48,890 nucleotides of DNA, from NCBI GenBank assembly GCA_021163155.1, contig JAGGXI010000097.1, forward strand, positions 1 to 48,890. Reading direction: 5' to 3'. Shown piece after piece: positions 1 to 48,890 of this stretch; within the stretch, counting starts at the first letter, position 1, and the number at the start of each line of letters is the position of its first letter. A program made the translations under genes and the position numbers. This stretch comes from Candidatus Aerophobota bacterium (GTDB taxonomy: Bacteria > Aerophobota > Aerophobia > Aerophobales > JAGGXI01). A model generated the notes under the pieces. The model did no database searches. It saw nothing but the letters and a program-made list of their open reading frames with translations, and had not been told where the DNA came from.

Positions 1-23
1 ATTTACTCATTACCTCTCACTTC

Positions 24-2057
24 TCACGTTTCACGTTTTTTATCGTATAGTTCTTTAGCCCTTTTTGCAATATGCTCAGCAGTTAGACCAAATACTTTCA
101 TTAAATCCCATGGTGCTCCAGATTCACCAAATCTATCCTCAATTCCAACCATATCCATCAACAACGGCGCATTGTATCTTTTGCCCTTTGCTATTACTCC
201 TGCTACAATATTTCCAAAACCACCAACCTGATGTTCTTCGGCTGTTATTATAATTCCTGTTTCCTCCGCTGCCTTTACAATTGCTTCCCTATCAATTGGC
301 TTAACTGTATGCACATTTAATATTCTTGTTTCAACTCCATACTCTTCTTTTAAAATATAAGCTGCCCTCATTGCCTCTGTAACCATAGGTCCACAGGCAA
401 TTATGCTTAAATCTTCATCTTCTGAGGTATAACCGGTGGAAAGCTTTATTTCAAATGCTTCCATAAAATCTTCCCTTTCGCTTCTATACCTTATTACATT
501 TGCTAAACCAAACTTATAGGGAGTATCATCGCTGGTTATTACAGGAGTTGCTTCCCTTGCGTATCTAACTACGCAAGGGCCATTAATAGAGGCTATCGCT
601 TGTGTTGCTTTTTCTGTCTCAACTGAATCACAGGGAACAGCCATATGTATATTAGGCAGATAGCATATGTTAGTAATTTCCTCCAATGCCTGATGGGTAG
701 CCCCATCTTGTCCAACTGATATACCACCATGAGCATCGGCAACTTTTACATTAAAATTATTATAACATACAGTGGTTCTTAATTGGTCCCAATTCCTACC
801 GGTTATAAAGACACCATAAGAACCAATAAATGGGATTTTTTTCTCCTTAGCTAAACCAGAGGCTACCAAAGTCATATTAGCCTCAGCTATACCCATACTA
901 AAAAATCTATTTTTCCTCTCGGGATGATTGAGGTAGAATTTGCTCATTCTTATTGAACTTGTAATATCGGCCCCTAAGGCAACAACTTTTTTATCATCAC
1001 CTAATTTTTCTATAGCTCTGCCAAAACCATTTCTAGTAGCATCCATTTTAACCTTCATCTTATCAGTTGAATTCCACCAATAATTTTTGCTAAACTTAAG
1101 CATAAGAATCTCTATTTTTTTATCAACCTCTCTTTGGTAATCATCAGCAATTTTTAGCAACTTATCTACTTTCCCTCTGGTGAACTTAGGGTCTTTTATA
1201 TCTTCCAAAGCCTTATCCAATGATTCTTTTCCTGACCTTCCATCTTTTGGAGCTATACCATGATAGCCAACTACATTCTCAGCATAGGAGACGCCTTTTC
1301 CTTTAGTTGTTTTAGCAATTATTACTGTTGGTTTTCCTTTGACTTTCTCAGCATTATCTAAAGCAGCCAAAATCTCCTTCATGTTATGGCCGTCAATCTC
1401 AATAGTGTTCCATCCAAAAGCTCTCCATTTATCAATAATAAATTCCAATCTCATAATTTTTTCTGTAGGACCATCAATTTGCAATCCATTCCTATCAACA
1501 ATAGATATAAGATTATCTAATTTATAATGAGCAGCACACATTATACTTTCCCAGATAGAACCCTCATCAAGCTCTCCATCTCCATTAATACAATAAACTC
1601 TGTAATTTTTTTCCTCTAATTTAGCATTAAGTGCACAGCCTACCGCTACACCTAAACCCTGCCCTAAGGATCCAGCAGAAAGCTCAACTCCTGGTAGTCT
1701 TAATCTATTAGGGTGACCTTCAAAACCAGACCACAATTTTCTTAGCTTTACTACCTCTTCTACCGGAAAATAACCTGCCTCACCCAAAGCTACATAAAGG
1801 GCAGGAGCTTTATGACCCGTAGACCAAAAAACTCTATCTCTATCTTCCCACTCAGGATTTTTTGGGTCATGCCTTATCTTTTTAAGATACAGGGCTGCAG
1901 TAATATCCATAATTGATAAAATCCCACCTGTATGCCCTGAAGAAGCTGCAGTAAGGGCAATCATACTATAGGCCCTCATTTCCCTTGCCTTTTTCACCAA
2001 TTCCTCAATTGTATAATCTTTTTTTACTTTCCCTGTTTTAGAATCTATAATTGGCAT
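24..2057 (-). CDS. tkt: Transketolase, full-length single chain
   Basis: Thiamine-diphosphate enzyme of the non-oxidative pentose phosphate pathway, moving two-carbon ketol units between sugar phosphates in the cytosol. The 677 residues match the usual length of a one-piece transketolase. The ThDP motif runs from GDG (159-161) to Asn190, preceded by STGHKAPALY and LSAGSLGQGL. The pyrimidine-binding half contains FFSMGIAEANM and HGGISVGQDGATHQ, and the C-terminal domain ends near 670. The ATG has an AAGGAG site a few bases upstream. It is the last recognised gene of the glycine-riboswitch operon, 31 bp after the GlyA-GcvT fusion. Its last codons lie in a GTGAAACGTGAGAAG-like low-complexity stretch, so the extreme C-terminus may be repeat-derived. 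Family call is secure; physiological role in this operon is inference. Confidence 0.95.
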   Translation of the reverse strand: MPIIDSKTGKVKKDYTIEELVKKAREMRAYSMIALTAASSGHTGGILSIMDITAALYLKKIRHDPKNPEWEDRDRVFWSTGHKAPALYVALGEAGYFPVEEVVKLRKLWSGFEGHPNRLRLPGVELSAGSLGQGLGVAVGCALNAKLEEKNYRVYCINGDGELDEGSIWESIMCAAHYKLDNLISIVDRNGLQIDGPTEKIMRLEFIIDKWRAFGWNTIEIDGHNMKEILAALDNAEKVKGKPTVIIAKTTKGKGVSYAENVVGYHGIAPKDGRSGKESLDKALEDIKDPKFTRGKVDKLLKIADDYQREVDKKIEILMLKFSKNYWWNSTDKMKVKMDATRNGFGRAIEKLGDDKKVVALGADITSSIRMSKFYLNHPERKNRFFSMGIAEANMTLVASGLAKEKKIPFIGSYGVFITGRNWDQLRTTVCYNNFNVKVADAHGGISVGQDGATHQALEEITNICYLPNIHMAVPCDSVETEKATQAIASINGPCVVRYAREATPVITSDDTPYKFGLANVIRYRSEREDFMEAFEIKLSTGYTSEDEDLSIIACGPMVTEAMRAAYILKEEYGVETRILNVHTVKPIDREAIVKAAEETGIIITAEEHQVGGFGNIVAGVIAKGKRYNAPLLMDMVGIEDRFGESGAPWDLMKVFGLTAEHIAKRAKELYDKKRET

Positions 2058-2088
2058 TGGATATCTCCTTTTTATGCCCTTTCCGACT

Positions 2089-5000
2089 TTATTGAAAACG
2101 GCTCAAAATCGTACCTTCCTCGTGAAGAAGCACCTTATTCCCTAGAGATAACTTATCTTTAGAAGGTTCTGAAGTCGCTTTTCTTCCCCTGGAAAGAATA
2201 AATATTCCAATTTTTGTTCCTTCCTTAGTGAAATTTTTATCAACAAAAGCCAGCCCAAGCTGAATTCCTTCTGCTAAAGCACAACTGGTAACTCTTCCTA
2301 TATATTGGCCTTTTTCATTTACTACAGGATCTCCCGATCTTACCATCCTGATACCCCTGGACACCATCTTAAAACGGATAATCTCCATTTTTCTTTGGAC
2401 TATACTTTCCAGAAGAGGTTTTCTCCCGATAAAATAGGGTTTATGAAACTTAACAAATGCCCCATGACCTTCCTCGATAGGATTAATACAGTATTTTCCG
2501 GCTAGCTCATGCCCATATAAAGGAAGCCCAGCTTCTATCCTGGTTGAATCCCTGGCTCCCAAAGCAGTAGGTTTAATTCCAAATTCTTTGCCTTCCTCTA
2601 AGAGTAAATCCCAAATAAGGCGAACTTTATCTGGATGGAGGTAAAGCTCATAACCAATATCTTCTCCCGTGTAACCCGTTCGAGAAATTAGCATTTTTAC
2701 CCCACCTAATTCATCCTCTATAAACTCATTTTTTTTAATCCTGGTTAATTTTTTTTGTAGTTCTCTATTCTTAGCTATCTTTTGAAGTATAGCCAAAGAA
2801 GTAGGGCCCTGAAGAGCTATATCAACCCTTTGGTCTTTTCCGGACGATGCATCCTTTAAGTTTCTAATAATGGCTTCTCCTTCAATCTCTTTTTCAGGAA
2901 AGTCTTTATCTATAAGAAATCTTTTAGAGTTAACTGCATTTAGCCACATCCAGACTTTTTCTTCATTTGCAGCATTGCAAACCATCATATATCTATTTAA
3001 ACCTCGATAATAAATCATAACATCATCTAAAACACTTCCATTCGGGTCAAGAAGGTAGGTATATTGAGATTCCCCTGGCTTTATCCACCTCACATAGTTT
3101 GTGCCAACTGTATCCAGGAAACTGGCAGCATACTCACCGCTAATCTCTATTACTCCCATGTGGCCTACATCAAAAAGCCCGGCTGCTTCCCTTACTGCTC
3201 TATGCTCCTCATCAATACTGGTATAACAAATTGGCATCATCCAACCGGCAAAAGGAACAAGCCTCTTGGTTAATTTTAAATGCTCCTCATATAAAGGAGT
3301 TTTTCTTATCTTGCTCTCTTTTTCTTTGTATTGAAACTCCTCTTTTTTTACTTTTGAGACTCCCATAGCTTTGCTGATTATTTTCTGTCCAATAAAATAA
3401 CGCTTTGGCAGGTGAAAATAAGAGGGAAACATCTTTTGCAAAAAAGACCCATCAACTAGAGATTCAGCATCTTTATAGGAAGGCAATTTCCTCTCTGAAC
3501 GCAAATGGTCCCTGACCAAAAGGCCGGCGGGTTTAATTCCAAAATCTTTCCCTTTTTCTAAGAATAAATCCCAGAGGTGAGAAACATCATTCAGATGAAT
3601 ATAAAACTTAAACCCTGAGATATTCTCAGCATAATCTACTCGAGACACAATTCCTCGAATTCCTTTAATTTCCCCTTCCAAGAAGCAAGACTTCTTTAAA
3701 CTGCTTAAAGAAGACTCTATTCTGCAAAGAAATTTAAAAGAGTTTGGTCCATACAAAGCTATTCCTGTCTTGCGCGGCTTTTCCTCTGCCGTTTCCTTTA
3801 AGTCCTCCACTACCACCGGTCCTTCAATTTTGGCGAATATGTCATCCTCGTCAAAACTAATGTATCCGTCGGAGAGTTCCCTTAACCATAATTTTACCTT
3901 TTCACTATTTTGAGAATGAGTTTCCATTAGATAATGGTCTATATTCCTCTCATCTAATCCTAAATAAAAAATTAAAACATCGTCGATAAGCTTCCCATCC
4001 TTATTCAAAAGGAAAGAACGGAGGAGGTGACCTGGTTTAAGCTTCCCTATGTCATTAGTAGATGTCTCTTGTAAAAATGGTTTTGCCCTTTCTCCACTTA
4101 TCTTTAAAAGCCCCATATCACCAATATCAAAAAGCGCAATCCCCTCTTTAGCTGCTTTAAGCTCTTCTTCAAAATTCTTATAGTGAAGGGGCATCCTCCA
4201 TCTCTCATCCTGGGAAAATTTTGCTCCCAGCTTTTGATGCTTAGTAAATAGAGGAGTCTGCTTTATTGATGGCCTTACTGGGGGAGTATAATGAGGATAA
4301 CCAAACTTAAGCTCTTTTTTGTCCGGAGAAACCTCATCTTTTGCTTTCTGAACCAGTTGGTTCACCTCGTCCCTTGCTTTTTCCAATACCTTTAAATCTA
4401 TTTTCCCTCTGGATAAATCTCCGGTTAGCCCTATATAACTAAAAGGCTGAATATTGATTAATACCTGGTAAATAACCTCAGCTAACTTTTCCATATCTTC
4501 TTTACCTAATCCCCTTTGAGTAACCCAGGGAGTTCCCAGACGAATACCACTGGCATCGGCAGCTGTCTCATCACCGGGAATGGTGTTCTTATTAACCACC
4601 AGGCCGCAAAGATCTAAGATGCGAGCAGCTATTTCACCTTTTAGAGGTAAACCAGTTTTGGTTTTAATAGCATTTAAGTCAATCACTAAAAGATGGGTAT
4701 TTGTCCCTCCATAAGCTAACTTTAAACCTCTTTTCTCTAGAGAAGAGGCCAATACCTTAGCATTTTTTACAATTTTTTCTTGAAGTTTTTTAAACTTCTC
4801 TGTTTGGGCAATTTTAAATGTTACAGCCATAGCTGCGATCTTGTTAATATGAGGGCCGCCTTGCTCTCCGGGGAAAACAGCAGCATCTATCTTCTTGGCT
4901 TTTTCCTCATCGGTAGTTAAGATAACCGCACCGCGTGGGCCGCAGAGAGTCTTGTGGGTAGTGAAAGTGATAACGTCAGCATACCCGATAGGGTTAGGGT

Positions 5001-5784
5001 ATACTCCAGCAACCACCATTCCTGCTGGATGAGCAATATCAGCTACAAGTATTGCTCCTACCTCATCGGCAATTTCTCTAAATTTTTGCCAATCAGGTGC
5101 CCAGGGATAAGAAGTATAACCGGCGATTATCATCTTTGGTTTGTGTTTAATAGCCAATCTTTTGATAGCCTCGTAATTCAATTTCCCTGTTAATTTATCA
5201 ACTTCGTAAGAAACAATATGATAGTATCTACCGGATCGGCTAAATTCACTGCCATGAGTTAAATGTCCTCCATGAGGAAGAGCCATACCCATAACTGTAT
5301 CACCAATCTCAACAAAAGCATCATATATAGCACCATTAGCTGCTGCTCCAGAAAGGGGTTGGACATTTACGAATATCTGGTCGGCACTAACCTTTATGGG
5401 AGCATCTGGATTATTATCTGTAGCAAAACACTCAGCTGCTCGTCTCTGGGCTAAAGCCTCCACAAGATTAACGTAGTCGGCTCCTTTATAAAATCGTCTA
5501 TCAGAATAACGTCTATAGTAAGTAAGCTGATGTTTAAAATCCTGTAATAATTTTTCCTCATCGCTCTTCATCATTAAAGGGGGATACCCCTCAGCATACA
5601 GGTTGGTGAAAACTGAGCCCAGAACTTTACGAATAGCTTCAGGACATATACTTTCCGAAGGAATAAGGATAAGTTTTTTTGCCTGTCTATCCTCTTCAAA
5701 TTTAATTATAAGGTCTATATCGAGGTCTATCTTAGAAAGATCCTCCTCAATAAGAAAATTTGAATAATCTTGGCTCTCTTTCAT
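2089..5784 (-). CDS. GlyA-GcvT-GcvT fusion: serine hydroxymethyltransferase joined to two aminomethyltransferase modules
   Basis: A 1231-residue single ORF. Residues 1 to about 485 are serine hydroxymethyltransferase: LIPSES, YAEGYP, then an insertion of roughly 25 residues before RFYKGADYVN, and the PLP lysine K278 in TTHKTLCGPRG. Residues about 505-815 are a degenerate GcvT fold: the FAGW and EH signatures are lost, the catalytic-loop IDD pair is kept at 601-602, and the C-terminal barrel is missing. Residues about 826-1231 are a complete GcvT: FAGWMMPICY, FDVGHMG, LDD at 920-921, SRTGYTGED, ARDSTRIEAGLPLYGHE and a C-terminal barrel with GRVTS. Known chemistry: SHMT interconverts serine and glycine plus methylene-THF, and GcvT makes methylene-THF from the aminomethyl-lipoyl GcvH intermediate. 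RBS AAAGGAG precedes the ATG. It lies 30 bp after the aminotransferase under the glycine riboswitch. GcvH and GcvP are not in the window. Substrate channelling is inference. Confidence 0.92.
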   Translation of the reverse strand: MKESQDYSNFLIEEDLSKIDLDIDLIIKFEEDRQAKKLILIPSESICPEAIRKVLGSVFTNLYAEGYPPLMMKSDEEKLLQDFKHQLTYYRRYSDRRFYKGADYVNLVEALAQRRAAECFATDNNPDAPIKVSADQIFVNVQPLSGAAANGAIYDAFVEIGDTVMGMALPHGGHLTHGSEFSRSGRYYHIVSYEVDKLTGKLNYEAIKRLAIKHKPKMIIAGYTSYPWAPDWQKFREIADEVGAILVADIAHPAGMVVAGVYPNPIGYADVITFTTHKTLCGPRGAVILTTDEEKAKKIDAAVFPGEQGGPHINKIAAMAVTFKIAQTEKFKKLQEKIVKNAKVLASSLEKRGLKLAYGGTNTHLLVIDLNAIKTKTGLPLKGEIAARILDLCGLVVNKNTIPGDETAADASGIRLGTPWVTQRGLGKEDMEKLAEVIYQVLINIQPFSYIGLTGDLSRGKIDLKVLEKARDEVNQLVQKAKDEVSPDKKELKFGYPHYTPPVRPSIKQTPLFTKHQKLGAKFSQDERWRMPLHYKNFEEELKAAKEGIALFDIGDMGLLKISGERAKPFLQETSTNDIGKLKPGHLLRSFLLNKDGKLIDDVLIFYLGLDERNIDHYLMETHSQNSEKVKLWLRELSDGYISFDEDDIFAKIEGPVVVEDLKETAEEKPRKTGIALYGPNSFKFLCRIESSLSSLKKSCFLEGEIKGIRGIVSRVDYAENISGFKFYIHLNDVSHLWDLFLEKGKDFGIKPAGLLVRDHLRSERKLPSYKDAESLVDGSFLQKMFPSYFHLPKRYFIGQKIISKAMGVSKVKKEEFQYKEKESKIRKTPLYEEHLKLTKRLVPFAGWMMPICYTSIDEEHRAVREAAGLFDVGHMGVIEISGEYAASFLDTVGTNYVRWIKPGESQYTYLLDPNGSVLDDVMIYYRGLNRYMMVCNAANEEKVWMWLNAVNSKRFLIDKDFPEKEIEGEAIIRNLKDASSGKDQRVDIALQGPTSLAILQKIAKNRELQKKLTRIKKNEFIEDELGGVKMLISRTGYTGEDIGYELYLHPDKVRLIWDLLLEEGKEFGIKPTALGARDSTRIEAGLPLYGHELAGKYCINPIEEGHGAFVKFHKPYFIGRKPLLESIVQRKMEIIRFKMVSRGIRMVRSGDPVVNEKGQYIGRVTSCALAEGIQLGLAFVDKNFTKEGTKIGIFILSRGRKATSEPSKDKLSLGNKVLLHEEGTILSRFQ

Positions 5785-5814
5785 TGAGTATCTCCTTTTT
5801 ATGGGGTCAGGTCT

Positions 5815-7002
5815 TCAAACTTCAACAGCTTTTTTAATTCTTCTTAGTCCTTCCAGTATATTTTCTCTGGAGGTTGCATAGGATAATCTGATATACTCTT
5901 CCCTCTCTCCTTTATTTCTTTGGCCAAAGCAGCTTCTGGCTAATACTGCTACATTCCCTTTATACAGTAAGTATTGTTGAAGTGCTTCAGAATCTGACAA
6001 ATTAAGATTTCGGCAAGCCTCAGTTACATTTGGATATACATAAAAAGCTCCTTTAGGTTTTAAACATTTAATTCCTTTGATATCATTTAATCCTTCATAA
6101 ATAAGGTCTCGTCTTTTCTTAAGCTCTTCTACCATAGCTAAGGAATCATCTTGTGGACCTTCCAGAGCTTCTATTCCCGCATATTGGGTAAACGTTGCCG
6201 TGCAGGCATCGACGTTTGTTTCTATTCTGGCAATATGAGCAGCCAGTTCCTTTTTCATTACTCCAAATCCCAATCGCCATCCAGTCATAGCATAAGTTTT
6301 AGAAAATCCATCAAGCAGAATTGTCCTCTCTTCCATTCCAGGAATGGAAACAATACTTTGGAATTTTCCATCATAAGTTATATTATAGTAAATTTCATCG
6401 GAGATTACCCAAATATCATTTTGGATAGCTATCTCAGCAACAGCTTTCAAATCGTTATAACTTAAGATACTTCCGGTAGGATTGTGAGGAGAGTTAATGA
6501 TAATCATTTTTGTTCTTGGTGTTATCTTCTTTTGCAAATCCTCCACATCAAAACTAAAATTTTTCTCTTCTAAAAGAGGAAGGGGAACAGGTTTTCCATG
6601 CAAAAAATTTGTAACTGACTCATAAATTGGATATCCCGGGTTAGGATATATTAGCTCATCTCCTTCGTTAATACAGGAAAGAATACTATTAAAAAATACT
6701 GGTTTTACTCCGGGCGTGACTACTACCTCATCAGGGTCAACCTCAATACCCCTTGTTTTAGAGACATAGCGAGCAATCGACTCTCTTAAAGGAAGAATTC
6801 CGGCTGAAGGACTATAATGGGTATAACCATCCTTGATTGCCTTTATTGCTGCATCTTTAATATTTTGCGGGGTATCAAAATCAGGTTCTCCGATAGCAAG
6901 ACTTATAATATCTCGACCCTCTGTTTTAAGCTTATTTACCTGCACCAAAACCTCAAAACCACCTTCGGTTCCTAACCTTCTTATTCTTTTTGCTATTTGC
7001 AT
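5815..7002 (-). CDS. Class I/II PLP aminotransferase (aspartate-aminotransferase-like, subgroup I-gamma)
   Basis: PLP-dependent aminotransferase of fold type I, 395 residues, the normal family length. Visible landmarks are SLAIGEPDFDTP near the N-terminus, THYSPSAG, SPHNPTG with Asn174, SDEIYY with Asp202, the Schiff-base lysine K235 in GFSKTYAMTGWRLG, and a late Arg in IRLSYATS that should bind the substrate carboxylate. The ATG has a GAGAGG site upstream. It is the first gene after the tandem glycine riboswitch and its terminator, so it is the gene most directly controlled by glycine. That suggests a substrate linked to glycine, serine, alanine or glyoxylate rather than plain aspartate, but substrate specificity cannot be read from sequence here. 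Followed at 30 bp by the GlyA-GcvT fusion. Confidence 0.9.
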   Translation of the reverse strand: MQIAKRIRRLGTEGGFEVLVQVNKLKTEGRDIISLAIGEPDFDTPQNIKDAAIKAIKDGYTHYSPSAGILPLRESIARYVSKTRGIEVDPDEVVVTPGVKPVFFNSILSCINEGDELIYPNPGYPIYESVTNFLHGKPVPLPLLEEKNFSFDVEDLQKKITPRTKMIIINSPHNPTGSILSYNDLKAVAEIAIQNDIWVISDEIYYNITYDGKFQSIVSIPGMEERTILLDGFSKTYAMTGWRLGFGVMKKELAAHIARIETNVDACTATFTQYAGIEALEGPQDDSLAMVEELKKRRDLIYEGLNDIKGIKCLKPKGAFYVYPNVTEACRNLNLSDSEALQQYLLYKGNVAVLARSCFGQRNKGEREEYIRLSYATSRENILEGLRRIKKAVEV

Positions 7003-7043
7003 TGGGGCACCTCTCTTTTTAGTTTATTTTTTCACTAATAATG

Positions 7044-7076
7044 AAAAAAGGCATAACGAATTTAAGCTGTTATGCC
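7044..7076 (-). terminator. Intrinsic terminator serving as riboswitch expression platform
   Basis: On the minus strand an 8-bp perfect stem, GGCATAAC (7076-7069) with GTTATGCC (7057-7050), encloses an 11-nt loop and is followed at once by six T (7049-7044). It sits between the second glycine aptamer and the aminotransferase start codon. The 5' arm directly abuts the closing strand of aptamer 2 (CAGAGG), so aptamer P1 and terminator formation can plausibly compete, as in known glycine ON switches. The terminator is read directly; the direction of control is inference. Confidence 0.88.
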
Positions 7077-7266
7077 CTCTGTCCTTTTACCTGAGAGATT
7101 TTACCTTACCTGTAAAGGTAATAATGCCCCTTCGGTTCTTCCCCTAAAATTTTAGGAAAATTTCTCCAGAGAGTTGCTCAATTAAGGTCCTTTTACCTGA
7201 GAGTTTCGCTTACTACTTAAAGCTTGCCCCTTCGGTGCTGGATATCCCAGTCTCTCCCTTAATTAC
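7077..7266 (-). ncRNA. Tandem glycine riboswitch (gcvT-type, two aptamers)
   Basis: Read on the minus strand there are two consecutive copies of the glycine aptamer core. Each has ACCGAAGGGGCA followed, after a variable stem, by CTCTCAGGTAAAAGGAC. The first aptamer (about 7266-7183) is closed by a P1 pairing TTAAGG with CCTTAA. The second (about 7180-7077) ends in GGACAGAG. The arrangement promoter, aptamer 1, aptamer 2, terminator, gene is that of classical cooperative or tandem glycine switches controlling glycine cleavage genes. Downstream are the aminotransferase, the GlyA-GcvT-GcvT fusion and transketolase. Because the downstream genes consume glycine, an ON response to glycine is expected (inference). 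Confidence 0.96.
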
Positions 7267-7297
7267 CTCTATGATATATTTTCAATTCGGTATTTAA

Positions 7298-7325
7298 TTT
7301 ATACCATACTCAAAAATTTTGTCAA
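7298..7325 (-). promoter_or_regulatory. Sigma-70-type promoter of the glycine operon
   Basis: On the minus strand TTGACA (7325-7320), a 16-bp spacer and TATAAA (7303-7298). The predicted transcript would begin near 7291, about 25 nt before the first glycine aptamer. Position and quality make it the likely promoter for aminotransferase, GlyA-GcvT-GcvT and transketolase. Confidence 0.75.
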
Positions 7326-7333
7326 TTATCCGC

Positions 7334-7378
7334 TAAATTTGGCTACAATGATACTGAACACTTTTCGAAAAAAATAAT
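7334..7378. repeat. 45-bp dispersed repeat, copy 1
   Basis: This 45-bp stretch, containing TTTGGCTACAAT and ACTGAACACTTTTCG, recurs at 40926-40970 with three mismatches. Both copies lie just upstream of the promoter of a minus-strand operon (the glycine operon here, aroE there) and in the same orientation. No transposase is next to either copy. It could be a remnant of an insertion-sequence end or a shared upstream regulatory element; sequence alone does not decide. Confidence 0.7.
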
Positions 7379-7429
7379 CTTATCCTTTACAGATTTTTAC
7401 TTTGCCTTGACACATGCATCAACACATCC

Positions 7430-7457
7430 TTGACTTTATTTACCCTCCTTATATAAT
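7430..7457 (+). promoter_or_regulatory. Sigma-70-type promoter for the small membrane-anchored protein gene
   Basis: TTGACT (7430-7435), 16-bp spacer, TATAAT (7452-7457). The start codon at 7476 follows closely, with GAGGAGG in between, giving a leader of only about a dozen nucleotides. A second TTGACA at 7408-7413 lies too far upstream of this -10 box to be its partner. Confidence 0.65.
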
Positions 7458-7475
7458 TAAAAATGAGGAGGATAT

Positions 7476-7898
7476 ATGATTCAATTAGGATTAATAATTA
7501 TTGTTCTTATTTTATTGCTTGCTTATTTAAAAAACATAAAGGTAAACAAGCCAGTGAAAAAAAACCTTCCCGAGTCCTTAAAAGGAGTAGATGCAAAAAT
7601 TGAGTTATTCAAACAAGAAACAGCAGAGTTCTTAAAAGAATTAAAAAGAAGAAAAACTCAGACAAGAATAAAAAGATTAGATATAGAAATAGAAAGATTG
7701 CGTAAGATAAGAAAATTCGATACTATTTTAGAAAAAGCTGAGGAAGAGACTAATCCCCAAAAGGCTATAGATTACTATTTAGAAGGTTTCTCCTTTATTA
7801 CAAAAAATAAATTTGAATTAGAAAGAAAAGGGGAAATCGAAGAAAAAATAAGATCACTTCAACAGATAATTGATATGAATATTCACTCTCGTAAGTAA
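7476..7898 (+). CDS. Small protein with N-terminal membrane anchor and charged helical domain, function unknown
   Basis: 140 residues that I do not recognise as a named family. Residues about 3-19 are a single hydrophobic segment (GLIIIVLILLLAYL) followed by lysines, which predicts an N-terminal anchor with the rest in the cytoplasm. Residues about 40-140 are rich in Lys, Arg and Glu and should form long amphipathic helices or a coiled coil. A short TPR-like stretch (NPQKAIDYYLEGFSFI) lies near 92-107. The start is supported by GAGGAGG immediately upstream and a good promoter. It is monocistronic and converges with the uracil-DNA glycosylase gene, with only 3 bp between the stop codons. Confidence 0.75.
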   Translation: MIQLGLIIIVLILLLAYLKNIKVNKPVKKNLPESLKGVDAKIELFKQETAEFLKELKRRKTQTRIKRLDIEIERLRKIRKFDTILEKAEEETNPQKAIDYYLEGFSFITKNKFELERKGEIEEKIRSLQQIIDMNIHSRK

Positions 7899-7901
7899 AA
7901 T

Positions 7902-8573
7902 TTAAAATTCAGACTTAAGTATTTTCCCTATTATTTCCATATCCTCAAAAAAGAGTTTTTTCCAGTTAGGTTTATATATGCAGGCAGCTGGGTGGAAAGT
8001 AGGAACGAGAATTATATTTTTATAATATTGTCGCTTGCCTCGTAGAAAAGTAATTCCTTGATTGGTATTTAAAAGAACCTGGGTGGCAAATTTACCTAAA
8101 GTGCAAATTAAGCAAGGATTGATAATTTCTATCTGTTTTTTAAGATAAGGAAGACAAGTTTCTATCTCTTCTGGATAAGGGTCTCTATTAGCAGGGGGTC
8201 GGCATTTAAGAACATTAGCAATATATATTTGAGAAACTGGTATATTAAATCTTTTAAGAGCTTCAGTTAAAATTTTACCTGCTGCTCCCACAAAAGGTTT
8301 TCCTTGCAGATCTTCATTTCTTCCAGGAGCTTCTCCTACCAACATTAATTTCGCTTTGGGATTGCCCTCACCAAATACCAAATGGGTCCGCTTTTTAAAA
8401 AGGGAACACTTTCGACAATTTTGCATAGAACGATAGAGAGCTTTTAATAGTTTTTCAGGACTCTTTTTCTCTAAATTGTCTTCTTTTTTTACTATACCCT
8501 GTTTTTTCTCTAAATATTTCCTGAAAGATTTGACGATCTGGAGATAATCAGTATAGAGTTTTTCTTCAACCAT
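7902..8573 (-). CDS. Uracil-DNA glycosylase, family 4 (4Fe-4S)
   Basis: Removes uracil from DNA to start base excision repair; family 4 is the iron-sulfur type common in thermophiles and many anaerobes. Residues about 45-220 hold the domain, with GEAPGRNED (80-88, family-4 motif 1), the FVGAAGK region, and HPAA with His194. Four cysteines fit the cluster pattern: C53 and C56 (CRKC), C124 ([10 protein letters not shown]) and C140 (ETCLPYL). At 223 residues it is normal length plus an N-terminal helix of about 45 residues. It is transcribed alone from a promoter at 8618-8646 and ends tail-to-tail with the neighbouring gene. The protein is also described as a phage SPO1 DNA-polymerase-like domain in older annotation. 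Confidence 0.93.
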
Positions 8574-8617
8574 GTTCTATTCCTATGAGAATGGAAATTT
8601 CCTCTTAATCTGAATTA

Positions 8618-8646
8618 ATCATATTTGAAAAAGAGCCAAAAGTCAA
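8618..8646 (-). promoter_or_regulatory. Sigma-70-type promoter of the uracil-DNA glycosylase gene
   Basis: On the minus strand TTGACT (8646-8641), 17-bp spacer, TATGAT (8623-8618). The gene start follows about 45 nt downstream. Confidence 0.65.
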
Positions 8647-8660
8647 ATATAAAAGAAAAA

Positions 8661-8730
8661 ATTCTGAAAAACTCAGAAATTTCTGATTCCACAGATAAAA
8701 GTCCAGATTATATAGATTAGATTATTATCC
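8661..8730 (+). repeat. Dispersed hairpin repeat, copy A (degenerate)
   Basis: Contains TCTGAAAAACTCAGAAATTTC, then TGATTCCACAGATAAAAGTC and AGATTATATAGATTAGA, the same order of blocks as copies at 13045, 26067, 36571 and 40864. The core hairpin is shorter and the 3' part decays. It lies in the otherwise featureless stretch between the uracil-DNA glycosylase promoter and the tRNA cluster. Confidence 0.7.
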
Positions 8731-8787
8731 CTGAATCGGTGTAATCATTTTTAAGAATCTGGGTAATCAGAGTTCTTAAAGAAAAAG

Positions 8788-8815
8788 TTGACAGTGTGAA
8801 TAAATTAATTATATT
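8788..8815 (+). promoter_or_regulatory. Promoter of the tRNA cluster
   Basis: TTGACA (8788-8793), 16-bp spacer, TATATT (8810-8815), with transcription expected to begin near 8822, about 25 nt before the first tRNA. No terminator is visible between the last tRNA and tig, so tig and clpP may share this transcript (inference). Confidence 0.7.
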
Positions 8816-8846
8816 TATTATTAAATCTTAAGATAAAAATTAACCT

Positions 8847-8920
8847 GTCCTGGTAGCTCAATTGGATAGAGCAACAGCCTTCTAAGCTGTGGGTTGGGGG
8901 TTCAAGTCCCCCTCAGGACT
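8847..8920 (+). tRNA. tRNA-Arg (anticodon TCT)
   Basis: Cloverleaf folds by eye: acceptor GTCCTGG with TCAGGAC, D-arm GCTCAATTGGATAGAGC, anticodon stem ACAGC/GCTGT around loop CTTCTAA, and T-arm with GGTTCAAGTCC. Anticodon TCT reads AGA/AGG, the Arg codons favoured by the AT-rich genes here. CCA is not encoded. First of six tandem tRNA genes. Confidence 0.95.
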
Positions 8921-8932
8921 CTAATTCAGTAT

Positions 8933-9008
8933 GCGGGGGTAGCTCAGTTGGTAGAGCATTGGCCTTCCAAGCCAATTGTCGCGGGTCCGAATCCCGTTCC
9001 CCGCTCCA
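8933..9008 (+). tRNA. tRNA-Gly (anticodon TCC)
   Basis: Acceptor GCGGGGG pairs with TCCCCGC; anticodon stem TTGGC/GCCAA encloses CTTCCAA, anticodon TCC. The T-arm carries GGGTCCGAATCCC. A genomic CCA follows the discriminator base at 9006-9008. Confidence 0.95.
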
Positions 9009-9012
9009 TAAT

Positions 9013-9090
9013 GGTGAGCGTAGCTCAACTGGTTAGAGCTCTGGACTGTGGATCCAGTGGTTGGGGGTTCAAGTCCCCTCGCTCACCCCA
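9013..9090 (+). tRNA. tRNA-His (anticodon GTG)
   Basis: Anticodon stem CTGGA/TCCAG encloses CTGTGGA, anticodon GTG. The acceptor GTGAGCG pairs with CGCTCAC and is preceded by the extra G at position -1 (9013) facing C73, the identity element of bacterial tRNA-His. CCA is encoded at 9088-9090. Confidence 0.95.
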
Positions 9091-9098
9091 TATATTTT

Positions 9099-9172
9099 GG
9101 GCCGTTAGCTCAATCAGGCAGAGCAACGGACTCTTAATCCGTAGGTTACAGGTTCGATTCCTGTACGGCCCA
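9099..9172 (+). tRNA. tRNA-Lys (anticodon CTT)
   Basis: Acceptor GGGCCGT pairs with ACGGCCC; anticodon stem ACGGA/TCCGT encloses CTCTTAA, anticodon CTT, reading AAG. T-arm GGTTCGATTCC is canonical. CCA is not encoded. A tRNA-Lys with TTT, for the more common AAA codon, must lie elsewhere. Confidence 0.94.
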
Positions 9173-9177
9173 TCAAA

Positions 9178-9249
9178 GCGGGAATAGCTCAGTGGTAGAG
9201 CATCACCTTGCCAAGGTGAGGGTCGCGGGTCCGAATCCCGTTTCCCGCT
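9178..9249 (+). tRNA. tRNA-Gly (anticodon GCC)
   Basis: Acceptor GCGGGAA pairs with TTCCCGC; anticodon stem TCACC/GGTGA encloses TTGCCAA, anticodon GCC. The second glycine isoacceptor of the cluster, close in sequence to the TCC one. Confidence 0.95.
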
Positions 9250-9257
9250 CTATAAAA

Positions 9258-9340
9258 GCGAGGGTGGCGGAATTGGTAGACGCGCTAGACTTAGGATCTA
9301 GTGAGATAATCTCATGCGGGTTCAAGTCCCGCCTCTCGCA
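9258..9340 (+). tRNA. tRNA-Leu (anticodon TAG)
   Basis: 83 nt with a long variable arm (GAGATAATCTC), as expected for a class II tRNA. Acceptor GCGAGGG pairs with CTCTCGC; anticodon stem CTAGA/TCTAG encloses CTTAGGA, anticodon TAG. CCA is not encoded. Last tRNA, 33 bp before tig. Confidence 0.95.
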
Positions 9341-9373
9341 TTAAAACTATTTTTAAAGAGGGAAAAATAAATA

Positions 9374-10675
9374 ATGAAAATAAATATAGAAAAAAAAGAA
9401 AACTCAGAGGTTAATTTAAAGGTAGAATTTCCAGAAAAAAGAGTTGAAGAAGAACTTTACCAAGCTTTTCGGAAATTAGTTAAAAATGTAGAAATCCCTG
9501 GTTTTAGAAAAGGTAAAATTCCCAGAAAGATATTCGAAAGACGATTTGGAGAAGAGGAAAGCCGAGAAGAAGTTATAAAAAAACTCTATCCTGAAGTTTA
9601 TAGGGAAATAGTAAATGAATATAAATTGTTACCTCTCATTGAGCCAGAAATAAAGATTTTACAATTCTCCCGTCATAAGCCTTTAATTTTAGAAGTAAAT
9701 TTAATAACCAAACCGGAAGTCAAATTAGATAAATATAAAGGGATTAAAGTCAAGAGAGAGAAGATAAAAATATCTAATAGTGAAATAGAAGAAGCATTAA
9801 AGAATCTCCAAAAACAATCTATTACTTATGTCCCTGTTGAAAGAGAAAGAGGGATAGAAGAAGGAGATGGGGTAGTTATTGACTGGCAAGCCTTTTATAA
9901 AAAAGAGAAAAAATCTTTTATAAAAGAGGGTAAGGGAGAATTTTTTAAAGTAGGTTCCTCTGCGTTCCCACTCTCTTTTTCTCAGGGATTAATTGGATTA
10001 AAGATAGGGGAGAGAAAAAAGATAGATATTTCTTTTCCTTCTTCTTATCCTCAAAAGGAATTTGCAGGGGAAAAGGTCTCTTTTGATATAAATATAAGAG
10101 AAATAAAGGAAGAAAAAATCCCTCAAATCGATGATGAGTTTGCTAAAGATCTTCAATTTGACAATTTAAAAGCTTTAAAAAACCATATTAAAGAGAGCTT
10201 AATGGAAATAAGAGAGAATGAAAGAAGAAAGAGCATAGAGGAAGAAATAATTAAAAAAGTGGTAGATAGTGCTCAAATTAATCTTTCTCCTTCCCTAATA
10301 GAAAGAAAAAAAGAAGAAAAAATAAAAGAATTAAAACTAAAATTAAAAAATCAAAAATATTCGCTTGAAGAGTATATTAAGCAGAAAAAAATGACTGAAG
10401 AAAAATTTGAAGAAAAAATAAAGTTAAATGTAGAAAAAGAACTGAAGACATTTTTCACCTTAGAAGCTATTGCTGAAAAAGAGGGTGTAGAAACCAAAGA
10501 AGAGGAGATAGAAGAAAAAATAAGAACTTTTATAAAGGGAGAAAAGACCGAGGAGAAAGTAAAAAAAATAAAGGAAAATCTGGCTAAACAAGGAGATCTA
10601 AAGCTACTTAAAGGTCAAATAAAGCAGAAAAAAACAATTGATTTCTTATATAATCAAGCTGATATAAAAGTATAA
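9374..10675 (+). CDS. tig: Trigger factor (ribosome-associated chaperone and prolyl isomerase)
   Basis: Binds nascent chains at the ribosomal exit tunnel. Residues 1-110 form the ribosome-binding domain with the signature GFRKGK at 43-48, placing F44, R45 and K46 as in the well-studied family members. Residues about 150-240 are the FKBP-like prolyl isomerase domain (GDGVVIDWQAF to KVSFDINIREI). The remainder is a long, Lys/Glu-rich helical substrate-binding domain ending in KTIDFLYNQADIKV, typical of trigger factor tails. The 433 residues are the normal length. It is followed by clpP, the usual tig-clp neighbourhood, although clpX is absent. It may be co-transcribed with the upstream tRNAs. 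Confidence 0.96.
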   Translation: MKINIEKKENSEVNLKVEFPEKRVEEELYQAFRKLVKNVEIPGFRKGKIPRKIFERRFGEEESREEVIKKLYPEVYREIVNEYKLLPLIEPEIKILQFSRHKPLILEVNLITKPEVKLDKYKGIKVKREKIKISNSEIEEALKNLQKQSITYVPVERERGIEEGDGVVIDWQAFYKKEKKSFIKEGKGEFFKVGSSAFPLSFSQGLIGLKIGERKKIDISFPSSYPQKEFAGEKVSFDINIREIKEEKIPQIDDEFAKDLQFDNLKALKNHIKESLMEIRENERRKSIEEEIIKKVVDSAQINLSPSLIERKKEEKIKELKLKLKNQKYSLEEYIKQKKMTEEKFEEKIKLNVEKELKTFFTLEAIAEKEGVETKEEEIEEKIRTFIKGEKTEEKVKKIKENLAKQGDLKLLKGQIKQKKTIDFLYNQADIKV

Positions 10676-10720
10676 AAGTATAAAAGAGGTAAAATACTAA
10701 ATTAAATAAGGAGGAGAAAA

Positions 10721-11305
10721 ATGGCTTTAGTTCCTATGGTAATAGAAAAAACAGCAAGAGGTGAAAGGGCCTATGATATATATTCTCGTTTACTTAAGGA
10801 TAGAATAATATTTATTGGTCAGGCTATAGATGATAATGTAGCTAATACAGTAATTGCCCAAATGCTTTTTTTAGAAGTTGAGGATACAAAGAAAGATATA
10901 TATCTTTATATTAACTCGCCTGGAGGCCTGGTTACTTCAGGATTAGCTATATATGATACTATACAATACGTGAAGCCTGATGTTTCTACTATTTGCATGG
11001 GGCAAGCAGCCAGTGCCGCCGCCCTTCTTTTATCTGCAGGAACCAAAGGAAAAAGATTTAGTTTGCCTAACGCTAATATTTTAATTCATCAACCAATGGG
11101 GGGAGCTAGCGGGCAGGCTAGTGATGTAGGAATTCAAGCTCGTCAAATTCTAAAGATTAAAGATAGATTAAACGATATTTTTGTGAAACATACGGGCCAA
11201 CCAAAAGAGAAAATCGAAAAAGATACCGATAGAGATTTTTATATGAGCCCTGAAGAAGCCAAAGAATATGGGATTATTGATGAAGTAATTAAAACAAGGA
11301 GATAA
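10721..11305 (+). CDS. clpP: ATP-dependent Clp protease proteolytic subunit
   Basis: Serine protease that forms the double-heptamer chamber of Clp machines and degrades proteins fed by ClpX or ClpA/C. The 194 residues match the family. The catalytic triad is visible as Ser98 in MGQAASAAA, His123 in LIHQP and Asp172 in DRDFYMS. The N-terminal loop [25 protein letters not shown] is canonical. RBS GGAGG precedes the ATG. It sits 45 bp after tig. The next gene (atpA) starts 4 bp after its stop and uses a Shine-Dalgarno sequence inside the clpP 3' end, so the two are surely on one transcript. Confidence 0.97.
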
Positions 11306-11309
11306 AACA

Positions 11310-13076
11310 TTGGCTGAGCAAGGAAAGATAATAAAAATTTCTGGTCCTTTAGTAGTTGCTAAACATGTTCCTCATGCTCGAATGTATGATGTAGTGAGAG
11401 TAGGAGAAAAGAGGCTGATTGGGGAAATTTTAGAAATAAAGGGAGAGAGGGCATCTATTCAGGTTTACGAAGATACAAGCGGTTTAAAACCTGAAGAGCC
11501 TGTAGAGTCTACTTATCAACCATTATCCGTAGAATTAGCCCCTGGAATAATGGGGAATATATATGATGGAACACAGCGTCCTTTAGATTTGATTAAATCA
11601 AAAACGGGAGATTTTATAGCTCGTGGGGTAGAGATAGAAGCAGTTGATAGAAAAAAAGAATGGGAGTTTAAGCCGCGGCTAAAAATAGGGGAAGAAGTGG
11701 TTCCTGGAGATATATTAGGAGTGGTCCAGGAAACAGAAATAGTTGAACATCGCCTTCTCGTTCCTCCTGGGGTAAAAGGGAGAATAGAAAAAATATACTC
11801 GGGGAAAGCAAAGGTAGAAGATACAATTGCAGTAATAAAAACAGCTCAGGAGGGGAACAAAGAAATATCAATGCTACAAAAATGGCCGGTAAGAAAGATG
11901 AGGCCGTACAAAAAACAGCTGGATCCTGAAGTGCCTCTTATTACAGGGCAAAGAGTTATTGATACGCTTTTCCCTATAGCTAAAGGAGGCACAGCTTGTA
12001 TTCCTGGGCCATTTGGAAGTGGCAAAACTGTAGTCCAACACCAGATATCTAAATGGGCAGATGCAGAAATTATTGTTTTCGTAGGTTGTGGAGAGAGAGG
12101 TAATGAAATGACCGATGTCTTACAGGAGTTCCCTAAACTAAAAGATCCTAAAACAGGTAAGTCCCTGATGCAAAGAACTATTCTTATTGCTAATACATCT
12201 AATATGCCTGTGGCTGCCCGAGAAGCCTCTATTTATACAGGGATAACTTTGGCTGAGTATTATCGGGACATGGGTTATAATGTTGCTTTAATGGCTGATT
12301 CTACTTCCCGCTGGGCTGAAGCCTTAAGAGAGATGTCAGGAAGGCTTGAAGAGATGCCAGGAGAAGAAGGATACCCAGCTTATCTTCCATCAAGATTAGC
12401 AGAGTTTTATGAAAGAGCGGGAAGGATTATCTGTTTAGGAAAAGACGGAAGAGAAGCGAGTTTAAGCGCTATTGGGGCAGTATCACCTCCGGGGGGAGAC
12501 CTTTCTGAGCCGGTAACTCAGGCTACCCTGCGGGTAGTTAGAGTATTCTGGGCTTTGGTATCTGAACTTGCCTATCAGCGGCACTTTCCAGCCATTCACT
12601 GGTTAAGAAGCTATTCCCTTTATGTAGATAATCTTAAGAAGTATTTTTCCAGAAGAATAGCCCCTGATTGGATGAAACTGCGAGATAAAGCCATATCTCT
12701 TTTACAAAAAGAGGACGAATTAAAGGAAACGGTAAGGCTTGTAGGATTAGATGCTTTATCTGATCAAGATAGAATAGCTATGGAGACCTCTCGTTCCATA
12801 AGAGAAGATTTCTTGCAACAGTTTGCCTTTCACGAAATAGATACCTATACTCCTATAAAGAAACAGTATTTAATGTTAAAATTAATTTTAAGTTATTACA
12901 ATTTATCTTGCGAAGCTTTAAATAACGGAGCTCGTTTAGAGGATCTCGTATCTCTTGCAGCAAGAGAAGATATAGCAAAAGCAAAGTATATCCCCAATGA
13001 AAAGATAGAAGATGAGATTAAAAAAATAAGCCAAAAGTTAAAAGAAGAGATTTCTGGAAAAATCAGAAATCTCTGA
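11310..13076 (+). CDS. atpA: V/A-type ATPase catalytic subunit A
   Basis: Catalytic nucleotide-binding subunit of the bacterial V/A-type rotary ATPase, which couples ATP hydrolysis or synthesis to H+ or Na+ transport. 588 residues with the Walker A motif GPFGSGKT at 233-240, [12 protein letters not shown], the bulge region with [12 protein letters not shown], and [13 protein letters not shown]. Initiation is at TTG, with AAGGAGA (inside the end of clpP) about 7 nt upstream; no in-frame ATG is suitably placed. The last codons and the stop codon (KIRNL-stop) lie inside dispersed hairpin repeat B, so the native C-terminus may have been replaced by repeat sequence. Followed by atpB after an 85-bp gap holding the rest of the repeat. 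The coupling ion cannot be told because subunit K is not here. Confidence 0.96.
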
Positions 13077-13111
13077 TTACACAGATTAGAGGACTCTGAG
13101 GGTTTTTAAGA
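13045..13111 (+). repeat. Dispersed hairpin repeat, copy B, overlapping the atpA stop codon
   Basis: Inverted repeat GAGATTTCTG (from 13047) and AGAAATCTC (to 13073), followed by TGATTACACAGATTAGAGG, ACTCTGAGG and TTTTT. The TGA at 13074-13076 is the atpA stop. Compared with copies C and D it lacks the middle block with the ACAGATAAAAGTCGAG-type sequence. The hairpin followed by a T-rich end could attenuate transcription between atpA and atpB (inference). Confidence 0.8.
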
Positions 13112-13161
13112 GGCCTCAAAGGAGAGGTTGATAAATTGGAAAAAAGGACGGAGGAGAGAGT

Positions 13162-14538
13162 ATGAGAACCAAGGAATATACCTCAGTAAAGGAATTAACA
13201 GGGCCTCTTATGTTAATAGATAAAGTTTCCGATGTTGCCTACGAGGAATTAGTAGAAATAAAACTTTCCAATGGAGAAAAAAGAAGGGGCAGAGTATTAG
13301 AGGTAACCTCTGATACAGCACTGGTGCAGTTATTTGAAAGAGCGACAGATTTAGGAATTAAAGGAGCTCAAATAAAATTTTTAGGGAAGGGTATACAGTT
13401 AGGAGTATCCGAGGATATGTTAGGAAGAGTATTTGATGGATGGGGAAGACCCCGAGATGGAGGAGCAGAGATAATTCCAGAAAAAAGAGTGGATATAGGG
13501 GGGATACCGATAAACCCTGAAGCTCGCGCTTATCCTGTAGAATTTATTCAAACAGGAATCTCATCTATTGATGGATTAAATACCCTCTCCAGAGGCCAGA
13601 AATTGCCCATCTTTTCCGGAGCGGGCCTCCCTCATGTGCAGGTTGCCGCTCAAATAGCCAGGCAGGCTAAAGTTCTAAAAAAGGAAGAGGAGTTCGCTGT
13701 GGTTTTCGCAGCCATGGGAACAACCTTTGAAGAAGCAAACTATTTCATCTCAGACTTCGAAAAAAGCGGAGCCATAGAAAAAGTTGTTCTTTTTCTTAAT
13801 CTTGCTGATGACCCTGTGATTGAGAGAATCGCCACTCCCAGACTGGCTTTAACATGCGCTGAATATTTAGCTTTTGAAAAAGGAATGCATATTCTTGTTA
13901 TTTTAATTGATATGACCAATTATGCAGAGGCTCTTCGGGAAATTTCTGCTGCTCGCCGAGAAGTTCCTGGAAGAAGAGGCTATCCTGGCTACCTTTATAC
14001 CGACTTAGCTACCATTTATGAGCGTGCTGGCAGAATTGAGGGAAGGAAAGGTTCTATTACCTTAATTCCTATTCTTACGATGCCTGATGATGATAAAACA
14101 CATCCTATTCCTGATCTTACCGGATATATTACTGAAGGACAAATAATTCTTCAAAGAAGTCTTCATCAAAAAGGAATTTATCCTCCTATTAATGTTCTCC
14201 CTTCTTTATCTCGATTAATGGACGAGGGGGTAGGAGAAGGAAAGACCCGGGAAGACCATAGAGAGCTTTCTAATCAGCTCTACGCCGCCTATGCTCAAGG
14301 AATAGAAATTAGAGAATTAGCTCTGGTTATGGGGGAAGCTACTCTTAGTGAAATGGATAAAAAATACCTTTTGTTTGCCGATAAATTTGAAGAAGAATTT
14401 GTCTCTCAAGGGGGAAACGAAAATAGAGAAATAGAGGAAACTCTAAATTTAGGGTGGGAGCTTCTTAAAATAATTCCTACTACAGAGCTAAAACGAGTAA
14501 GAGACGAATATATTAAAAAATACGGAAAAAGAAGATAA
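13162..14538 (+). CDS. atpB: V/A-type ATPase regulatory subunit B
   Basis: Non-catalytic nucleotide-binding subunit alternating with subunit A in the A3B3 head. 458 residues, normal length. It carries the family's degenerate P-loop SGAGLPHVQ in place of a Walker A motif, plus [34 protein letters not shown] and [12 protein letters not shown]. The ATG has GGAGGAGAG just upstream. It lies between atpA and atpD. A TTG-initiated reading upstream is out of frame, so the ATG is the chosen start. Confidence 0.96.
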
Positions 14539-14553
14539 AGAGGAAAATTAAAA

Positions 14554-15174
14554 ATGCCCGCGGTAGCGCAAATCAATCCTACAAGAATGGAGCTCTTAAA
14601 ACAGAAACAGAGATTAGGAGCGGCTAAAAGAGCTCATGATTTATTAGAAGACAAAAGAGATAAATTAATAAAGGAATTTCTCCCTTTAATTAAAGAAGTA
14701 CGCACGCTAAGGGAAAAGGTAAGAAAGAATTTAAACAGAATCTATGCTGATTTTCAGATAGCAAAAATGATAAATTCGGAAAGAGAAATAGAAGAATCTC
14801 TTATGTGGCCCACAGTTAAAATAGGCATCGAGATTGAGAGCTATTCTTTACTAAGGACTCCTCGATTTAAAATGGTAAGAGAAGGAGATATTCTCTGTTA
14901 TGGTTTTTATGAAAGTAACTGGAAACTAGACTCTGCTTTAAATTCTTTCTTCGAACTTTTCCCCTCATTAATTCAATTAGCTCAAAAAGAGGGAGAATTA
15001 AAACAACTAGCAAAAGAGATAGAACGAACAAGGCGGAGAGTGAATGCCTTAGAGTATATTTTTATTCCTCAAATAAAAGAGGCAGTAAAATATATAACTA
15101 TGAAATTAGAAGAAAGGGAGAGAGCTCATATTATAAACGTGATGAAGATAAAGGAGATGCTGGAGAAAAGCTAG
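14554..15174 (+). CDS. atpD: V/A-type ATPase subunit D (central stalk)
   Basis: Central rotor shaft subunit, equivalent in position to F-type gamma. 206 residues, largely two long helices. The N-terminal NPTRMELLKQKQRLGAAKRAHDLLEDKRD is the family signature, and the C-terminal RRRVNALEYIFIPQIKEAVKYI is the matching return helix. It starts 16 bp after atpB and ends the A-B-D block. Its 3' end overlaps by 44 bp, tail to tail, the end of the LpxB-related gene on the other strand. The stalk subunits E, C and F and proteolipid K that often precede A-B-D are absent upstream, where clpP lies instead. Confidence 0.95.
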   Translation: MPAVAQINPTRMELLKQKQRLGAAKRAHDLLEDKRDKLIKEFLPLIKEVRTLREKVRKNLNRIYADFQIAKMINSEREIEESLMWPTVKIGIEIESYSLLRTPRFKMVREGDILCYGFYESNWKLDSALNSFFELFPSLIQLAQKEGELKQLAKEIERTRRRVNALEYIFIPQIKEAVKYITMKLEERERAHIINVMKIKEMLEKS

Positions 15175-16345
15175 CTATCAACTCAGCAACTCTCTTCGCT
15201 GCTCCGGGACCTCCCATTCTTTCCCTCCCAATTTTGGCCATATTGTTTAATCGATGGGGGTCAACAAGAAGAGAACAGACCTCTTTAGCTACAGATTTTG
15301 CATTTCTATCCACTATAGATATAGCTTCTCCTAAGAGTAAACGTTGAATATAAAGGAATTTTTTTGTAATTTGAGGACCCCTGCCAGGGAAGCTAACCAC
15401 AGGCTTACCTAAGCCTACAGCCTGTTCATTAGCCATTCCAGCCAGGCCAATTATCACTTGAGAAGAGTGAACTACATCACCAAACCTTCCCCGGATTATT
15501 TTAACAAAAGCTCCTCCGTCAGAGGTTAAAGAAGCCACTATTCCTTTATCTTTTTCAGAAAAGTTATTAAAAGTTAATTTCCAACCAGGTTTTCTGCTTA
15601 ACTTTTTTAAATCAAGAGAAGAGGGAAGAGAGAGGAGAAAGGCAACTTTCCCTGAAGAGAACATTTCTTGAGTAATCAACGTTATAGCATCTAAAACAAT
15701 GGTAAAATTATCATAGGCCTCCTCTTTGCTCCCGGGGAGAATTCCCACTTTATATTGAGCCGCCTTTACTCCAAAATCTTCATTGGTTATACTTAAACAG
15801 TCCATCATCACATTCCCTACATAAACAGCATTTATATTAAAATCCTGTAAAGAGGAAGCTGTTTTTCTATCTCGAGGAATGACCAGGCGGCAGAGACGCT
15901 TAATTAACCGCTTTTCTATTTTATAATGCTCCTTCATTCCTTTTGTATAATCTGACTTAGCTGTAGGGAGGAAGACAATAGGTTTTTTAACAAAAAAGGA
16001 GGAGAGAAGAATTAAAAAAACATCCCCTACACAAACCACAAAATCTGTTAATTTTCTCTCGCTCCTGAGGACATCTATGCACTCTTTAAATACTTTAAGC
16101 CAACCTGCTCTTATATCTTTAAATAAAAGGAAAGGATTAATACCCACGAATCCTCCGCTGGGTATAATTTTTCGAGGCCCAATAACCTTTATCTTTAAAC
16201 GATTATAGGCTTTCCCTTCACCAACTAAAGGGAGAGCTTTAATAGTTAAAGGATACGGCAGTTTTAATAACTCTTCAATTATCCTTGCGGCAATAGTATC
16301 CTCTCCATATCCATTAGAGATGAAGAGAATGTTTCTCTTATTCAT
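15131..16345 (-). CDS. LpxB-related glycosyltransferase (lipid-A-disaccharide-synthase-related family)
   Basis: 404 residues with a GT-B-type layout. The N-terminus reads ISNGYGEDTIAARI, then LPLVGEGKAYN and PSGGF, and the second half contains VGILPGSKEEAY, GLAGMANEQAVGLGKPVVSFPG and the ending GGPGAAKRVAELI. From memory this pattern matches the lpxB-related family known from cyanobacteria, distinct from true LpxB. It probably transfers a sugar onto a lipid at the inner membrane; donor and acceptor are unknown. It is the last gene of the envelope cluster, its start overlapping the ligase/polymerase gene by 8 bp. The terminal ASFSPASPLSSSRL is encoded opposite atpD. Confidence 0.82.
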   Translation of the reverse strand: MNKRNILFISNGYGEDTIAARIIEELLKLPYPLTIKALPLVGEGKAYNRLKIKVIGPRKIIPSGGFVGINPFLLFKDIRAGWLKVFKECIDVLRSERKLTDFVVCVGDVFLILLSSFFVKKPIVFLPTAKSDYTKGMKEHYKIEKRLIKRLCRLVIPRDRKTASSLQDFNINAVYVGNVMMDCLSITNEDFGVKAAQYKVGILPGSKEEAYDNFTIVLDAITLITQEMFSSGKVAFLLSLPSSLDLKKLSRKPGWKLTFNNFSEKDKGIVASLTSDGGAFVKIIRGRFGDVVHSSQVIIGLAGMANEQAVGLGKPVVSFPGRGPQITKKFLYIQRLLLGEAISIVDRNAKSVAKEVCSLLVDPHRLNNMAKIGRERMGGPGAAKRVAELIASFSPASPLSSSRL

Positions 16346-17573
16346 ATTGATTCTTCTCCTCTATGGGACTCTGCTTATGAGAGGCGTGGAATCTCATCGT
16401 TCCCAATCCTAAACCTATTATTAACCAGAAGAGGAGTCCAAGTTGGAAATAATCTACAAAGGTCTCCACTACTCCGTGAATCATAGCACTAAATATAGAA
16501 AGAAAACAACCAGCAATTATTCCTTGAGCAACAAAAAAAGAGTGCTTTCGTAGGTAAGTTGTAGAACTACGGAAAAATATTATAATAATCCAGAGAAGCA
16601 TTCCAAAACCGAGGATACCTAATTCAGAGAGATAATTAAAGTAAATACTATGAGCATGAGAATGGACAGCTTTTATTGCATGAGAATATTTATAAGAGAT
16701 TTCTGCATAGGTCCCCAATCCAGAACCTGTTATCGGATGGTCTTTAATTATAGGTAAAACAACATTTTTCCAGGTAAAAAATCTAAGTCCTGCACTTCCG
16801 TATCTATTAGCAATATTAATCAACCAACTGTAATTAAAAACGACAAAAAAGAAAAAAATAACTAAAAAAATTAAACAGAGTTTCCAATTTTTAATGGCAA
16901 AAAGAATCACTAATACGGCAAAAACTGCTGCCATACCTCCCAAAGATCTAGTGAGAACTATACACACAAGACCTAACCCTATAAAAACAGTGAGAAGCAC
17001 TTTTTTCTTCAATTCTTTTTGTGTTAAAAGATAAACAAAGGAGAGAGGTAAAACAAGGTCTAAATATTTGGCAAATCTATTAGGATTACTCCAGGTTGAA
17101 GTAATCCCTCCTTTGCTAGTTATATTTATATTTAAAAAATATTTGTGGAACTCAAACTCAAATTTTGTCAGGAATTGAATAATGCCAAAGCTAACAACTA
17201 TTATTCCTGATAATATAATCACTTGTAATATTTTTTCTACTTTTATACTGTTTCCAACGCTATCAATCATTAATAAACAAACAGATGGATAAAAAAGATA
17301 AAGCCCAAAACAACCAAGACTGAATGGTTTATCTACAGAAAAAACAACAGAAAGTAAAGCAGCAAAGGTTAAACCCAGTAAAGCAAACCCAAAAATTTTA
17401 GGTTCAACATTTAAAAGTTTTCTTAACTTCACTTTATGTAACCAGTAAACTAAAGCAATAATCAAAGCAAGATAGGCTAAAGGTGTAAAAAAGGGCAAAA
17501 AGAAAATAAAAATTAAAATGCTTTTCTCTATTACCCTATCAATTTTCTTCTCTTTTTTGGCGTAATCTTCCAT
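16338..17573 (-). CDS. O-antigen ligase/polymerase family membrane protein (Wzy_C type)
   Basis: 411 residues with roughly ten to twelve hydrophobic segments starting near residue 16. The conserved Wzy_C region follows the large periplasmic loop: FFTWKNVVLPIIKDHPITGSGLGTYAE, then HSHAHSIYFNYLSELGILG with the conserved histidines. Such proteins either ligate O-antigen to lipid A-core (WaaL) or polymerise repeat units (Wzy); the two cannot be separated by sequence alone. Flanked by GT2 glycosyltransferases and an LpxB-related gene in one tight minus-strand run (3-bp gap upstream, 8-bp overlap downstream). Confidence 0.85.
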   Translation of the reverse strand: MEDYAKKEKKIDRVIEKSILIFIFFLPFFTPLAYLALIIALVYWLHKVKLRKLLNVEPKIFGFALLGLTFAALLSVVFSVDKPFSLGCFGLYLFYPSVCLLMIDSVGNSIKVEKILQVIILSGIIVVSFGIIQFLTKFEFEFHKYFLNINITSKGGITSTWSNPNRFAKYLDLVLPLSFVYLLTQKELKKKVLLTVFIGLGLVCIVLTRSLGGMAAVFAVLVILFAIKNWKLCLIFLVIFFFFVVFNYSWLINIANRYGSAGLRFFTWKNVVLPIIKDHPITGSGLGTYAEISYKYSHAIKAVHSHAHSIYFNYLSELGILGFGMLLWIIIIFFRSSTTYLRKHSFFVAQGIIAGCFLSIFSAMIHGVVETFVDYFQLGLLFWLIIGLGLGTMRFHASHKQSPIEEKNQYE

Positions 17574-17575
17574 TG

Positions 17576-18478
17576 CTATTTATTTCCTTGTTTTTTTATT
17601 GTTTCTCTAAACCCTTGAAGATAATAGTGATAAGTAGTTAATTTCACAAGCGAGCTATACAACCAGCCTATTTTATGTTTTTTTGCAAATTCAAGAAATC
17701 TTTCCCCTTTTTCTTTCTCATCTACCCATTTGCCTATAAAAGCAAAAGCGAATAAAGGGTTACATTGAGTAGCCAATTTTACTTTAAATTCGGGGTGTTT
17801 TTTGTAATACAATGCTCCACTTATTCCCCTCATTCTCTCCTTTTCGCAAAGATAATTTAAATCAAGAGAATCCTTCTCACCTTTATAATGATACCCGAGA
17901 GCGCTTCGGTTTTTTTTTCTTTTTAATCCTCTTTTAATTAATCTATATCCTAATTCTATATCCTGCCAGCCATAAGCTGAAAAACTCTCATCAAACAATC
18001 CTACCTCTAATAAAAAATCCTTTCTTACGGAAACATTAGCTGTATCAAAAGGAGAGAAAGAGATATCAAGAATTCCTTTTCTCTTTTTGCCTACTTCGTC
18101 AAGAGAAGATATCTGAATTAGCTCTCCACTAACGATAGCATTTTTATACTTTTTATGATAATTTAAGTGCTGTTCAATGAAATCAGAAAGAACTATCACA
18201 TCACTATCCGTAAAGATAATAAACTCTCCTTCCGCTTTCTTTATTCCTCTATTTCTTGTCTTTGGAGCTCCCATCCTTTCTCTATTTTTTAAATATTTTA
18301 ATCTACAAGGAGAAGGTAAAGACTTTACCATCTCTTCTGTTCCATCAGTGGAGCCATCATCAACTAACACTATCTCATATTTATCTTTGGGATAGTTTTG
18401 ATTAAAAAGTGGAATAAGCGACTCTTTTAATATAATCTTTCGATTATATGAAGGAATAATTATACTTGCCTTAATCAT
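17576..18478 (-). CDS. Family 2 glycosyltransferase, tandem copy 3
   Basis: 300 residues with a GT-A fold: SIIIPSYNRK at the N-terminus, VLVDDGSTDGTE, and FTDSDV as the metal-binding DxD-type motif. The C-terminal part contains GWQDIELGYRLIKRG, typical of the glycosyltransferase family 2/7 C-terminal region. No membrane span, so it is expected to act at the cytoplasmic face. Third of three adjacent paralogues of 300, 300 and 308 residues that share motif order, so it arose by tandem duplication. The sugar transferred cannot be predicted. Confidence 0.9.
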   Translation of the reverse strand: MIKASIIIPSYNRKIILKESLIPLFNQNYPKDKYEIVLVDDGSTDGTEEMVKSLPSPCRLKYLKNRERMGAPKTRNRGIKKAEGEFIIFTDSDVIVLSDFIEQHLNYHKKYKNAIVSGELIQISSLDEVGKKRKGILDISFSPFDTANVSVRKDFLLEVGLFDESFSAYGWQDIELGYRLIKRGLKRKKNRSALGYHYKGEKDSLDLNYLCEKERMRGISGALYYKKHPEFKVKLATQCNPLFAFAFIGKWVDEKEKGERFLEFAKKHKIGWLYSSLVKLTTYHYYLQGFRETIKKQGNK

Positions 18479-18492
18479 TTTTTTTATTTTCC

Positions 18493-19395
18493 TTAAAGAT
18501 TATATTTCTTAAAACCTTTTTTTAACCCCTCAGCATAAGCGTGTATTAAGTAAAGCTTTATTAATAAATTTGAAAAATGATTAGTCTTATTATTAGGAAA
18601 AGAGCTTTTACTTAAATTTTTATCCATCCAATCTTTAAAAAAAATTAGCTTGTCGTACCAGAGATAGCGAAATCTCACTTCTCTTTTTATACACTTTAAA
18701 GGATGTTTCTTATAATAAATGACCGCATTTACACCTCTATCCTCTGTTTTCTTGTAAAGAGCAGCAAAATTATTTATAGCTCCTTTCTTGATATGAAAAG
18801 CGTAAGCCTTTCTATTCTTTATTCTTCTCATCCCTATCTGTTTAAGCCTGAATCCAAACTCTCTATCCTGCCAACCAAAACCCCTGCCAAATTCTTCATC
18901 AAATAATCCTGCTTTAATTAAATTTTCCCTCCGACAAGAAGTATTGGCAGTAATAAATGAAGCTCCAAAAAAATCAAAAAAAGCAAGAAGCTTTCCCCAT
19001 CTATTATTAAATACATCTTTTATTTTTTGAGTATTTATAGCCGGCCCATCAACTATCACATTTTTATATTTTTTATGAAATCTCATATGCTCGGTAATAA
19101 ATTGAGGAGGAACTAAAACATCCGAATCAATAAAGATTATTACCTTCCCTTTAGCTTTACTAATTCCAAGATTTTTAGCTTTGCTTTGTCCTTCTCTTCT
19201 ATTATGTTGGAAATACTTTAATCTGCAAGGAGAAGTTTTTTCTTTTACCATTCTCTCTGTCCCATCGGTGGAACCATCATCAACAACAATAATCTCATAT
19301 TTATTTTTAGGATAGTCCTGAAAAAATAAACATTCAAGCGATTTTTCTAATAAATTTTTTCTATTATAAGTAGCAATAATTATACTTGTATCCAT
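18493..19395 (-). CDS. Family 2 glycosyltransferase, tandem copy 2
   Basis: 300 residues with SIIIATYNRK, VVDDGSTDGTE, FIDSDV and FGWQDREFGFRLKQIG in the same order as its neighbours. The ATG lies inside the last codons of the upstream GT2 gene (16-bp overlap), indicating translational coupling. Divergence from copies 1 and 3 is concentrated in the C-terminal half, which suggests that each copy adds a different sugar or linkage (inference). Confidence 0.9.
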   Translation of the reverse strand: MDTSIIIATYNRKNLLEKSLECLFFQDYPKNKYEIIVVDDGSTDGTERMVKEKTSPCRLKYFQHNRREGQSKAKNLGISKAKGKVIIFIDSDVLVPPQFITEHMRFHKKYKNVIVDGPAINTQKIKDVFNNRWGKLLAFFDFFGASFITANTSCRRENLIKAGLFDEEFGRGFGWQDREFGFRLKQIGMRRIKNRKAYAFHIKKGAINNFAALYKKTEDRGVNAVIYYKKHPLKCIKREVRFRYLWYDKLIFFKDWMDKNLSKSSFPNNKTNHFSNLLIKLYLIHAYAEGLKKGFKKYNL

Positions 19396-20306
19396 GGGAA
19401 CAATTTAACCTTATGTTTTTGCATACCCTCTTTTAAACCTTTAATATAAGCATAATTCAACTTCCATTCTATAAGCAGGTTTAATAAGAATTTACTATTA
19501 TTTTTCTCTGCCAATAAAAGCATTTTCCCCCCAAAATCGTTATCTATCCACCAGACAAATTTACTAAAAAGAAGACTGTGTGCTCTTATGCCAACCTTTA
19601 CTTTTAGATTGGGATGTTTTTTGTAATAAAGAACAGCATTTATTCCTCGCTCTCTCCTTTTTTCACATAAAAAAGGAATATCCGAAAGTTTTCTCTTCCT
19701 CTTATAATGATAGACTATAGCTTCTACATTTCTTTTTACTTTAAGGCCTAATTTCTTAAGTCTTAATCCCAATTCCCAATCATGCCATCCCATTCCTACA
19801 AAATCTTCATCAAATCCCCCTACTTTAAGCAAAAATTCTCTTTTAACCGAAAGATTAGAGGTGATAAGAGAAGGGCCTGACCAGGCAAGTGACTCTCTAA
19901 ATTTTCTCCTTTTTATATCGCTAAATACATTTTTGAGCTTATTTGTTCTCACTGTAGGTCCACTAACTACTACATCTTTAAATCTTTTATGAAATCTCAT
20001 ATGTTCCTGTATAAAATTGGGGGGAGTAAAAATATCCGAATCGACAAAAATTACTATTTTCCCCTGAGCATTTTTAATCCCCAAATTTCGAGCAATGTGT
20101 GGTCCTTTTCTATTCTGATAAAGATATATTAATCTGCAAGGGGAGGAAAGAGAATTTACCATTTTCTCTGTTTCATCGGTGGAGCCATCATCAACCACAA
20201 TTATCTCGTATTTATCTTGTGGGTAGTTTTGCTCAAAGAGAAATTCTAATGCCTCTCTTAATATTTCTTTACGATTATAAGTAGGGATAATTATGCTTAC
20301 TTCCAT
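19380..20306 (-). CDS. Family 2 glycosyltransferase, tandem copy 1
   Basis: 308 residues with SIIIPTYNRK, VVDDGSTDETE, FVDSDI and GWHDWELGLRLKKLG. First of the three tandem paralogues, starting 5 bp after the end of the MsbA-type transporter gene. Likely a core-oligosaccharide or surface-glycan glycosyltransferase acting on the cytoplasmic face before export by the adjacent ABC transporter; specificity unknown. Confidence 0.9.
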   Translation of the reverse strand: MEVSIIIPTYNRKEILREALEFLFEQNYPQDKYEIIVVDDGSTDETEKMVNSLSSPCRLIYLYQNRKGPHIARNLGIKNAQGKIVIFVDSDIFTPPNFIQEHMRFHKRFKDVVVSGPTVRTNKLKNVFSDIKRRKFRESLAWSGPSLITSNLSVKREFLLKVGGFDEDFVGMGWHDWELGLRLKKLGLKVKRNVEAIVYHYKRKRKLSDIPFLCEKRRERGINAVLYYKKHPNLKVKVGIRAHSLLFSKFVWWIDNDFGGKMLLLAEKNNSKFLLNLLIEWKLNYAYIKGLKEGMQKHKVKLFPWIQV

Positions 20307-20311
20307 ATTAT

Positions 20312-22042
20312 TTAATCTTCTTCCCTGAATTGGGTCTTATAAAGTTTTGCATATAGCCCATTTTTAATCATAAGCTCCTCATGAGATCCAGCTTCTCCCA
20401 CTTTACCTCCTTTAAGAACCACTATTCTATCTGCATTCACAATAGTAGACAATCTATGAGCAATAATAATAGTGGTTCTACTCTTCATCAACTTTTCCAA
20501 AGCTTCTTGAATTAAGACCTCGGCTTCTGTATCTACAGCAGAGGTAGCTTCATCAAGGATAAGTATACGAGGGTCTCTAAGGATAGCTCTGGCAATGGCA
20601 ATGCGCTGTCTTTCTCCTCCAGATAACTTTACTCCCCTCTCACCTACTTCTGTCTCATAACCATTAGGTAAAGAATTAATAAAATTATGGGCATTAGCTT
20701 TCTTTGCTGCCTCTACAACCTCTTCATCGCTTGCTTTCATTCTACCATAAGCAATGTTATCTTTTATACTACCGCTAAAAAGTATAGTCTCTTGAGGAAC
20801 AATCCCTATCTGCTCCCTCAAGGTAGAAAGTCTTACTTTTCTAATATCCTGTTTATCTATACTGATTTTCCCCAAAATAGGGTCGTAAAAACGGGGAATA
20901 AGACTCACTAAAGTAGTTTTGCCAACCCCACTTGGTCCTACCAGAGCAAGCTTTTCTCCAGGCTTTAAGTCTAAATTAATATTTTCTAAAACTAATTCCT
21001 TCTCATTATAGCTAAAGGAAACATTCTCAAATTTTATATAACCCTCTATACGAGGCATCTCTATAGCCCCAGGAGATTCCTTTATTTCAGGCTCTATATC
21101 TAAAAGTTCAAAAATTCTTTCTGTGGAAGCTAAAGCCTGTTGATATTGGCTATAATCTCTACTTATCCTATTTAGAGGGTTAATAATCAACCCTATATAC
21201 CCTAAAAAAGCAATGAGTTCTCCTATGGTTAACTTCCCTTTTATTACTTCCCTTCCTCCATACCATAAAATGGCAACCAAACATAAAGTAGTTAAAACTT
21301 CCACTATTGGAGGTAAAATAGCCACAATGCGTGTTCTTTTCATGTTTAAACGGAAGTTTTTTAGATTCTGATCTTGAAATTTTTTAACTTCATGCTCTTC
21401 CATAGTAAAAGATTTTATTACCTCAATACCCCCTATTACTTCCTGGAGAATAGAGGAGATATCAGCTATCTTCATCTGGACCAAACTGCTGGAATCTTTT
21501 ATTTGAGAACCAACCCTTCTAACTACAAAAATTAAAAATGGAAAAACAGCCAAAACAAAAAAAGAAAGACGCCAATCTATATAAAAAATAAATACGAAAA
21601 CTCCCAAAACAATAAGAATATTTAAGACGAGCCTCATTATATTATTTGCAAGAACATTTTGAAGTAGATTTACATCATTCACCGCCCGAGACATAATTTC
21701 TCCCGTGCGTCTCTTTTTATAAAAACTTAAGGAGAGCTTTTGCAGGTGTTGGAATATTTGATTACGCATATCTGTAACTACTTTATAACCAATAAATGAG
21801 GTTAAGTAAGTCTGAAAATAAAAAAAGGCTCCTTTTATGGCTACTGCTGCTACAACTCCTATGGCAACTAAATTTAGCAAAAAAAGATTTTTTTCTACAA
21901 TAACCTTATCAATTAAACCTTTCCCTAAAAGCCAGGGAAGTACCAGGGTGGATAAGGTTACAAATACTGTGCAAACTATGGCTAAAATTAAAGTTTTCAA
22001 ATAAGGGCGAAGATATTTTATTAATCGATATTGTATATTCAT
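20312..22042 (-). CDS. msbA: MsbA-type lipid A / lipid-linked glycan ABC exporter
   Basis: 576-residue half-transporter with the membrane domain first and the ATPase second. Six hydrophobic segments lie within residues about 15-310, and YKKRRTGEIMSRAVNDV is the usual intracellular coupling region. The nucleotide-binding domain (about 335-576) has Walker A GPSGVGKTT, Q-loop IVPQE, signature LSGGERQR, Walker B ILILDEATS and H-loop AHRLST. Placement between LpxB-family genes and glycosyltransferases supports a role in flipping lipid A-core rather than drug export. It begins 3 bp after the preceding gene's stop. Confidence 0.88.
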   Translation of the reverse strand: MNIQYRLIKYLRPYLKTLILAIVCTVFVTLSTLVLPWLLGKGLIDKVIVEKNLFLLNLVAIGVVAAVAIKGAFFYFQTYLTSFIGYKVVTDMRNQIFQHLQKLSLSFYKKRRTGEIMSRAVNDVNLLQNVLANNIMRLVLNILIVLGVFVFIFYIDWRLSFFVLAVFPFLIFVVRRVGSQIKDSSSLVQMKIADISSILQEVIGGIEVIKSFTMEEHEVKKFQDQNLKNFRLNMKRTRIVAILPPIVEVLTTLCLVAILWYGGREVIKGKLTIGELIAFLGYIGLIINPLNRISRDYSQYQQALASTERIFELLDIEPEIKESPGAIEMPRIEGYIKFENVSFSYNEKELVLENINLDLKPGEKLALVGPSGVGKTTLVSLIPRFYDPILGKISIDKQDIRKVRLSTLREQIGIVPQETILFSGSIKDNIAYGRMKASDEEVVEAAKKANAHNFINSLPNGYETEVGERGVKLSGGERQRIAIARAILRDPRILILDEATSAVDTEAEVLIQEALEKLMKSRTTIIIAHRLSTIVNADRIVVLKGGKVGEAGSHEELMIKNGLYAKLYKTQFREED

Positions 22043-22045
22043 AAA

Positions 22046-23290
22046 TTAGTTCCTGATTTTATCATTCAATATTATCTCGGCTAATCTATCAGCTGAGTTC
22101 TGAGGGGAAAATAGCTTTTTAAGTTGAATAGATATCCTTTGACGAGACTCTGTATCCTTTAACAATTTTATTGCCTCATTAGCTACATCTTTTGCCTGAA
22201 TTACTCCTCTTACCTCGGGAACAACCTTCTCCCCTGCGTATATATTGGGAGCAGCGGTAAATTTAACATTCTTATTATATCTTTTTATGAGCCATCTTTT
22301 AATAGAAGTTCCCATGAAAGGAACATTCCCTATTAATCCTGCCAGGCCATCAAGAGGTATCGCCTCAGGCTTATTTAAAGGTATAGCTACCACCATAGGA
22401 ACACCAAGGAAAGAGAGTTCGCGTGTATTGGTACCCGGAATAGTAATAGCTATTGTAGACATACTCATTACCTTATGCCGATTTTCTTCAATTACCAAAA
22501 CTTTTAAGCCCGATTCCGTAATTAACTTCCATTGATTCTCTTCTTTTTTTAGTTCAACTCTTTTTACCGAGAATACTTTACTTAACTTATCTTTAGTTAA
22601 ATTAGTTAATTCCTTTTTATCAACAAAGGGAGACAAAACTAAAAAAAAATGAATTTCGGTAAATTCCTCTTTAATTAGCTCGCACACGCTTAAAAAAAAG
22701 GGGGCCAAATAACGCACCATCCAGGGTCTACTCCCGGGGAAAATAGATACAGATAAGGGATCAGAATTGATATATAAAAACTGAGACAGCTTTTCTCTGG
22801 ATGTCAACGGCTGAACTGCATTTCCCACTAAATCACCTATAACAATAATTTTTTCTGGCTTTACTCCTTTTCTTATAAATTCTTCCTTTGTTTTGTTATC
22901 AAGCACCATAAATTTCTTAAAGTATCTTTTATATCTTAATCTATGAGTATAAGCCATTGCTGGAAAACCTAACCGTTTAGAGAGAAGTAAAGCATAAATG
23001 GGGTCTCCTCCTAAAAAGAGAACAACTCCCCTACGGGAAGCATTTAAATAAAGTCTGGGAGGTTTAAGATTTAAAAAGAGATACTTAAAATATTCACCTT
23101 TGTTTATTACATAATCTACTCCAGAAAGACCCTTTGCTATCTCCTTCTCCTTCCCACTTGCATACTGGCAGGGAGTTATTACTATTACAATTTTTACATC
23201 GGGAGCTTTTTTCTTGAGACTTCTTGCCACAGGCTTTACCCAGCCCACCAATTCTCCCGGACTATTTGTTACTATAAAAACATAATACAT
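22046..23290 (-). CDS. LpxB-like glycosyltransferase, second paralogue
   Basis: 414 residues. The N-terminus FIVTNSPGELVGWVKPVARSL, followed by TPCQYASGKEKEIA and GVVLFLGGDPIYALLLSKRLG, differs from canonical LpxB. From memory it resembles the cyanobacterial LpxB homologue class with a SNGPGE-type start. The C-terminal domain has IFPGSRPWMVRY, TIPGTNTRELSFLGVPMVV and a closing SADRLAEIIL. Probably a GT-B glycosyltransferase acting on a lipid-linked acceptor. Sandwiched between msbA and the DUF362 gene, 3 and 12 bp away. Confidence 0.8.
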   Translation of the reverse strand: MYYVFIVTNSPGELVGWVKPVARSLKKKAPDVKIVIVITPCQYASGKEKEIAKGLSGVDYVINKGEYFKYLFLNLKPPRLYLNASRRGVVLFLGGDPIYALLLSKRLGFPAMAYTHRLRYKRYFKKFMVLDNKTKEEFIRKGVKPEKIIVIGDLVGNAVQPLTSREKLSQFLYINSDPLSVSIFPGSRPWMVRYLAPFFLSVCELIKEEFTEIHFFLVLSPFVDKKELTNLTKDKLSKVFSVKRVELKKEENQWKLITESGLKVLVIEENRHKVMSMSTIAITIPGTNTRELSFLGVPMVVAIPLNKPEAIPLDGLAGLIGNVPFMGTSIKRWLIKRYNKNVKFTAAPNIYAGEKVVPEVRGVIQAKDVANEAIKLLKDTESRQRISIQLKKLFSPQNSADRLAEIILNDKIRN

Positions 23291-23302
23291 TTTTTAAAAA
23301 CC

Positions 23303-24451
23303 TTATATTTTTAATTTTTTTGCCAGCCAATTACGTTTAATTTTCATAGCACCATAAGGACAAACTTCAGTGCAACAAAAACATCTAATGCATCTTTTCC
23401 GGTTTATTATAGGATAGCTATGATTCCCCATTTCTATTGCCTTTACAGGGCAAGCTTCAATGCAATCTCCGCATTTTTTGCAGCTTTTCTCATCAACATC
23501 AGGAGTAACTTTTAAAAGAAGAGAGGCTGTTGGCCTAAGAATAGAAAAGACAAAAGGAGGCACCCTTTTTAATAAACCATTAAGATTGGAGGCCAACTTA
23601 AAATCCTCTATTTTTACTTCATTTAGAGGAACCCCTTTGATTTTTATTTTCTCAAGCTCTCCTATTCCCAAATCTCTTTTAGCGGCTGCCTTTGTAATCT
23701 CTATCTCAAAAGGATGATAACCAATAATATTGGAGGCTATAGCATCCAAAGAGACAAGGTCTTTACTCGCTAAAACTAGCCCTATCTTACGGGGAGAACC
23801 AGATACAGGGCCGTCTCCCTCCATACCTATAACCCCATCCATAATAGCAAGCGAGGGATTAACTACAGAAAAGATATCCACCATCAACTCAGCGAAATCT
23901 TGCGGTCGAGGAGCTAATGCATGGAGCCCTTTTTTTCTAAATCCAGGAATAGTCCCGTATAAATTTTTTATTGCTCCTGTGAAAAGGGTAAAACTGTGTG
24001 TCTTCAATTTGGGAAGAGAGATCACCACATCTGCATCCAAAACTTCTTTAGCTATATGTAAAATTGGTATCCTCTTATTAGCTGAATTGTCTATCTCTTT
24101 GACCTCTTTAAAATTGATTACTTCTGCTCCTTCTTCCTCAGCAGCTTTTCTAAAACCTGTTTTTTGCCATGCCCGCTCGATATACCGGTAAGCAACTCCA
24201 GGAGCATCACCTACCAATGGCTTTGCTCCCATCTCTTTAACTATCCTGATTATTGCTCTAAGAATAGCTGGATGAGTGGTAGATGCTTTCTCAGGAGGGT
24301 CAGAATTTATCATATTTACTTTAAGAAGCACTTTATCTTGTGGCTTTATAATATCATCTATTCCTCCTATTAACTGCAAGCTTTTTCTTACCGCTTCTTC
24401 TACTTTTTTTTGTTCATAACTGTTACATCTTACAATAGAGACCTTGCTCAA
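23303..24451 (-). CDS. DUF362 protein with C-terminal 2x[4Fe-4S] ferredoxin domain
   Basis: 382 residues. Residues about 1-300 are the DUF362 domain: LKVNMINSDPPEKASTTHP, GDAPGVAYRYIERAW, VISLPKLKTHSFTLFTGAIKN and MDGVIGMEGDGPVSG. Residues about 320-372 hold two CxxCxxCxxxCP motifs (CKKCGDCIEACP and CIRCFCCTEVCP), enough for two 4Fe-4S clusters. The biochemical function of DUF362 is not established. Its place inside a lipid A/LPS cluster is unusual and hints at redox-linked envelope biosynthesis or a moonlighting neighbour. Start ATG at 24451; the 161 bp between it and the lpxB stop show no recognisable signal. Confidence 0.88.
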   Translation of the reverse strand: MSKVSIVRCNSYEQKKVEEAVRKSLQLIGGIDDIIKPQDKVLLKVNMINSDPPEKASTTHPAILRAIIRIVKEMGAKPLVGDAPGVAYRYIERAWQKTGFRKAAEEEGAEVINFKEVKEIDNSANKRIPILHIAKEVLDADVVISLPKLKTHSFTLFTGAIKNLYGTIPGFRKKGLHALAPRPQDFAELMVDIFSVVNPSLAIMDGVIGMEGDGPVSGSPRKIGLVLASKDLVSLDAIASNIIGYHPFEIEITKAAAKRDLGIGELEKIKIKGVPLNEVKIEDFKLASNLNGLLKRVPPFVFSILRPTASLLLKVTPDVDEKSCKKCGDCIEACPVKAIEMGNHSYPIINRKRCIRCFCCTEVCPYGAMKIKRNWLAKKLKI

Positions 24452-24612
24452 ATTTAAGACTCCTTCAAAAGAATCTCAATACCCGTAGCCACGTAAATGG
24501 AATGATGGGAAAATGGGTAAATGAGAGTATCATTATCTTTATGCGTTAGTATCTACTCTTTTCCTCATCTACTCATCCACCCAAAGTTAATTCTGATATT
24601 TTTCTGGTACGT

Positions 24613-25749
24613 TTAAGATGCTACCTCTAAAACTACTTTTGCTGCTCGGTCTGCAGCTCCAGGTTCTCCCAGTTTTTTAACTACCTTCTTTAACTCCTGT
24701 CCCATTTCTTTTAGTTTTTGAGGATGGTTAAGCAAGTCCAAAGCAAGATTACTTAATTTATCAGGCTTTGCCTGAAATTGTAATAATTCTGGAACAATCA
24801 TTTTATCAGCCAATATATTAGGAAGACCTATGTAGGGTAATTTTACCAAAATTTTTCCTATAAGCCAAGTGCTTAAGAATGTTTTATAAACAATAATCAT
24901 TGGAGTGCCCAGACAACTTGCCTCCAATGTGGCAGTCCCCGAAGAGATAATAAGAAGATGAGAAATATTCATCACCTCATATACATCATCGGTTACAATT
25001 TTAATAGGAACTTCGCTCTTATTAACCATCCTCATAATTTTATCTTTAAAAACAGGGGAAGATATAGGAAGCAAAAATTGAACATTCTTTAATCTATTAC
25101 TTATTTTCCTGGCGGTACTTAACATCAAAGGGAGAAGATTATTTATCTCCTGCTCCCTACTTCCGGGGAGGAGACCAATTATAAATCCATTGGGGCTTAT
25201 GCCAAATTTATGATAAGCTTCTTCTTTGCTCATACTTGACTTGGCAATATCTAATAAAGGATGCCCTACAAAGCTCACCTTTGCTCCACATTCTCTATAT
25301 ATTTCAGCTTCGAAAGGGAAAATAGTAATGATTCTTTCCAATGTTTTGGCCACTCTTTTCCCTTTGTAATCAGGCCAGGCCCAAATAGGAGGGGCAACAT
25401 AATAGACTGTAGGAATGCCAAATTTTTTGGATAAGTGAGCAATGCTTAAATTAAAATCTCGACTATCTATAAGGATTAAAAGATGGGGTTTTTCTTTCAA
25501 AAGAATTTTTTTCATTATCGATCTTATTTTTAAAAGAGAGGGATAATACTTTATCCCTTCCAAAAGACCTATTGTTCCCATATGGACAGTAATAGACCTT
25601 ATATCTACCCCTGCTTTTTGCATCCTCTCCCCACCAATACCCACAAATTTAGTATGAGGATTTATCTTTTTAATAGCTTTCACTAAATTAGCAGCATGGA
25701 TATCACCGGAAACCTCTGTCGCCGAGATTACAATCTTTATCTCTGGCAT
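24613..25749 (-). CDS. lpxB: Lipid-A-disaccharide synthase
   Basis: Joins UDP-2,3-diacylglucosamine to lipid X to form the lipid A disaccharide on the cytoplasmic membrane face. 378 residues, the family length. Motifs in order: ATEVSGD (10-16; usually AGEXSGD), GIGGERMQKAG, APPIWAWPDYKG, IFPFEAEIY, FVGHPLLD, GLLPGSREQEINNLLP, SSGTATLEASCLGTPMIIVYK and the ending LGEPGAADRAA. GGAGAGG precedes the ATG. This is the only canonical LpxB of three family members in the cluster, and it is the first gene of the envelope run. No LpxA, LpxC, LpxD or LpxK is in the window. A MITE-like element lies 20 bp upstream of its start. Confidence 0.96.
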   Translation of the reverse strand: MPEIKIVISATEVSGDIHAANLVKAIKKINPHTKFVGIGGERMQKAGVDIRSITVHMGTIGLLEGIKYYPSLLKIRSIMKKILLKEKPHLLILIDSRDFNLSIAHLSKKFGIPTVYYVAPPIWAWPDYKGKRVAKTLERIITIFPFEAEIYRECGAKVSFVGHPLLDIAKSSMSKEEAYHKFGISPNGFIIGLLPGSREQEINNLLPLMLSTARKISNRLKNVQFLLPISSPVFKDKIMRMVNKSEVPIKIVTDDVYEVMNISHLLIISSGTATLEASCLGTPMIIVYKTFLSTWLIGKILVKLPYIGLPNILADKMIVPELLQFQAKPDKLSNLALDLLNHPQKLKEMGQELKKVVKKLGEPGAADRAAKVVLEVAS

Positions 25750-25769
25750 CTGCCTCTCCTTTCTTTAAA

Positions 25770-26000
25770 CCCAGATTCGGCAAACTGGTAGAGTGCTTGG
25801 CCTGGGTAGGGGAGGCTTTAGCCTCCCAATAGACTTTAGCTCTTATTTTGCAAAGGGCGACTGAAGTCGCCCCTGCCCAAAAAAGAAAAATATTTTTTGT
25901 CCCTAAAAAGCTTTAAAAAATTTAATTTTCATAAAGATTAGACTCAGAACAATATTCCAGGATAAACTTAATGGTCATTATTTAAATTGCCGAATCCGGG
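25770..26000. mobile_element. MITE-like element with terminal inverted repeats, copy 1
   Basis: 231 bp with no coding capacity. The left end CCCAGATTCGGCAA and right end TTGCCGAATCCGGG are 14-bp inverted repeats with one mismatch. The element is flanked by TTAAA on both sides (25765-25769 and 26001-26005), consistent with a 5-bp target duplication. Inside are two perfect palindromes, GGGAGGCTTTAGCCTCCC (25810-25827) and GGGCGACTGAAGTCGCCC (25855-25872). The left 105 bp are nearly identical to the copy at 41122-41344. It separates lpxB from the liv operon. Confidence 0.75.
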
Positions 26001-26066
26001 TTAAACCAACAAGAGGTTTTCTCTTTTTCCTCAATATTGCACTATCTTTTTTTAAAAAACATTACT

Positions 26067-26131
26067 AGAGATTTCTGAAAAAATCAGAAATCTCTGATTT
26101 CGCAGATAAAAAGCGAGATTACACAGAGGTC
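26067..26131 (+). repeat. Dispersed hairpin repeat, copy C
   Basis: The most complete intergenic copy: inverted repeat GAGATTTCTGA/TCAGAAATCTC around four A, then TGATTTCGCAGATAAAAAGC and GAGATTACACAGAGG. It lies between the MITE-like element and the 3' end of livJ. No gene reads into it in the frame seen for atpA and aroQ. Confidence 0.8.
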
Positions 26132-26204
26132 CAGCTTTCTCTCACTCCAAAGCTATTCTACCAAAGTAGAGGTATTAATGCAAAGATCTGAATATTACTA
26201 TAGT

Positions 26205-26226
26205 TATGTTATTATATTATAACATA
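26205..26226 (-). other. AT-rich inverted repeat downstream of livJ
   Basis: TATGTTAT (26205-26212) and ATAACATA (26219-26226) form an 8-bp inverted repeat with a 6-nt loop, about 26 bp after the livJ stop. There is no clear T-run, so it is at best a weak terminator or mRNA-stabilising hairpin. Confidence 0.35.
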
Positions 26227-26252
26227 CCCAGAGGTCTCAACTAACTGCTTAT

Positions 26253-27437
26253 TTATTTGGTTTTTCCAGCTAAAGCAATAAGTTTTTTCTTCCCATTCTT
26301 TATTATAAATAAAAATGTTCCTTTATCTGAAGGAATCCCATTTTTCATATCCCAGGTTAACTGTATACCTTTAAAGCCCTTTATATTCCGGCAATAATCT
26401 CTTATCTTTATTCGTTCTTTGGCCAATTTTGTTGGGTCACCAGTCACTCCAGTATTCTCAATTGCTTCTTTAAGCATATACACACAATCATAATAAATAG
26501 TTGATAAAGAGCCAGGCTCTATTCCATTATGGTCTTCCTTGTACGCTTTTCTAAATGCTATCCAACGAGGATTCTCGCAATCTGGATTTATATAATTATA
26601 TACAGAAACTCCTTCTAAATATTTTCCACCTGTGGTATATAAGGATGTATCATCAGCGCTACTAAAGACCAATATTTTTGATTTATCTTTCCAGCCATTT
26701 TTGTCTAATTCTATTATTATTTTAGCTGCTTTCTCCGCATTACATGTAAGCATAATTCCATCTGGATTTTGAGCTAAAGCCTTTACTACTAAGGGCCCAA
26801 AAATAACTGCATCAGTAGGAACCTCTACATCTTTTAACATTTTTACTCCTGCTGATTTTATTCCTATGGCATGAGCTTTTGCCATTTCTGGCCAACAAGC
26901 CCATTTCTCTAAAAATTGAACTACTGTCTTCATATCCGGGTGTTTTTTTGCCCAAGTAGCAGTAATAGGAGGAAGCTTCTCATCGGTTGGGGGAAACCAG
27001 GAAAGGGTCCAGGGAAAATACTTTATAGCATACTCATAACTAGTAGAAGCAGTCATACAAAACAGTCCTTTTCTTGCGGCTAAGGGAACAGATGCCATAA
27101 TACAAGCCTCAGGAACCGGTCCCATTACTACCAGTGCAGAATCAACTAATTTAGCCATTTCCTCTACTGCTTTATCAGGACTAACTCCAGTATCATAATT
27201 TACTACCTTTACTGGTTTCCCAGCAATGCCACCAGCAAGATTAATCTCATTCGCTGCACGATTTGCACTCCAGGACATATACTCTCCAATACTGGCAATA
27301 GGACCAGTCACACAATTAAGAAATGGTATTTTCCATTTATCAACTACTACTTCCTGTCTAAAATTAGCAAAACTACTAAAACTAATAAAAACCAGTATAA
27401 ACATTATTATCATTAAAACATTAAATATTCTTTTCAT
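26253..27437 (-). CDS. livJ: Branched-chain amino acid-type ABC transporter, periplasmic binding protein (LivJ/LivK family)
   Basis: 394 residues with an N-terminal signal peptide (MKR, hydrophobic core to about 22, SSFA). A type I periplasmic binding fold follows: GPIASIGEYMSWSANRAANEINLAGGIAGKPVKVV is the usual first-lobe motif, then DPDKAVEEM-like spacing and VMGPVPEACIMASVPLAARKG. Binds an amino acid, amide or similar small ligand; the ligand is not predictable. It is the last gene of the liv operon, where it should be the most abundant product. RBS AAGGAG lies about 11 nt before the ATG. Two Cys-Trp-rich segments (KWACWPEM) are unusual for the family. Confidence 0.88.
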   Translation of the reverse strand: MKRIFNVLMIIMFILVFISFSSFANFRQEVVVDKWKIPFLNCVTGPIASIGEYMSWSANRAANEINLAGGIAGKPVKVVNYDTGVSPDKAVEEMAKLVDSALVVMGPVPEACIMASVPLAARKGLFCMTASTSYEYAIKYFPWTLSWFPPTDEKLPPITATWAKKHPDMKTVVQFLEKWACWPEMAKAHAIGIKSAGVKMLKDVEVPTDAVIFGPLVVKALAQNPDGIMLTCNAEKAAKIIIELDKNGWKDKSKILVFSSADDTSLYTTGGKYLEGVSVYNYINPDCENPRWIAFRKAYKEDHNGIEPGSLSTIYYDCVYMLKEAIENTGVTGDPTKLAKERIKIRDYCRNIKGFKGIQLTWDMKNGIPSDKGTFLFIIKNGKKKLIALAGKTK

Positions 27438-27487
27438 CTTATTTTTTCTCCTTAAATTTTATATCTAAAAAAAATTTTTTAATTAAG

Positions 27488-28375
27488 TCATCCCACTTTT
27501 TCTCTTCTTGTATTAACCAAATTACTCGCTGTTTTGTATCTATTTTTTCCTTTTAAATTCCACAGCATTCTCTTGGTAATTAACCCTTCTGGACGCACCA
27601 AGATGATTAATACCAATAAAATTCCATAAATGACCTGGCGCCAGGAAGAAATTGTAACAGGAAGGAGTATAGGTATACCTCCTAAGATAGGAGCAGAAAC
27701 TATAACTCCCCACATAGTTGTATATCCACCAACAAAAAGCATGCATACTAAAGAACCTACCATAGCAAAGGCAAAAAATTCAGGAGAAAGACTACCTAAG
27801 AGAAAAGTATAAAGAACCCCTGCCATACCACCTATAGCTCCTGCAATAGTTTGATAAAACATCCCTAAACTCTTGATATTAACTCCAAGACTAGCGGCTG
27901 CATCCCTATCTACAAATACCACCGAGGCAGCTCTTCCTAATCGAGAGTGATCAATTTGATAAATAACAAAACCTACAATCCCTAAAAGAATATAGGCTAT
28001 AAGGAGTAAATTATTTACTGGTGGAATGCCAAAAAAGCCTACGGTTCCTCCTAAGAGTTCCCAATTTTCAATAACTGTTTTTACAATAAAAATAAAGGCT
28101 AATCCGACGATTACTACAGTAAAACAAGGAGCTTTACCAATGGCATGGGAAAGAATATAAGCAATAATTGCTCCAATGGCTATTCCGACAAGTAAGACAA
28201 AAATAAAGGGCCAACCCCATTCTCGAGCAGCAAATCCACTAAAATAGGCAACAATAGCCATACAAGCAACTGTCGTAAAATAAAGTTGACCAACTCGATA
28301 AGGTAGATAAATAGCCCAACACATCAAAATATAGATTGCAGTGAATCCTAAAAAATAAGATAATACTGTAGGCAA
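27488..28375 (-). CDS. livM: Branched-chain amino acid-type ABC permease LivM
   Basis: 295 residues, mostly hydrophobic with about eight to ten predicted spans. The LivM signature region is DHSRLGRAASVVFVDRDAAASLGVNIKSLGMFYQTIAGAIGGMAGVLYT, with the coupling helix that contacts LivG/LivF. Translation starts at TTG with GAGGGG eight nt upstream; no ATG is nearby. It begins 13 bp after livH. The C-terminus ends in the basic tail typical of LivM. Confidence 0.9.
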   Translation of the reverse strand: MPTVLSYFLGFTAIYILMCWAIYLPYRVGQLYFTTVACMAIVAYFSGFAAREWGWPFIFVLLVGIAIGAIIAYILSHAIGKAPCFTVVIVGLAFIFIVKTVIENWELLGGTVGFFGIPPVNNLLLIAYILLGIVGFVIYQIDHSRLGRAASVVFVDRDAAASLGVNIKSLGMFYQTIAGAIGGMAGVLYTFLLGSLSPEFFAFAMVGSLVCMLFVGGYTTMWGVIVSAPILGGIPILLPVTISSWRQVIYGILLVLIILVRPEGLITKRMLWNLKGKNRYKTASNLVNTRREKVG

Positions 28376-28387
28376 TTTTTTATCCCC

Positions 28388-29266
28388 TCAACTTATTGAA
28401 GTCCCAAATAAACCTTGCGGTTTGATAAGAATGATTATTAACATTATAACAAAGGAAACAACGTTTGACCATGAACCAGATAAATAACCCATAGCCATAG
28501 CTTCTGTTACTCCCAGACATAATCCACAAACAAGCCCTCCCCTTAAATTACCTAAACCAGCTACTATGGATACTGCTAATATCTTTAAAGCAACAAATTC
28601 GCCCAGCCAGGGAGAAGCAGAACCTAAAAGCAAAGACAACAATATTGCTATAAAACCTCCCAGCAGACCGGCTATAAAATAACTGAAAATACTGGTCTTA
28701 ACAATTGGAATACCAATCAGACGGGCTGCAAAACGATTTTCTGCAATTGCCCTGAATAGTCTTCCTTGCTTAGTCCGATATAATAAGTAAAAAAATAGTA
28801 ATACAGCAATAATGCTTCCTGCTAATGCATATAGCTGTCCTTTAGAAATCATAATTAACCCAAACCTTGCTAAACTTCCTTCTACCCAACTTGTAGGAAA
28901 AGCAATGGGAAAACCATAGTTAAGTGAGTGGGACATTATATCCGTAATTACAATAGCTATACCCAGAGATGCTACAAAAGAGGCATTAATATCTATGCCT
29001 TTCATATTGGTAATCCTTCGAAAAATTGGTTCACTTAAGATGTTTAATACTATTGATGTAGATATACAAGCAAATACAGCTAAAAATACATTATTTGTTA
29101 ACCTTAATACCTCCCAACAGGCATACATAGATAAAACCACAAATTGTGGATAGGCAAACTGAATAATTCTTGCTACTAAAATCATTAAATTAAAACCAGT
29201 TACCAATAAAACATAAATACTGCCTAAAGCCAAACCATTTATTAATTGAGCTAAAAATACTTCCAT
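28388..29266 (-). CDS. livH: Branched-chain amino acid-type ABC permease LivH
   Basis: 292 residues with the LivH N-terminus LAQLINGLALGSIYVLLVTGFNLM and the coupling region RLFRAIAENRFAARLIGIPIVKTSIFSYFIAGLLGGFIAIL. The C-terminal VSIVAGLGNLRGGLVCGLCLGVTEAM is also canonical. About eight membrane spans. Forms the transmembrane pore with LivM. It follows livF by 18 bp. Confidence 0.91.
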   Translation of the reverse strand: MEVFLAQLINGLALGSIYVLLVTGFNLMILVARIIQFAYPQFVVLSMYACWEVLRLTNNVFLAVFACISTSIVLNILSEPIFRRITNMKGIDINASFVASLGIAIVITDIMSHSLNYGFPIAFPTSWVEGSLARFGLIMISKGQLYALAGSIIAVLLFFYLLYRTKQGRLFRAIAENRFAARLIGIPIVKTSIFSYFIAGLLGGFIAILLSLLLGSASPWLGEFVALKILAVSIVAGLGNLRGGLVCGLCLGVTEAMAMGYLSGSWSNVVSFVIMLIIILIKPQGLFGTSIS

Positions 29267-29284
29267 AAAATATTTTCCTTCTAA

Positions 29285-30007
29285 TTATACGCTACCACCA
29301 AGATAAACACGACGTGCCTTTTGGTTATTCATTAGCTCCCGGGAAGTCCCCTGAAGGATAAACCTTCCAGTCTCTAAAACATACCCACGGTGAGCACATT
29401 CTAAGGCTTTCTTGGCATTTTGTTCAGCTAAAAGAATAGTATATCCTTCTTCATTCAACTCACTTAAAATCTCAAATATATCAGCTACTATCTTTGGAGC
29501 CAATCCTAAAGATGGTTCATCAATCATAATTAACTTAGGATTTGACATTAGGCCACGGCCAATGGATAGCATTTGTTGTTCCCCTCCGCTGAGAGTTCCT
29601 GCTATCTGGCTACTTCTCTCCTGCAAAATAGGAAAATAAGCAAACACTTTTTCCAAATTTTTATCAAAATCATATGAGTTATGATAGGCCCCCAACTGTA
29701 AATTTTCAAATACGGTCATAGAGGAAAAAATTACATGTCCCTCCGGAATGAGGCATATACCGGAAGCTACAATATTATCCGTGCTTTTAGAAATAATGTC
29801 TTTACCTAAGAATAAAATTTTACCATTTGGTTTTTCAATATTAAGTATCGCTTTTAATAAAGAGGTTTTACCAGCACCATTAGCCCCAATTAAAGCTACA
29901 ACCTCCCCTTCATTTACTTCAAGATTAGCTTTTCTTAGGGCTTTTATTGGTCCATAAGTGACAGAAAGATTCTCAATTTTTAAAATATTATTTTTTTTCT
30001 TCACCAA
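29285..30007 (-). CDS. livF: Branched-chain amino acid-type ABC ATPase LivF
   Basis: 240 residues. Walker A GANGAGKTS, Q-loop, signature LSGGEQQML, Walker B LIMIDEPSLGLAP and the LivF-typical LLAEQNAKKALECAHRGYVLETGR are all present. The ORF opens with TTG (30007) followed at once by GTG (30004). Either may be the start, since AGAGG lies upstream within the livG 3' end. It overlaps livG by 20 bp, so the two ATPases are translationally coupled. Confidence 0.92.
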   Translation of the reverse strand: MVKKKNNILKIENLSVTYGPIKALRKANLEVNEGEVVALIGANGAGKTSLLKAILNIEKPNGKILFLGKDIISKSTDNIVASGICLIPEGHVIFSSMTVFENLQLGAYHNSYDFDKNLEKVFAYFPILQERSSQIAGTLSGGEQQMLSIGRGLMSNPKLIMIDEPSLGLAPKIVADIFEILSELNEEGYTILLAEQNAKKALECAHRGYVLETGRFILQGTSRELMNNQKARRVYLGGSV

Positions 30008-30755
30008 GATAAGCCTCTAATACCTTAGAATCATTTTGTATTTGCTGAGGAGTTCCCTCACTAATCTTTTCTCCAAAATTAAGAGCAGTAACCCAATCGG
30101 ATAAATTCACTACTAATTTAACATCATGACTTATTACAATTACTGTTATTCCCATATCACGAACCTGTCGAATGATTCCTTCTACCTTTTTAGATTCCTC
30201 AATGCCCATTCCTGATGTAGGTTCATCAAGCATTAATAATTTTGGTTTAGTAACTAAAGCCCGAGCTATTTGCACTAATTGACGCTCTACCCAAACCAAT
30301 TCACTTGCCCAACGTTCAGCTGAATCTGACATTCCTATGAATTTTAGAGTTTTTAAGGCTTGTTGCTTAATCTCTTCTTCCTGAGCACGAAGAGTAAAAG
30401 GTTTTAAAAAAAAGAGCTTTATGGGATTAACTCCAGCATAGTTGTACATACCAGACATCACATTATCTAATACTGTCATATTTGGCACTAATTTCCCCGC
30501 CTGAAAAGTGCGGCTAATTCCCATTTTGTTAATATCCTCAGCTGGGATATTACTTATATCTACTGAATTAAAATAAATCTTACCCTCAGTTAGTGGCAGT
30601 AATCCAGAAACCATATTAAAGAATGTAGTTTTCCCAGCTCCATTAGGACCAATTAGACCATGGATTTGTCCTTCTTCAACAACCATATCTAACTTATGGA
30701 GTGCTTTGATGCCACCAAAATATTTACTCAACCCTACAGTAGAAAGTATAGGCAT
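29988..30755 (-). CDS. livG: Branched-chain amino acid-type ABC ATPase LivG
   Basis: Walker A GPNGAGKTT, Walker B LLMLDEPTSGM and H-loop VISHD are present. The signature segment reads SELVWVERQLVQIARAL, without the usual LSGGQ or L-x-YGQQ. The open frame extends to a TTG at 30821, but the in-frame ATG at 30755 gives MPILSTVGLSKYFGG, matching the family start and a normal 255-residue length, so I chose it. No strong Shine-Dalgarno precedes it. First gene of the liv operon. ATPases before permeases and binding protein is less common than livJHMGF order. Confidence 0.88.
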   Translation of the reverse strand: MPILSTVGLSKYFGGIKALHKLDMVVEEGQIHGLIGPNGAGKTTFFNMVSGLLPLTEGKIYFNSVDISNIPAEDINKMGISRTFQAGKLVPNMTVLDNVMSGMYNYAGVNPIKLFFLKPFTLRAQEEEIKQQALKTLKFIGMSDSAERWASELVWVERQLVQIARALVTKPKLLMLDEPTSGMGIEESKKVEGIIRQVRDMGITVIVISHDVKLVVNLSDWVTALNFGEKISEGTPQQIQNDSKVLEAYLGEEKK

Positions 30756-30858
30756 ATTTTTAGATATTATATCTGATAGCCAGCTTTTGCACGAAATTTG
30801 TTGTACTCCTTTTACGTCCAATTCTAAATATTTTTTTAATCTTATAATCCCTTAGGCT

Positions 30859-30872
30859 GACAGCGATCTGTC
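30859..30872. promoter_or_regulatory. Inverted repeat upstream of livG
   Basis: GACAG and CTGTC separated by four bases, about 105 bp upstream of the chosen livG start. It could be an operator for the liv operon. No convincing promoter hexamer pair could be placed around it, so the role is speculative. Confidence 0.3.
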
Positions 30873-30926
30873 CTATATACCAAAAGGATTACTTTTGAAT
30901 CGCAGATTCCACATTTATTGAGGTAA

Positions 30927-31002
30927 GGGACGGTCGCGACTGTTCCCTGCTTTATAAAAGGATTTTCCTGTAAAAGCTAGCATTCAAATTGCCGAATCTG
31001 GG
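30927..31002. repeat. Palindromic module plus solitary end of the MITE-like element
   Basis: GGGACGGTCGCGACTGTTCC (30927-30946) is an imperfect palindrome centred on GTCGCGAC. At 30989-31002 is TTGCCGAATCTGGG, the right terminal repeat seen at 25987-26000 and 41331-41344, preceded by ATTCAAA as in copy 2. No matching left end occurs between livG and here, so this is a truncated copy. Its outer edge lies one base from the stop codon of the TPR-like gene. Confidence 0.6.
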
Positions 31003-31003
31003 T

Positions 31004-31798
31004 TTAATTAACTTCATTATTTAAACCCTCAAAATAAACTTTTTTTTTAAACCAACAAGAGGCTTTCTCTTTTCCCTCTTTCTCAACTAATTTATCTAAA
31101 ATTCTTTTTATATTCTTTCGGCAAATCTCTCTTATACCAGGATTGTTCTCTCCTTGTACAAGAAAAACACTCTTCCATTGAATGATTGACTTTCTTAGTT
31201 GTCCATTTTTCTCGTAGGCAAAAGCCAAAACTCTCTCTAATATAGGAGGATGACTCTTTAAAGCAATAGCCTGTTTTATACCTTCTATAGCCTTCTCATA
31301 TTCATGGGTTTTAAAAAGCCTTAACATGAAATCTCGATAAAGGCGAAGCTCAAAAGCATAAGGATTATTGCTAATCCCTTCATCCAAAAAAGAGATTGCT
31401 TCATTTACATACCCCGTATCCTCCATCACTAAAGCTCCAAAAGAATAGCCAGCTACAAAATGAGGGCTTAATGCTCCCATGGCACGTAGCATAGGATAAC
31501 TTTTTTTATACCTCTCCTCATTTGTTTTTCCCCAACTACCAAAATATTGTATAGATTGCAAAAAGAAAAAATCAGACAAAACTTCCTTAAATCCTAAACC
31601 TGCTATCAATCCTCCTAAGATTGCTTCCTTTGAGTAAGATTCAACCAGGTACCGAATAACCTCCTTTGAATAAGAAATTGGATTCTCTGAATTCATATGA
31701 GTTTCAAGTTTTACTTTACTCAGGAAAAGAAAGAATAATAGAAGAATCAAAATCAGGCTTGTCCATTTTTCTAAAAAGCTTTTTCTTTGTCTTTGCAT
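31004..31798 (-). CDS. Membrane-anchored TPR-like protein, function unknown
   Basis: 264 residues. An N-terminal anchor (about 14-28, SLILILLLFFLFL) follows a short basic tail. Helical repeats from about 110 to 235 resemble TPR units: YVNEAISFLDEGISNNPYAFELRLYRD, YEKAIEGIKQAIALKSHPPILERVLAFAYEKNGQLRKSIIQWK. The C-terminus is basic. No catalytic motif is visible, so it is probably a scaffold at the inner membrane. The start has only a weak Shine-Dalgarno and lies 125 bp after the AAA ATPase gene. The stop abuts a truncated MITE end. Confidence 0.7.
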   Translation of the reverse strand: MQRQRKSFLEKWTSLILILLLFFLFLSKVKLETHMNSENPISYSKEVIRYLVESYSKEAILGGLIAGLGFKEVLSDFFFLQSIQYFGSWGKTNEERYKKSYPMLRAMGALSPHFVAGYSFGALVMEDTGYVNEAISFLDEGISNNPYAFELRLYRDFMLRLFKTHEYEKAIEGIKQAIALKSHPPILERVLAFAYEKNGQLRKSIIQWKSVFLVQGENNPGIREICRKNIKRILDKLVEKEGKEKASCWFKKKVYFEGLNNEVN

Positions 31799-31923
31799 TG
31801 GTTTTATTTTTTTTCTTCATCTTTTCTATATGTTAATCTTACCTTCTAATTTCTCTTTTGTCCTTGATTTGCAGCTTACTTCATATAACTCTTAGCCAAA
31901 TATCGGCCTTCAAAATCGCCTTT

Positions 31924-33132
31924 TTACATAATTTCCTTTTCCTTTTCTGCCCTGAAGGCTTCAATTAAAACATAAAGATGGTAAAGTTGACTTACAAACC
32001 TATACTCACCCCTAACCTCTGTTCCCTTAATAATTCCTAATCTCTTTATTCGTCGGATAAAAGAATCAAAAGCTTTTTGTTCTTTCTCCGAGACTTCTTT
32101 TAGAATCTCCTTACGTTGGAAACTCTCTCCTATTGGTAATTTCCCCATTTTTCTCAGGGTAGAATGATAAGTTTTGCTTTTTAATACTTGATACACTTGA
32201 GGGTCCAAATATTTCCTTCCCACAATTCCTGCCGCTTCAATTATCCCATTCATAGTGTCACCTTCGTCAATACAGTTATCTTTATCAACCCAAAACACTG
32301 CATCCCCAACCTCATGCATAAGCATAGGAAATCCACCCGAAAACCTTACCATTAAAGACAAAGCCTTTGAAGTCACAGAGATATTTCGTTTGCCAAACAT
32401 TTTATTAAAAAATTCCTTAGATTCATCTTTATTCATGGGAGATAAATCTATAATATCGAAAATTCTAGCTACTGATGGTTGATGTTTTATTAGCTCCTCT
32501 CTCCTTTCGGGAATTCCGACAAGAATAAGAAAAAGAGGTAAAGAATCTCGTGATGTTGCTAATTCATCAACAAAACTTTTTAAAAATTGTGCAAACTCAG
32601 AAACACCCGTAATACCATTTAAATCATCCAATACAAGAATTATTCCCTCTTTTTTCCTCTCTTTTATTGTTTCATTTATCTTTTTAATCACTGGTAAAAA
32701 ATTATCTATTAGTGTATGCAATTCTGATCGATTTTCAGTAAACTCTATTACTACCCCAAAGAGATTAACTCCCTTTATATATTTACCGAAAATGCTCTTA
32801 AGTTTATCAGAAATGGTCTTATCCGAAACTTCCTGTAAGAGCCTTTGGAAAATTACTCTAATCATCCCCTCAAGGTCCTTCACTCCTCCTAAAAAACAAT
32901 GTGCACCAATAAAACTATACTCTTTTTCTGCGAGATAACGAATAAAACCAGCCAGAGAACTTTTCCCTATTCCACGCTCTCCCGAAATAAAAACATTCTC
33001 GTTTCTCCCGGAGGATACCTGTTTAATTGCTCGTTCTAATCTCTCTATTTCCTTAAAGCGAGCAACAAAATAGTCAAAAGGCACGGGCCTACCTGGTGTA
33101 AAGGGACTTTCTTTACTCGTAATTCCTACCAT
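31924..33132 (-). CDS. AAA/STAND-like ATPase with C-terminal winged-helix region
   Basis: 402 residues. Residues 20-30 (FVARFKEIERL) are the entry typical of ORC/Cdc6-like AAA_16 ATPases. Walker A is GERGIGKSS near 52-59 and Walker B is LVLDDLNG near 170. A sensor-like region (FLILVGIPERREEL) and an arginine-containing lid (RFSGGFPMLMHEVGDAVF) follow. The last 90 residues (KEQKAFDSFIRRIKRLGIIKG...GEYRFVSQLYHLYVL) look like a winged helix. The family includes regulators and defence or partition ATPases; no specific role is assignable. GGAGGG precedes the ATG. It lies 37 bp after aroA and may ride on the aro transcript. Confidence 0.8.
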   Translation of the reverse strand: MVGITSKESPFTPGRPVPFDYFVARFKEIERLERAIKQVSSGRNENVFISGERGIGKSSLAGFIRYLAEKEYSFIGAHCFLGGVKDLEGMIRVIFQRLLQEVSDKTISDKLKSIFGKYIKGVNLFGVVIEFTENRSELHTLIDNFLPVIKKINETIKERKKEGIILVLDDLNGITGVSEFAQFLKSFVDELATSRDSLPLFLILVGIPERREELIKHQPSVARIFDIIDLSPMNKDESKEFFNKMFGKRNISVTSKALSLMVRFSGGFPMLMHEVGDAVFWVDKDNCIDEGDTMNGIIEAAGIVGRKYLDPQVYQVLKSKTYHSTLRKMGKLPIGESFQRKEILKEVSEKEQKAFDSFIRRIKRLGIIKGTEVRGEYRFVSQLYHLYVLIEAFRAEKEKEIM

Positions 33133-33168
33133 TTTAGTTCCCTCCCCTTAAATAAAAAAATAAAACAA

Positions 33169-34464
33169 TCAATAATCCGCCACATAATTAAGAATCTCCC
33201 AAAAGTTAGGAAAGGAAGTGGCGATGCATTCTGTATCCGATATTTTGACTCCTTCCTCGGAAGCCAAGCCGGCTACTGCCAAAGTCATAGCCATTCGGTG
33301 GTCTCCGTAGCTTCTGCACTCTCCTCCTTTTAATCCCTTCCCCCCTTCAATTATCATTCCATCGTCTTTTTCCTCAATATTCGCTCCCATCTTTCTCAAT
33401 TCCTTAACTATTGCTTTAATTCTATCTGTCTCCTTAACCCGAAGCTCCTGAGCATCTTTAATTATAGTTTCTCCTTGGGCAAAACAGCTAACCACAGCTA
33501 ATATAGGTATCTCATCAATTAAACGGGGGATCATCGCTCCCTTTATAGTAATTCCTTTTAACTCATTCTCTCCTCTCACCTCTAAGTCTCCCACTTCTTC
33601 TTCGCATACCCTCTTTAAATTAATAATTCTTATATCTGCTCCCATTTTAGTGAGAGTATCAATAAATCCTCTGCGTGTAGGGTTTAAACCAACATTTAGA
33701 ACCTTAATCTTTGAATCTTTTAAAATAGTTGCTCCACCTATAAAAAAGGAAGCTGCCGAAATATCTCCCGGGATTATTATGTCTCTTGCAGAAAATTGAG
33801 ATCTTCCTTTTAGACTTACTGTCAAATGGTTTACCTTAATCTTAGCTCCTAAAAACTTAAGCATTCTTTCAGTATGATCACGGGAAAGATAAGGTTCTCT
33901 GATAATAGTTTTTCCCTCACTATTTAATCCTGCTAAAAGTAAACATGACTTAATTTGAGCAGAAGGAATAGGGGAGAAATAATCGATTCCTTTTAGCTTT
34001 TTTCCTACAATAGTTAAAGGTGGAAATTGACCCTTTTCTCTGCCAAAAATAGAAGACCCCATTCTCCTTAAGGGTTCAGTTACTCTTTTCATAGGTCTTT
34101 CTCGTAGATATTTGTCCCCGGAAAGAACGGAATAAAAGTTTTGTCCCGCTATTAATCCCGACAATAACCTTATTGTTGTTCCCGAATTTCCACAATTAAG
34201 AACATCCACCGGTTCCTTTAACCCACAATGTCCTTTCCCCCAAATAATTACCTCATCTTCTCTTTCTTCAATTTCTACTCCCATTAGCTTCAAACTATTT
34301 AAAGTAGATAAGCAATCCTTTCCTTTTTGCAATCCTTTAATAACTGATTTTCCATAGGCAATAGAAGAGAGAATCAAGGCTCGATGAGATATTGATTTAT
34401 CCCCGGGAAGAGTAATCTCTCCTTTTAAACACTTTGCTGGCTTCACAAAAATAGAGTTATTCAA
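33169..34464 (-). CDS. aroA: 3-phosphoshikimate 1-carboxyvinyltransferase (EPSP synthase)
   Basis: Sixth step of the shikimate pathway, joining phosphoenolpyruvate to shikimate-3-phosphate. 431 residues, normal length. Signatures: LPGDKSISHRALI, NCGNSGTTIRLLSGL, YLRERPMKRV, the DEIPILAV catalytic Asp region, ELRVKETDRI and YGDHRMAM. The start is TTG; AAAGGTG, overlapping the end of the DAHP synthase gene, provides the Shine-Dalgarno, and only 3 bp separate the genes. Last biosynthetic gene of the aro cluster. Confidence 0.96.
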   Translation of the reverse strand: MNNSIFVKPAKCLKGEITLPGDKSISHRALILSSIAYGKSVIKGLQKGKDCLSTLNSLKLMGVEIEEREDEVIIWGKGHCGLKEPVDVLNCGNSGTTIRLLSGLIAGQNFYSVLSGDKYLRERPMKRVTEPLRRMGSSIFGREKGQFPPLTIVGKKLKGIDYFSPIPSAQIKSCLLLAGLNSEGKTIIREPYLSRDHTERMLKFLGAKIKVNHLTVSLKGRSQFSARDIIIPGDISAASFFIGGATILKDSKIKVLNVGLNPTRRGFIDTLTKMGADIRIINLKRVCEEEVGDLEVRGENELKGITIKGAMIPRLIDEIPILAVVSCFAQGETIIKDAQELRVKETDRIKAIVKELRKMGANIEEKDDGMIIEGGKGLKGGECRSYGDHRMAMTLAVAGLASEEGVKISDTECIATSFPNFWEILNYVADY

Positions 34465-34467
34465 TTT

Positions 34468-35481
34468 TTACACCTTTCTTCCTACAGCCTCAGCAACAGG
34501 TTTTATCTCTTTCATCAGTCTCTGAAAATTTAAAGGAAGTATTGACTGGAAACCATCGGATAATGCCTCTTCCGGCCTGGGATGAACCTCAACCATTAAC
34601 CCATCCGCTCCCGCAGCTATAGCTGCTCTGGACAGAGGAAGTATAAGCTCTCTTCTACCTGTGCCATGACTTGGGTCAACAAAAACGGGAAGATGACTTA
34701 AAATTTTAATTTGAGAAACAGCAGAAATATCCAGAGTAAAACGGGTAGAATCCTCAAATGTTCTTATACCTCTCTCACAAAGTATAACTCTGGAATTTCC
34801 TTCAGAAAGAATATATTCTGCAGACATTAAAAGTTCTTTCACAGTAGAGGCCATTCCTCGCTTAAGCAACACAGGTTTCTCAGTTTTTCCCACCTCTTTT
34901 AAAAGATTAAAATTCTGCATATTCCGTGCTCCAATCTGAATAATATCCGCATATTCAGATACCAATTCTATCTGTCTTACATCCATTACTTCTGTAATTA
35001 CAGGAAGATGAGTTAATTTACCTACCTCGGCTAAATATTTTAGTCCTTTCTTGCCTAAACCCTGGAAAGAGTAAGGAGAAGTACGCGGTTTAAAAGCACC
35101 TCCCCGCAATATCTTACCTCCGGCCTTTTTTATTTCTGAAGCTATCTCTAAAAGTATCTCTCTATTTTCTATAGAACAAGGGCCACCAATAACTGCAATC
35201 TCCTTATCTCCTATCTTTACATTTTTTACCTTGATAATAGTACTTTTGCTTTTAAATTCTCTGCTGACTAATTTATAGGGTTTGGAGATAGGAGTAATAG
35301 ATTCCACAACAAACATTGGCTCAAAAATCTCTCGAGTTAAAATAGCATTCTCACCAATTACACCAACAATTGTTCTCTCTTTTCCCTCTGAAAGATGGGG
35401 AGTGAACCCTAAATTTTTAATCTTTTGAACAACTTCTTCGATTCCTTTTTTTGTAGTACCAGGTTTTAAAGTAATAATCAT
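34468..35481 (-). CDS. aroF: 3-deoxy-7-phosphoheptulonate (DAHP) synthase, type I-beta with N-terminal regulatory domain
   Basis: Condenses phosphoenolpyruvate and erythrose-4-phosphate, the first shikimate-pathway step. 338 residues from the ATG at 35481, which overlaps the pheA stop as ATGA; a reading extending to 35532 would overlap pheA much further and is rejected. Residues about 1-70 are the ferredoxin-like domain that in related enzymes mediates feedback inhibition by aromatic amino acids. The barrel shows GGPCSIE, LRGGAFKPRTSPYSFQGLG, QIGARNMQNF, LLKRG and DPSHGTGRR, with EVHPRPEEALSDG near the end. The allosteric effector is not predictable from this reading. Confidence 0.95.
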   Translation of the reverse strand: MIITLKPGTTKKGIEEVVQKIKNLGFTPHLSEGKERTIVGVIGENAILTREIFEPMFVVESITPISKPYKLVSREFKSKSTIIKVKNVKIGDKEIAVIGGPCSIENREILLEIASEIKKAGGKILRGGAFKPRTSPYSFQGLGKKGLKYLAEVGKLTHLPVITEVMDVRQIELVSEYADIIQIGARNMQNFNLLKEVGKTEKPVLLKRGMASTVKELLMSAEYILSEGNSRVILCERGIRTFEDSTRFTLDISAVSQIKILSHLPVFVDPSHGTGRRELILPLSRAAIAAGADGLMVEVHPRPEEALSDGFQSILPLNFQRLMKEIKPVAEAVGRKV

Positions 35482-36548
35482 TCTATTCCCTTCTCCCTTG
35501 GATAAGAACCTAAAATTTTTAAGAAAAGGCACTGTTCCTCAAGCTCAGTTAAAGCTTTTTTTACTTTTTCATCATCTTTATGGCCAATAAAATCAACAAA
35601 AAAGACGTACTCCCATGGTTTTTTCTTTGTGGGTCGAGACTCAATCTTAGTTAAATTGAGTTGATGCTTACGGAAGGGAGAAAGCATATCATAAAGGGCT
35701 CCTACTCTATCCTTAATAGAAAAAATAATAGAAGTCTTATCATCCCCACTTCTTTCCGCATAATCCCTTCCTATAACAAAAAAACGGGTATAATTATTTG
35801 CTCTATCTTCAATATGATGAGCTAATATTTTTAGATTATATAAAGAAGCAGCAATATCCGAAGCAATAGCAGCAGAACAAGGCTCCTCATAAACTATTTG
35901 AGCAGCTTTAGCTGTGCTTTCTACTTCAATAAGGTTTGCAGAAGACAGATTATCCTCTAACCATTTATCACATTGAGCCAGAGCTTGGGGATGAGAATAA
36001 ATCTTTTTTATCTTCTCCAATCTTCCTTTTCCTAAAAGGCAATGAGATATCTCCATCATTATCTCCGCATAAATCTTCAAATTTGAATCTAAAAACATAT
36101 CTAAGGTATAGGTCACTATGCCTTCCATAGAATTCTCTATAGGCACAACTCCAAAATCAGCCTGCTTTTTTTCTACTTCACTAAATACTCGGGCAATATT
36201 TTTCTGAGGAACTAAATCTACCTTCTTGCCAAATTTTTCAATTGCTGCTAAATGAGTAAAAGTAGCTGGAGGACCTAAATAAGCAATTTTTAATTTCTTC
36301 TCCAGGGACAAAAAAGTTTTGAAAATAAGACGAACAATTTCTGCCAAATCCTCATTGGGTAGAGGCCCCTTGTTTTCTTTTAATAAACTGTCCAAAATTT
36401 TTTTCTCCCTTGCTGGTGAATAATAACTTTTTCCACTTTCTCTTTTTACTTTAGCAATTTCTAAAACTTTCCTTGCTCGTTCATTTAAGATATCCAGCAA
36501 TTTTAAATTAAGAATATCAATCTCCTGCCGTAATTTTTTTATTCCCAT
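35478..36548 (-). CDS. pheA: Bifunctional chorismate mutase / prephenate dehydratase
   Basis: Converts chorismate via prephenate to phenylpyruvate, the phenylalanine branch. 356 residues in three parts: an AroQ-type chorismate mutase (about 1-85, LRQEIDILNLKLLDILNERARKVLEIAKVKRE), a prephenate dehydratase (about 90-270, AYLGPPATFTHLAA, VVPIENSMEGIV, ANNYTRFFVIGRD with the TRF motif), and an ACT regulatory domain (about 275-356) with ESRP in LTKIESRPTKKKPWEYVFF, the phenylalanine-binding signature. Feedback control by phenylalanine is expected. No tyrA lies in the window. It follows aroQ after a 70-bp gap filled by hairpin repeat D. Confidence 0.95.
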   Translation of the reverse strand: MGIKKLRQEIDILNLKLLDILNERARKVLEIAKVKRESGKSYYSPAREKKILDSLLKENKGPLPNEDLAEIVRLIFKTFLSLEKKLKIAYLGPPATFTHLAAIEKFGKKVDLVPQKNIARVFSEVEKKQADFGVVPIENSMEGIVTYTLDMFLDSNLKIYAEIMMEISHCLLGKGRLEKIKKIYSHPQALAQCDKWLEDNLSSANLIEVESTAKAAQIVYEEPCSAAIASDIAASLYNLKILAHHIEDRANNYTRFFVIGRDYAERSGDDKTSIIFSIKDRVGALYDMLSPFRKHQLNLTKIESRPTKKKPWEYVFFVDFIGHKDDEKVKKALTELEEQCLFLKILGSYPREKGIE

Positions 36549-36570
36549 TTGATCTCCCCTTTCTTTTAAA

Positions 36571-36648
36571 ATCTCCAGAGTCCTCTAATCTGTGTAATTT
36601 GGACTTTTATCTGTGAAATTAGAGATTTCTGATTTTTTTAGAAATCTC
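36571..36648 (-). repeat. Dispersed hairpin repeat, copy D, overlapping the aroQ stop codon
   Basis: On the minus strand GAGATTTCT and AGAAATCTC form the core hairpin (36648-36622), followed by TAATTTCACAGATAAAAGTC, AAATTACACAGATTAGAGG and ACTCTGGAG. It is the fullest copy in the window. The TAA at 36621-36619 is the aroQ stop, at the same place in the repeat as the atpA TGA in copy B. The hairpin sits between aroQ and pheA inside the operon. Confidence 0.82.
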
Positions 36649-37080
36649 TTTTAAAATATCTATGGATGCTCTTAAAGCAAGAAGATAGCTTTGGGGACCA
36701 AAACCAGTTATTTGTCCTACACATACTTCTGCTATTAAAGAATTTCTTCGGAAAGGTTCTCTTCTATAAACATTAGAAAGGTGAACTTCCACCGCAGGAA
36801 TCTCAACTCCTGCTATAGCATCCCTTATAGCAATGCTCGTATGAGTGTAAGCGGCAGCATTAATTATTAATGCATCTGCCCAATCCCTATTCTCTCCAAT
36901 AAAAGAGACAATTTCTCCTTCACTATTTGATTGCTTAATTCTTATCTCACAATTTAGCTCTCTTGCTTCTTCTTCAATCATCTGATTAATTTGATTAAGA
37001 GTGGTTTCTCCATAAATATCTTTCTCTCTTCTCCCAAGCAAATCAAGATTGGGTCCGTGAATTACCAAGATATGTCTCAT
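36619..37080 (-). CDS. aroQ: 3-dehydroquinate dehydratase, type II
   Basis: Third shikimate-pathway step. 153 residues with GPNLDLLGRREKDIYG (catalytic Arg and Tyr region), QSNSEGEIVSFI, INAAAYTHTSIAIRDAI and PAVEVHLSNVYRREPFR. Length and motifs are typical of the dodecameric type II enzyme. The last residues (EISKKIRNL) are encoded by hairpin repeat D, giving the same KIRNL ending as the unrelated atpA product. No strong Shine-Dalgarno is seen before the ATG at 37080. It follows aroB after 105 bp. Confidence 0.94.
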   Translation of the reverse strand: MRHILVIHGPNLDLLGRREKDIYGETTLNQINQMIEEEARELNCEIRIKQSNSEGEIVSFIGENRDWADALIINAAAYTHTSIAIRDAIAGVEIPAVEVHLSNVYRREPFRRNSLIAEVCVGQITGFGPQSYLLALRASIDILKEISKKIRNL

Positions 37081-37160
37081 TTTTAAAATCCTTTTTTATT
37101 CTCATGGCAGTTAAGTTTTTCTGAAAAAAATTTTCTTTGCCTAGAAATTCTCTTCATCGC

Positions 37161-37184
37161 GGGTAGGGGAGGCTTTAGCCTCCC
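37161..37184. repeat. Solitary copy of the MITE internal palindrome module
   Basis: A 24-bp segment, GGGTAG plus GGGAGGCTTTAGCCTCCC, identical to segments inside both MITE-like copies (25804-25827 and 41156-41179), located 1 bp after the aroB stop codon. It can form a 9-bp hairpin in the aro mRNA. No terminal repeats of the element are present here. Confidence 0.7.
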
Positions 37185-37185
37185 T

Positions 37186-38256
37186 TTAAAGAACACTCTT
37201 TATTATGTGATAAGGCACATCCCCTGTAAGAAATACCTCTCCTATATCTTTAGGCAGAACAAAGTGGATTCTTTCCCCTCTCCTTTTTTTATCTCTATAA
37301 AGAGCATTCCAGAGTTTATCCTTATCTAATCCCTTTACTTCTGTAGGCAAACCAAAATCCTTTAAAAGTTTTTTTAGACGAGAAAGCTTATCACGAGAAA
37401 AAATCCTCATCTTTACAGCAATTTCTCCTGCAGCTACCATTCCTATGGATACTGCTTCACCATGAGTATATTTCTTATATTCAGCAACCACCTCTATAGC
37501 ATGTCCTATGGTATGCCCAAAATTTAATAGTTGTCTCTTCCCTCTCTCTTCTTTTTCATCTTCTTCTACTATCCAGGCTTTAATCTTCACCGACCTGGTT
37601 ATTATAAATTTAAGACAGTCTTTATTTAACCTCTTTATACAGGATAAATTTCTCTCTAAATAAAAAAAGAGATCTTTATCTTTTATTACTCCATATTTTA
37701 CTACCTCAGCTAATCCTCCCTTAATTTCTCGTCGAGGAAGCGTCTTTAAAACCTCCTGGTTTATATAAACAAGCATAGGTTGATAAAAAGAACCAACTAA
37801 ATTTTTCCCTTGAGGTAAATTTACCGCTGTTTTTCCTCCTATACTTGCATCAACCTGCGCAAGAATAGTGGTAGGAAAAGAGATAAAATTTATTCCTCTT
37901 AAATAGGTAGAAGCTACAAATCCTGCTAAATCCCCTATAACTCCTCCCCCCAGGGCAAGTATAGTAGAGTAGCGATCTAAGTTATATTGAATACAGTGAT
38001 TATACAACTTTAACGCCTGAGATAAGGATTTATATCTTTCCCCCTGGGGGACCCTGGCTAAAGAAACATCAAAACCAAAACTCTCAAGGCTCTTTGCTAC
38101 TTTTTCTCCATATAATCCATAAATCTTTCTATTACTGACAATTAAGACTTTTTTACCTCTATTGAAATCAGAAGCTATTTTCCCTATATTAGCTATCTCT
38201 CCCCCTATATATACGGGATAGCTCCGCTTATCAAGCTTAATAGTAATTGTATTCAT
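37186..38256 (-). CDS. aroB: 3-dehydroquinate synthase
   Basis: NAD- and metal-dependent cyclisation of DAHP to 3-dehydroquinate, second pathway step. 356 residues. Visible: the NAD-binding ILALGGGVIGDLAGFVASTYLRGI, FPTTILAQVDASIGGKTAVN, GLAEVVKYGVI with the metal-ligand Glu, and the two metal-ligand His in LLNFGHTIGHAIE and the following THGEAVSIGM. The start codon overlaps the end of aroK by 20 bp, indicating coupled translation. Confidence 0.96.
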   Translation of the reverse strand: MNTITIKLDKRSYPVYIGGEIANIGKIASDFNRGKKVLIVSNRKIYGLYGEKVAKSLESFGFDVSLARVPQGERYKSLSQALKLYNHCIQYNLDRYSTILALGGGVIGDLAGFVASTYLRGINFISFPTTILAQVDASIGGKTAVNLPQGKNLVGSFYQPMLVYINQEVLKTLPRREIKGGLAEVVKYGVIKDKDLFFYLERNLSCIKRLNKDCLKFIITRSVKIKAWIVEEDEKEERGKRQLLNFGHTIGHAIEVVAEYKKYTHGEAVSIGMVAAGEIAVKMRIFSRDKLSRLKKLLKDFGLPTEVKGLDKDKLWNALYRDKKRRGERIHFVLPKDIGEVFLTGDVPYHIIKSVL

Positions 38257-38755
38257 CTTTTAAAACCCTCAGTATCTTTTCGGCTATCTCTTCAGGAGAT
38301 AAGTTGGATGTTTCTATTTTTAAATCTGCCTTTTCATAATAAGGCTGGCGCATTTTTAAAAGCTCTTCAATTCGTTTTTTTCTATTTTTTTCACCCTTTA
38401 ATAAGGGGCGAGTATTCTTTTTAGATGTCCTCTTTAAAATTGTCCCTGGTTTTGCCCAAAGACAGACAATAAATCCATTGCTTTTCAAGGCGCTTAAATT
38501 CTCTTCTTTTAAAATTGCTCCTCCTCCCGTAGAAATAACGTAATCATCCCATTTAGAAATTTCCTTAATTATTTGGCTCTCTTTTTGACGAAAATACTCC
38601 TCCCCCTTTGTTTCAAATATGCCAAAAATTTTTTTCTTTTCTTTTCTCTCAATCACTTCGTCTATATCTATATAACCAATTTTTAACTTTTTAGCCAATA
38701 TTTTACCTACTACACTTTTACCTGTCCCCATAAAACCGGTGAGCACAATATTCAT
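38237..38755 (-). CDS. aroK: Shikimate kinase
   Basis: ATP-dependent phosphorylation of shikimate, fifth step. 172 residues with P-loop GFMGTGKSVVG (7-17), IDIDEVIERKE (shikimate-binding Asp), FRQKESQIIKE, STGGGAILKEEN and a lid with TRPLLKG. Overlaps aroC by 4 bp (ATGA) upstream and aroB by 20 bp downstream, inside the co-directional aro run. Confidence 0.94.
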   Translation of the reverse strand: MNIVLTGFMGTGKSVVGKILAKKLKIGYIDIDEVIERKEKKKIFGIFETKGEEYFRQKESQIIKEISKWDDYVISTGGGAILKEENLSALKSNGFIVCLWAKPGTILKRTSKKNTRPLLKGEKNRKKRIEELLKMRQPYYEKADLKIETSNLSPEEIAEKILRVLKDEYNYY

Positions 38756-39915
38756 CTATTTATTATTCGCTTTAGATAACTCTCGTAATTTCTCTTTGCC
38801 TCTTCCAAGCTATCCCCACTGAATTTTTCTCTCATAGTCTTAGCAATCTCAAAAGCAGAGACTCCTTCCCCTATAACTGCTGCCGCTGGTACAGCGCAAA
38901 CATCGGCACGCTCCTTTATAGCCTTAACCTCCTTTTTGGTAATGAAATCTACAGAGTGAAGAGGCTGAGCTAAAGTGGAGATAGGTTTCATAGCCGCCCG
39001 CAAAATTATAGGCTCACCATTCGTCATACCTCCTTCGATGCCTCCCGCATTATTTGTCAAACGATAAAATTTTTTCTTCTGTTTATCGTAAAATATTTCA
39101 TCCTGAACTTGAGAGCCAAATTTTTTGGCGGCAGAAAAACCCAATCCAATCTCTATTCCTACAATAGCCTGAATACTCATTATTGCTCGGGCTAAGCAAG
39201 CATCCAATTTTAGGTCCCATTGAATATAGCTACCTAAGCCGATAGGTAAGCCAGTAATCATCACCTCAAAAATTCCTCCTAAGCTATCACCCGATTTCTT
39301 TGCCTCATCTATTAATGCTATCATTCCCTTTTCTGCTTCTTTACTTAAACAGCGCAGAGAAGAGTTTTCAATTAGGGAATAGTTTTCATTTAAAGGTTGC
39401 CATTCACTTTCATCTTTTACTTTGCCAATTTGTATTACCCTGCTATAGAGATAGATACCAAATTCCTGGAGAAACTTCCTACAAACTGCCCCTATAGCCA
39501 CTCTAACTGCTGTCTCTCTTGCACTGGCTCTTTCTAAAACATCTCTTATATCTTTAAAATTGTATTTAATTAGCCCCGCAAAATCTGCATGTCCAGGGCG
39601 AGGATGAGTAAGAGCTTTAATTTCTTTCCCTTTTATCTCATTTACGTTCATAATCTCTTGCCAATTTTCCCAATCAAGATTTTTAATCATTAAAGTGAGA
39701 GGGCTACCCAGAGTTTTCCCCAGACGAACACCGGAGAGAATTTCCACTTTATCTTTTTCAATATGCATCCTACCTCCTCGGCCATAACCAACTTGCCGAC
39801 GAGCTAAATCTTTATCTATATCTTTATTTGATAATCTCAATCCTGCAGGTATACCTTCCAAAATAGCTATTAAAGCTTTGCCGTGCGATTCCCCAGAAGT
39901 TAAGTAACGAAGCAT
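38752..39915 (-). CDS. aroC: Chorismate synthase
   Basis: FMN-dependent final step producing chorismate. 387 residues with GESHGKALIAILEGIPAGL, RRQVGYGRGGRM, THPRPGHADFAGLIKYNFKDIRDVLERASARETAVRVAIGA and NNAGGIEGGMTNGEPI, all family signatures. No flavin reductase domain is fused. The start overlaps aroE by 16 bp. Confidence 0.97.
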   Translation of the reverse strand: MLRYLTSGESHGKALIAILEGIPAGLRLSNKDIDKDLARRQVGYGRGGRMHIEKDKVEILSGVRLGKTLGSPLTLMIKNLDWENWQEIMNVNEIKGKEIKALTHPRPGHADFAGLIKYNFKDIRDVLERASARETAVRVAIGAVCRKFLQEFGIYLYSRVIQIGKVKDESEWQPLNENYSLIENSSLRCLSKEAEKGMIALIDEAKKSGDSLGGIFEVMITGLPIGLGSYIQWDLKLDACLARAIMSIQAIVGIEIGLGFSAAKKFGSQVQDEIFYDKQKKKFYRLTNNAGGIEGGMTNGEPIILRAAMKPISTLAQPLHSVDFITKKEVKAIKERADVCAVPAAAVIGEGVSAFEIAKTMREKFSGDSLEEAKRNYESYLKRIINR

Positions 39916-40769
39916 TTTTCCTGCTCTTTCAGCACCTCTTTCATCTCTTTTAGAGGTGCTTTTTTATGAGTCCAAATTTCAAAAGAGTAAGCGCCCTGAT
40001 AAACAAGCATTCCCAGTCCTCCCAGGCAAGGCAAATTCCTATCTTCAGCTGCTTTTAAAAGTTTGGTTTTTTTATTATAGACAACATCGTAGACAAAGGT
40101 ATGAGGAGCTAATAGCTCGGGATTAATCAACAAAGAGTCTTCAGGATGCATACCTACAGAAGTAGCGTTAATTAACAAATCAACCTCATTCATCACTATG
40201 GATGAGTTTACTTTATCAAAATCAATTAGCGTTATCTCGCATTTATCCTGAAAAAACTCTTTTAAACGCTCTAACAAAATCTCCGCTTTTTTTATAGTTC
40301 GATTAGCAATGTTTAACCTTTTTACCCCTGCCTCTATCAAAGCAAAAGAGATAGCCCAGGCTGCTCCTCCTGCCCCTAATATAAGAGCTCTTTTCCCTTG
40401 CGGGTTAAATTTCCCCTCCTTTGTTAAAGAACTGATAAACCCCTTTCCATCTGTATTGTAGCCAATTAACTTACCATCTCTGTAGCAAATTGTGTTCACT
40501 GCTCCCATCATTTTCGCCTCAGAAGATAATTCATCAAGATAGACTAAAACTTTTTTCTTATGAGGAATGGTAACATTTACTCCTACCATATTCAGGGATT
40601 TTATAGATTCAACAGCCCCCTTCAAATCTTCTGGTTTCACTAAAAAAGGAAGATAAACAAAATTAAGTCCCAGTGCTTCAAAAGCAGCATTTTGAAAAAG
40701 AGGAGAAAGAGAATGAGTCACTGGATAACCAAATATTCCTATTATTTTTGTCTCACCACTAACTTTCAT
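39900..40769 (-). CDS. aroE: Shikimate dehydrogenase
   Basis: NADP-dependent reduction of 3-dehydroshikimate, fourth step. From the ATG at 40769 the product has 289 residues, with GIFGYPVTHSLSPLFQNAAF, NVTIPHKKKVL (catalytic Lys), GAVNTICYRDGKLIGYNTDGKGF and the Rossmann loop LGAGGAAWAIS, then LINATSVGMHP. The open frame continues to a GTG at 40826, but a good promoter has its -10 box at 40817-40822, so a transcript would begin downstream of that GTG; I therefore prefer the ATG. It is the first gene of the aro operon. Confidence 0.93.
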   Translation of the reverse strand: MKVSGETKIIGIFGYPVTHSLSPLFQNAAFEALGLNFVYLPFLVKPEDLKGAVESIKSLNMVGVNVTIPHKKKVLVYLDELSSEAKMMGAVNTICYRDGKLIGYNTDGKGFISSLTKEGKFNPQGKRALILGAGGAAWAISFALIEAGVKRLNIANRTIKKAEILLERLKEFFQDKCEITLIDFDKVNSSIVMNEVDLLINATSVGMHPEDSLLINPELLAPHTFVYDVVYNKKTKLLKAAEDRNLPCLGGLGMLVYQGAYSFEIWTHKKAPLKEMKEVLKEQEKCFVT

Positions 40770-40816
40770 TTTTTGCAAAAACCCTGAAAAAAAAGATTCA
40801 AACCCTATTTTTGTAA

Positions 40817-40844
40817 ATTTTACCACATCTACTTAAGGTGTCAA
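40817..40844 (-). promoter_or_regulatory. Sigma-70-type promoter of the aro operon
   Basis: On the minus strand TTGACA (40844-40839), 16-bp spacer, TAAAAT (40822-40817). Transcription would begin near 40810, giving a leader of about 40 nt to the aroE ATG. The eight following genes run in the same direction with small gaps or overlaps. Confidence 0.75.
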
Positions 40845-40863
40845 TTTAATGTTAAGAGAGACA

Positions 40864-40924
40864 TCTGAAAAACCTCCAGAAGCCTCTAATCTGTGTAATC
40901 TCGATTTTTATCTGCGAAATCTCG
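40864..40924 (-). repeat. Dispersed hairpin repeat, copy E (truncated)
   Basis: On the minus strand GATTTCGCAGATAAAAATC, GAGATTACACAGATTAGAGG, CTTCTGGAGG and TTTTTCAGA. The core hairpin arm is missing; the repeat stops exactly where the 45-bp repeat (40926-40970) starts, which suggests that one element inserted into or recombined with the other. It lies 20 bp upstream of the aro promoter. Confidence 0.75.
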
Positions 40925-40925
40925 T

Positions 40926-40970
40926 TAAATTTGGCTACAATTATACTGAACACTTTTCGGAAAAAAGAAT
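40926..40970. repeat. 45-bp dispersed repeat, copy 2
   Basis: Matches 7334-7378 with three mismatches over 45 bp. Same strand orientation as copy 1 and again upstream of a minus-strand operon promoter. It adjoins truncated hairpin repeat E. The minus strand contains CAGTATAATTG, a possible -10 box, but copy 1 lacks that exact match. Confidence 0.7.
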
Positions 40971-41121
40971 ATAACAGAAGTTGCCGGCTTACGAAAGTAA
41001 AAAATATCTGGACAGTCAGCAGGGAAAGCTATAAAATTAAGGGGGTGAGTCTAATCGTAAGTTTGACATCCTGTTTTTCTTTTGATATAGTTAAATTTAT
41101 AGTAGGAAGAAGGATAGTAAT

Positions 41122-41344
41122 CCCAGATTCGGCAAACTGTTAGAGTGCTTGGTCTGGGTAGGGGAGGCTTTAGCCTCCCGATAGACTTTAGCTCTTGTTT
41201 TGCAAAGGGCGACTGAAGTCGCTCCTACCCATTTAAAAGGGTATTTTTGATTAGGGGAAACTTTTTGAAGAATATGAGAATTAGACCTAATGTTATGTTT
41301 TGGAATTAACCATAGCTAATATTATTCAAATTGCCGAATCCAGG
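41122..41344. mobile_element. MITE-like element with terminal inverted repeats, copy 2
   Basis: 223 bp. Ends are CCCAGATTCGGCAA (left) and TTGCCGAATCCAGG (right). The left 105 bp match copy 1 at 25770 almost base for base, including both internal palindromes (41162-41179 and 41207-41225); the right part is AT-rich and diverged until the terminal repeat. No coding capacity. A flanking target duplication is not obvious. It occupies the centre of the 740-bp gap between the divergent aroE and dCMP deaminase genes. Confidence 0.72.
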
Positions 41345-41364
41345 TTGATAGGTAAACTCTCCTA

Positions 41365-41477
41365 AAAAAAGCAGGATTAAAGGACTAAAAAAGCAGAACA
41401 GTGAGAAGTAAACTGGTAGCCGCAGGCTTTAGCCTGCGAAGAGGTAAGACGTGAGAGAAAAAAGCAGGATTAAAGGA
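41365..41477. repeat. 20-bp direct repeat pair enclosing a palindrome
   Basis: AAAAAAGCAGGATTAAAGGA occurs at 41365-41384 and 41458-41477. Between them is CGCAGGCTTTAGCCTGCG (41421-41438), a perfect palindrome sharing the GGCTTTAGCC core with the MITE modules. No ORF. The rest of the gap up to 41566 shows no promoter I would defend. Confidence 0.6.
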
Positions 41478-41566
41478 TTAGAGGATTAAAGGGAAAACCG
41501 AGAAGATAATTTTAGAAAGGCTAAACTATTACGAAGGATAAAACATTAAAAATCAGAGCAATATAA

Positions 41567-42040
41567 ATGGAAGAAAAGCGTCCTTCATGGGATGAATATT
41601 TTATGGAAATTACCAAGTTGATTGCTACGCGCTCTACCTGCCTGAGAAGAAAAGTGGGGGCTTTATTAGTTAAAGATAAAAGGATTATTTCTACAGGATA
41701 TAATGGTGCACCTTCCGGCTTGCCACATTGTGCCGAAGTAGGATGCTTAAGAGATAAGCTGAAAATTCCATCTGGACAACGTCAGGAGATATGCCGTGGT
41801 TTACATGCAGAGCAGAATGCTGTAATTCAAGCCGCTTTGCACGGAATAAGTACTAAGGGGACCATTCTTTATTGCACTCACCAACCTTGTGTAACCTGCG
41901 CTAAAATAATCATCAATTCAGGGATAATAAAGGTTATTTTCAAGGGCAATTATCCTGATAAATTGGCTTCTCAGATGCTTAAGGAAGCTGGGGTAGAATT
42001 AATTAAATGGGAGGAGGAAAAATGCCTGAGAACACCCTAA
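41567..42040 (+). CDS. dCMP/deoxycytidylate deaminase family protein
   Basis: Zinc-dependent deaminase of the ComEB/dCMP deaminase family; dCMP to dUMP feeds dTMP synthesis. 157 residues with the active site HAE (80-82) in [13 protein letters not shown] and the zinc ligands C108 and C111 in PCVTC. The family loop with [19 protein letters not shown] carries the second, structural-zinc-type cysteines. The Shine-Dalgarno is weak. It is the first gene of the plus-strand block; the next gene (V-ATPase H/G subunit) starts inside its last codons. Confidence 0.9.
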
Positions 42041-42342
42041 TGAAAATAGAAGAGGCAGAGAAGGGAGCAGAGAAGGCTTTACAAAATGCAAAGAAAGAGA
42101 AAGAAAAGTTGATAGAAGAAGCAAAGAAAGAGAAAGAAGAAATTATTGATAAAGCCATAAAAGAAGGAGAGAAAGAGGGAAAAGAAATAAAGGAAAAATT
42201 GTTAAAGGAAGCAGAAGACCAGATATCCAATATCAAAGAAATATTTAAAAAAGAAAAGGAAAAAATTAAAAATAAAAAAGCAGGAAAGGCAAAAGAGACA
42301 GTAAAATTTATCATAAAAAGAGCAAAAGAGTTGTGGGAATAA
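42022..42342 (+). CDS. V/A-type ATPase subunit H/G-like (peripheral stalk coiled coil)
   Basis: 106 residues, almost wholly Lys/Glu/Ala helix with heptad-like spacing ([33 protein letters not shown]), as in the H or G subunits that pair with subunit E in the peripheral stalk. The call rests on composition, length and position immediately before subunit I. An in-frame ATG at 42007 exists, but GGGAGGAGG lies between it and the ATG at 42022, so I chose the latter. Overlaps dCMP deaminase by 19 bp; 27 bp before the subunit I gene. Confidence 0.8.
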
Positions 42343-42369
42343 GCTCTGTAATACAAAGAGAGGCTAAAA

Positions 42370-44334
42370 ATGGCTGTATGCGAGATGAGGAAAGTATATA
42401 TCATTGGAGAAAGATCTCTTCGTGATTCCTTAGTAAGAAAATTGGGGAGGTTATCTCTCTTTCAGCCCAATAAGATAAAAGAAGGATCAAATCCTTCTCT
42501 TAAAAATCTTAAAAAGCCAGCGATAAAAACTGGAGAGATAGAAGAAAATTTATCAAAGCTCAGTTGGGCTATTAATTACTTAAAACAGTTTGATGAAAAA
42601 GGAGCTATTCTATCCTTTTTCCCAAATAAAACAATAGTAAAAAAAGAAAAATTCCTTAATTGGATAAGTGATTTTGATTGGGAAAAAACTTATAAAAAGT
42701 GTCAAGAATTTAAGGAAAAACTTGAAGATCTCAATGACGAGAGAGGAGCTCTTGAAGAACGCCATCGTCTTTTTTCACCATGGGAAAGCCTTCCTATCCC
42801 ACTAAAAAAATTACAGAAAGCAAAGTATATTGTCTATTGGTTAGGAATAGCTCCTCGTCAAAGCAAAGAAAACCTCCAGAAAAAGATAAAAAATATAAAT
42901 GAAGCTTATCTACACATTGTTAAAGAAGAGACAAAAAATATATACTTTTTAGTTGTTTTTTTAAAAGAAAAGCAAGAAAAAGTAGAGTCAATTTTTCAGG
43001 AATTAAGAATAGAAAAAGTTACATTTTTTGAGAAGGAAACTATCAGTAAAAAAATAGATGAGATTAACAAAAGGATTAAAGAGATAGACAATGAAGTGGG
43101 CAAAATAAGAGAAAAGTCAAAAAAAATAAGCAAGGAAAATATCAAATTAATGGCTCTTTACGATTATTTTTATAACCTTCTCAATGAAAAAAAAGTAGCC
43201 GAATATTCACGTTCTACCTCTTTTACTTTTATTTTGGAAGGTTGGGTAAAGAAAGATGATACTCAAAAGTTATTTAAAGAATTCAAAGATTACTCATCGT
43301 TAGAGATAATAGTGCAAAAACCAGAAGAAAAAGAGGGGGGAAATGTCCCCGTAGCCTTGTCCAATAAATCTCTTTTTAAACCATTTGAATTAGTAACTGA
43401 GCTTTATGGAATTCCTCGGTATTTTGAAATTGACCCTACCCCTTTTCTCGCCCCTTTCTTTGCTTTATTCCTCGCCCTTTGCCTTACAGATGGGGGTTAT
43501 GGAGTTATCCTTGCCCTGTTAGCTTACTTTATTCCTAAAAAGTTTGAGGTAGGTGAAGGAGGAAGGAGACTCTTTTCTATCCTTTTTATAAGTGGGTTAG
43601 TAACTATTGTCATAGGGATAATTACCGGTGGGATGTTTGGTGTTGAAATAGCTACTTTCCCTTCTTTTTTATCGCCTATTAAGCAGTTGGTTTTATTTAA
43701 TCCTATAAAACAACCTCTTGTATTTCTTTTAATTTCATTAGCTTTAGGAGTTATTCATCTTTTAACAGGAATAATCTTAGAATTGTGGGAGAACATAAAA
43801 AGAGGAGATATAGTCTCGGCTATTCTTGACCAAGCCTCGTGGGTTATACTCATTATAGGAGCAATCCTCTTTGGTATGGGCAAAATAAAAATCCTCAGTA
43901 ATTTTTTTACCACCTTTGGCTTAATAATGTTCTTATTTGGCATAGGAATCTTATTTTTCTTTTCTGGCAGAAAGAGTAAAAGTTTCTTATCCAGATTTGG
44001 CAAAGGAGCTTTTGAACTATATGGATTAATTCAATTATTTGGAGATGTTCTCTCATATACCCGTCTTTTAGCTTTAGGTTTGGCTACCAGCGTGATAGCT
44101 ACTGTGGTAAACACTATAGCTAAAATGTTTTCAGGTGCTCCCTTAATAGGTCCTATTCTTGCGGTTATAATTCTCATAGTAGGTCATTTAGGGAATATAG
44201 GAATAAATTGCCTTTCTGGATTTATTCATACGGCTCGTTTGCAATTTGTAGAGTTTTTTGGTAAATTTTATCAAGGAGGAGGAGAAAATTTCACTCCCTT
44301 TAGACAAGAAGGAAAGTATACATTAATAAAGTAA
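42370..44334 (+). CDS. atpI: V/A-type ATPase subunit I (membrane stator, subunit a)
   Basis: 654 residues. The first half is cytoplasmic with coiled coils (for example 225-275, KKIDEINKRIKEIDNEVGKIREKSKKISKEN). The second half, from about 365, has seven or eight membrane spans and carries the ion-translocation arginine region GDVLSYTRLLALGLATSVIA and the later HTARLQFVEFFGKFYQGGGENFTPF. DGGYGVILALLAYFIP is also typical. It provides the ion half-channels facing the proteolipid ring. Unlike usual operons, the next gene is an alcohol dehydrogenase, not subunit K, and A-B-D lie 27 kb away. Confidence 0.94.
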   Translation: MAVCEMRKVYIIGERSLRDSLVRKLGRLSLFQPNKIKEGSNPSLKNLKKPAIKTGEIEENLSKLSWAINYLKQFDEKGAILSFFPNKTIVKKEKFLNWISDFDWEKTYKKCQEFKEKLEDLNDERGALEERHRLFSPWESLPIPLKKLQKAKYIVYWLGIAPRQSKENLQKKIKNINEAYLHIVKEETKNIYFLVVFLKEKQEKVESIFQELRIEKVTFFEKETISKKIDEINKRIKEIDNEVGKIREKSKKISKENIKLMALYDYFYNLLNEKKVAEYSRSTSFTFILEGWVKKDDTQKLFKEFKDYSSLEIIVQKPEEKEGGNVPVALSNKSLFKPFELVTELYGIPRYFEIDPTPFLAPFFALFLALCLTDGGYGVILALLAYFIPKKFEVGEGGRRLFSILFISGLVTIVIGIITGGMFGVEIATFPSFLSPIKQLVLFNPIKQPLVFLLISLALGVIHLLTGIILELWENIKRGDIVSAILDQASWVILIIGAILFGMGKIKILSNFFTTFGLIMFLFGIGILFFFSGRKSKSFLSRFGKGAFELYGLIQLFGDVLSYTRLLALGLATSVIATVVNTIAKMFSGAPLIGPILAVIILIVGHLGNIGINCLSGFIHTARLQFVEFFGKFYQGGGENFTPFRQEGKYTLIK

Positions 44335-44350
44335 TAATAAGGAAAGATTT

Positions 44351-45523
44351 TTGCAAAAATTTATGTTCCATCTTCCTACGAAGGTCTATTTTGGTTCTCA
44401 AACAATAAAAAAAGTAGGGGAAGAGACCGCAAAGCTTGGTAAGAGGGCTTTAATAGCTAGTGGCAGGAATTTTGCCCGAAAAACAGGTATTTTAAAAAAA
44501 GTAGAAGATTTACTAAAAAAAAAAGGAGTAGAAGTAATTCTTTTTGAAGAAGTAGAGCCCAATCCATCCATAAAGACGGTAGAGGAAGGAGCCGATTTAT
44601 CTAAAGGAAGAGAATGTGATGTAATAATAGGATTAGGGGGAGGAAGTGCTATGGATGTAGCAAAAGGGATAGCTGTTTTGTCAACTAATCCAGGGCCTTT
44701 AACTCATTATCTTGGAAGGGATAAAGTAAAAAACCATCCTTTACCTATAATTACTATCCCTACCACCGCGGGGACAGGAAGCGAAGTAACCCCTTATGCC
44801 ACTTTTATTAATAATAAAAAAAGACCTCCAAGAAAAGAAATGATTGCCGACCGTCTTATTTTACCAGGAGTAGCTCTGGTTGACCCTCAGCTTACTTTGT
44901 CCTTACCGTTATCCATTACCGCTGATTCAGGAGTGGATGCTCTTTCACAGGCTATCGAGAGCTATATTTCAAAAAGGTCTCAACCTTTATCTGAAATTTT
45001 GGCTTTAAAAGCAGTAGAGCTGCTTGCCCAATATCTACCACAAGTTATAAAAAATCCAAAAAATTTAGAGTTTCGTTCATTTTGCTTATATGCTTCTCTT
45101 TTAGGGGGAATGGCTATTGCCCATACAGGAACAGTCCTTGTGCATGGAATGAGTTATAGGTTGACCTCGGAATTTGGCGTCTCTCATGGAAAAGCTGTGG
45201 GAGTTCTTCTTCCCTGGGTATGTCAATTTAATCTTAGTAGTAATTATCTTAAATTTTCTTCCCTGGCTAACGCTTTAGGAGATAAAACGGAAAATTTAAG
45301 TGAACAAGAGAGAGCTAAGAAATTTATCGAAAAAATCAAAGAGTTTCTTTTACAAGTAGGGATGCCTCAAAATTTAAAAGAGAAAGAGATAAAAGAGAAG
45401 AAAATAGAAGAATTTGCTGAAGAAGTAATGGAAAATAGACAAAAGATATTAGCTAATCCTCGCTTGCCCACTTTAAATGACCTCATAGACATTTACAAAA
45501 AAGCTCTGTGGGGAAATTATTAA
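44351..45523 (+). CDS. Iron-type (group III) alcohol dehydrogenase family protein
   Basis: NAD(P)-dependent oxidoreductase of the Fe-ADH superfamily, 390 residues. The nucleotide-binding GLGGGSAMD (94-102) and TIPTTAGTGSEVT are intact. Metal ligands by alignment to known members: D196, H265 (VHGMSY) and H279 (VSHGKAVG) are present, but the usual His at position 200 is Gln (DALSQAIES) and the second His of HxxxH (269) is Tyr. The metal site may thus be altered or differently loaded. TTG start at 44351 with AAGGAAAG upstream; an ATG at 44363 is an alternative. Substrate unknown. It lies 16 bp after subunit I. Confidence 0.87.
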   Translation: MQKFMFHLPTKVYFGSQTIKKVGEETAKLGKRALIASGRNFARKTGILKKVEDLLKKKGVEVILFEEVEPNPSIKTVEEGADLSKGRECDVIIGLGGGSAMDVAKGIAVLSTNPGPLTHYLGRDKVKNHPLPIITIPTTAGTGSEVTPYATFINNKKRPPRKEMIADRLILPGVALVDPQLTLSLPLSITADSGVDALSQAIESYISKRSQPLSEILALKAVELLAQYLPQVIKNPKNLEFRSFCLYASLLGGMAIAHTGTVLVHGMSYRLTSEFGVSHGKAVGVLLPWVCQFNLSSNYLKFSSLANALGDKTENLSEQERAKKFIEKIKEFLLQVGMPQNLKEKEIKEKKIEEFAEEVMENRQKILANPRLPTLNDLIDIYKKALWGNY

Positions 45524-45535
45524 AGGAGGAAAAAA

Positions 45536-47368
45536 ATGTGTGGGATTGTAGGATATATAGGAGATAAGTTTGTAGATTCTTTACTCATAGCGGGTTTAGA
45601 AAGATTAGAGTATAGAGGATATGATTCAGCAGGGATTGCCACTTTAAATAAAGGAAAATTGAGGATAAGAAAGACTACTGGGAAGATACAGTTATTAAAA
45701 GAAAAGTTAAAAAATTCTCCTCTTGGGGGAGAACTGGGAATTGCACATACACGCTGGGCTACCAATGGAGAGCCTACTACAGAAAATGCTCATCCTCTTA
45801 CTGGCTGCAAAAAGAGTATAGCGGTGGTTCACAATGGAATTATTGAAAATCATATAGAGATTCAAAAAGAGTTAATCAAGGAGGGCCATATTTTCACTAC
45901 AGATACCGATACAGAGGTCATCGCTCACTTAATAGAAAAATATATAGATGGGAATCTAAAAACTGCTGTTCAAAAAGCATTAAAAAGATTGAAAGGGAGC
46001 TATGCTTTAGCTATCGTAAGTGAAAAAGACCCTGATAAAATAGTGGTTGCTAAAAAAGAGAACTCGTTAATTATTGGTATAGGAGAAAATGAGAACTTTG
46101 TAGCTTCCGATATTTCTGCTATTTCAAGTTTAACCTCAAATATAATATTTTTAGAAGATGGTGAGATAGGCGTGATAGAAAAAAGTAAAATTGAGATATT
46201 TAATGGAGAGGGCAAACTTTTAAATAAAAAGATAAGAAAATTAAAATGGCAGTTAAGAAGAGGTCCTCGAAAGGATGGATATGAGCATTTTATGCTCAAG
46301 GAGATATATGAGCAGCCGCGTATTGTTAAAAGTGTCCTTAAGCGTCGAGTTTTTAAAAATAAAAGAGGAGTTCATTTTAAAAATATAGGTATAACCCCAG
46401 ACAAACTTCTTAAAGTGAATAGACTTGTTATTCAGGCTTGTGGAACTTCCTGGCATGCAGGGTGGGTGGGAAAATATTTTTTAGAAAAATACCTGCGTCT
46501 TCACACGGAAGTTGACTTTTCTTCTGAGTTTAGGTATCGAAACCCCATAGCTGGCGGTGATACTTTAGTTATGGCTATTTCTCAATCAGGGGAAACTGCA
46601 GATACTTTAGCTGGAATAAGACTGGCTAAAAGTAAATTCGTTCAAGTTTTATCCCTCTGTAATACTTTAGAAAGTGCAATAGATAGAGAATCCGATGGAA
46701 CAGTCTATCTTTATGCTGGTCCGGAAATAGGAGTAGCCTCTACCAAGGCTTACACTGCAGAATTATTAGCTCTTTTTCTCTTTACTATCTACTGGGGAAG
46801 AATAAAAGAATGTATCTCAGAAGAAGAAGCAAAAAATATAATAGAAGAGCTGGGGAAAGTCCCCTACTTAATGAAGAAGATATTAGATAATCAAAAAGAG
46901 ATTATTGAGTGCGCAGAAAAGTACTATCAGTGTTCCAATTTTCTCTTTTTGGGAAGAGGTTTTAATTATCCTACAGCTTTAGAAGGTGCATTAAAACTTA
47001 AAGAGGTCTCTTATATTCATGCTGAAGGGTATGCAGCAGGAGAGATGAAACACGGGCCAATTGCTTTAATAGATGATAACCTACCTGTGGTATGTATAGT
47101 CCCCAAAGATTCAGTTTATGAAAAGATGCTAAACAATATTCGTGAAATCAAAGCACGGAGAGGAAAAGTTGTTGCTATTGCTACAGAGGGTGATGAGAAG
47201 ATCAAAGGATACGTAGACCATGTGATATTTATTCCTAAAATTAAAGAGGAATTTTCCCCTCTTTTAACCGTTATCCCTCTTCAACTTCTTGCTTATTATA
47301 TAGCTATTAAAAGGGGCTGTAATGTAGATCAACCAAGAAATTTAGCTAAAAGTGTAACTGTAGAGTAA
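45536..47368 (+). CDS. glmS: Glutamine-fructose-6-phosphate aminotransferase (isomerizing)
   Basis: Makes glucosamine-6-phosphate from fructose-6-phosphate and glutamine, the entry to peptidoglycan and lipid A. 610 residues. The N-terminal nucleophile Cys2 in MCGIVGYIG, RLEYRGYDSAG, HTRWATNGEPTTENAHP and VHNGIIENH define the glutaminase domain. Two SIS domains follow (AISQSGETADTLAGI and FLGRGFNYPTALEGALKLKEVSYIHAEGYAAGEMKHGPIAL), and the C-terminal DQPRNLAKSVTVE is canonical. AAAGGAGG lies just before the ATG. The 12-bp gap upstream leaves no room for a glmS ribozyme. Confidence 0.97.
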   Translation: MCGIVGYIGDKFVDSLLIAGLERLEYRGYDSAGIATLNKGKLRIRKTTGKIQLLKEKLKNSPLGGELGIAHTRWATNGEPTTENAHPLTGCKKSIAVVHNGIIENHIEIQKELIKEGHIFTTDTDTEVIAHLIEKYIDGNLKTAVQKALKRLKGSYALAIVSEKDPDKIVVAKKENSLIIGIGENENFVASDISAISSLTSNIIFLEDGEIGVIEKSKIEIFNGEGKLLNKKIRKLKWQLRRGPRKDGYEHFMLKEIYEQPRIVKSVLKRRVFKNKRGVHFKNIGITPDKLLKVNRLVIQACGTSWHAGWVGKYFLEKYLRLHTEVDFSSEFRYRNPIAGGDTLVMAISQSGETADTLAGIRLAKSKFVQVLSLCNTLESAIDRESDGTVYLYAGPEIGVASTKAYTAELLALFLFTIYWGRIKECISEEEAKNIIEELGKVPYLMKKILDNQKEIIECAEKYYQCSNFLFLGRGFNYPTALEGALKLKEVSYIHAEGYAAGEMKHGPIALIDDNLPVVCIVPKDSVYEKMLNNIREIKARRGKVVAIATEGDEKIKGYVDHVIFIPKIKEEFSPLLTVIPLQLLAYYIAIKRGCNVDQPRNLAKSVTVE

Positions 47369-47383
47369 GTGAAGGAGATATCT

Positions 47384-47950
47384 TTGCATAGTAACCTATC
47401 AATGCAATTCTCGGAAGCCTTAAAAGAATTGAAGCCAAAACTAAAAGCAATTGCTTCTGTGCTTACAAGTAATAGGGTAGAGCAAGAGGATCTTTTACAA
47501 GAGATGCAAATTTTTTTATGGAATAATAGAGAAAAAATGAAGAATAAAACATTATCTTATGCTTTAAGAGGTTGTTATCTTTTTGGTAAAGACTGCCTTA
47601 AGAAAGGTAAAAGTCTTGATAGTAAAAAAAGAGATTCTGTTACTGTAATGAGTATATACTATATAAATAGCGAAGGTAAGGAAATTGTTTTAGATATTCC
47701 CGATAAGTCTATAGATCCTTATGAGATAGTAATAACAGAGGATTTAAAAAGAGTTATTAAGAAAGAGATGAATTCAAGATTAAAAGAGACTTATGAGTTG
47801 CTTTTAGAAGGGAATACTTTGGGTGAGATTGCGGAAAGGCTGGGTTTAAGTTATGAGGCAGTAAGACTTCGAGTAAAAAAGATAAGAAGAATAACCAAGG
47901 ATTTTTTAAAGAAAAAACTTGTATTTTCAGGGAGTTTTTTCTTTTTATAA
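47384..47950 (+). CDS. Sigma-70-like (ECF-type) transcription regulator
   Basis: 188 residues from a TTG at 47384, chosen because AAGGAG lies six nt upstream; the open frame from a GTG at 47369 would place the Shine-Dalgarno inside the gene. Residues about 20-80 resemble sigma region 2 (NRVEQEDLLQEMQIFLWNNREKM, then YALRGCYLFGKDCLKKGKSL). Residues about 120-170 form a region 4 helix-turn-helix (TYELLLEGNTLGEIAERLGLSYEAVRLRVKKIRR). It starts 15 bp after glmS. No anti-sigma gene is adjacent. Either a minor sigma factor or a sigma-derived DNA-binding protein. Confidence 0.75.
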   Translation: MHSNLSMQFSEALKELKPKLKAIASVLTSNRVEQEDLLQEMQIFLWNNREKMKNKTLSYALRGCYLFGKDCLKKGKSLDSKKRDSVTVMSIYYINSEGKEIVLDIPDKSIDPYEIVITEDLKRVIKKEMNSRLKETYELLLEGNTLGEIAERLGLSYEAVRLRVKKIRRITKDFLKKKLVFSGSFFFL

Positions 47951-47968
47951 TAAGTGGGTCACCCACTT
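47946..47968 (+). promoter_or_regulatory. -10 box with palindromic operator before the GntR gene
   Basis: TATAAT (47946-47951) is followed immediately by AAGTGGGT-C-ACCCACTT (47952-47968), a perfect 8-bp inverted repeat with a one-base centre. The core GT-N-AC fits the general GntR-family operator pattern. The palindrome would cover the transcription start. The -35 (TTTTCA, 47924-47929, 16-bp spacer) is weak. Autoregulation by the adjacent FadR-type protein is the simplest reading. Confidence 0.65.
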
Positions 47969-47997
47969 ACTTGATTACCCAACCAAAAGAGGTAAAT

Positions 47998-48672
47998 ATG
48001 ATATTTAAAGAAGTCATCCCTGTTCGTTTGTATGAAAATGTAATGAAACAGATTGTGGATTTAATTAAAAATAATGAATTAAAACCAGGGGATAAACTTC
48101 CTCCAGAAAGAGAACTTGCAGAAAAGTTTTCTATTAGTAGAGGCTCTTTAAGGGAAGCCTTTAGAGTTTTAGAATCAAGAGGTTTAATTAAAAGTAAACC
48201 TGGTGGAGGAAGATTTATTCGAGAAGTAGGAAAAGATGTCCTTATTGGTTCCGAAAATATTATTTTGAGATTAGAAAAATCTTCTATGCTTGAACTCTGG
48301 GAGGCGAGGAAAGTCTTCGAGTTTAAGGTTGCCGAGCTTGCTGCTCAAAGAGTTACTGCTGAAGATATAAGAATAATTGAAGAATCTTTAAATAAAACAA
48401 GAAAAATAGGAAAAGGAATTGAAAATAAAATAGAATGGAACTTAGAATTTCATTTAGCTGTGGCGAAGGCAAGTCATAATATTGCTTTTGTTAATATAGT
48501 AAAGCTGTTTTTAGATTGGCTAAGCGAAACCTGTAAAAAAATTATGCAGATACCAGGTAGAGAGGGGGAATTATGGCGAGAACATAACGCAGTATTCCAG
48601 GCTATAGTAGAACATAACAGCGAAAAAGCAAGTAAAGCAATGGAAAAACATTTAGAAAGTATATTCCAATAG
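47998..48672 (+). CDS. GntR/FadR-family transcriptional regulator (FCD domain)
   Basis: 224 residues from the ATG at 47998, which has AAAGAGG upstream; the frame stays open to a TTG at 47971 without a matching site. Residues 5-70 are the winged helix (LKPGDKLPPERELAEKFSISRGSLREAFRVLESRGLI). Residues about 90-220 are the all-helical FCD effector domain with its metal-site residues: Glu in WEARKVFEFK, His in LEFHLAVAKAS, REHNAVFQAI and AMEKHLESI. Ligands of such regulators are usually carboxylates or amino-acid derivatives. It precedes a carbamoyltransferase gene, which it may control. Confidence 0.9.
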   Translation: MIFKEVIPVRLYENVMKQIVDLIKNNELKPGDKLPPERELAEKFSISRGSLREAFRVLESRGLIKSKPGGGRFIREVGKDVLIGSENIILRLEKSSMLELWEARKVFEFKVAELAAQRVTAEDIRIIEESLNKTRKIGKGIENKIEWNLEFHLAVAKASHNIAFVNIVKLFLDWLSETCKKIMQIPGREGELWREHNAVFQAIVEHNSEKASKAMEKHLESIFQ

Positions 48673-48697
48673 TTAATTTATTTTAAGGAGAAAAGAG

Positions 48698-48890
48698 ATG
48701 AGACATGCATTTAGAGGAAAAGATTTTTTAACATTGATGGATTTTACTAAAGAAGAAGTCAATTATATTTTAGAAACAGCATCGGACCTTAAACGCAAAT
48801 GGGCAAGAAGAGAGCCTCATGAATACTTAAAGGGAAGAACATTAGCTCTTCTTTTTGAAAAACAATCTACAAGAACAAGAACTTCTTTTC
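48698..48890 (+). CDS. Ornithine carbamoyltransferase-type enzyme, N-terminal part (cut by window end)
   Basis: The first 64 codons are present. The translation begins MRHAFRGKDFLTLMDFTKEEV and contains LKGRTLALLFEKQSTRTRTSF, the carbamoyl-phosphate binding STRTRTSF motif of the ornithine/aspartate transcarbamoylase superfamily. The GKDFLTLxDFTxEE opening favours the ornithine type, but putrescine or other carbamoyltransferases share it. The Gln before STRTR replaces the usual Pro. AAGGAG precedes the ATG. Follows the GntR regulator by 25 bp. Confidence 0.85.
   Translation, partial: MRHAFRGKDFLTLMDFTKEEVNYILETASDLKRKWARREPHEYLKGRTLALLFEKQSTRTRTSF

Follow-up and report, generated by a model that had tools for sequence, protein, structure and literature searches.

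Why would a bacterium carry SHMT and two copies of GcvT, the T-protein, in a single polypeptide, one of the copies being degenerate? The question is raised by a gene near the end of a contig in the draft genome (1.83 Mb, 119 contigs) of an uncultured deep-sediment bacterium. The window, by which we mean the whole stretch of 48,890 nucleotides that was analysed, has Candidatus Aerophobetes MAGs as its closest named relatives. Each part of the chain belongs to a known enzyme family; in the literature searched, coverage of which was partial, neither an SHMT-GcvT fusion nor this architecture with its degenerate duplicate was found, and no single Pfam or NCBIfam model covers it. Whether methylene-THF passes freely between T-protein and SHMT or is channelled matters for photorespiration, glycine metabolism and engineered reductive glycine pathways. 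We propose that the product of the gene is quite probably bifunctional, serving as both SHMT and T-protein in a glycine cleavage operon that glycine induces, and that its middle module is a non-catalytic tether or docking domain.

The fusion gene and its distribution

Is the fusion real? The original prediction held that SHMT and two GcvT modules share one uninterrupted frame of 1231 residues, and this is borne out by the open reading frame, which starts with ATG and has no internal stop, and by Pfam and NCBIfam matches. The coding strand, which the prediction did not give, is the minus strand. The order along the chain is SHMT, a degenerate GcvT, and a complete GcvT that includes the C-terminal barrel (Table 1). 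The Pfam SHMT match spans residues 89-438 together with an N-terminal piece. GCV_T is found in two stretches, the stronger of which lies in the last module (3e-111) and the other at C27:3475-4245 (137.8 bits), and GCV_T_C is matched once in the whole chain, within the last module.

Table 1. Features of the fusion locus, with positions in the window
Feature	Position	Strand	Evidence and remarks
Transketolase	24..2057	-	Pfam/NCBIfam; 31 nt downstream of the fusion; same place in G001, G003
Whole fusion gene, SHMT - degenerate GcvT - complete GcvT, 1231 aa	2089..5784	-	ORF + Pfam/NCBIfam
Last module, complete GcvT, residues 827-1231	2089..3306	-	GCV_T 831-1107; NF001567 above cut-off
GcvT C-terminal barrel, GCV_T_C, residues 1136-1204	2173..2379	-	Pfam
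Middle module, degenerate GcvT folate domain without C-terminal barrel, residues 507-803	3376..4266	-	
WLRELSDGYISFD motif	3850..3888	-	Retained in middle modules and their remnants; the last module lacks it
SHMT module, residues 1-480	4345..5784	-	Pfam SHMT 7.6e-122; catalytic columns intact
Insert of ~26 residues (approx. 69-95), SHMT loop between YAEGYP and RRFYKG	5500..5580	-	Alignment
Class I/II aminotransferase, first operon gene	5815..7002	-	Pfam/NCBIfam; 30 nt upstream of the fusion; same place in G001, G003, G016
Intrinsic terminator, GGCAUAAC..GUUAUGCC then U6, riboswitch expression platform	7044..7077	-	MFE -15.7 kcal/mol, z -4.2
Glycine riboswitch aptamer 2	7075..7173	-	Read from sequence, aligned to relatives
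Glycine riboswitch aptamer 1	7175..7269	-	Rfam RF00504, 71.6 bits (gathering score 32); upstream of the aminotransferase
Promoter-like TTGACA - 16 nt - TATAAA, upstream of the riboswitch	7298..7325	-	Read from sequence; chance matches common here

In a draft of 119 contigs, with the gene so close to a contig end, one might suspect an artefact of assembly or binning. The full-length frame recurs, however, in independent assemblies from two phyla and beside the same neighbour genes, so that an assembly merger is ruled out and an artefact of either kind is vanishingly improbable. The full-length chain is found also in Candidatus Aerophobetes, in Chloroflexota and in one ‘Spirochaetes’ MAG. The ‘Spirochaetes’ locus (L012) is placed by the SHMT tree among those of Chloroflexota, and its contig may have been misbinned.

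How widespread is the arrangement? Among 17 Aerophobota species genomes, 12 contain the fusion lineage, whole or as contig-cut pieces; in the five others SHMT stands alone and GcvT is not matched. The fusion SHMT lineage was counted from our table in 77 of 400 Chloroflexota genomes sampled across the phylum, 66 of which have it as a single frame of 1041-1426 aa, some on multi-megabase contigs. Homologues that always occur as separate proteins had been named in advance as an observation that would tell against the fusion. A few Chloroflexota do have the protein split into two genes, and the fused form is the rule. In four of the split cases (G327, G311, G346 and G168) a gene for SHMT plus a remnant of the middle module is followed directly by a separate GcvT gene, and in two (G056 and G271) the GcvT gene is located elsewhere.

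The SHMT module and the last module

The SHMT module scores well above the curated cut-offs of PF00464 (407 bits, cut-off 27) and NF000586 (431 bits, cut-off 335). A PRK13580-type SHMT was considered as its parent and rejected (306 bits, cut-off 735). In the SHMT tree the fusion SHMTs group together as a single clade, to which standalone SHMTs of the same phylum do not belong. With columns numbered as in the SHMT of B. stearothermophilus, the alignment reference, Y51, E53, Y61, H122, D197, H200, H225, K226, R232 and R357 are invariant in all 37 fusion SHMTs. We take these ten columns to have catalytic and cofactor roles, several of which are backed by mutant structures among the structure-search matches. 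SHMT is a core enzyme, and a search of 25 Chloroflexota carriers found no second SHMT above the Pfam cut-off in 23 of them, the exceptions being G020 and G039, the latter with a divergent match of 145 bits. The module is therefore most likely active. The window’s genome also has a standalone SHMT.

The last GcvT looked complete in the original prediction, and closer inspection agrees: GCV_T and GCV_T_C are both matched, and NF001567 scores 423.5 bits (cut-off 300). Numbered by the T-protein of T. maritima, Y83, D96, Y100, N112, Y188, E195 and R227 are invariant in 35 of 35 last modules; all seven columns are presumably folate-binding. D96 is equivalent to E. coli D97, which we take to be the catalytic aspartate and which carries a mutation in structure 3a8k. 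The only GCV_T matches in the window’s genome are those of the last and middle modules of the fusion.

The middle module

What is the middle module, and is it good for anything? As predicted, it has lost the FAGW and EH signatures and the C-terminal barrel and retains the IDD pair; the residues found are SQDERW in place of VPFAGW, EEEL in place of EEH, and LIDD. It is 34% identical to the last module over 322 aa (197 bits), and reaches at best 112 bits with T-proteins of known structure, a figure from a differently scored search that permits a rough comparison with the 197. Both modules of the fusion have an insert of ~25 aa that is missing from four canonical T-proteins. From the pairwise similarity and the shared insert, we take the middle module to be an internal duplicate of GcvT. 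Middle modules form one clade (100/100), with branches so long that its point of attachment is unsafe, and rooting the duplication on the tree was given up for that reason. The predicted structure of the module is that of a GcvT folate domain (pTM 0.74; TM 0.68-0.69 to 1woo and 1yx2).

The columns of the folate site have fared badly. The window’s middle module has Y83R, Y100F, N112H and E195K. Among 39 middle modules Y83 is kept in none, Y100 in one and D96 in 12, against 35 of 35 in the last modules, and in most of the 39 the region of Y188, E195 and R227 is deleted outright. Judged by these columns, the folate site is gone. Of the two roles originally suggested for the module, holding THF is accordingly disfavoured, whereas docking or tethering fits.

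A rival scenario is a neutral fusion, in which two operon neighbours lost a stop codon, being joined covalently brings nothing more than co-expression does, and the middle module is a decaying spacer. The length of the module does drop, from ~320 residues to 200, 150 and 100; the trimming has taken place independently in at least three lineages; in most pairs the module changes more quickly than those on either side of it, with a dN/dS usually about twice that of SHMT; and a split form exists and persists. Such a neutral history is nevertheless unlikely. All fifteen pairs compared gave the middle module a dN/dS under 1 (0.08-0.31), so that purifying selection continues to act on it. The motif WLRxLSDGYxxFD is kept in nearly all of the 39 middle modules, among them remnants of ~100 aa and the split proteins, which need no spacer. 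The GPvvV that follows it is likewise retained from the full module through to the split proteins, whereas the last module has other residues there. Finally, the fused state has been maintained across two phyla.

Because the old site is lost, a private motif is kept, and the module stays on SHMT when GcvT is a separate protein, we read the middle module as a tether or docking domain, on the grounds of conservation and position alone. The passage from full module to remnant would then make a clean series, showing how a duplicated enzyme domain can give up its catalysis and yet persist as something small and conserved.

Operon setting and control

In the window, the aminotransferase, the fusion and the transketolase lie in that order and are followed by the contig end. 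Another contig of the same genome, C34, starts with gcvH-gcvPA-gcvPB, and its first 11 bases are identical to the last 11 of the window’s reverse strand. Judging from this exact end overlap, the two contigs very probably adjoin, with gcvH-gcvPA-gcvPB continuing the operon across the break. The order in G003 is aminotransferase, fusion, transketolase, gcvH, gcvPA, gcvPB and a lipoate ligase-like gene; in G001 it is aminotransferase, fusion, transketolase; and in G015 and G016 the fusion adjoins gcvH, with gcvPA and gcvPB downstream.

Upstream of the aminotransferase is a glycine riboswitch. The second aptamer of the window has no Rfam match, and at the corresponding place a match is found in G003 only; by sequence, the two aptamers would form a tandem. 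A riboswitch with a terminator is present also upstream in G001 and G003, where the stem of the terminator differs with compensating changes. A promoter scan of the region paired TTGACA with TAAATT instead of the TATAAA in Table 1, and found no excess over shuffles. The split gene of G327 has, in place of the glycine riboswitch, a ZTP riboswitch ~100 nt upstream, and both kinds point to one-carbon and glycine metabolism. The gcv operons are known targets of tandem glycine riboswitches, and so is the gcvT-gcvH-glyA operon of Streptomyces (PMC12452182).

Does the fusion travel with the rest of the glycine cleavage system? GDC-P is present in 10 of 12 fusion carriers among the Aerophobota, against none of five non-carriers, which is a strong contrast; the two carriers in which it was not found, G007 and G011, are both incomplete genomes. 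The co-occurrence is weak evidence in Chloroflexota, where 60 of 60 carriers have GDC-P and so do 51 of 60 non-carriers. The link to glycine cleavage first surmised from the domains alone thus finds support in the gcvH-gcvPA-gcvPB neighbours of relatives, in the glycine riboswitch and in this co-occurrence.

Proposed function

How might the parts work together? In the reading that we prefer, glycine would switch the operon on, and GcvP would decarboxylate glycine and load GcvH with the aminomethyl group. The last module would transfer the one-carbon unit to THF, freeing ammonia, and the SHMT module of the same chain would use the methylene-THF and a second glycine to make serine, returning the THF. 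On balance, two glycines would give serine, CO2 and ammonia. Having lost folate binding and catalysis, the middle module would tether or dock between SHMT and GcvT. Both flanking modules would be active and may gain from proximity, and the flux, judged from the glycine riboswitch, would run toward cleavage and serine synthesis. Without THF, protein T releases toxic formaldehyde from aminomethyl H-protein (PMC7733448), so that a quick return of THF would be useful.

A stronger claim is that methylene-THF is channelled directly from GcvT to SHMT, along a route to which the middle module contributes or on which it holds the folate as it passes. In favour, the active sites on either side are intact and share a cofactor, and tight recycling of THF would pay, given the formaldehyde release just mentioned. 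A channel through the middle module is rather unlikely, however, since its folate site is not kept and split versions exist. The relative placement of the sites has no confidence, since the structure model of the full chain is weak (pTM 0.48); the domain arrangement could not be read from this model and was dropped. A Foldseek search with it recovered SHMT and GcvT and nothing else.

Might the pathway run mainly the other way, from CO2, NH3 and methylene-THF to glycine and on to serine, as part of assimilation by the reductive glycine pathway or in connection with the Wood-Ljungdahl pathway? The glycine cleavage and SHMT reactions are reversible, and reverse flux is possible. FTHFS is above cut-off in 12 of the 17 Aerophobota genomes, and Wood-Ljungdahl genes have been reported in Aerophobota MAGs (PMC12766754). 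Against this, no FTHFS was found in the window’s own genome, and FTHFS was set aside as a marker of flux direction, being uncorrelated with the fusion. The glycine riboswitch and terminator, moreover, suggest expression at high glycine, which fits cleavage. Mainly reductive use is, we think, quite improbable.

To return to the tether or docking domain, a more ambitious extension is that a duplicated T-protein has been turned into a non-catalytic adaptor, carried by SHMT and docking onto a T-protein that is either fused to it or a separate chain, and that the resulting natural assembly channels methylene-THF. We offer this as a tentative idea, with the odds somewhat against it. Whatever its fate, a natural fusion, together with split versions in which the extra domain is retained, is a ready comparative system for the study of channelling.

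Comparison with known systems

How far do the modules depart from their families? Compared with GlyA (PF00464, NF000586), the fusion SHMT has the same fold, the PLP lysine and all the catalytic columns listed above. It differs in the insert of ~26 residues beside the Y51/E53-Y61 loop, which is present in the fusion SHMTs aligned and absent from that of B. stearothermophilus, in a further insert near residues 123-136, and in its GcvT-derived C-terminal extension. The last module resembles GcvT (PF01571 + PF08669, NF001567, TIGR00528) in both domains and in the seven folate-site columns checked. Unlike GcvT, it lies covalently behind SHMT, is accompanied by a degenerate duplicate, and has the extra ~25-aa insert.

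Uses of the GcvT fold other than aminomethyl transfer are not new, as YgfZ/IBA57, the DMSP demethylase DmdA and other GcvT-fold proteins illustrate, and in this the middle module is like them. In sequence, YgfZ/IBA57 are more distant from it than are its own neighbour in the chain (197 bits) and the GcvT structures, and it has no barrel. The closest parallel in gene organization is the gcvT-gcvH-glyA operon of Streptomyces (PMC12452182), in which GcvT and GlyA are paired under the same kind of riboswitch. There gcvT and glyA are separate genes, whereas in the fusion the two enzymes are one chain, with a duplicated and degenerate T module besides.

Gene neighbourhoods in the window

Six clustered tRNA genes (Arg, Gly, His, Lys, Gly and Leu), two of them for tRNA-Gly, stand directly upstream of trigger factor and clpP and are divergent from the glycine operon. 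V-type ATPase genes occur at two places in the window: a distance of about 27 kb separates those for subunits A, B and D from the one for subunit I, so this genome does not keep its V-ATPase genes together. A shikimate/aromatic amino acid cluster is also present.

Table. Locations of the gene clusters and related loci
Feature	Location	Strand	Members
tRNA cluster	window 8847-9340		
V-type ATPase genes	window 11310-15174 and 42370-44334		
Shikimate/aromatic amino acid cluster	window 33169-39915	minus	EPSP synthase, DAHP synthase, chorismate mutase-prephenate dehydratase, DHQ synthase, chorismate synthase
GDC-P matches, Chloroflexota genome G083	C15:16709-18877		
GcvPA/GcvPB-like pair, L094	own contig C58, 1000-8000		
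GcvH-like protein, L095	own contig C43, 10500-16500		
ZMP/ZTP riboswitch, Chloroflexota genome G327	L102:4362-4447		

Related loci outside the window

In G327, the split gene encoding SHMT plus the middle-GcvT remnant has a ZMP/ZTP riboswitch about 100 nt upstream, whereas in Aerophobota the riboswitch is a glycine one. A second Chloroflexota genome, G083, is small (about 1.1 Mb), and its GDC-P matches fall within a single 1033-aa frame, which suggests a fused GcvP.

The window's own genome carries a divergent second GcvPA/GcvPB-like pair (466 and 521 aa), which adjoins a B12-binding corrinoid protein, two short-chain dehydrogenases and an NAD-kinase-like protein; neither GcvH nor GcvT lies beside the pair in this C58 locus. 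A second divergent GDC-P match is likewise found in two further genomes, G001 and G017.

On contig C43 a second GcvH-like protein adjoins a lipoate ligase, and its neighbours include HdrA/B/C-like iron-sulfur proteins (CCG domain, 4Fe-4S); fumarase- and malic-enzyme-like genes also belong to this cluster. The arrangement, in a presumed anaerobe, is reminiscent of the clusters in which sHdr systems encode their lipoate-binding proteins.
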